A program made the translations under genes and the position numbers. From Thraustochytrium sp. TN22 (taxonomy: Eukaryota > Sar > Bigyra > Thraustochytrida > Thraustochytriidae), in assembly GCA_013306675.1 (NCBI GenBank), contig JABLUY010000159.1:55001-92286 (forward strand): a stretch of 37,286 bases of DNA, given 5' to 3'. Below the pieces are notes generated by a model that was not told the DNA's origin, made no database searches, and worked only from the letters and a program-made list of their open reading frames with translations. This document shows, in pieces, positions 1 to 37,286 of this stretch. Every line of letters begins with the position of its first letter. Position 1 is the stretch's first letter.

Positions 1-298
1 GGAAAGTCTTCTTAGGGTCGGGACGGACTTCCGCGTCATGCGCGAGCCCGCTCTTCATGGAGCAGTTAATGCACTGCGTCTCCTGCAAAGCCTTCATTCC
101 AGTGCGAAGCTCATCGACCCAGTCCTCGAGGTGCATCACTCGGGAATTGGTCAACTCCTGCTCAGCTCGAACGGCGCGCACCTCCGACTCAAGGTTCGAG
201 CTTGGACCGGTGCTCGACTTGGGACCCCAGGGCCTCTGTGCCCTTTGCGCTGCGGTCGGCGTTGGAGAGGGGCCAAAGGCGCTACCAACGGGACTCAT
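1..298 (-). CDS. Partial gene, N-terminal 99 residues of an unrecognised coiled-coil-like protein
   Basis: Reading the minus strand from the ATG at 298 gives an open frame that leaves the window at position 1 without a stop. The protein starts MSPVGSAFGPSPTPTAAQRA, a Pro/Ser/Thr-rich disordered stretch. From about residue 36 it becomes helical and charged (LESEVRAVRAEQELTNSRVM, then a segment containing DWVDELRTGMKALQE), which resembles a coiled coil. A CxxC-like pair (QCINCS) follows near residue 80. I do not recognise a family. By hand count about 70% of third positions are G/C, lower than in the metabolic genes further right, and similar in style to the coiled-coil gene at 3689-4831. The true start could lie upstream, but this ATG is the natural one because the frame is short and consistent from here. 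The rest of the gene lies outside the window. Confidence 0.6.
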   Translation of the reverse strand, partial: MSPVGSAFGPSPTPTAAQRAQRPWGPKSSTGPSSNLESEVRAVRAEQELTNSRVMHLEDWVDELRTGMKALQETQCINCSMKSGLAHDAEVRPDPKKTF

Positions 299-630
299 CT
301 TGCTCGTGCGCCACCCAGCGCTCGCAACGGTCGCCCGAAGGTACCCAGGAGTTTTGGGGGCTCCGCCATGGCCGTGACTGCGTCTCATTGTGAGCCCTGG
401 TGCAGGCCACGCATGGGCTGGCTGGGACCGCTGGGACCGCTGCGCCGTGAAGGCTGCACCGCTTCGAGGCCTGTTGCTGTCGCTTGTCTATCCCTTCCTG
501 CTTTGCTTTGTTTTGGCTTTGCTTGGCTTGGCTTCGCCGCCGTGTGTTGCTCCACGCGCGCGGCGCGCTGTTTGCTGCAGCCCTGCAACCAGAATTGGTT
601 TTGCTTTCTGCCTACCAGCTTTTATGAGAT

Positions 631-700
631 TGTCTCGAAGACGGTGTCTCGAAGACGGTGTCTCGAAGAGGGTGTCTCGAAGAGGGTGTCTCGAAAACGT
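631..700. repeat. 14-bp tandem repeat, five units
   Basis: Five consecutive units of tgtctcgaagacgg with substitutions in the later copies (ending aagaggg, then aaaacgt). It lies 330 bp upstream of the partial gene at the left edge, in non-coding DNA. Confidence 0.85.
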
Positions 701-1153
701 TGAAATGACCCCAGGCCGGGGGCGGGGAGTCAAACTCGTGCCCCTGCAAAGCAACGCGCGCAAAAAGGCCCTCTTGCCTTGCGGCCGTTGCCGCTGGGGC
801 CAGTCGGACAGCAGCTTTTCGGCCTCCGTGCTCGCGACGGTTGGCTCTTCAAGCTTGAATACCTCCTCGTCGGTTTGGCCCTTGCCTCTCCTTCGGTCAG
901 CCGTTTGCTGCGCAATGCAAGGCCCGCCACCGCGAGCGCCTCATTCAACTTCACTGCATTCCCGCGGCTTGCCAACTGCGCAGAGACTCTGCCGTCGAGT
1001 CTGCGTCCGAAGAGCGAGCGCCTCTTGGCCGCCACGAATGATCGTATCAACCGCCGGTGTCAGCTTCCCTTGAACGCAGCTGCCGACAGGCTGCTGCGCC
1101 ACCCGGCGTGCCGGTCAGCCCTCGTCGAGCTTGGAGAATCGACCCTCGTCTGA

Positions 1154-1327
1154 GCCGCCGGCACGGCTCCACGCGCGCATGACAGCGACTACGGCAAGGA
1201 GTACACGCAAGTCGAGGAGGACGACCACGGCGACGACAAGGAAGACGAGGAGGACGACAGCGACGTCGAGGAAGGCGAGAAAAACAAGGCCAAGTACGCG
1301 GCCAAGCAGCGCGCGAATCCTTTTTAG
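1154..1327 (+). pseudogene. Coding-like fragment: acidic C-terminal tail ending in a stop
   Basis: After an in-frame TGA at 1151-1153 the same frame reads a tail with strong coding character: DSDYGKEYTQVEEDDHGDD, then a run of Glu/Asp/Lys, then KYAAKQRANPF and a TAG at 1325-1327. Acidic tails of this kind end many nucleolar, chromatin and trafficking proteins. No start codon or upstream exon is visible, and the preceding frame has no such character. It looks like the 3' end of a gene copied here without its body. A terminal exon of an unseen spliced gene is the alternative. Confidence 0.35.
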
Positions 1328-1424
1328 CGCCTCTTTCCCTTTTCTCCTTCGCCCATTCGCTCGCCCACCTAATCTCCCTCGGTCTCTCTCGAGGTCCGCC
1401 CAGCCGAGTTTGGGTTTTTTCAAG

Positions 1425-1590
1425 TAGGCCTGCGAGCAAGTAGAGAGCACGACGACATAGTCCTTGGACGCCCTGTCCACGTCATCCTTGGCGACCGTGA
1501 CGCTCTCGCGGCAGACCTCGATCGCGGCGTCGCGCGCGGGGCCCGGCACCTCGCGCGGGCGCGCGTCCCTCGCATCGCGGCGCGGCGCGG
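1425..1590 (-). pseudogene. Coding-like fragment: internal piece of an unknown protein
   Basis: On the minus strand a stretch with good G/C third-position bias reads RDAAIEVCRESVTVAKDDVD and continues RASKDYVVVLSTCSQAYL. The bias and the low arginine content stop at both ends: upstream the frame becomes arginine/alanine-rich GC repeat, and downstream it becomes a poly-lysine and basic stretch. No start, stop or splice signals can be assigned. It appears to be a gene fragment in the opposite orientation to those on either side. The family is not recognised. Confidence 0.3.
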
Positions 1591-1672
1591 CATAGCGTGC
1601 GGCGCGCTGCGGTGCGGCGCGCAGCGCAGCGCGCAGCGCGCGGGCGAGGCGGCGAGAGAGGGGACGGCGTCC

Positions 1673-1792
1673 ATGGCGAGCACCGTGCCGCCCGCCTTGG
1701 TCTACGAGCTGCTGCAGATGACCGTTGGGGGCCGGCGAGGCGCGGCGTGCGAGGCGCGGCGTGTGGACTCTGCCGGGCTCCGGACTCACTAG
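1673..1792 (+). pseudogene. Coding-like fragment: possible 5' end of a gene, 39 codons
   Basis: An ATG at 1673 opens MASTVPPALVYELLQMTVGG, which reads like a real N-terminus. It then runs into arginine-rich sequence and a TAG at 1790-1792. The ATG is preceded by GC-rich short repeats (gcgcagc-type, about 1590-1660), the same arrangement seen upstream of most real genes in this window. It could be a broken copy of a 5' end together with its leader, or the first exon of a gene whose splicing I cannot see. Confidence 0.25.
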
Positions 1793-3435
1793 GTGCTGCT
1801 GAGAGTTTGAGGCGTCGGGTATGCAGGGACGTCGTCGCGGAGCCCCATGGGCTCGCCTTCAACTCCCTGGTCTCCATTGATTGCGGCTTCGTGAGCGCTG
1901 TCCGTCGAAATCTCCTGCGGCGTATCTTGGAGGTACAGTGCGAAAATCATCAACATCCTCTTCGTTCGACACGGAGCCTGCGTCCTTCACAATTGGAGGT
2001 CGATGCATTCACTTGGAATCTTTGGTCGGAGTGCCGTCCTCCCAGCTGACGTAGGAGCTGGAAATCCAGTCGAGGCGCGGCGTGCGGCTTGCTCGCGCTG
2101 TTCAGTGAGCGTCGGCATGAAGGTAAGCCCTCAGTCAGGCCAGATAGCTCGTCGCGCGTTGCTACGCCGCCCTCGACTGCGTCGGGTGCTGTCTGCCGAC
2201 GCCACGCACCTCAGCCGAGGGCCGAGAGGCTCCTTGCTTGCTAACTTGCTCACACGAACAGGTGACGCTGCCCTCTCACTCGTGTGCTCACCCATGCGGT
2301 CACTTGCCTTTCCTTTTCCCTGGCGCCGGGAACTGGCTGCGCTGAAGGCGACGCACGGGCCAGGCGGTCTGACAGTGAGTGAGGCCACGTGCACACGCTA
2401 GGAGCGTTCGTGCCTCGCGTCAGGCACGCACTGCTTCCAATCAAGGAGGAGGTACGACGGCACAGCAACGCGCGCCTCTGACGTTCCAGCCAGGCTCGCC
2501 ACACCAGGCTCTGCGGGATGAGGGCTGGCCGATCACAGCACCCTAGGCCTCAGCACAAATTGGTCGAGCGTGTGCGAAAAACCAGTCGTTCAAGCTGGAA
2601 TGGCGGGGGCGCACGCTGCCCTTTCTGCGTTGTGCGCATTGAAGGAGACGACCTATGTAAACCGATCACTTGAAACGGCTCGAGCTTGACTCCACGGTCA
2701 TCCTCAAGGGACATCGTCCCAAGGAATCTGCGCTTTTGGCTGGCTCCCAGGGCGGTGAACGCAAGGCTTCTTGCCGCCTAGGCGCGCCAGCCGCTGAGCT
2801 TTGGTTCATCAAGCTGGGTGTGATGGCGACCCGTGCGCGCCTCGTGCAGATCATGGTCGGGGAAAGAGGGGAAAGAATCGGTTGGCGTTCTCGCCCCGGC
2901 CTCGGAACAGTACCGCTGCTCCAGTGTGCGTCCGGGTGGTCGCCGGTGCCGGTGTTGTGCTGCGCACTCCGTGCGCTCTGCCAGCTCGTGGTGGCTCGTC
3001 TCACCGGGTGCTCAACTCAACATGCTTATGCTCTCGGCCTTGACGTCGACGGAGCCTTGCGATGAGTTGGCGGTCAACTCCAAGGAACGCTCAGTTTCAG
3101 TCAAGGCTACCGGCATGGTCGGGCTCTATCATGATGAGCCCGGGAATGCGCACAATACGGTAAAGCATGCGGCGTCGCCGGCTCCATTCACGACCCACGG
3201 CCCAGGCGATGACAGGTCACTCGAGGCTGGCGCTGCGCCAACGGTTGGTCAGAGGTAGCCACGAACTGTCACCATGTGCGCCTCTCCATCTGACTCGAGC
3301 AGTTGCTTGGGTGGGACCATTTGGCCCTCCTTGCAGGACGTCCGAGAGGCATGCTGCATTCCCCATTTTTGGGTCAACTCACGTTCACTGTCGCGCGCGG
3401 AAGTGTTCAAACAGTGCTCTGCTCTGCCTTGCGCG

Positions 3436-3473
3436 TGCGAGAAAGGGAAGGGGGGGAGGAGGGGGGAGGGGCG
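3436..3473 (+). repeat. G-rich tract with quadruplex-forming potential
   Basis: At least four runs of three or more G on the plus strand (ggg, gggggg, gggggg, gggg) with one- to three-base spacers. It lies about 220 bp upstream of the coiled-coil gene at 3689. Confidence 0.5.
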
Positions 3474-3688
3474 CTTTAGCCTTCTGTCTATGAATAACGT
3501 GATTTGAGCGTTTGACAGTTGACCGACCCAACAGACGAGCCCGGGTCGCTTTCAGAATCGGCCATCCGTCGCAATGGGTTCGACGCTAGACGTTGGACCG
3601 ACCATAGCATCAAAGCAGCATCGCAGTCCATGCTTGCGGAGTAGACGGCCTTGGATTTTCGTCGCGCTGCTTGGCATTGCTTTCAAAG

Positions 3689-4831
3689 ATGAGCGACAAT
3701 ATCCCACGCTTCGACCTTAGCGTGCTTGACGAGGACTCGGAGGAGGGCACGCTGGCTGGGCGTGGTGCACTTGACAGCTCATGGCCAAAGGTAGCTTCTT
3801 CGCGCTGCGTCCCGCCCCGTGGGAGCAGAGAGGATGGCCGCGAGATACCTGGATTTATGCGGCCGACAGCGAGCTCATCGCGCCGCAAGGTAAGCGTGCG
3901 TCGCAGGCCGAGCAAATCCGCCGCAGAAGGGGGTTCTTCGCAGCTCACTCGCGCCAAAGGAGTGATGCAGGTGCCGACCGACGAGCCTGCCTCCGGCAGG
4001 ACGAGCGAGCCGTCGCCTGCGCCTGGATGCCTCGACTTGAGCTCGATCGAGAGGGAGGCGCGCCTGGTACAGGCGGTTTTTGACAAGGTTGTGCTTGCGG
4101 TCGGCCATCACGTGAATTGCAAGGTGACTGCAGAGCTCAAACTGGCCCGTGAAAAGCTTCGGAACGTGGACATCGAGATTGACGCGAAGAATAGAAAGTT
4201 CATGTACATGGACGCCTGGACCAAGTCTGCGGTGTCAATGACTGCCAAAGAAGCAGTTGCAGAGCAGGTCAGAACGCAGGACAAGCGTATCGAGGAGCAC
4301 ATAAAGGTGCAACGTTGCAACTTCACGACGCAGGCCGCCCTGCTTGAGGAGCACGTGGGCCAGGTGATGGACCTTTGCGCACGCGTCAACGCGCTCGAAG
4401 AGCGCTTCAAGAATGCAGACAAACTCCTTCAGTCCAATACTCGCGAGATTGAGGCCATTCAAGCGCACGTGGCGAGTCCGGCGAGGAGCGGAGGGGATTC
4501 CGTGGGCGCACGCCTCAACGCGCTCGAAGAGGTCTTCAAGAAGAATAGAGACAGGTTCCTTCAGTCCAAGCGCGAGATTGAGGCCATACAAGCGCACGTG
4601 GCGAGTCCGGCGAGGAGCGGAGGGGATTCCGCGGGCGCACGCATCAACGCGCTCGAAGAGCGCTTCAAGAATGCAGACAAACTCCTTCAGTCCAATACTC
4701 GCGAGATTGAGGCCATTCAAGCGCACGTGGCGAGTCTGGCGAGGAGCGGAGGGGAGACCGCGGCTGCGCTGACGGCTGAGCAGGAGGCTCTGGCTTGTGT
4801 CCAGCGCCAGCTCAACAGCCTGCGACGGTGA
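3689..4831 (+). CDS. Coiled-coil protein with three 43-residue repeats
   Basis: The frame encodes 380 residues from the ATG at 3689 (MSDNIPRFDLSVLDEDSEEG). Residues 1-125 are polar, with Ser/Arg/Pro-rich stretches, and look disordered. From about residue 130 the protein is strongly helical and charged. Residues 232-274, 275-317 and 318-360 are three tandem copies of a 43-residue unit containing NALEERFKNADKLLQSN and REIEAIQAHVASPARSGGDS. The protein ends with another helical segment (EQEALACVQRQLNSLRR). A coiled-coil scaffold is the likely class, but I recognise no family. The repeats are exact 129-bp units at DNA level, and the first and third are nearly identical while the middle one has diverged between its shared ends. 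Third-position bias is weaker than in most other genes here. It converges with the gene at 4963-5700, with 131 bp between the stops. Confidence 0.7.
   Translation: MSDNIPRFDLSVLDEDSEEGTLAGRGALDSSWPKVASSRCVPPRGSREDGREIPGFMRPTASSSRRKVSVRRRPSKSAAEGGSSQLTRAKGVMQVPTDEPASGRTSEPSPAPGCLDLSSIEREARLVQAVFDKVVLAVGHHVNCKVTAELKLAREKLRNVDIEIDAKNRKFMYMDAWTKSAVSMTAKEAVAEQVRTQDKRIEEHIKVQRCNFTTQAALLEEHVGQVMDLCARVNALEERFKNADKLLQSNTREIEAIQAHVASPARSGGDSVGARLNALEEVFKKNRDRFLQSKREIEAIQAHVASPARSGGDSAGARINALEERFKNADKLLQSNTREIEAIQAHVASLARSGGETAAALTAEQEALACVQRQLNSLRR
4382..4768 (+). repeat. Three 129-bp in-frame tandem repeats
   Basis: Units begin at 4382, 4511 and 4640, exactly 129 bp apart. Units 1 and 3 share a long identical stretch through the central helix codons. 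Unit 2 differs there (FKKNRDRFLQSKRE instead of FKNADKLLQSNTRE) but matches in its second half. This points to recent duplication or gene conversion within the gene. Confidence 0.9.
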
Positions 4832-4962
4832 CTTCTCCGAAGGAGCAAACGAGAATCTGTTTGTGAATAGTGGGCAAGCGAGAATCATTGGCAAACCGCT
4901 CTGCGTGCTGGGAATGTCTCAGGCTCGGCCCGAGCGTGCTCAGCCTTGACATCCTAAATTCC

Positions 4963-5700
4963 TCAAATCTTGCTCTTTTGATGGTAGGCGGTGAGCATGG
5001 CGATAGCAAGGCGGATGTCGAAGGACTTGTTTCGCACGATGGCGAGCTTGCGCCCGGCCGGGCCATCGCGAGCCTTGCTCATGTTGGCGGCGTAGAAAGC
5101 GGTGGTGGCGTCCATGTCGCCAGTGACGAGGGCAATGCCCCAGAGGCTTCTCCCGGAGAAGTCGAACATGCCGGAGTTCTTGACGGGCGCGCCCGGCTGG
5201 GGGCCGACGACCTCGACGATGAGGTCTCCGCCGGGCCGCACGATGGCCTGGGTGACACCCGGGTAGATGCCGTCGATCTTCTTGCGGAGCTCGATGCCGC
5301 TGGCCTTGAAGGCCGCGAGGGTGGCGTCCACGTCGGGCGTGCGGAGCACGACGTTGTCAACAGCTACGACGCCGTTGGGGTGCTGGTCCGAGGCCGTGCC
5401 GGGCTGCACCAACGCCTTGGCGTCCTCCTCCGAGACGGCGAGTGTCGAGAAGCCCCCAACGTCGCCGAGGTCGGCGCCGCCGCTCCAGGCCCAGGTGGGC
5501 ACGCCGCTAGCGCAGGCCTCCGCGCCGCGCGCCCCGAGCCCGATGGCCAGCAGGTTACCCTTGGGCGTGGCCACGCTCAGCCAGGCCGTGCAGCCTTGGT
5601 TGGCCAGGAACTCTGGCACAGGCTCCGAGCGCAGCGCGAAGCCCGCGCGCTCCCAGCTGCCCGGCGCGTCGCCGCTCACCAGCGCAACGAGCCGCGTCAT
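4963..5700 (-). CDS. VOC-superfamily (glyoxalase-like) protein
   Basis: This 245-residue protein starts MTRLVALVSGDAPGSWERAG. The middle, from about residue 107, reads HPNGVVAVDNVVLRTPDVDA followed by an amphipathic helix (TLAAFKASGIELRKK) and strands ending IVEVVGPQPG. That is the beta-alpha-beta-beta-beta pattern of the vicinal-oxygen-chelate fold. A second half-module follows (SLWGIALVTGDMDATTAFYA), ending GRKLAIVRNKSFDIRLAIAM, close to the usual end of these proteins. His107 and Glu163 are at places where metal ligands often sit, but ligand assignment needs alignment. The substrate cannot be told from the sequence; glyoxalase, dioxygenase or a non-enzymatic member are all possible. No targeting peptide is obvious. 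Its upstream flank holds a G-rich tract at 5827-5849. Confidence 0.7.
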   Translation of the reverse strand: MTRLVALVSGDAPGSWERAGFALRSEPVPEFLANQGCTAWLSVATPKGNLLAIGLGARGAEACASGVPTWAWSGGADLGDVGGFSTLAVSEEDAKALVQPGTASDQHPNGVVAVDNVVLRTPDVDATLAAFKASGIELRKKIDGIYPGVTQAIVRPGGDLIVEVVGPQPGAPVKNSGMFDFSGRSLWGIALVTGDMDATTAFYAANMSKARDGPAGRKLAIVRNKSFDIRLAIAMLTAYHQKSKI

Positions 5701-6193
5701 GCTCCGCGGCCTGGCTGTTCGTGGACTTGATGCAGCGCAGGCGGGCCTTGCTATGATTCCGTTGCTTGCTCTGGATGCTTTGGTTTTCGAGGTTTTCGTT
5801 TTGGTTCTGGTGTTGCGACCCGAAAGGAGGGAGGGAGGGAGGGGTCCGCGCAGGCTGCTCTCCGGAGTCTGGACTGGTATGGATGGTACCAGATACCGGT
5901 CAGTACTACTAACTTACTATCTGCGATTCTGCGGGCACTTGCGTAGGACGCAGGACGAAGCCCGCCCGGCCACGGGCCGCAAGTGCGCCAAGGCTTGCCC
6001 GAGGTTCGCGACTCGCTCGGCGGGGAAAATCAAGCAAAGCAAGCAGGGGTAATTCAGTATGATCAAAGATGGTCAGAAAGACGGAGTCTCACAGTCACGC
6101 GGGGCTGCCTCTCTCTCTCGTTCTCTCTCGGTCGCTCGGTTTCCGGCTGTACTCTAGAGCGCTAGCCCTAGTTGCCTCGCTCCCGCGCGGTGG
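5701..6193. other. Intergenic region, 493 bp, between two minus-strand genes
   Basis: It must contain the promoter of the VOC gene (start at 5700) and the 3' end of the membrane-protein gene (stop at 6194). Visible content is a G-rich tract (5827-5849), an AT-richer patch with several tact motifs (5900-5922), and a pyrimidine-rich ctctct stretch (6109-6140). No gene is seen. Confidence 0.5.
5827..5849 (+). promoter_or_regulatory. G-run tract, quadruplex-capable, in the VOC gene upstream region
   Basis: The sequence ggagggagggagggaggggt contains four or more G-triplets with single-base spacers, a classic quadruplex-forming arrangement. It is 127-149 bp upstream of the VOC gene start, on the non-coding strand for that gene. 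Confidence 0.45.
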
Positions 6194-8044
6194 TCAGTGC
6201 GGCTGCCACTTGAACAAATAGGAGTAGTCTGAGCCGTGGGGTGCGCTCTCGTCGTCAGAAGAGTCATCGGTCTCCTCCTCCTCGTCAGAGACGTGCACCT
6301 GGACGACCTCGCGGCCGGCGCGGAAGAGAACGCTGAGCTGGTAGACCATCTGCAGGAGCACGAGGAGACCACCAAACTCGATGACGTAAGACCCGAGGTG
6401 CAGGGTGTTCTTGAGAACCTGGGACTCGGGCTTGAGGTTGGGGAAGAAGATCCAGAGCCAAATAGGGATGGTGACAGGCTGCGAGGGGCGCACACGGTAG
6501 TCCTGATCCGGGTGCGTGATGATCCAGTACACGTGCTCGAAGAAAGGCATCATACGGTTGAAGCCAACGATGAGAAGCGGCACGACGTAAAAGACCAAGA
6601 TGTAGCGCGGACGCATCGAGAAACCCTGGCCGGGCGTGCGCAGGCTGGGGCGCTTCTTGGGCGCCTTGCCGCGACGGCGGCGGGTAGTCGTGAGCGTGCC
6701 GCGGCGGCGGCGGTGGTTCTGGTAGTACTCCTCGGGCGCCTCGGGGCGCGCGTGCTGAGAACGCGTTCGGTTGGCCTTGAGCTGCACCTTGCGCTTGATG
6801 GCAGCGCCAAAGGCGATGCCGTCGCGGCGACGGAGCACGAGCACGCGGCCGGCTGACGCGGCTGCGGAGGCCTGCGACGCGGAGAGCTTTGCGCCGAGAA
6901 CGTGCGTCTTGAGCATGTCGTCGGCGGACAGGGCGCGGCGCTCGTCACTGGGCAGCTTGTAGGCGAACCTCTTGCGCGTCGCCGGGTAGACGGCGTCCAC
7001 GGCCGACATGGCGGCTGCCTCGCTGGCGCCCTTGCGGCCCGGCGCCTTGGAGGGCGCCAGCGTCGGCCGCGGGGCCTGCCGCGATTGCTCCTCGCGGCTC
7101 GGGGCGGCACTGCCCCCGTCGCCGTCCTCGTCCTCGCCGTCGCTGTCAAGCTGGGGCTCGCTGACGGCATCATCCTGCACGAGCTCGATCTCGACCTCGA
7201 GGTCGAGGTCGTCGGCGCTGGACGACCCGCCAACGCTGCTAGCGTCCTTGCCGTCTGGCCGCTGGAAGAGGGGCCGGATGCTATCCCAAAAGGCCCTCAG
7301 CGTCGAGTCGCGTTGGGCCTCCTCGAGGCCGATCTCGGGCCCAGGCGCCGGCACCGGCGCAGTGGACGCGGCCGGCGCTTCGGCAGCGTCGGCGGGCTGG
7401 GCGCCGCGCACCGAGCGGCGCGGCTCGCCGCCGCTGAACTCGCTCCGGTAGCTGGCGCGGAAGCCGCCGTTGCCCTGGTCCCAGTACTCGTCCTCATCGG
7501 GGGCGGCGCCCCAGTGCCCGCGGCGGCTCAGCCAGGCGTCGCGACCCTCCGTGGGCGGCAGAGGGAAGACCTCCACCTCCGACACGAAACGCACCCGCTG
7601 ACCTGACTTGCGGTTCCTGATGGACGTTCTCACGGACATGCGCTTGGCGCGCAGGTCCTCCTGGTCCCAGCCGCCGCCGCCGCCGCCGCCGCCATCGTCG
7701 TCCAGCTGCGCGTCCGCCTCCTCGGCCGGCGCCTTGGCCCGCTGCTGCGCCACCACGCGCGCCAGCGACGCGGCCGACTCATTGATGTAGTCAAACAGCC
7801 CCTCCACCGTGAAGGCGCCCGCCTCCGCGCCGCGCGCCGCGCCCGCGCCGCCTGCGCCGGGCTCCTCCTCTCTCCTGTACAGCCTTCTCGAGCGCCTCGC
7901 GCCCTTGGCCGCCCGCGCCGGCGCCGCTCCTCTCGCCGCCGTCCTCCGCGGCGCGCCGCTCGCGTCCGCTCGCCTCGCGCCTCCTCCCTCCGCGCGCGCC
8001 TCGCGGCCCGCGCGCCGCCGGGGCCCATCCCCATCATCCCCCAT
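6194..8044 (-). CDS. Unidentified acidic membrane protein with C-terminal hydrophobic segments
   Basis: The frame encodes 616 residues from the ATG at 8044. The first 75 residues are low-complexity Arg/Ala/Gly. A more ordinary segment follows (AFTVEGLFDYINESAASLAR), then a Gly run near residue 120 and SVRTSIRNRKSGQRVRFVSE with EVEVFPLPP. A long acidic and serine-rich region occupies about 230-330. A basic stretch (NHRRRRGTLTTTRRRRGKAP, about 440-460) precedes a hydrophobic segment at about 480-501 (YILVFYVVPLLIVGF), a shorter aromatic one (PIWLWIFFPNL), and another at about 550-572 (IEFGGLLVLLQMVYQLSVLF). The end is acidic (VSDEEEETDDSSDDES). A two-pass, possibly three-pass, membrane protein with a large N-terminal domain fits. 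I recognise no family. The start is uncertain because the first 75 codons lie in GC-repeat DNA; initiation further in is possible. Confidence 0.65.
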   Translation of the reverse strand: MGDDGDGPRRRAGREARAEGGGARRADASGAPRRTAARGAAPARAAKGARRSRRLYRREEEPGAGGAGAARGAEAGAFTVEGLFDYINESAASLARVVAQQRAKAPAEEADAQLDDDGGGGGGGGWDQEDLRAKRMSVRTSIRNRKSGQRVRFVSEVEVFPLPPTEGRDAWLSRRGHWGAAPDEDEYWDQGNGGFRASYRSEFSGGEPRRSVRGAQPADAAEAPAASTAPVPAPGPEIGLEEAQRDSTLRAFWDSIRPLFQRPDGKDASSVGGSSSADDLDLEVEIELVQDDAVSEPQLDSDGEDEDGDGGSAAPSREEQSRQAPRPTLAPSKAPGRKGASEAAAMSAVDAVYPATRKRFAYKLPSDERRALSADDMLKTHVLGAKLSASQASAAASAGRVLVLRRRDGIAFGAAIKRKVQLKANRTRSQHARPEAPEEYYQNHRRRRGTLTTTRRRRGKAPKKRPSLRTPGQGFSMRPRYILVFYVVPLLIVGFNRMMPFFEHVYWIITHPDQDYRVRPSQPVTIPIWLWIFFPNLKPESQVLKNTLHLGSYVIEFGGLLVLLQMVYQLSVLFRAGREVVQVHVSDEEEETDDSSDDESAPHGSDYSYLFKWQPH

Positions 8045-8964
8045 GCCATCCCGCCGCCGCGCCGCCGCCGCGCCGCGCGCCGCCCTCGCGCGCGCCGCCC
8101 TCGCGCGCCGCCTGCGCGCGCCGCCACGGGCCGCCGCGCGCGCGCCGCCCGCCGCGCCGCGCGCGCGCGCGCCAAGGCTTTGCTTTGCCAGGCTTACTTA
8201 CGTGCCGGAAGCGGCAAAGCACGTGCACGTACCGCTCCGCGATACCGTACCGCTATCGTACGCGTGGCGCGACTCGGAGAGCACCGACACCAAGAGCGAC
8301 GAGCCCAGCGGGAGCGAGCGAGGCGAGGCGCGGAGCAGGAGCAGCGCGGGCCGGCGCCGCCGCTGCGCGCGGGAAACGTCGCCCGCCCGGCCTCCGGGCG
8401 CCCGGCGGGCCGGCCTCCGAGTCCCGCGGGCCTCGGGCTGGAGGGGATGGTCACTCTTGAGGACGAGGACTCGGAGGCACTCGGAGGCAGTGCCACGCGG
8501 AGGCTGTGAGTGACGCAGGCTGACGAAGGAGGAGGAGGAGGAGCCTGAGGAGGACCGGTGAAAGGCTGATGGAGAGCGCGGAAATGGGGCGGGGTGGCGT
8601 GGCGAGGCGACGCCGGCGGGGAGCTGGGACTGACCTGGCTGGCTGGCGTCGCGTTGCGTGGGTTTGCAACCTTGCACGACAAGCCTTGTGAGGCACTTCT
8701 ACCTGGAGTGGGGGGTCAAGACTTGGCGAGATTTCGTGCGTTGCAACACGCAAACCGCAATCTTTGAGGACTCAATCGTTGGCGGGCCAGTGGGCGAGCG
8801 CCGTCTCTGGCCAACGAGCGCGACACATGCCAGTGGGGGGTTCTTACATCTTAGCTTGGTACGAACCAAGTAGTGGCCGCTGGCTTCTTCGTCACGGTCA
8901 CGCCATCTTGACAAGCGCGCTCGTGCGTGGCGTCAATGTAAAAGCCGCCGTCAGAACTAATAAG
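8045..8964. other. Intergenic region, 920 bp
   Basis: The part next to the membrane-protein start (8045-8170) is a cgccgc / cgcgccgcc simple-sequence block, typical of 5' flanks in this window. The middle holds gga-rich tracts near 8460-8560. At 8855-8870 there is a perfect 6-bp inverted repeat with a 4-base loop (cttggt acga accaag), about 95 bp beyond the COMMD gene stop. No gene is supported. Confidence 0.45.
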
Positions 8965-9399
8965 TTACTCTTCGTGCGTCTCGTCGGGCGCCGCGAGCTT
9001 GCGGCGAAGATGATCTTCAATTCCATGGAGCTCGTGCACGAACCTGCGCGTCTCAGCGGACGTCATCTCCAGCGTGCGCCTGACAATTGTGCCATCCTGA
9101 TACCTGAGCGCGAGCGCTAGCGAGACGAGCGGGTCGGCTGTGGCCGCGAGCGCGTCGCTGCCGCGCACGAGGCCGATGGTGTAGTCGAAGTCCACCAGCT
9201 GCGGCGTGGCGTCATCGACCAAGAGCGCCGCCGACGACGCCGACGCCGACGCCGGCGGCGGCGCCGGCGCTGACGCTGACGAGGACCGGTGCGACGAGGA
9301 CGACGAGGGCCCAGCGCCCGGCGTCTCGCTGTCACCGGCCACGGCGGCCGCGTCCTCGGCGCCGGCCATGACGGCGGCCTCGAAGCGGGTCTGCGCCAT
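8965..9399 (-). CDS. COMM-domain protein, COMMD6-like
   Basis: A 144-residue protein with a poorly conserved, Ala/Ser/Pro-rich N-terminal half (residues 1-62) followed by a COMM domain at about 67-136. The domain shows the family pattern: PQLVDFDYTIGLVRGSD, then strands around LVSLALALRYQDGT, then RTLEMTSAETRRFVHELHGI and a closing helix. COMMD proteins assemble as a ring in the Commander complex, which works with retriever and CCC components in endosomal recycling of membrane cargo. The short form without an N-terminal helical domain resembles COMMD6 more than other members; the exact paralogue cannot be fixed by eye. The gene is head-to-head with the lipoyl(octanoyl)transferase gene, 90 bp apart. 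The ATG at 9399 is the first in frame; Met11 is an alternative. Confidence 0.75.
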   Translation of the reverse strand: MAQTRFEAAVMAGAEDAAAVAGDSETPGAGPSSSSSHRSSSASAPAPPPASASASSAALLVDDATPQLVDFDYTIGLVRGSDALAATADPLVSLALALRYQDGTIVRRTLEMTSAETRRFVHELHGIEDHLRRKLAAPDETHEE

Positions 9400-9489
9400 G
9401 GCGGCTGGTCAGCGGCAGCGCAAACCTGAGTCACTCGCGCGCGCGAGCGTGCGCGCGGCAGCGCGGCAGCGCGGCAGCGCGGAGCCGCC
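9400..9489. promoter_or_regulatory. Compact bidirectional promoter, 90 bp
   Basis: The whole space between two divergent start codons. It contains alternating cgcg DNA and an 8-bp repeat (gcggcagc, three copies, 9455-9482) that ends just before the plus-strand ATG. There is no TATA-like sequence. Both transcripts must start inside or very near this interval, so leaders are very short or the promoters overlap the genes. Confidence 0.6.
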
Positions 9490-10188
9490 ATGGGCGGAGC
9501 GCGGCGCACGCTGGAGCTGGTGCACGTGGCCGGGCGGTGCGCGTACGCGCACGGGCTAGGCCTGCAGCGCGCGGCGCAGGAGGACAAGCTGCGCGCGCTG
9601 CGCGAGGACAAGGAGGTGCCGCGCGACCAGCTCTTCTTGCTCGAGCACGACCCCGTCTATACGCTGGGAAGGTCCGCGGACGTGGGCAACGTGCTGTCCG
9701 GCGTGGCCGAGGGCGGCTTTGAGGTGGTGCGCGTGGACCGCGGCGGTGAGGTGACCTTTCACGGGCCAGGCCAGGTGGTGGGCTACCCGGTGCTGGACCT
9801 GCGCAGGCACACCAAGGACCTGCACTGGTACATGCGCCAGGTGGAGGAGGTGGTCATCTCCACGCTGGCCACCTACGGCCTCGAGGGCTCGCGCAAGGTC
9901 GAGTACACCGGGGTCTGGGTCGGCGACGCCAAGGTCTGCGCCATCGGGCTCAATGCCAGCCGCTGGATCACCTCGCATGGATTCGCGCTCAACGTGACCA
10001 CCGACCTGACAGCCTTTGATCGCATCATTCCCTGCGGCATTGACGAGCCGGGGCTCACGGTGACCAGTCTTGAGGCGCTCCTGGGCAAGTCGCTTCCGCG
10101 CATGGAGGTGCAGGAGCGCCTCGTGCGCGAGTTCATGCGTATCTTTGACTATCAGCGCGTCCACGTGCTAGACCAGCGTGTGAAGTAG
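9490..10188 (+). CDS. LIPT2: Lipoyl(octanoyl) transferase (LipB/LIPT2)
   Basis: This 232-residue protein has the hallmarks of octanoyl-ACP:protein N-octanoyltransferase, which moves octanoate from acyl carrier protein to lysines of lipoate-dependent enzymes as the first step of lipoyl assembly. The motif RGGEVTFHGPGQVVGYPV lies at 84-101. The lysine-containing GVWVGDAKVCAIG (Lys148) and the cysteine in IIPCGI (Cys182) match the catalytic Lys and Cys of the family. WITSHGFALNVTTDL (159-173) is also typical. In eukaryotes this step is mitochondrial or plastidial. The N-terminus begins almost directly with the conserved domain and shows only a weak basic leader, so targeting is unclear. Length is normal for the family. 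It is divergent from the COMMD gene and converges with the LarA-like gene, 158 bp between stops. Confidence 0.92.
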   Translation: MGGARRTLELVHVAGRCAYAHGLGLQRAAQEDKLRALREDKEVPRDQLFLLEHDPVYTLGRSADVGNVLSGVAEGGFEVVRVDRGGEVTFHGPGQVVGYPVLDLRRHTKDLHWYMRQVEEVVISTLATYGLEGSRKVEYTGVWVGDAKVCAIGLNASRWITSHGFALNVTTDLTAFDRIIPCGIDEPGLTVTSLEALLGKSLPRMEVQERLVREFMRIFDYQRVHVLDQRVK

Positions 10189-10346
10189 GACAGTACATAG
10201 CGAACTCAGCGACGTGCTTTGTAGCAAGCACGATGAGCATCTTTTGAGTTCCATCAAACATCATCACAAGGACCAGCAGTGTCCAGGACATCGTCTTGCC
10301 GGCCACTGCGGCAGTAGTCACCGACCCAAGTCCTCTCTTGCTTCAT

Positions 10347-11900
10347 TTACTTTCCGGTCTTCTCCTCGGCGGCTTCTTCTGATGCTGCCTCTTCATCCGC
10401 CGCCTTTGCGTCAGTCGCCTTTTCATCCGTCGCGCTCTCGTCCGTGTCGAGCTTCTGGCGCTTGGCCGAGGGCGTTGTTCCTGGAAAGGGCCCGCCCCCC
10501 ACGCTAGCGTCCGCCGACGGCTTGCTACGGTCCACAGTGGATGCAAAGGCGGTTCCGGCGGCCTCCGCCTCCTCGTTCTTTTCCTTCTGGTCGCCGGGTT
10601 CCGCGGCAGCGCCGTCGTCGGCATGGTCGAATCGGCCCTTGTAGCCCCAAAGGCCGAGCGCGGGCTTGGAGACGAAAAAGATCTCCTCGCCGTCGACCTC
10701 GTTGAAGCCGTCCTTGAGCTTGGTCGGGTCGTACTTGCGCATCATCTCCTTGACGTCAGCGTACTCGTAGCCGACGGACTCCACCTCCTCGCGGGTGAGC
10801 TTGCCGGCGCAGTAAGTGATCTTGAAGCGGCCCTCCGAGTTGCCGTGAATGAGGTGGGCCGCGGCGCTCAGGTTGCGCATAAGGTCGCGACTGTCGTCCA
10901 GGAAGCGCATGATCTCCGGCGTCGTGCGGTAGCCGTACTTGCGGATGACGGCGTCGATCTCGTCGTCCTCGCCAAAGGTGGAGACTTCGGGAGCCAGCAC
11001 GATGAGGTGGCCGCCGTCCGCGATGGCCATGCGCGTGCGGTAGATGGCCTTGTTGCCGAGCCAGGTGGAGTGGAACTCCTCCGGCTCCAGGTACGCCACC
11101 ACGGTCTTGAGCGGCTGGTCCAGCAGCGTGAAGTTGGCCTTGAGCGAGAGCGCCGCAGCGCGCTCGAAGCAGTCGCGCTCCTCGCTAATGAAGATGCCGC
11201 GCGTCACGAGGTTGCCGCCGTCGTTCGCCACCACCGTGTGCATGTACACCACCGGCAGCTTGTCTTTGAGAAAGTGCTCGGTCGCGTAGTCCAGCACCGT
11301 GCGCAGAGGGTTGTCGGCGCGGCCCATCATGCGCTCCATCCCGTAGACCGCGCCCACGAAGTGACTCATGTGGATGGCGGCCGCGCCGCCCACGCCCACG
11401 AAGAGGTTCTTGTTGTAGTTGGCCATGCCCATCACCTCATGCGGCACCACCTGGCCGATGGACACGATCAGGTCGTGCCCGCCCTCCCAGACCAGCTTGT
11501 TCAGCTGCGCCGGCCACTTCTCCTTGACCTTGCCGTCGCTGGCGGACTCCACCAGCTCCTCTGGAACCTCGCCAATGTCGATCACGTCGTTGCGCCAGTC
11601 GTGCACGCGGAAGAGCGACCGCGGCACGTAGTCGCCAAACATGTGGCTGATCTGGTCGTCCGTCATGGGCTTGTGCGTGCCGAGCGCCGGCATAATGTCC
11701 GCAACGTAGCTCCCATAGTACTCGTACACCATGCGCGTCAGCTCGCCGGCGCGCGAGTGCAGTCGCGTGTGGTCCGGCGGCAGCACGAGCACCTTCTTGC
11801 GCTTCTGCCTTGTCTCCAGCTTGTCCAGCGCCTCGCAGACCGCCGCGCGCAGGTCCGCAGACGACAGGTCGGCATCCTCGCCCCCTCGTTCCGCGAGCAT
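10347..11900 (-). CDS. LarA-like protein (lactate racemase fold, DUF2088)
   Basis: 517 residues from the ATG at 11900 (MLAERGGEDADLSSADLRAA). The N-terminal domain carries LarA landmarks: PPDHTR (41-46), ALGTHKPMT (72-80, His76), VVPHEVMGMA (151-160, His154) and NYNKNLFVGVGG (161-172, Lys164), then AIHMSH (175-180). In bacterial LarA the matching lysine holds the nickel-pincer nucleotide and the histidines act in catalysis. The family includes racemases and epimerases of several 2-hydroxy acids, so the substrate is unknown. The last ~90 residues are a disordered, Ala/Glu/Lys-rich tail with a possible nuclear signal (PSAKRQKLD). The frame is open upstream to an ATG at 12437, which would add 179 residues including an arginine/histidine-rich pentamer repeat. 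I prefer the internal start because the upstream part is repeat-encoded and lacks conserved character. Confidence 0.8.
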   Translation of the reverse strand: MLAERGGEDADLSSADLRAAVCEALDKLETRQKRKKVLVLPPDHTRLHSRAGELTRMVYEYYGSYVADIMPALGTHKPMTDDQISHMFGDYVPRSLFRVHDWRNDVIDIGEVPEELVESASDGKVKEKWPAQLNKLVWEGGHDLIVSIGQVVPHEVMGMANYNKNLFVGVGGAAAIHMSHFVGAVYGMERMMGRADNPLRTVLDYATEHFLKDKLPVVYMHTVVANDGGNLVTRGIFISEERDCFERAAALSLKANFTLLDQPLKTVVAYLEPEEFHSTWLGNKAIYRTRMAIADGGHLIVLAPEVSTFGEDDEIDAVIRKYGYRTTPEIMRFLDDSRDLMRNLSAAAHLIHGNSEGRFKITYCAGKLTREEVESVGYEYADVKEMMRKYDPTKLKDGFNEVDGEEIFFVSKPALGLWGYKGRFDHADDGAAAEPGDQKEKNEEAEAAGTAFASTVDRSKPSADASVGGGPFPGTTPSAKRQKLDTDESATDEKATDAKAADEEAASEEAAEEKTGK

Positions 11901-11970
11901 CGTATTGCGCCGCAGCGCCAGCGAGCGCGTCGCCACGGCGTGGCTCGCCACGCTCGCCGCGCCCTGACGA

Positions 11971-12093
11971 GCCGTGCCGTGCCGTGCCGTGCCGTGCCGT
12001 GCCGTGCCGCCCCGTGCCGTGCCGCCCCGTGCCGCCCCGTGCCGTGCCGTGCCGTGCCGTGCCGTGCCGTGCCGTGCCGTGCCGTGCCGTGCG
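11971..12093. repeat. Pentanucleotide repeat (gccgt), about 24 units
   Basis: Nearly perfect gccgt units with three gccgc/ccgt variant interruptions. It starts about 70 bp upstream of the preferred LarA-like ATG. If translated in that gene's frame it would give repeats of RHGTA. Confidence 0.95.
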
Positions 12094-12569
12094 CCGCGGG
12101 GCCGGCTTCGCGTTCTGCTGCTGCTGCTCGGAGATGATGGTGATGGGAGAAGATCTCTCCCTGGTGTTGGCGGCGCGACTCGGCGGACTGCGCCTCGCCT
12201 CGATTGGCTCGCGCGGGTCATCGACGACACCTTTTCTCTCCCACGAGACCCGGCCCAGCACAAATCGCTAGTTCTGGCTGCTGGCTCAGTCCTGTGAAGT
12301 TGCCACGTGTCGAGACCTCGGTGGTCGGCGAGACCATCGCGGCGTTGCAAAGATCGAGCTTTATTCTTTCTCCCTGCTTCTTTTCCCCTCTCTCTCAGGC
12401 TCATCGTCGTCGGATGATCAGGCTGCTCTGTCGTCATACCAGGTCGGGGTGGGGTACCCGTAGTACCAGGGGGTACGAACCCACCATACGCTCAGGTTGT
12501 GTTTCCGAGCGCGAGCGCGGCGGTGTCACTGCTAGTGGCCACGGCGGCAGGCATGATTGGACGAGCAGT

Positions 12570-12603
12570 GGAGCACTGGCAGACACTGCCAGACAGTGGC
12601 TCC
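12570..12603. other. Strong hairpin / nested palindrome
   Basis: The outer arms ggagc and gctcc enclose actg/cagt arms (one bulged G), and the inner arms ggcag and ctgcc enclose a 3-base loop. It lies about 300 bp beyond the ABCC stop and well upstream of the LarA-like gene. The function is unknown. Confidence 0.4.
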
Positions 12604-12897
12604 GGCGCCGCGCCGCGAGCGGCCGCAAAAACTGTGAGCCCAAAACTGCGATAACACAAGGAAGAAAACGACGCAATGTATGCGTTTGGGATAACCCGCG
12701 AGAACCGCGCGCAAGACGGAAAAACCGCGACTGACAGTGAGCCTCAGCCTGGGCAACCGCAGCGGCCGTCATTACTCTGGTGGGACAAGTCACAGGCTGT
12801 CACGGTGGTGCCGGTCACCTTCTTCCGTTGACATTCCGCGGACAAGAAGACCTCAGCATTACTTCTACCCCGGCCTAGCTAGCTTACTACCATACTG

Positions 12898-15800
12898 CTA
12901 GTTTGAATCCGAAGCCTGCGCTTGGGCAAGGCCGGCCGCCTGCACGAGCTTGGAGAGGCGCGAGTCCGGGTTGGCAAGAAGGGATGAAAAGGAGTCGTAC
13001 TCGGCGACGCGGCCCTGGTGCATGACGAGACAGCGGTCCATGTCGAGGACAGTATCAAGGCGGTGGGCAATGACAAGCATGGTGCAGCCGGGGAAGCTGG
13101 AGCGGATGCTCTTCTGGATGAGCGCGTCGGTCTGGCGGTCGAGGGACGCGGAGGCCTCGTCGAGCAGGACGATCTTGGATTTGCGCAAAATGGCGCGCGC
13201 TATGCAAATGAGCTGCCGCTCGCCGACCGAGAGGTTCTCGCCTCCCTGAGAGACCTGGCTGCCGAGGCCGTGCGGCAGGGCATCGACGGTCTTGCGCAGG
13301 TGCGCCTTGTCGATGGCGTCCCACAGCTCCTCGTCCGTCGCGAGGTCGAAGGGGTCGAGGTTCTTGCGCAGCGTGCTGGTGAAGAGCACCGGGTCCTGCG
13401 GGATGCAGGTGATCACAGAGCGCAGGTCGTGGACTGGGACCGAGGCGATGTCCACGCCGTCAATGCAGATGCGCCCCCCGGCCAGCGGGTGCACGAGGCG
13501 GAAGAGCGCGACGAGCGCCGTGGACTTGCCCGAGCCCGTGGCACCCACGATGGCGACGCGGGTGCCGGCCGGAACGTCGAGGGTCACGTTGCGGATGGCG
13601 GGCTCAAGCTCGGCTCGATAGCGCAGCGAGACGTCCTCGAAGCGGATGGCGCCCGCCGAGGGCCAGCCGGGCGGCGGCGGCGAGGTGGAGTCGGCGTCGT
13701 CGAGGGCTCGCTCGTTCGGCAGCACCGTGTACTCGAGGACGCGCTCCACAGCGTTCATCTTGGCCTCCGCCTGCGAAGAGGTCATGACGGACATTTGCAG
13801 GTTGACCACCAAGTTGAGCGAATAGGAGAGCGCCAGGCCGGCGAGGCCCGGCGCGACGTCCGTGCCGATGATGGCCACGGCCGTCACAAAGACGATGAGC
13901 GCGCCAAGGAACTCGAGCCGCATCGTGAGCCACAGCTGCGTCGCCTCCACGGCCAGATACGCGCGGTGGTTAAGGCCAACGAGCGTGGCGGCTACGCGCA
14001 GCCAGGCGCCCACGCGCTCGTAGGCGCGCAGCGTAGACACGCCCTGCAGCGTCTCGCCCAAGTGCGAGTACACGGGGCTGCGCAGCACGGACTCGAGGCG
14101 CTGCACGTTGACCGCCGTACGCCGGTACAACTCGCGGATGGCTGCGTAGATGATGATAAAGGGCACGAGTGCAATGGCAAAGGTCGGCACGCTGATGCAG
14201 ATGAGCACCACAATGCCCACCACGCGCACGGCCGTCATAATGAACCACTTGAGCTGCTGCGGCAGCATCACATCCAGGTCGTTCGTGTCCTTCGACAGTC
14301 GGTTCAGGATGCGGCCCATGGGCGTGCTCCAGAAGAACTGCATCGGCATGTAAAAGACGTTCTCCTGCAGGTCGTTGTAGAGCGTGCGCGCCGCGTTTAC
14401 GGAGAAGTGCGCAAAGATCATGGCGCGCGTCACCAGGATGCAAAAGTACGCCAGCGTCAGGCTAAAGTACACCGTCAAAAACTGCCTCTCGGACACCGCC
14501 GAGCCACCGTCGCCCTGGTCCGAGTACCGTGCAAGCCACGAGTCGATGCTCAAAAACACGCCCTCCGTCACAAAGAAGAGCAGCAGAAGCGCCAGCGCCG
14601 CCAGGCACGACCCGTTCGTGCCCGACAGCCAGTAGTCCTTGACCGTGCGCCATTTGAGCGCGCCCTTCTCGCGCCCTTCCGCGCGCACCAGCGTGCCCTT
14701 GTCTTCGTCGCCTTGTGTGCCCGCCTCGCCACCCTCCTGCTTCTTGACCTGCCCGCTCACGCGGCGCCGCGCAGACGATGCGGAAAGCGCCGAGGCGGCC
14801 TGCCGCGCGGAGGACGCCACCGACAGCGAGGAAGCGGCTCGGCGCGCGTCACCAGCGTCCTCGGAATCATAGTCCGTCGCGTTGTCCTCTTCCTCCTCCC
14901 TCCTGTCGACGTTGTCCAGGTGCAGGTCCTCGAACTCCTGCGCCGCCAGCTCTTGAACGTCCACCGCGCCCTTGGCGTCGTCCTGCTGCTTGGTTGGATC
15001 ATCCTCCTGCTCCTGCTTCTGGGGAAGCGCGTCAAAAAGCGCGGAGCTCCGCGCCTGCAGCTCTGCAAAGGTACCCTGGTCCACAATGCGACCGCCCTGC
15101 ATAAAGAGGATGCGGTCCACGTGCTCCAGCAGATTCAAGTGGTTCGTCACGAACAGTCGCGTCGACCGCCGCAGCGCGGCGCTGGGCGCGTTGCCGATGC
15201 AGTGGTCAAAGATGTGCTTGCCCACGTGCGCGTCCACGGCAGACAGGACGTCGTCTAGAAATACAATGTCCGGGTCGGCATACACGGCGCGCGCGAGACT
15301 GACGCGCGCCTTTTGGCCACCCGACAGGTTCACGCCGCGCTCGCCAATCTCCGTCATGTCGCCGGCCAGCAACGTGGCGAGGTCCGACACGAGCGCGCAC
15401 GCCTCCAGCGTCGCCTGATAGCGCGCCGCATCAAAAGGTGTCTCGAAAAGGATATTCTCGCGCACCGTGCGGTTCATGATGAAGGGCTCCTGCGAGCACA
15501 GCGCCAGCGACCCGTGCATCTGCACCGACCCGGACACGCGCCGCATCTCGCCCAGCAGCGCCGAGAGCAGTGACGACTTGCCGTCGCCAATGCGGCCCAC
15601 GATGGCAACGAGCTCGCCCTGCTGCACAGTAAAGTCCAGATTTTCCAGGCGAAACGGCGAGCCCACCTCCTCGCCCTCGGCCGGCTGCTCCGGCTCCGTG
15701 CTCCGCTTCGCCTCCACGGCGGCGCCCGCCCGACCCGAAGGCGGTGCTCGGGCGGCGCCAGCTCCGGCACTCCTGTCGGCCGTCGGGTCGCCGCCGAGAT

Positions 15801-17223
15801 TGAGCGACCACGTGAAGGTCGCGTCCCGCACGCGCAGCGCCACTGACGCCGCGTCCGAAGTGGCATCGCCGTCGGCGGTTTGCTGGTGCGTGGCGAGCAC
15901 AGGAAAGGACGGCGCCGGCGTGAGGAGGTCGCGCGGGTTCTCCGACGGCGAAGCGTCCACCTGAAGGAGAAAGTCCTGCGCCTCGGCGCGCGTCTTGAGC
16001 GCGAAGAACTTGGAAAAGCGATCGGCCGACACGAGCGCGCGCGTGAGCAGCGTGATGGCGAGCGGCAGCATGATAAACGGCGTGCGGATGATGTTGAAGG
16101 CACTCACGACCGCAAAGGTGTTCGCCGGGGAGATCTCGTTGCCAAAGAGGATGTAAGCGCCGAAGGTGACGACGCTGGCCACATTGGGCATGGCCACGGC
16201 GAACGGCATGGTGATGCCGCGGTAGTACGAGAGGATCCTGATGGAGCGCATCTCCACGGCGCGCACCGCGTTCAGGAGCTCCAGCAGCGGCGTCTCCCAC
16301 GCGTACAGCTTGAGCACCTTGATGCCCTGCAGCATCTCGTTCACCGTCTTGACGCGCACGTCCGTCTGTCGCATCTTCTTGCGCTGCAGCCGCGTCTGCA
16401 CCTTGCCAAAGCGGATCGATAGCGGCACGAAGAAGATCATGACCAGCAGCCCGATGAGCACCGACGGGCCCACATACGTGTAGACATAGGCCACGCCGCC
16501 CACGAGCAGCAACGGCGCGGTCCAGAGCCGGTTGAACATGCGCATGAAGTCAATGGCCACCACGGCGTCCGTGCTGACCAGGTTTACCACCTGGCCGTCC
16601 GACACGCTCTGCCGGCCCTCTTGGTCGAGCCGCAGCACGTGCTTGAAGGTGGCCAGGCTCAGCGCGTTCTTGAGCCTCAGCCCTACCTGCACCATGTAGA
16701 ACCGCGAGTGCATGTTGCACATGGTCGACGCCGCCTGCGCCAGCGCCAGACCCATGGCGAGCAGGTAGCCACGCGCGCTGTTGGCCGTCCCACGCTCCAG
16801 CTCCAGCACCAGCTGGCGCAGCAGAATCGGCCCGGCGAACCGCAGCACCGCGTACGACAGCTCAAAGATGCCGCCAATGACAAAGTCCCACAAAAACATG
16901 CGCAGCGTCGCCCGCCACACGGCGTACGGTCGAAACGCGTCGCCATCCTTGGTGCGGTACTCCTCCAGCAGCGCCAAAAACTGCTCCGCCAGCATGTCCG
17001 GCTCGTCTGTGGACCGCAGCTTCCACAGGTCGCCCGTCTTTAGCGCCTCGCGCCGCAGGCCCTTGCGGATCAGCGCCGAGATCCAGCTAAAGAACGCCCA
17101 CGAGATCCACGACACGTTCTCGATGTTCTTGCCCTCCTGCTCGTCCACGGCCATGCCGTTGAACATCACCACGGTCGCACTCGCGTCCGCCGGCGCCGTC
17201 TCCTCCTGCGGCTTGCCCGCCAT
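12898..17223 (-). CDS. ABC transporter, subfamily C (short MRP type)
   Basis: 1441 residues from the ATG at 17223 (MAGKPQEETAPADASATVVM). Layout is TMD1-NBD1-TMD2-NBD2 with no TMD0, as in short MRPs. TMD1 begins after WISWAFFSWISALIRKGLRR. NBD1 has Walker A GRIGDGKSS (about 541), signature LSGGQKARVSLARA (about 630), and Walker B IVFLDDVLSAVD, where Asp replaces the catalytic Glu as is usual for ABCC. NBD2 has GATGSGKST (about 1230), signature LSVGERQL and KIVLLDEASASLD with the Glu kept. The linker between NBD1 and TMD2 is acidic then Ser/Ala/Arg-rich and contains ARRRVSGQ, a possible basophilic-kinase site. Members export organic anions and glutathione conjugates; substrate and membrane are unknown. 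The frame extends 64 residues upstream only through a non-ATG codon. It is divergent from the SPO22-like gene. Confidence 0.93.
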   Translation of the reverse strand: MAGKPQEETAPADASATVVMFNGMAVDEQEGKNIENVSWISWAFFSWISALIRKGLRREALKTGDLWKLRSTDEPDMLAEQFLALLEEYRTKDGDAFRPYAVWRATLRMFLWDFVIGGIFELSYAVLRFAGPILLRQLVLELERGTANSARGYLLAMGLALAQAASTMCNMHSRFYMVQVGLRLKNALSLATFKHVLRLDQEGRQSVSDGQVVNLVSTDAVVAIDFMRMFNRLWTAPLLLVGGVAYVYTYVGPSVLIGLLVMIFFVPLSIRFGKVQTRLQRKKMRQTDVRVKTVNEMLQGIKVLKLYAWETPLLELLNAVRAVEMRSIRILSYYRGITMPFAVAMPNVASVVTFGAYILFGNEISPANTFAVVSAFNIIRTPFIMLPLAITLLTRALVSADRFSKFFALKTRAEAQDFLLQVDASPSENPRDLLTPAPSFPVLATHQQTADGDATSDAASVALRVRDATFTWSLNLGGDPTADRSAGAGAARAPPSGRAGAAVEAKRSTEPEQPAEGEEVGSPFRLENLDFTVQQGELVAIVGRIGDGKSSLLSALLGEMRRVSGSVQMHGSLALCSQEPFIMNRTVRENILFETPFDAARYQATLEACALVSDLATLLAGDMTEIGERGVNLSGGQKARVSLARAVYADPDIVFLDDVLSAVDAHVGKHIFDHCIGNAPSAALRRSTRLFVTNHLNLLEHVDRILFMQGGRIVDQGTFAELQARSSALFDALPQKQEQEDDPTKQQDDAKGAVDVQELAAQEFEDLHLDNVDRREEEEDNATDYDSEDAGDARRAASSLSVASSARQAASALSASSARRRVSGQVKKQEGGEAGTQGDEDKGTLVRAEGREKGALKWRTVKDYWLSGTNGSCLAALALLLLFFVTEGVFLSIDSWLARYSDQGDGGSAVSERQFLTVYFSLTLAYFCILVTRAMIFAHFSVNAARTLYNDLQENVFYMPMQFFWSTPMGRILNRLSKDTNDLDVMLPQQLKWFIMTAVRVVGIVVLICISVPTFAIALVPFIIIYAAIRELYRRTAVNVQRLESVLRSPVYSHLGETLQGVSTLRAYERVGAWLRVAATLVGLNHRAYLAVEATQLWLTMRLEFLGALIVFVTAVAIIGTDVAPGLAGLALSYSLNLVVNLQMSVMTSSQAEAKMNAVERVLEYTVLPNERALDDADSTSPPPPGWPSAGAIRFEDVSLRYRAELEPAIRNVTLDVPAGTRVAIVGATGSGKSTALVALFRLVHPLAGGRICIDGVDIASVPVHDLRSVITCIPQDPVLFTSTLRKNLDPFDLATDEELWDAIDKAHLRKTVDALPHGLGSQVSQGGENLSVGERQLICIARAILRKSKIVLLDEASASLDRQTDALIQKSIRSSFPGCTMLVIAHRLDTVLDMDRCLVMHQGRVAEYDSFSSLLANPDSRLSKLVQAAGLAQAQASDSN

Positions 17224-18146
17224 CGTGCCCGGCCTGTGCGCGAACCCCCAGCGCCGGCTCCAGCTCCCGCGCCGCAGCTGGGGCTGGCCGTGCGGCTCTG
17301 CGCCGCTTCGCGCCGCCTCGCGCCGCCTCGCGCCGCCGTTGCCGGTATGCTGCCGGAGCGGAGTCTGTCGCGCGAGGCGGGCCTTCACCAAGGTCGCCCC
17401 GACGGCACGCGCCAACGACGGCGAAGCGGCGAAGCCGAGGCGCCCGGCGATGAGGAGGAGGACGCCCGAGCGCCGAGCGGACCAGACTCACCAGAGCACG
17501 AAGCCGCGAGGAGCACTGCCAGAGCACGGCCGCCGTTGTGCCGCGACGCGGAGTCGCAACCTCGAGGCGAGCGAGCGAGCGAGAGCGGAGGAGCGAGCCA
17601 AGGAGCTGCGCCGAGCGAGGCGCCGCGGTCAGGCCGAGGAAACTTCTCCGCGGCCGCGGCAGCCAGACGACCTTTGGCGCCACGTCGCGTCGCGTCGCGT
17701 AGCGTCTGCAGCGAAACTGGCAGCGGTGAGAGGGCGTCTCTCCGGTCTTGGTCTGCCGAGCAGTCTCGGATCGTACCCGTGTGCCCTCTTTGTCTCATCA
17801 CGCACAATTCAGTCGTGCGCGACGATGATGCGGTAGTTCGTCACGGTTAGACCCCGTCGAGGTCACGGGCGCCAGCTGCGAGACCCACGCCGCCACTCAC
17901 TCGGCCGCCCATGACTCTCAAGTTCTCACTGAGGAGCCTGCTACAGACGAGGCGCACTTTTCCTCTACAGCCGCACATTTTCTCTGCTGGCTGCAGCTCA
18001 GGCTGTGCTCGTCCTCCGCCTGCAGGCGCCGCTCTCTTCTCAGACACTCTGCATGCATGCTGGCACATCCGAGCTCCGTCTTGTCTTCTTCGTGGAGGCC
18101 TTTGCCACGTTTGAAATGCACGAGGTTGCCGACCTCGGAGCCCTTG

Positions 18147-18234
18147 GGGCGGTCGTTGTTGTGGCGCCCTCCTCGCCGTTCTCGCGTTACTGCCGCACGA
18201 GACGGTGCCAGAGCTCGTCCACAAGCACGACGCC
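18147..18234 (-). repeat. Inverted copy of part of the SPO22-like gene
   Basis: The reverse complement of this segment matches 19945-20029 inside the downstream gene (residues about 545-573). By eye the two differ by one 3-base insertion and about six substitutions over some 82 bases. A shared 20-base core is tgccagagctcgtccacaa plus flanks. Confidence 0.85.
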
Positions 18235-18235
18235 T

Positions 18236-18309
18236 CGAAGGCGGTGCTCGGGCGGCGCTAGCGCCGGCACTCCTGTCGGCCGTCGGGCCGCCACCGTTGG
18301 CGAGATTTC
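18236..18309 (+). repeat. Direct copy of part of the ABCC gene
   Basis: This segment matches 15736-15803 on the same chromosomal strand, with about four substitutions and a 6-base insertion near its right end. A shared stretch is ccggcactcctgtcggccgt. The source encodes residues about 474-496 of the transporter, at the start of NBD1, on the other strand. It directly follows the inverted SPO22-like fragment and ends at the SPO22-like ATG. Confidence 0.85.
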
Positions 18310-18312
18310 AAA

Positions 18313-21300
18313 ATGCAGACACCCATCGACGAGCTCGAGATGGCGCGCAAGGACGATGTGGACGCGGCCGAGGCGATGCAGACACCAGAAAAGGCCGCGG
18401 GCTCGGTGCGGCTGAGCGCCCTGGCCGCGGGCGTGGACCAGGTTTGCCTGGAGTTCCGCCAGGGGCGACCCGCGGCGGTGCTCTGCGAGCTGTTCGAGAC
18501 CGTGGTGGGCGTGGACCTCGAGAGCAAGCTGGACGAGGTGTTGCGCGAGGTGGACGCGCTGGGCGTGGCTGCGGAGGCGGCAACGCTGGAAACGCTGCGG
18601 TCACTGGGCGTGCGGCTGTACAACGTGTCGCGCGCGCTGGAACCGGCGGACGCGCGCGTGTTGCGCGTGCGCCTCTTAAGCATCCGCTGCTTGGAGGCGG
18701 GGCGCATGGACAGGCGCGCGATGCTGCTGTGCTACATGCGGACGGGGCTCAAGGCGCAGGAGCTGCGTGCGAGCGGCGAGCTGGGCGAGGCTGCGGCGCA
18801 CGAGCTGGCCGTGGTGGCATTTCGACGCGGGTTTGGGCTGGTCCCGCTGGGCGACGCCTTGCGCGTCGGGCACGACGAGGAGACGGCGACGCAGGAAGAG
18901 CACGACTTTGCGGCCAGCGTCTTCCAGGGCGCGCTCTGCTTCACGGAGCTGGAACTCCGCGCCAAGGGCGAGGACCCAGCACGGTCGAGCCTGCGCTTAC
19001 TGTGCGACCTGTGGCGCGGCGCCATGGAGACGCTGGGCACGCGCGTGCGCGCGAGCTTCCGCAAGCGCACCTGGCATGTCACACGGCGACTTGCGCTGCT
19101 GGCGCACGAGCGCGGCGAGCACCTGGAGGCGGGGCTGGCGCTGCTGGAGGCGCTCGAGCAGTGGTTCCCGGCCGAGACCTTTGATGAGGAGGCGCGCCTG
19201 GACGACCTCGTGGCCATGGCCGACATGCAGGTGGCCACGGGGAACCGCGGACTGGCGAGCGCAACCCTGGACGCGGCGAGGGCGTTGGGCCAGGAGCTGG
19301 CGACGCGCCAGCGCCAGAAAGCGCCATCTGCGGAGCTGGACTGGGCACGTATTCGAGACGGCGGGCCAGTGCAAGAGGGCGCCCCAGGGGAGGTCGCCCT
19401 GCGTCTGCATGGCGTCAAGCAGGCCGTCGTCGCGGTCAAGCTGAGCCTGGCCGAGGTGGACGCGCTCGCGCCGACGCGCAAGCTCCTGAACGAGACACAG
19501 GCTTGCTTCGGCGAGGCGGCCGCCCGCGCGCGCGAGGCCATGGCCGACCTCGTGACAGCGCTCGGCGTCTTTGCCGCCGGCGCAGAGGCGCGCGAGGCCA
19601 TGGACGCGGACTCGAGCGTGGCGGACGTCGAGACGGACGACGAGCTGGAGCAGCAGGAGGGCCGAGACGAGGGGCGCTCGGGTGCCCGCGACACGGCGAT
19701 GCGCGTGTGGACGCTGGCCCGACTGGCCTGCATGGCCTATTGCGAGTCGCTGGGGTTCACGGAGGCGAACTTCGCCGCGAGCTTCGCGGCCACCGAGGCG
19801 AGCCTCGGGGTCATCGTCTCGGAGGCGCAGCGCGCCACTGTGCGCGTGGACGTTCTGCAGCGCGTGCCGGCGACAGCGCAGGGGGGCCTGCTGGCGGGCA
19901 TGCTGCTGGAGGACCTGGCGTCCGCCAAGCTGGAGCCCTCGCACGGCGTCGTGGTTGTGGACGAGCTCTGGCAGCGTCTCGTGCGGCAGCAACGCGAAGA
20001 CGACGAGGAGGGCGCCACAACGACCGCCCGCTTTTTGGTGGCGCTCGGCGAGCACGACCCGGTCGCGACCGCGTACGCGCGGCTCGTGCTGGCGTCGGGC
20101 CTGGCACGCAAGGGCGCGTGGCGCGACGTGCTGGAGCAGTGCGTGAAGATCGGCGCCCAGGGCGCAGATGCACTCGTGGCAGGTGCCCGAGCGCGCCTGC
20201 TGGCGCTCGAGCTGGAGGCGAGTCTGCGCGTGCACCGTGCTCTGGGGCCTGTCCCGCGGCGCGCGCTGCGAGCGCTTTGGGCCGACGGCCGCTCGAGCCC
20301 TGCGGAGCTCGCCCACTGCGCGGGCGTCGCCGCCCAGGTGGGCGCCCTGGGAGAGTTGTCTTCAGTGCTCATGGCGTCGCCCGAGGCGGATCGGGACGCA
20401 GTCTGGGTGCATTTGGTCCTCGGCGTGCTCCTGGCTCGCCTTGGCATGGTTCCGTCAGCAGTGGCCTTTGACGATTTCTCGGGCGATGGGAGCAGCGCCA
20501 TGGCCGTCTCGTACGAGGAGGCCGCCCGGGTCCTGCGGCCGCTGCTGCGTGCCGTCAGTCTCGGGCCCATCGTGTGGTGCCCGCCGAAGCGGCCTCGCAC
20601 GCAGCTGGAGGCGAGCCTGCTGTGGCTGCAGACGGTGGCCTGGCGGCTCGCGCACGAGGTGCTACCCCGGCTTGCGGCGGCGGCGGCGGCGGCGCTGCCG
20701 CCTGACGTGCGCGTGGAGGGCGCGCTCTACGCGCTTTGTGCGAGGTCGAGTGAGGCGCTCTTGGAGACAAGCAATGCGCCGGACGAGGAGACGGCGACAC
20801 TTCAGGAGCGGCTTCGCGCATCCGTGGAGAACGCAATCTGCGCACTCGCCGACACGGTGTTGAGTGCGGCCGTGACTACGATGCTGTCGGAGCCTGGCCT
20901 GAGTGTCGCGCAGGCGTCGGCCACATCACAGATGCCCGCGGAGGTGCGCGCCGACCTGGCGTGGTCTGCGCAGCGCGCAGACCGCGCCAGCGCGGTGGCT
21001 CTCGTGGCGCAGTACTTGGTGACGCCGTCCTCGCCGCAGTTCGTTCTGCAGTCTGCAGACAAGATGGCCCAGTTCGCTCTCTTTGGCCTTGTCCATGGCG
21101 ACGCTGCTGGAGCGCGGCAGCTCTTGCAGCAGGCACTGCAGGTGGAATTGGCCGGAGTGCGGCCGTCTGGGCCGCGTGTGGGTCGCCTGCTCGTTCTGTT
21201 AGTCAGGCATGCTGCTTCGGAGCAGCAAGCCCTGGACTGGGCCTTGCAGACACTTCAGGTCCGCGATGCGCTCGGGCACGAGTTCCTTACACAGGCAGAC

Positions 21301-21858
21301 CGGCGTTACCTGGCTGCCTGGCTGTGGAATACTGGCGTGCAGCGGGGCCGGCGTGCCTCTCGTGAGGACCGCGCTGTGCACCGCGTCCTCCTTGAGAAGG
21401 CCGTGCTCATTCTCGAGCACGCGCCGGTAGCGCATGAGGACCGTGGCAAGGCCGCGGTCTTGCGGGGCACTCTGGCGAACGACAAGGGAGATGCCGGACA
21501 GGCAGTCGACCGCAAGGAGGATCGCAAGGACGATGCAAGCAGCGCGGCGAGCGCCAAGGTGTGCATGGCGAGTGAAGATGACGACTTGTGCGCGAGAAAA
21601 GTCGGCGACGATGGCGACGAAGAAGAAGGTGACAAAGACAAGGAAGAAGACCAAGAAGATCAAGAAGATCAAGAAAAAGAAGAGGAGGACAAAAAGGACC
21701 AAGGCCACGAAGACAGAGTCAAAGACAACGCAAGGTCCGCCAAGGCCCCGGTTGCAACGCAAGCAGCTCCTGGGAGCGAGAGCAGGCTGGCCGCATCGCA
21801 AGCATCGCCCAAGTCAACAAGCGACGAGGAGCAGGGAGAAGAAGAGTCGGACGAATGA
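18313..21858 (+). CDS. Large helical repeat protein, possible SPO22/ZIP4/TEX11-like
   Basis: 1181 residues from the ATG at 18313, almost entirely alpha-helical, alanine/leucine/arginine-rich, with TPR-like helical pairs throughout. Near the C-terminal end of the helical part, YLAAWLWNTGVQRGRRASRE followed by LLEKAVLILEHA resembles the Leu-Trp-Asn block of SPO22/ZIP4 proteins, as does the earlier RLYNVSRALEPADARVLRVR. SPO22/ZIP4/TEX11 proteins are TPR scaffolds of the meiotic crossover machinery. This assignment is tentative; a generic TPR protein is the alternative. Residues from about 1040 to the end form a Lys/Glu/Asp-rich disordered tail. The 5' flank is a chimera of gene fragments, one copied from this gene. 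It converges with SURF6, with 53 bp between stops. Confidence 0.6.
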   Translation: MQTPIDELEMARKDDVDAAEAMQTPEKAAGSVRLSALAAGVDQVCLEFRQGRPAAVLCELFETVVGVDLESKLDEVLREVDALGVAAEAATLETLRSLGVRLYNVSRALEPADARVLRVRLLSIRCLEAGRMDRRAMLLCYMRTGLKAQELRASGELGEAAAHELAVVAFRRGFGLVPLGDALRVGHDEETATQEEHDFAASVFQGALCFTELELRAKGEDPARSSLRLLCDLWRGAMETLGTRVRASFRKRTWHVTRRLALLAHERGEHLEAGLALLEALEQWFPAETFDEEARLDDLVAMADMQVATGNRGLASATLDAARALGQELATRQRQKAPSAELDWARIRDGGPVQEGAPGEVALRLHGVKQAVVAVKLSLAEVDALAPTRKLLNETQACFGEAAARAREAMADLVTALGVFAAGAEAREAMDADSSVADVETDDELEQQEGRDEGRSGARDTAMRVWTLARLACMAYCESLGFTEANFAASFAATEASLGVIVSEAQRATVRVDVLQRVPATAQGGLLAGMLLEDLASAKLEPSHGVVVVDELWQRLVRQQREDDEEGATTTARFLVALGEHDPVATAYARLVLASGLARKGAWRDVLEQCVKIGAQGADALVAGARARLLALELEASLRVHRALGPVPRRALRALWADGRSSPAELAHCAGVAAQVGALGELSSVLMASPEADRDAVWVHLVLGVLLARLGMVPSAVAFDDFSGDGSSAMAVSYEEAARVLRPLLRAVSLGPIVWCPPKRPRTQLEASLLWLQTVAWRLAHEVLPRLAAAAAAALPPDVRVEGALYALCARSSEALLETSNAPDEETATLQERLRASVENAICALADTVLSAAVTTMLSEPGLSVAQASATSQMPAEVRADLAWSAQRADRASAVALVAQYLVTPSSPQFVLQSADKMAQFALFGLVHGDAAGARQLLQQALQVELAGVRPSGPRVGRLLVLLVRHAASEQQALDWALQTLQVRDALGHEFLTQADRRYLAAWLWNTGVQRGRRASREDRAVHRVLLEKAVLILEHAPVAHEDRGKAAVLRGTLANDKGDAGQAVDRKEDRKDDASSAASAKVCMASEDDDLCARKVGDDGDEEEGDKDKEEDQEDQEDQEKEEEDKKDQGHEDRVKDNARSAKAPVATQAAPGSESRLAASQASPKSTSDEEQGEEESDE

Positions 21859-21911
21859 AAAGGTGAGAAAGAAAATGACACAGGCAGATGCTGCACAGCT
21901 CCGACGAAAAC

Positions 21912-23402
21912 CTAGTGCTTGGCGTGGCCCCTTCGCTTGTTGGCAGCGGGAGCGCCCTTCTTGGAGGACGAGGAAGACGGCTTGTCGTTGATGAAGCCGG
22001 AGTGCCTGCCCTCGAAGCCGGCGCGGTTCCGCTTGGCAGGACGGGCGTCGTCGTCGTCGTCGTTGCGGTTGTTCTTCTTGGACGCGTCGTCGTCTTCGTT
22101 CGACTCGAGGACGATGCCCTTGCGGCGCAGGCGGCTGTCGACCTTGCGCTGCTTGGCCTGGGCGATGTTGGCCTCGCGCTTGTCGATGCGTGCGTTCTTG
22201 GCGTCCTCGACGTCCTGCTTGCGGCGGGCCCAGTCGGCGGCGCTCTTCTGCTTCTTCTTCTCGAGGCGCTTGGCGATCTTGCGGAGGTGCTTGGGGTCGG
22301 CCTCGGCCTCGCCGAGAGCCTTCTTCTCGATGCGGTTCCACATCTCGTCCTTGGCGCGCTCGCGGTCCTCGGCGTTGGAGCTGCTCTTGAGCTCCTCGAG
22401 GACGGCCTGGTTCTCCTCGGCCTTGCGGAGCATGCGCTTGACGTCGAGGATGCTCTTGGTCTTGATGCGCTTGCCCTTGACACGCGGCACGGCATCGGCA
22501 GACTCGACGAGGCCGCCGAAGGAGATGCTGGCGGCGACCTGCTCGCGCAGCTTGCGCTCCTCGGCGTCGGAGTCGTTGTCGGCGTCGTCGCCGAGGCGAG
22601 CGTGATCGGCCTCGGCGTCGGCCTTGGCGTCGGCGGCCTCGCGCTTGCGCTTGTTCTTGTTGTCGGCCTTGTCCTTGGCCTTTTGGGCCCTGCGCGCTGC
22701 CTTGGCCTCGGCGGCGTCCTCGGCACTGAGGCCGCCCTCGGCGGCCATCTTGGCCTCGGCCAGCTTGCGCTGCTCCTGCATCTGCGCGAGCTTCGCGTGC
22801 AGGCGCTCGCGGAGCTCGGCGATGTTGCGCGCGGGCTTGGCCTTGGGCGCGGACACAGCGCCGGCGGCGCCGGCCTCGGCCTCGGCCTCGGGCGCGAGGT
22901 TGTCGCGCATGGCGGTGTTGAGCTTGTCGGAGTGCTCCTTGATGAGGTCCACGTGCGTCTTGGGCTCCTCGGTGAACTTGGCGTGGCGGCGCGCCTTCTT
23001 GCTGGCCTCCTTGACGGCCTGCTTGGGGGCCAGGTGGCGCGCGTTCTTCATGAACCGGCTGGCCACGATGACCTCCTCATCCTCATCCTCGGCAGGCAGG
23101 AGCAGCTCGATCGGCACGAGCTCGATGCGCTCCGAGAAGAATGCGATGTCACGGTCCAGCGAGGCCTCCTCGTCCGTGGCGTCCGGGTCGCGCGCCTCCA
23201 GCAAGCGGCCCAGCCCGAGCCGCTGCGCCGGCCCAAGTCGCCCGCCCTGGTGCAAGACCTCCGCAGCGGACCGCTTCTTGTTGGCCTTGGGCTTTTGCTG
23301 CTGCTGTTTGTGCTGCTTGCCGCCGGCAGGGCCCTGGTTCTTCTTGCCCGGGCTCGACGCCGCCTTGCTCTCCAGCTTGCGCATCTTGCGCTTCGCCCCC
23401 AT
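21912..23402 (-). CDS. SURF6: SURF6/Rrp14 ribosome biogenesis protein
   Basis: 496 residues from the ATG at 23402 (MGAKRKMRKLESKAASSPGK). SURF6/Rrp14 is a nucleolar RNA-binding factor in early maturation of ribosomal subunits. The C-terminal Surf6 domain spans about 305-418: VKGKRIKTKSILDVKRMLRK, then EMWNRIEKKALGEAEADPKH, then RLEKKKQKSAADWARRKQDV and DKREANIAQAKQRK, in the family's order. The middle is Lys/Glu/Ala-rich, and the tail (KRNRAGFEGRHSGFINDKPS) is basic with a serine run. The N-terminus (KRKMRK) suits nucleolar import. The frame is open upstream to an ATG at 23642, adding 80 arginine-rich residues encoded partly by a gcgtc repeat; I consider that leader non-coding. Confidence 0.85.
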   Translation of the reverse strand: MGAKRKMRKLESKAASSPGKKNQGPAGGKQHKQQQQKPKANKKRSAAEVLHQGGRLGPAQRLGLGRLLEARDPDATDEEASLDRDIAFFSERIELVPIELLLPAEDEDEEVIVASRFMKNARHLAPKQAVKEASKKARRHAKFTEEPKTHVDLIKEHSDKLNTAMRDNLAPEAEAEAGAAGAVSAPKAKPARNIAELRERLHAKLAQMQEQRKLAEAKMAAEGGLSAEDAAEAKAARRAQKAKDKADNKNKRKREAADAKADAEADHARLGDDADNDSDAEERKLREQVAASISFGGLVESADAVPRVKGKRIKTKSILDVKRMLRKAEENQAVLEELKSSSNAEDRERAKDEMWNRIEKKALGEAEADPKHLRKIAKRLEKKKQKSAADWARRKQDVEDAKNARIDKREANIAQAKQRKVDSRLRRKGIVLESNEDDDASKKNNRNDDDDDARPAKRNRAGFEGRHSGFINDKPSSSSSKKGAPAANKRRGHAKH

Positions 23403-23410
23403 GACGCGCG

Positions 23411-23490
23411 TCGCTCGCTCGCTCGCTCGCCGTTCGCCGGGCTGTCGCTGGGCTGTCGCGTCGCGCCGCGTCGCGTCGCGTCGCGTCGCG
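23411..23490. repeat. Short tandem repeats (cgct)n and (gcgtc)n upstream of SURF6
   Basis: The first array, about five cgct units, lies 9-28 bp upstream of the SURF6 ATG. The second, about six gcgtc units with a gcgcc variant, lies 55-90 bp upstream. Confidence 0.85.
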
Positions 23491-24498
23491 CGCAAGCGGC
23501 CTCGCTCTCGGAACGCCCGAGCGGTCCTGCGTGCGTGAGTTGGCTGGCCGGCCCGCCTCGCGCCGGACTCGAGTTCAACTTGGCTGGCCCTCGCCTCGCG
23601 CCACCCATGCCCGATGGGCCGCTTCTTTAGGCCTCCGCCCATCCGCGACCCCGGGTCGCTGCGCGCGTGTGTACCATCCGCGCTCGCGGCTCACTCGGCT
23701 GCGCTCGATTTATGAGGACCCGCGGCGCCCGCCGACTCGGACCATCCATCCGATGGCTGCCAGTGCCAGCGGCCGGCCGGCGCCGCACGCTGGCCTGCGC
23801 GGCGCTTTCTGGCCGGTTGCAGTGTGACTAGCACGCCGTGTGCTGGCTGGTCTGTGTCGATCAGCCACAATCTCAGCTCCGTGCCCGGGTCCGTGGGAGA
23901 CGGCGTGAAGTCAGCTTGGTGGAAGCCTGCGCAACCACGAAACAGCAGGCAGGCATGCACGCACGGCACGCTACGCCACGCTACGCACGGACGCAGCAAA
24001 GTCGTGCGTGTCTTGCCAAGCTTGCTGGCCGTCGCCGCGGCGCCGCCGCACCTTCACACGAATCACACCACTTGCCAGCCAGGGCGTACGTAGCCTAGGC
24101 GAGCGTGGCGTCTTGGACTTGCTCGTCTAGTTGGCCATGATCTTTTCCTCAGTGGAGTGGAGAACTCCTAGGCCTACGGCGCGACGCGCTGGCGCCTGGC
24201 GCGGCGGCGCATCACCAGCTCGAGCGCGCTGGAGCTCCAGGAGCTCGACTTTAGCTGGCGGTAAAGCCCGGCCGTGCCAGGCCTTGGAGTGATCGTCGAT
24301 GCGATTGATGCGATCGATGCAGGTGTAGGCCTCTAGCTAGCTGGGCTAGTGCGGCGGCGGGTCAGGATAACTTCACGGCGGCCACGGGCGCCGCGTGCAG
24401 TTGGCGCGCGACGACGCCGCCCGAACGGTTCCACCAGGGGCCGCAGGCAGGCGCGCGGCGGCGGCGCGGCGCAGCAGACCTCCATTGGCGGCGGCACG

Positions 24499-24559
24499 CA
24501 GCAGCGGCAGCAGCAGCAGCAGCAGCAGCAGCGGCAGCAGCGGCGGCGGCGGCGGCGCA
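24499..24559 (+). repeat. CAG/CGG trinucleotide repeat in the dehydrogenase leader
   Basis: An almost unbroken run of cag with cgg interruptions, changing to cgg at its right end, 35-95 bp upstream of the ATG at 24594. Probably 5' untranslated. Confidence 0.9.
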
Positions 24560-24572
24560 GCGCAAGAGGTAA

Positions 24573-25892
<1,320 letters not shown>

Positions 25893-25939
25893 ACTTAAAC
25901 GCGAACAAGCGAACGTCCCGTCTGTTGAACAGTGAAAAT

Positions 25940-26150
25940 GATGCTGTGATGCTATCCGAGGAGAAAGATGAAAGATGCTGTGATGCTGTCCGACGAGAAG
26001 AGAGCTTGGAAGATGCTGTGATGCTGTCCGAGAAGAAAAGAGCATGAAAGATGCTGTGATGCTGTCCGAGGAGAAAAGAGCATGAAAGATGCTGCGATGC
26101 TGGCCGAGGAGAAAGAGCATGAAAGATGCTGTAATGCTGTCCGAGTCGGT
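25940..26150. repeat. Minisatellite, six units of about 38 bp
   Basis: Units start at 25940, 25974, 26012, 26050, 26088 and 26125. The core is gatgctgtgatgctgtccga followed by a purine-rich half ending in gcatgaaa. It begins 48 bp after the dehydrogenase stop, so is probably in its 3' untranslated region. Confidence 0.9.
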
Positions 26151-26162
26151 TTCTTGGAGAGA

Positions 26163-26214
26163 AAAGCCAAGCGGCGCAAGAAAGCCAAGCGGCGCAAGAA
26201 AGCCAAGCGGCGCA
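26163..26214. repeat. 18-bp tandem repeat, three units
   Basis: Three copies of aaagccaagcggcgcaag, directly after the minisatellite. A diverged single copy (gtccaagcggcgcaaac) recurs near 26298. Confidence 0.85.
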
Positions 26215-27980
26215 AATCATGTTTTGCGCAAAGGTCTTGAAATGATGCAGTTTCCAGGATGCAGTATCGGTGCTGTAATGAATGCCTGTCGGCCAAGCCC
26301 GTCCAAGCGGCGCAAACCATTCACAACGATATCAAAGGTCTTCTGCCCTGCTACGCGACCTTACCAAGATGCATCACATCAACAAACGCAACGCGAACGG
26401 TCTTGGTGTGTGAAGCAGCTGAAGCACTGCGAGCGTGCGCGCACGGGCGCGCAAAACAAAGACGAAGGCGGACGCGGACCCCGTACACGCAGACACACCG
26501 TTCTTGGTGGGCTTATAGGTTTGCCAAATCTTTCTCCTCTTCTCATGCAGTGGCGCGCGTCATGGCAAGATCCGAGGCTGGTGTCCGGAGGCGTCGAATG
26601 CCTGGCGCAGACTTGGCCACGGAGGAAGTGGTGCAGTCAGTCCAGCCATCAACAAAACTTGAAAGTTGCGCTCCAGCTCCGAGACGTCTTATCCACGACT
26701 GCACTTGCAGGCGAGGCCTGGCGAGCGGGCAGGGAGTTCGCTTCGCCGTCCGTAGGTGCTACGCGGATATCCGACATCGTGTGGCTGGCATCGACGCCAA
26801 CCTGCGACCGAGGGGCGCCGAACTGCGCCGTAGCAACGACTACACGCACACACGTTGCTTTCAGCCTTTCACCACGCTCGCTGCCACTCGCGGAAGCTCG
26901 CGGAGCTCGCGGATCACGATCATGGGTTCGCAGGTAGTCCAGGCTCCAAAAGCTGCTTGTTCGTGGAAGGGAGTCGTGGCGACACCCACGACGCGCGACT
27001 GCAATGCCTGGGCGAATCAGGACAGCCGAGATGCGAGCTCAGCACGCGTGATCCTGGTCGTGGCCGCCGTGCGTTCGTGCGCGCAGCGTGGTTGGCGGCC
27101 TTGGGTGGGTGCGTGAACGCTGCGTTCTGAGCAGCGTATGGCGTAGCCGTGCGAGCGAGCGACCTCCGTGGCGCTAGCTACTCCTATCTAGCTCTGAGAG
27201 CTAGCTCAGCACCAGTCAGCGTGGATCCGATGCCCGGTCCGGGCCGGCCGCTTCCGTCGCAGAACAGCCACAGAAGGAGCCCTCCGGCCTGTTCGTTAGC
27301 TCGACCCGACGCGGGGCTGGTGGCCCGGCTGAGGTGTTGTCAAGGCGGCGCTCGCGGGCAAACCAGCGCCTTGAATCGGCTCGCTCGAGCCTCTCGCGAC
27401 TTGGGCGCCTTGCGCCGCTGTTGCGCGACCCTGCGCGCGGCTGCGGTTCGCGCACCGCGCTGGCCAGCCGCCTCTGCCCGCCAGCCGTCACCGCTGCAGC
27501 TGCTGCCAGCTGCCAGTGCGCGCTGACCCTGGGCAGCTCGCAGTTCGCGGGGCAAAAAGCGCAGGTGCCGGTTCACCTGGCTTCGCGGACCGGTCCGCGA
27601 AGCAGGAATGACCGCATCCGCGAATGGCGCCGCTGCAGCGAATGGCGCTGGCCGGTCCGGGCCGCAGCTTGCTGGCGAACTTGGTGAGCTGGACAAGTCG
27701 GGCCTAGGCGCCCCGAGTCGCCGACGAGCGAGCCTTGAATTAGTTACGGCCGGCCGGGAGGGCGCGGCAGCGTCGCAGCGAGACTCGCTCCGGGAGCAAG
27801 TGGCACTGGTTCAAGCAAGTTGACGAGCTGGAATAGAAATCTTCGTAGAGGTCAATGATTGGGGTTCTGCGAGTGTATGTGATAGGTTTTGCTAGGTTCA
27901 TCAGGCCAAGTACAGGGGTGGAAACAACAAAGGGGAGCGAAAGGAAAAGAGAGACCGAGTGAGGCGACTCATGAGGCGAC

Positions 27981-28871
27981 TCATGACGAGGCGCCCTGCT
28001 GCAGCACACGCGAGAGCGCGGGCGGGAGCGAGAACCCGGTGTCGCGGACCTGGCGCTGGCGCTTGCGAGCGCGCTCGACGCACTCGAGCAGGTCGGAGAG
28101 CTGCACGGGGCGGCCCTGCGCGGAGGGCGCGGCTTGCGGCGCCGTGGCGCCGGCGACGATGCTGGCGATGTCGAGCTTGTCGTCCGTGCCCGGGTCCGTG
28201 GTGTGCGCCTCGGTCTGGTCCGAGACCTCGGAGCGGCCATCGTCGTGGGCCTCGTGCGAGCGCATGACGCGGCGCACGAGCGCAAAGCTGCGGCGCGCCG
28301 TGTCGCTGACCTTGCCGACGAGCGGCGCGAGCTCGCGCTTGGCGAGCGCGGCGTCCAGGTCGCGGATGAGGATCTGCATCATGTCAAAGACGAGCTTGGC
28401 CGACTGCATGCGCTTGATCTCCGCCTTGATGACGTTGCAGACGTGGCGCAGCGAGGCGGCCTCGTCCTTGGTGGTGCGGAAGATGCCGCACATGGAGGCG
28501 AGCTGCGCGACGAGCACCCAGCTCAGCGCGCGGACGCTCTCCATCTGGCGCGAGACCACCATGGCCACCACGGGGCTGTCCTTGAGCGCCTCGCCGGTCT
28601 TGAGGCAGCTCTGCAGCATGTGGTCCACGACCTCGTTGTTGAGCTCCAGCGCCGCCCTGAACACCGTCTCGCGCTTGGCCATGGCCATGGTGCGCACGGC
28701 CTCGGTGGTGGTCATCTGGCCCTCCTCCTGCGCCCGCGTCCGCTGCGTCTGCTCCTTGCGCTCCTCCTGCGCCCGCTGCTCGCCCGCGGCCTCCTGCCGC
28801 GCCTGCTCCTCCGCGCACACCGCCAGCAGCTGCTCCATCGCGTCCGCGCCGCGCGCCCTCTTGACGCCCAT
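27981..28871 (-). CDS. Unidentified helical protein with basic C-terminal motif
   Basis: 296 residues from the ATG at 28871 (MGVKRARGADAMEQLLAVCA). Residues 20-52 are Glu/Gln/Arg-rich and suit a coiled coil. Residues 55-205 are a series of ordinary amphipathic helices (ALELNNEVVDHMLQSCLKTG; MESVRALSWVLVAQLASMCG; KLVFDMMQILIRDLDAALAK). An acidic, Thr/Ser-rich linker follows (about 206-232), then DIASIVAG and a basic helix RARKRQRQVRD (267-277) that could be a nuclear signal. No family is recognised. The frame is open upstream only through non-ATG codons and repeat DNA. A cgctg repeat lies 14-61 bp upstream of the ATG. Strong third-position G/C bias supports it as real. Confidence 0.7.
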   Translation of the reverse strand: MGVKRARGADAMEQLLAVCAEEQARQEAAGEQRAQEERKEQTQRTRAQEEGQMTTTEAVRTMAMAKRETVFRAALELNNEVVDHMLQSCLKTGEALKDSPVVAMVVSRQMESVRALSWVLVAQLASMCGIFRTTKDEAASLRHVCNVIKAEIKRMQSAKLVFDMMQILIRDLDAALAKRELAPLVGKVSDTARRSFALVRRVMRSHEAHDDGRSEVSDQTEAHTTDPGTDDKLDIASIVAGATAPQAAPSAQGRPVQLSDLLECVERARKRQRQVRDTGFSLPPALSRVLQQGASS

Positions 28872-28884
28872 CCTCCCGTCCGCC

Positions 28885-28932
28885 GCGCTGCGCTGCGCTG
28901 TGCTGCGCTGTGCTGCGCTGCGCTGCGCTGCG
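28885..28932. repeat. Pentanucleotide repeat (cgctg)n
   Basis: About nine cgctg units with two tgctg variants, 14-61 bp upstream of the ATG at 28871. A second, shorter array of the same unit is at 29411-29432. Confidence 0.9.
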
Positions 28933-29528
28933 TCCGCTGCCGCTGCCTCGATTCCGCTTTGCCGCCTGCTCCGGCTCGGCTCGCCTCGGCTCGCGCTGGG
29001 CTTCGCTGGCGGACTCTCTCTGCTCCCGGCGGACTTCGCGGTCTGCCACGCCGCCCCGCCGCCGCGCGCCGCCACGGGCCCGCGCTCCCCCTTCTTCCTC
29101 CCGGCGCCGCCGCCGCGATGACGCCGCGCCGAGGTAACAACATTTTCCCCGCGCGGGCGCCGGCGCAGTCTCGCGCGGCGGAGGCGCGCGCCGCCCCCCG
29201 CGCCCGCGCGGCCGCCCGCTCGCGCGCGCGCGCCGCCGCCGCCGCGGGGGCGCCGCGCGAGTCCGCGCGCGCCTCGTCCGCCCGCCGCCGCCGACGCGCG
29301 CCGCCGCGCCGCGCAGCCGGCGGCCGCCGCGCCGCGCAGCGCCGCGCAGCGCCGCCCTCAAGACTTGTAATGCGCGCGAAACCTCTTTTCGCTGCGCCGC
29401 GCGCCGCGCCGCGCTGCGCTGCGCTGCGCTGCGACCGTCGTCGCGCCGCGAGGCTCGGGCGAGCGCAGGATGCCGGCCGGGGCGGCTCGGGTCGGGTCGG
29501 CTCGCTCGCGGCCGCTGGTGGCTGCGGC

Positions 29529-29592
29529 GCCTGCCTGCCTGCCTGCCTGCCTGGAGGAGGGGGAGGGAGGGAGGGAGGGAGGGAGGGAGGGC
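29529..29592 (+). repeat. Adjacent (ctgc)n and (gagg)n arrays, quadruplex-capable
   Basis: Five to six ctgc units run straight into about nine gagg units. The second array has many G-triplets with single-A spacers and could form a quadruplex on the plus strand. Confidence 0.85.
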
Positions 29593-30273
29593 GCTGCCGG
29601 GCTTCGCGGCGGCGCGAGCGGAGCTGAGCTGAGCTGCGCGGAGCCGCGCCGCGAGGGCCGAGCTTGCGCTCCAAGCCTAGCCTCGGCCGGTGGCAGGCTG
29701 CTCAGGCCGGCCTGGGTGGGTGAGCGGGCCGCCGCCGGCGCCGCGAGAGACCCGAGGCGCGCAAGCGAGTGCTCGAGGCGCGCGGCGCAGCGCTTCGCAA
29801 ACGATGGCGGCGCCGCGGCGCGCGCGGCGCTCGCTTCGTCGCAGCGCGGCGTCATCGGGCTCGCTGCGAGCTAGCTTGGCAGCAGCCAGGGCGCTCGCAG
29901 GTGAGCAGGCCGCGGCCTGTGTCTTGGCCGCTCGCTGGTGCAGAGCCGCTCGCTGGATAAGCGGGCGCGTAACACTGGCGGGCGCGCGGTAATGGCCGCG
30001 CGGCTTTTGCGCGCGCGGCTGTACCGTTCGGCGCGCGCGGGCGCGTCATCGTCCCGCGCCGCCGCAGCCTGGGCCGGGCGCGGTCCGAGTCCTGCCAGCG
30101 CCAGTGCCAGTGCCAGTGCCGCCGCCGTTGCCAACCAGTGCGTCGGCGAGCGCTCTGCACCCGGCCGCCTCGGTCCGAGGAAACCCCGCCAGGCCCGCCT
30201 CGGCCTGGGCCAGGCGGCTGTGGCAGCGCCGCGCCGCGCCGCCCGGCGTGGACTCGGACTCGGACTCGCTAGC

Positions 30274-30300
30274 CTAGCTAGCTAGCTAGCTAGCTAGCTA
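30274..30300. repeat. Tetranucleotide repeat (ctag)n
   Basis: Between six and seven uninterrupted ctag units, a self-complementary repeat. Single or double ctagctag motifs also occur near 12875, 24332, 27175-27205, 29870, 31807 and 32300, all outside called genes. Confidence 0.9.
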
Positions 30301-31980
30301 AGGACGCACGCGAGAAAGCAAAGGCCAGCAGCCGCAGCAGGCACGGGCTCGAGAGCTCGCTTGCAGATGGATCCTCCCACGCGAGGCCAGCACTGCCAGC
30401 TGGTATCGCGCGATCGCGGCCTCCGGTGGAGCTCGCTGCAGCGCGCAGCAGCGGCGGTGCGGTTGCACCAGGTACATCACATCAACCATGGCAACCCATC
30501 GAATCCGGTGACGGGTCATGAGCCTGCCAGTGCTTGAAGACAAAAAAATTTGGTCTCTTAGAGGCCTATGGCTGCCCGGTCCGAGATGCGGCCGCGCGAG
30601 CGCAAGGCGGCGACGTCGACGCCTCGACGCCGTGTGCCGTCGCGCCAAATGCCGCTGACTCGCAGCAGCTCAGGCCACCATCTCGTCTCGTCCGGGGGGC
30701 TCGTCGACTGGACCGTACGGCGCGCCCCAAACTGCGCGCCCGCGCCCCACGGCGCCCGCCGGCCAAGCTGCGGCCACCCGCGCGCTAGCTTGCCGCGGGC
30801 CCGCGCGGGTGCGCCTTGGATGGCGGCCGCGAGCTGCCACTGGCGCTCCCGGAGCTGGCTGCGGGGCCAACTGCGCGCCGCAGGCCGTGACGCGGCGGCG
30901 GCGGACCGGCGCCCGCCCGGCGCCGGTCCGGGTCCGCGCCCGCGAGTGGCCACGCAGCAGCGCGGGCGGCGAGCAGCGCGCGCGGCCTTTTGTGCTGGCC
31001 GGCTGGCTGGCTCTGGCTGGAGTCTCGCAGAAGAGCGGAGCGGCCCACGCGCTCGCTCGCACGCACGCTGCCTATGACGCATCGACGCGGCGCACGGACC
31101 TCCGGGCGTTCATCCTGACTCGAGACATGGTCGCCGCCTGGCATGCCATGTATCTGCCGATGCCAGGGGCTGCTGCTGACTGACTGCAGCCCCGGTCCCG
31201 TGCCGAGCCGAGCGGCCGGCCGAACCGAGCCGACTCGGACGTCCAAGTCCGCGTCGTGACTCGGTCGTGTCGTGTCACGCGTGAAGTTACCGAGCGGCGG
31301 TGCCAGTGCAGCCGCTGCAGCGGGCTGCAGTGCAGCGGGCCAGCGGCCACTCGGCGATCGATTCCGTCGAGCCGCGACTGCCTTGAGCGCTCGCCATGGT
31401 CGCTGCGCTCGAACTCGCACGCACAGACCGGTCAAGAAGGGGTCAGCGCGTCCGCGAGTTCCGAGCCCGAGACTGGTCCAACGCAGATCTTGAGACACAA
31501 CTACGATTGAGCCCGTCCGTACGCCGCGGTACGCGGCGGCGGCGGCGCCACGCGCTTGGAGCCCGGCCCTTGATGTCGCGCAGGTTATGCAGCGCCGCAG
31601 CGCGCGCGGACCTGCCGCCGGGGCCGCAAGGCGGACTCGGCGGCTCCGCTGACGAGGCTCACGAGTCTGCTCTTTCTGACAGTGAAACCTGGCTGGTGTC
31701 CCCAAGGGACGCGCACGGCGTGCGCGTCGCACACGGTTTTTTCTGACATGTGCACCGTCCGCGCGTCGGAGTCCGTCCGCCGACGTGCACCCCTGGGTCC
31801 GCACGTGCTAGCTAGTTTCCGCGCCGGAGGCGAAGCCGTAAAAGCGTCTCGTTCGTGGTGATGGTCGCTCTCACTCTTTGGCGTGTGCCCGTTCGGGGCG
31901 CCTTCGAGTACCTGCGAGCGCCTCAGCGCCTGCCGGCCGTTCGCTTACGTCAGTCAGGCTGGCCCTGGCCGGCGGCCGCG

Positions 31981-32018
31981 GCGCCTACGCGCGCCTACGC
32001 GCGCCTACGCGCGCCTAC
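31981..32018. repeat. 10-bp tandem repeat, four units
   Basis: Four copies of gcgcctacgc, the last incomplete, in non-coding DNA. Confidence 0.9.
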
Positions 32019-32373
32019 CGTGCCCGGGCCGTTCTGCGGTTCGTCGCCCCTCTGGCAAACCGCGTCAATTCCTGACCTCCTCCTCCTCGGGGCGCGGCGC
32101 GCTTCAAGTTCAACGCGGCTGCCAGGTTTCTTTTCCCCAATCCACGCCGTCCGTTCCCAAAGCTCCTCGCCTGAGCCACGTCCGTGCTGTACCACTCGTA
32201 CTTCCCAGCCATCATGCTGTCTGTGCTGGGTCTTGACGGGCACGTCGTCCCTGACAGAGCTGAGCGCTCGCTGTCAGAGGCAGGCGACCGACACATCACG
32301 CTAGCTAGCTAGAGGCCCTCTAACTTAGGCCAGGTAAGGCAGCGGCCTTGACTGGAGGCTCATGCCGCTGGCG

Positions 32374-32389
32374 GCCACTGGCCAGTGGC
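32374..32389. other. Perfect 16-bp palindrome
   Basis: The sequence gccactggccagtggc is its own reverse complement. A related short palindrome, cactgacagtg, lies near 32418 and the same actgacagtgag string occurs near 12731. Possible dimeric binding site; no function is shown. Confidence 0.4.
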
Positions 32390-32547
32390 AGCTCTGAATG
32401 TACTGTCATCGCCCGCCACTGACAGTGAGCGTGCACGCGCCACTCGTGGTTAGCGCCATCATTAGGTAGGTTCACCTCGCCTGCTCTGGCTCACGGCCGT
32501 GGGCTTCCAAGCCTACTAGCAGGGCAGGGCTACCATACCAAACCGCG

Positions 32548-32571
32548 CTGCTGCTGCTGCCGCTGCTGCCG

Positions 32572-32611
<40 letters not shown>
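32548..32611 (+). repeat. CTG trinucleotide repeat upstream of the multidomain gene
   Basis: An almost pure ctg run with a few ccg and ctc interruptions, 166-229 bp upstream of the ATG at 32777. It probably lies in the 5' untranslated or promoter region. Confidence 0.9.
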
Positions 32612-32776
32612 GCTCCGCGGCGGCGGCTGCTCTGCTGGTGCGCCGCTGCCGCGCGGCGGCGGCGGCGGTGGCAGTCGCGGCGGAGCCCGGCGCGTGCAGG
32701 GCTGGCGGCATCCCCGCCGCCGCCCTCCCCACGGCCCGGGCCGGCGCGTGGCGAGGCTCGGCGAGGCGACCTGATC

Positions 32777-35488
32777 ATGTCGGCGGGCGCGCCGGCGCCC
32801 GGCGGCGGGCGCGCGAAGCTGGCCAGCCTGCGCGCGCGGCTCTCGTTCAAGCACAAGGCGCCGTCGAGCGAGGAGGTGGAGCTGGAGGCGCGCGTGCAGG
32901 AGCTGCTGTGGGAGGGCGTCGTGCTGGGCACGACGAACCAGTACGGGCTCAAGTGGAGGTTCGGCAGCGCGGATGAGCCCCGCGAGGTGGTGGGCGGCTG
33001 GCTCTTCCAGGTGACGCGAGACGCGGTGACCAAGAAGAAGAACAAGGGCAAGCTGGCGTTCTTCGTGCTGGACGACATGACCGACAGCCTGCGCCAGACC
33101 AAGGACGAGTCGTGCACGCACACCTACCGCGTGCTGCCGTACGCAGACGTGCTGGCGGTGCGCGCCCGCGTGTCCTCGTCCGGGCTCATCTACGTCAAGG
33201 TGTACACACGCAGCAAGTCCTCCAGCAACGACTGGCTCATGATGCCGGTGCAGAGCGACAACGGCGACATCGTCGTGCGCTGGGTCGCGGCGCTGCGCCA
33301 CCGCACCGGCCAGCTCGGCCCGGAGCTCGAGGGCGACCTCGCGGCCGCGACGCGAGTGGCCGTCTGGGCGCAGTCCATCGCGCGCATGCGCAAAGCACAG
33401 CGCAAGGCGCAGCGCCGCCGCGACCGCCGCGGTAACCTGCTGGCGCGCCTGGGCGTGGCGCTGCTCGGCTACCCGGACTCCGACTCGGAGGACGAGGGCG
33501 AGGACGAGGACGAGGCGCCGCTCGATGCCGCAGCGCAGGCCGCGGCGCAGGCCGCGCTCATGCCGCCGGGGCTCGGCTCCGTCGCCATGCGCGGCAGCCG
33601 CCGCCCGCCACAGCGCGCCGCGCCGCAGCCGGCCAGCCCCTTCCTCGTCACCTTCGTCTCGGCGCTCGCGGCCGACTGGTACGAGCTCACCTTTGGCCTG
33701 GGCGCCGCGGCCGCCTCCGCGGCCGCCTCCCTGGGCGAGGACGGCGCCACGGCGGCCACCTCACAAGGCGCCCGCGGCAGCTCGGCCCGGGGCGGAGGAG
33801 GCGCCCTCGGCCGCCGTACCACAACGATAGCGCGCCGTTCCGTCTTCCGGCCCGCCACGACGCTGGCGCACGAGCTCAGCGGCGCCAGCACCGCCGGCAC
33901 CCTGGAAGACCCGGACCACGACACCTGGGCCGCCGACAGCAGCGACGACGCCGCCTCCGAGGCCGCCGACACCGCCGGCCGCGACTCGTATGTCCAGGAC
34001 ACCTTCACGCTCAGGCCGCTAGACCCGGGCGAGATCGAGGACGAGCTATGGGAGAACGAGCGCTATGGCCTGACAAGGGGCTGGACCAAGGAGGCCCTGC
34101 TCACCATGGACCGCGCGCCCTTCACCGACCGCGTTGGCCGCGGCGCCTATGACGACCTCGACGACTGTCCCCTGCCCGAAGACTTCGTGCTGACCACGCC
34201 CTGGACGCTCGACATCAGCGGGTCCATCAACGGCCAGTGTGGCGCGGACGGCTGGACCTACGCCATGGACTTTCCGCCGCTCGATGCCAACCTCGCCAAG
34301 GGCACGCCGCGCATCGCCAGCAACATGCGCACCGTCGTGCGCCACCGCCGCTGGTACCGCCGCCGCCGCCCGCAGCACTCCTCGCGCATCGAGTCGCCCG
34401 TCATCTGGCACGGCTGGCTCGGCCGTCGCAGCTCCGGCACGGGCCGCTGGCAGAGCCGCTACTTTGTGCTCACCCAGGGCCTGCGCCTGCACGGCAAGAT
34501 CACCGGCGTCGCGCTCTCCTACTTTCGCTTCGAGTTTGCCGACCATCTCGCCCTCATCGCCTCCACCGATCTCGAGGCCTGGAACCAGCTCACGCGCCAG
34601 CAGCTGCGCACCTGGTCCCTCGACGGCGCATTTGTCATCAACAAGAACGAGCCCTCGCACCAGCACACCAAGGGCCCCTACGTCTTCGAGGTGCGCCTGC
34701 CCCAGGAAAAGCAGCCCGTGCGCTTCACCACGCACTCGCTCATCTCCCGCAAGAACTGGATCGGCGCCATCGAGTTCGCGCTTCGAGACCAGGTCAAGCG
34801 CTTCACGCTCACCAAGTCGCTCGAGCTGCCCGCCACGGGCACCTTCCTCGACACCCCGCAGTACGGCAACCTCGTGCTCGACCGCCTGCTGCCTATGCGC
34901 ATCGACAACTGCTTTGAGCTCTTCTACTTCGACGATGACTTCCAGGACGACTTCTTCACGCACTGCAACTTTGACGTCCTCGACTTTGACCCCTGGACGC
35001 ACGGCTCCAACCCGGGCTCGCGCCGCAAGTTCGTCTACCGCACGCCCAAGCGCAAGGTATACGCTGGCCACGAGGTCATCTCCAAGGACAAGATCGTGCG
35101 CTCTGACCCCGGCGTCGGCTACCAAATCGACTCTTCCCTCCAGAGCCCCGAGTCGCCCTACGGCAACATCTACCAGGACGAGCTACGCGTCATCCTCATG
35201 GACTGGAAGAACAAAATGACACGCATCCTCATCACCCACCAGGTCAATCTCCGCGCCGAGGACGAGTCCGTTCGCCTCTTCGTCGAGTCCAACGCGCGCC
35301 GGCAGGTCGTCGCGCACTATGTCGAGGATTGGCTGCCCTTTGTCCAGGCCCTCCTCAAGCGCCGCCGCCGTGATGAGCAGCAGCGTCAGGTCACCGAGCT
35401 CACCATTGCCAGTCCCACTGGCATTGCCTACCGGGTCGACGAGGAGGTTTCCTCGCTCCGTCCTGTTGATCCCAACGCCTCCTACTAA
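32777..35488 (+). CDS. PH-like / dysferlin / PH / VASt-like multidomain protein
   Basis: 903 residues from the ATG at 32777 (MSAGAPAPGGGRAKLASLRA). Residues about 37-180 form a beta-rich domain (LKWRFG; GKLAFFVLDDMTDSL; IYVKVYTRSKSSSNDW; final helix RWVAALR) that looks PH-like. A basic, acidic and then Ala-rich disordered stretch covers 200-410. Residues 426-531 look like a dysferlin domain: ENERYGLTRGW, TMDRAPFTDR, WTLDISGSINGQCGADGW, YAMDFPPLD, then RHRRWYRRRR. Residues 542-672 are a PH domain (IWHGWLGRRSSGTGRWQSRY; end NWIGAIEFAL). Residues 699-860 resemble the VASt sterol-transfer fold (FELFYFDDDFQDDFFTHCNF; RRKFVYRTPK; PYGNIYQDELRVILMDW; ILITHQVNLR). There is no signal peptide or membrane segment. 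A peripheral lipid-binding protein at membrane contacts is my inference. Confidence 0.75.
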   Translation: MSAGAPAPGGGRAKLASLRARLSFKHKAPSSEEVELEARVQELLWEGVVLGTTNQYGLKWRFGSADEPREVVGGWLFQVTRDAVTKKKNKGKLAFFVLDDMTDSLRQTKDESCTHTYRVLPYADVLAVRARVSSSGLIYVKVYTRSKSSSNDWLMMPVQSDNGDIVVRWVAALRHRTGQLGPELEGDLAAATRVAVWAQSIARMRKAQRKAQRRRDRRGNLLARLGVALLGYPDSDSEDEGEDEDEAPLDAAAQAAAQAALMPPGLGSVAMRGSRRPPQRAAPQPASPFLVTFVSALAADWYELTFGLGAAAASAAASLGEDGATAATSQGARGSSARGGGGALGRRTTTIARRSVFRPATTLAHELSGASTAGTLEDPDHDTWAADSSDDAASEAADTAGRDSYVQDTFTLRPLDPGEIEDELWENERYGLTRGWTKEALLTMDRAPFTDRVGRGAYDDLDDCPLPEDFVLTTPWTLDISGSINGQCGADGWTYAMDFPPLDANLAKGTPRIASNMRTVVRHRRWYRRRRPQHSSRIESPVIWHGWLGRRSSGTGRWQSRYFVLTQGLRLHGKITGVALSYFRFEFADHLALIASTDLEAWNQLTRQQLRTWSLDGAFVINKNEPSHQHTKGPYVFEVRLPQEKQPVRFTTHSLISRKNWIGAIEFALRDQVKRFTLTKSLELPATGTFLDTPQYGNLVLDRLLPMRIDNCFELFYFDDDFQDDFFTHCNFDVLDFDPWTHGSNPGSRRKFVYRTPKRKVYAGHEVISKDKIVRSDPGVGYQIDSSLQSPESPYGNIYQDELRVILMDWKNKMTRILITHQVNLRAEDESVRLFVESNARRQVVAHYVEDWLPFVQALLKRRRRDEQQRQVTELTIASPTGIAYRVDEEVSSLRPVDPNASY

Positions 35489-36230
35489 CTCTAAGACTCG
35501 GCACGCAAGCCAAAGCGAAGCCACGAGCGAATCGAGGACACCGAGCGAAGCGAGCCAAGTCGCGCAAGCCAAGCCAAGCGAGCCGAGTCTTGGACGCTAA
35601 GTGAAGCGAGCTCCTCGCCTTTCGCTCTTCGCTCTTCGCTCCTCGCCTTTCGCTCTTCGCTCTTCGCTCTCCTCTCTCCGCTTTTTGCTCTTCGCTCTTC
35701 GCTCTTCGCTAGCGTCAGTCTTCGATCATCGAATGACATCGATGAAGAGTCTTCGTTGCGCAAGTCACCCGAAATTCGGATGCGCTCCGGCGCATGCATC
35801 CAGTGTATCACCGTCTCCATTGAACCCTACGTTGTTGTGTTTACAAATCTCATTATACATGAGCGCGACCGCGCAAATCATCACACCTCGATAATGTTGT
35901 TGTTCTTGCGAATGCGCTCCGGCGCATGCATCCAGTGTATCACCGTCTCCATTGAACCCTACGTTGTTGTGTTTACAAATCTCACATGAGCGCGACCGCG
36001 CAAATCATCACACCTCGATATTGTTGTTGTTCTTGCGAATGCGCTCCGGCGCATGCATCCAGTGTATCACCGTCTCCATTGAACCCTATGTTGTTGCGTT
36101 TACAAGTCTCATCATTGTTGTTCTTGCGAATGCGCTCCGGCGCATGCATCCAGTGTATCACCGTCTCCATTGAACCCTATGTTGTTGTGTTTACAAATCT
36201 CATCATACATGAGCGCGACCGCGCAAATCA
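35489..36230. other. Convergent 3' region, 742 bp, made almost entirely of repeats
   Basis: It lies between the stops of the multidomain gene and the membrane-protein gene. The first 100 bp hold imperfect agcga/agcca units, then a 7-bp ctcttcg array of opposite sense (35616-35711), then about 450 bp of tandem copies of the neighbouring gene's 3' end. Confidence 0.8.
35616..35711. repeat. 7-bp tandem repeat (ctcttcg)n
   Basis: About a dozen copies of ctcttcg with a few variants. The agcgaag units at 35515-35560 are complementary to it, so the two could pair in a transcript. Confidence 0.85.
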
Positions 36231-36266
36231 TCACACCTCGATGATGTTGTTGTTCTTGCGAAGGCC
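35782..36266 (-). repeat. Tandem copies of the membrane-protein gene's 3' end
   Basis: Shared landmark gcgctccggcgcatgcatcc occurs at 35782, 35914, 36041 and 36132 (spacings 132, 127 and 91 bp). Each junction also repeats ttcttgcgaa, which at 36253 lies in the gene's last codons. On the minus strand, copies at 35881-35952 and 36008-36079 each contain a 23-codon frame starting METVIHWMHAPER and ending in RKNNNIIEV (one copy RKNNNNIEV) plus TGA, the same ending as the real gene. Confidence 0.9.
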
Positions 36267-37190
36267 AATCTCTTCGCTCGAAGCCTCGTCTGAGGTGTCC
36301 GAGGCCTCCGACTCGACCGCCAAGGACAGTGCGGGCTCGCGCTGCGAGGTCGCCTCATCCTCGCCCTCCTCGTCCGTGCTCGGGGCGCGAGACGTGTGCC
36401 GAGACCCGCCCGTGAAGGAGTCCGCAGAGCCCGCCTCGGCGTCTAGGTTAAGCAGCGGCGCACGTACGGGCCGCCGGCCCTCGCTGCGTCGCCGGCCGTG
36501 AGATTGGGTGTACGCAGCATCCGGCCAAGGCCAGCGGTCCTCGGTCCGCGCCAACAGCGCGTCGCGCAGCGAGCCAGTGCCCTCGCCACTGCTGCCGCTC
36601 ACGCCAAAGGACTCCATCTCCGCGTCCGTGCTCGCAGCAACCAGCACACCCGCGTGCGCGCAGTCATGCAGAAAAGCAGAGGTATCCTCCGGCTGGAAGG
36701 CGAAGCCGTGCCAGTACCGCGGCCCGTGCGTGGGCACGAGCACAAAGACCTCGTCGCGTAGCTTGTCCGTGACGGCATTGCAAAACACGCCCAATCCCTC
36801 GTACCAGCGCACGCGCCGGCGCTCCAGCGTCACGCCGCCGTTCGCCAAGTGCAGCGCCTTGGTGCAGCAGCCCATGTGCGCCACCAGGTACCCGTCGCGC
36901 CGGAAGCGCACCTCTCGCGGCCAGACGGCGCACTCGCGCGCCTTGATGCCCAGCAGCGCCCACATGAGCACGATGAGCCCGCCCAGCAGCGCCATCACCC
37001 ACCCGGGCGTCGGCTCGCCCACGCTCGGCTCCGTCGCCTCGCTCACGATGTAGTTGAGCGAGAACGACCCCAGGAACACGCACAGCAGCATGAAGTTCAT
37101 CTGCGCCTGCGTCGCCTGCGACGGGCTCTGGCTCGCCGCGTGCACCGCCCACGCCTCGCTCGCCTCCTCGTGCAGCTGCTGCGGCTGCAT
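36231..37190 (-). CDS. Unidentified two-pass membrane protein
   Basis: 319 residues from the ATG at 37190 (MQPQQLHEEASEAWAVHAAS). Two hydrophobic segments lie close together, at 31-49 (MNFMLLCVFLGSFSLNYIV) and 63-82 (GWVMALLGGLIVLMWALLGI). They are followed by a beta-rich cytosolic-looking domain at about 85-190 (REVRFRRDGYLVAHMGCCTK; VRWYEGLGVFCNAV; LRDEVFVLVPTHGPRYW), which could be PH-like. From about 195 the tail is Ser/Glu/Arg-rich and acidic, ending IGLRKNNNIIEV. I recognise no family. The final codons and stop are multiplied in the tandem repeat downstream. A ccgcg repeat precedes the start. The frame opens slightly upstream only through a GTG. Confidence 0.7.
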   Translation of the reverse strand: MQPQQLHEEASEAWAVHAASQSPSQATQAQMNFMLLCVFLGSFSLNYIVSEATEPSVGEPTPGWVMALLGGLIVLMWALLGIKARECAVWPREVRFRRDGYLVAHMGCCTKALHLANGGVTLERRRVRWYEGLGVFCNAVTDKLRDEVFVLVPTHGPRYWHGFAFQPEDTSAFLHDCAHAGVLVAASTDAEMESFGVSGSSGEGTGSLRDALLARTEDRWPWPDAAYTQSHGRRRSEGRRPVRAPLLNLDAEAGSADSFTGGSRHTSRAPSTDEEGEDEATSQREPALSLAVESEASDTSDEASSEEIGLRKNNNIIEV

Positions 37191-37193
37191 GAT

Positions 37194-37286
37194 CGCCACG
37201 CCGCGCCGCGCCGCGCCGCGCCCTGGCCTACGCGGGCCGCCGCCGCCGCCGCCGCCGCCGCCGCTGCGCCGCGCCGCGCCGCGCTC
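37194..37286. repeat. GC-rich short repeats (ccgcg and ccg) before the last gene
   Basis: About five ccgcg units directly upstream of the membrane-protein ATG, then a run of ccg triplets and more ccgcg up to the window edge. Confidence 0.85.

Follow-up and report, generated by a model that had tools for sequence, protein, structure and literature searches.

A patch apparently copied from two genes directly before a start codon, probably a scar of DNA repair or replication

Introduction

In the stretch of DNA analysed here (the window, 37,286 bp, 67% G+C, G000:C65:55001-92286 in a genome of 37.9 Mb in 453 contigs), the bases directly before the start codon of an 1181-aa open reading frame match segments inside that frame and inside the divergent gene upstream of it. 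The locus raises the question of whether such a flank is a regulatory leader, a mobile element or the trace of an accident in DNA metabolism. The last of these, a scar of one repair or replication accident for which no function is required, is probably correct; a repair-insertion scar, named in the preliminary description as the simple alternative, proved to be the best explanation.

Long open reading frames and eukaryotic protein families (ABCC, SURF6, VASt and Ku) suggest a eukaryote with few introns, and the lack of any match to the chlorophyll-binding family in the genome hints at a non-photosynthetic organism. Elsewhere in the window, the minus-strand open reading frame 10347-12437 matches NCBIfam family NF052594, nickel-dependent putative hexonate epimerase, with 625 bits (cut-off 500). 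The matched family is one of nickel-pincer (LarA-type) enzymes, here in a eukaryotic genome that also contains, at G000:C412:30506-32083, a match to the LarC-type family Ni_insertion (PF01969).

Structure of the patch

The features of the locus are as follows.

12898-17223, minus strand: open reading frame of an ABCC (MRP-type) transporter, 1441 aa from the first in-frame ATG, the divergent neighbour
15736-15801, minus strand: counterpart of piece 2, donor or recipient, in the linker of the ABCC open reading frame from the TFTW strand to the Walker A region of the first nucleotide-binding domain, with poor codon usage
18147-18234, minus strand: piece 1 of the patch, an inverted copy of 19945-20029 in the downstream gene
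18235, no strand: spacer, a single T separating the two pieces, outside both BLAST matches
18236-18307, plus strand: piece 2 of the patch, a direct copy of the ABCC segment, antisense to the ABCC gene
18313-21858, plus strand: 1181-aa open reading frame, intact, downstream of the patch, without a family match above cut-off
19945-20029, plus strand: source of piece 1, in-frame inside the 1181-aa open reading frame, with typical codon usage

BLASTN of positions 18047-18409 against the window aligned piece 1 with 20029-19945 in inverted orientation (88 columns, 89.8% identity, 117 bits, E 9.5e-29); the copies differ by six substitutions and a 3-base slip. Positions 18236-18296 were aligned with 15736-15796 in direct orientation (61 columns, 93.4%, 93.3 bits, E 1.1e-21), and this solid part of piece 2 contains four substitutions in 61 bases. 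Past 18296 the match is weaker and reaches about 18307 (source about 15801), given an insertion of about 6 bases and a shared AGATT. Carried to about 18307, the patch is about 161 bp long, and the five bases TCAAA are left before the ATG at 18313. The patch lies between the divergent ABCC gene and the 1181-aa gene, at gaps of 1.7 kb (piece 1) and 2.4 kb (piece 2) from its sources, both of which are within about 2.6 kb. Taken in the orientation of the downstream gene, each piece is antisense to its own source.

The duplication claimed in the preliminary description, with two sources, nearly abutting pieces and antisense geometry, was thus confirmed by the BLASTN self-alignment and by a repeat search of the window, which recovered both matches too. 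In its account of a two-fragment flank of 165 bp, the boundaries of piece 1 hold, but for the second match a solid alignment stops at 18296 and does not reach 18309. The pieces were also said to end at the start codon with almost no spacer between them: the spacer is indeed one base, but TCAAA remains before the ATG. At the junction between the pieces one base lies outside both matches and a few bases of overlap are possible.

Significance and copy number

The two matches far exceed the best score of 33.7 bits obtained for 18147-18309 in 30 random windows generated under a first-order Markov model of this window. A query with the whole patch found only three places in the 37.9 Mb genome, namely the patch and its two sources, and the ABCC counterpart of piece 2, used as the query, gave two; the search skips very common words, so these counts are lower bounds.

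A census of local repeats covered 231,999 bases, about 0.6% of the genome (contig C65 in full, with 5,000 N, and parts of C1, C2, C10 and C100). Seven pairs whose gap fell within 300-10,000 were detected when low-complexity sequence was filtered. Two of the seven are the pieces of the patch, and these are the only pairs that are neither tandem, low-complexity nor palindromic by eye; the other five were judged by eye to be part of a tandem array, CT- or CAG-rich, or palindromic.

Other repeats were observed in and near the window. An inverted pair, window 4963-5704 and G000:C65:47550-48297, is 80% identical over 752 columns with a gap of 11,666, outside the census filter; it overlaps the minus-strand open reading frame 4963-5700 and is perhaps a duplicated gene. 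At 4377-4763 a 129-base unit is present in three tandem copies, of which the first and third are 96% alike and the middle one 78%. Positions 35777-36265 contain a degenerate tandem array, with its first and last 139-base copies 96% alike and the inner ones 65% (ungapped).

The copy number bears on a mobile origin. It is extremely improbable that a small repeat or a transposon-like element picked up a gene fragment and so gave rise to the patch. Such an element would account for the imperfect terminal inverted repeats of the ABCC copy of piece 2, CGACCCGAAGG and CGACCCGACGG (near-palindromic ends, judged by eye), but only two copies were found in the genome (a lower bound), no target-site duplication is present, and the copies of piece 2, folded as single-stranded DNA, are not clearly better folded than shuffled sequences (z -0.61 and -0.97). 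For piece 1, the corresponding values are z -2.01 for the flank copy and z -0.62 for its source. In the 20 bases flanking the patch on each side, common strings do not exceed 3 bases, and the right junction has no run of A other than the AAAA that belongs to the start-codon context. A repeat family or MITE, which would have several dispersed copies and a target-site duplication, was rejected in view of the copy number, the folding and the missing target-site duplication, and a class 1 (LINE-type) insertion was ruled out in the absence of a target-site duplication or poly(A) tract.

The downstream gene and the direction of piece 1

The 1181-aa product had been labelled SPO22-like (SPO22/ZIP4/TEX11), a name that the searches do not support. 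Pfam gave no match at cut-off (one hit with E 0.023 and 14.9 bits, against a curated 33), NCBIfam none up to E 0.001 and PDB sequences none up to E 1. The SPO22 family itself (PF08631) had no match in the genome up to E 1, in a search where none of the control genomes was over cut-off and diverged members may be missed. From its sequence, the product should be called an "unidentified protein". The motif ATGCAGACACC occurs at the start codon at 18313 and again, in frame, 63 bases on at 18376; these are its only two plus-strand sites in the window. Translation of the patch as part of this gene is limited by an in-frame TAG at 18259, from which no in-frame ATG is present up to 18313.

The codon usage of 19945-20029 lies at the 76th percentile in its own gene and at the 59th percentile of 6292 windows of 28 codons from the sampled open reading frames. 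The piece 1 copy has a TAA in the reading frame of the source, and the differences fall at all three codon positions (1, 3, 1, 3, 1 and 2). Copying of piece 1 from gene to flank is well supported, because the codons of the source are ordinary and the flank copy carries a TAA in the source frame.

The ABCC gene and the direction of piece 2

The preliminary description assumed the direction from gene to flank for both pieces; for piece 2, in distinction from piece 1, codon usage does not settle it. The four differences fall at codon positions 1, 3, 2 and 3 and indicate no direction. The ABCC linker of the first nucleotide-binding domain occupies 15658-15807 in the window and is variable among paralogues.

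A reversed course would make 18236-18307 native noncoding DNA that was copied into the ABCC gene, lengthening a disordered linker, while piece 1 was inserted at a break at 18235, and the position of that break defined both edges. This is unlikely, although it deserves serious weight. Within its own gene the ABCC segment is an outlier, at the 0.8th percentile of codon score (LLR) and the 0.1th of GC3, and the rest of the linker is normal. The segment 15736-15801 is 66 bases long, a multiple of three, and the linker site differs in length and sequence among four paralogues of this genome, with 16, 38, 56 and 71 residues that are not alignable by eye (18 genome matches including the window's own; five paralogue loci read, of which four were readable and L028 gave none). 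Against a wider sample, however, the segment falls only at the 6th percentile for LLR, the 10th for synonymous choice and the 12th for GC3 (6337 windows, each of 22 codons, drawn from 36 of the 39 long open reading frames in the sample, the 3 near the locus being left out). Over its entire length, the 50-residue linker (LLR 0.20, GC3 0.84) resembles that of paralogue L029 (LLR 0.24, GC3 0.76), and the reversed course requires a second lesion in the ABCC gene and a coincidence of boundaries.

As a test of the direction of piece 2, codon usage is suggestive only. Transfer of noncoding DNA into the coding sequence of the ABCC gene is possible, and copying from gene to flank is the simpler reading. 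If piece 2 did run the other way, the locus would illustrate, on a small scale, the incorporation of noncoding DNA into a membrane transporter.

Regulatory potential

Antisense orientation of both pieces to their sources would fit a regulatory device. The flank would then lie in the 5' UTR, where piece 1 would fold on its own mRNA and piece 2 would silence or anneal to the ABCC mRNA. The predicted duplexes have energies of -173.9 and -143.6 kcal/mol, and when the fold of the full-length transcript is predicted, piece 1 pairs with the source through 75 of its bases (transcript start at 18147) or 80 (start at 17950). The earlier suggestion that an intramolecular duplex is possible if the flank is transcribed is accordingly borne out by folding for both assumed starts.

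A regulatory role did not find the same support, and such a device is very improbable. Two antisense pieces are expected with a chance of 1 in 4 among random orientations. Six-frame searches of the 37.9 Mb genome, in which exon-split genes could be missed, revealed neither a Piwi (PF02171) nor an RNase III (PF00636) domain; among 14 control genomes, the same searches gave matches in 1 for Piwi and in 8 for RNase III. Canonical small-RNA silencing is thus without visible machinery, and a canonical RNAi (Dicer/Argonaute) locus was rejected on the same grounds. A duplex of this strength in the 5' UTR, ahead of the start codon, should block scanning and translation, yet the open reading frame is intact.

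One form of the device would be a cis-encoded double antisense leader, given a transcript start upstream of 18147. A self-duplex of 75-80 bp would shut off translation, and the second half of the leader would anneal to the mRNA of the divergent neighbour. There is only a slight chance that this is correct; if it were, both genes would be switched from a single alternative start site, with no need for Argonaute or Dicer.

Origin of the patch

The probable scar would have arisen as follows. A break or a stalled replication fork would have occurred between the divergent ABCC and 1181-aa genes. Healing would have copied about 88 bases of the downstream gene in inverted orientation and about 61-72 bases of the upstream gene in direct orientation, and the ends would have been rejoined just before the start codon. 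As to the route, fragments that had been captured or newly copied would have been joined end to end by end joining, or replication would have switched templates at microhomologies, in either case without Pol theta. The insertion itself is inferred from the patched sequence.

Divergence from the sources is alike in the two pieces, with 6 substitutions in 85 bases for piece 1 and 4 in 61 for piece 2 (Fisher p = 1.0). One templated-insertion event is inferred because divergence is similar, the pieces abut, the sources are local and there is no target-site duplication; it may have been a templated insertion with two template switches or the capture of two fragments. Two observations stand against the scar. 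The odd codons of the ABCC segment would fit the ABCC gene as recipient, and hence two separate insertions, and the ending of both pieces a few bases from an ATG is unexplained by a random accident.

Repair machinery in the genome

The genome search revealed two Ku genes and one family-A polymerase (PolA), a 917-aa open reading frame with a 3'-5' exonuclease domain, which we take to resemble organellar polymerases and not Pol theta. No helicase match was found in this open reading frame, and an adjoining 508-aa open reading frame on the same strand is without any match. A Pol theta-type gene, in which a family-A polymerase is joined to a helicase, was not found in the six-frame search, which a split or missing gene could escape. 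The Pol theta route was rejected, since its gene was not found in that search and the sole family-A polymerase found has an exonuclease domain and no helicase match. Because two Ku genes and no Pol theta were found, break end-joining or replication template switching is the favoured route.

Read as a scar, the patch gives a clear instance of a templated insertion from two sources in a eukaryote whose genome yielded no Pol theta gene on searching. It also indicates that such a patch can sit directly before a start codon with the open reading frame still intact.

Comparison with known insertions

The patch is a copy of sequence present elsewhere in the genome and lacks both a poly(A) tract and any target-site duplication of at least 5 bp; in these respects it corresponds to class 2 templated insertions. 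As these are outlined in PMC5110952, they are likewise templated patches without target-site duplication or poly(A), ascribed to patch repair of double-strand breaks. In that outline, however, the templates come from distant regions and an RNA template is proposed, whereas here the sources are local, one inverted and one direct.

Microhomology-mediated template-switch insertions, in the accounts of PMC8421209, PMC11724301 and PMC7954356, are similar in that inverted copies are inserted at the junction. The scales and sources differ. Templated insertions by MMBIR, as presented in PMC8421209, are detected with MMBSearch, which looks for templates within 100 bp, and the foldbacks in yeast are mostly under 14 bp according to the summary in PMC11724301, against gaps of 1.7 and 2.4 kb here. 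The template switching in apes treated in PMC7954356 is described there as short-range.

Theta-mediated end joining, as generally outlined, would also insert copies of local sequence, but the genome search turned up no gene of the Pol theta type. For breaks in yeast, the account in PMC11724301 states that foldback inversions depend on NHEJ and Pol delta; it also describes complex insertions made up of two fragments, both of which usually come from one locus, whereas here they come from two genes. These local inverted insertions by NHEJ and Pol delta are a fair model for a genome in which Pol theta was not found. On the best reading, the patch is a repair scar of an ordinary kind, though its composition from two genes is unusually neat.
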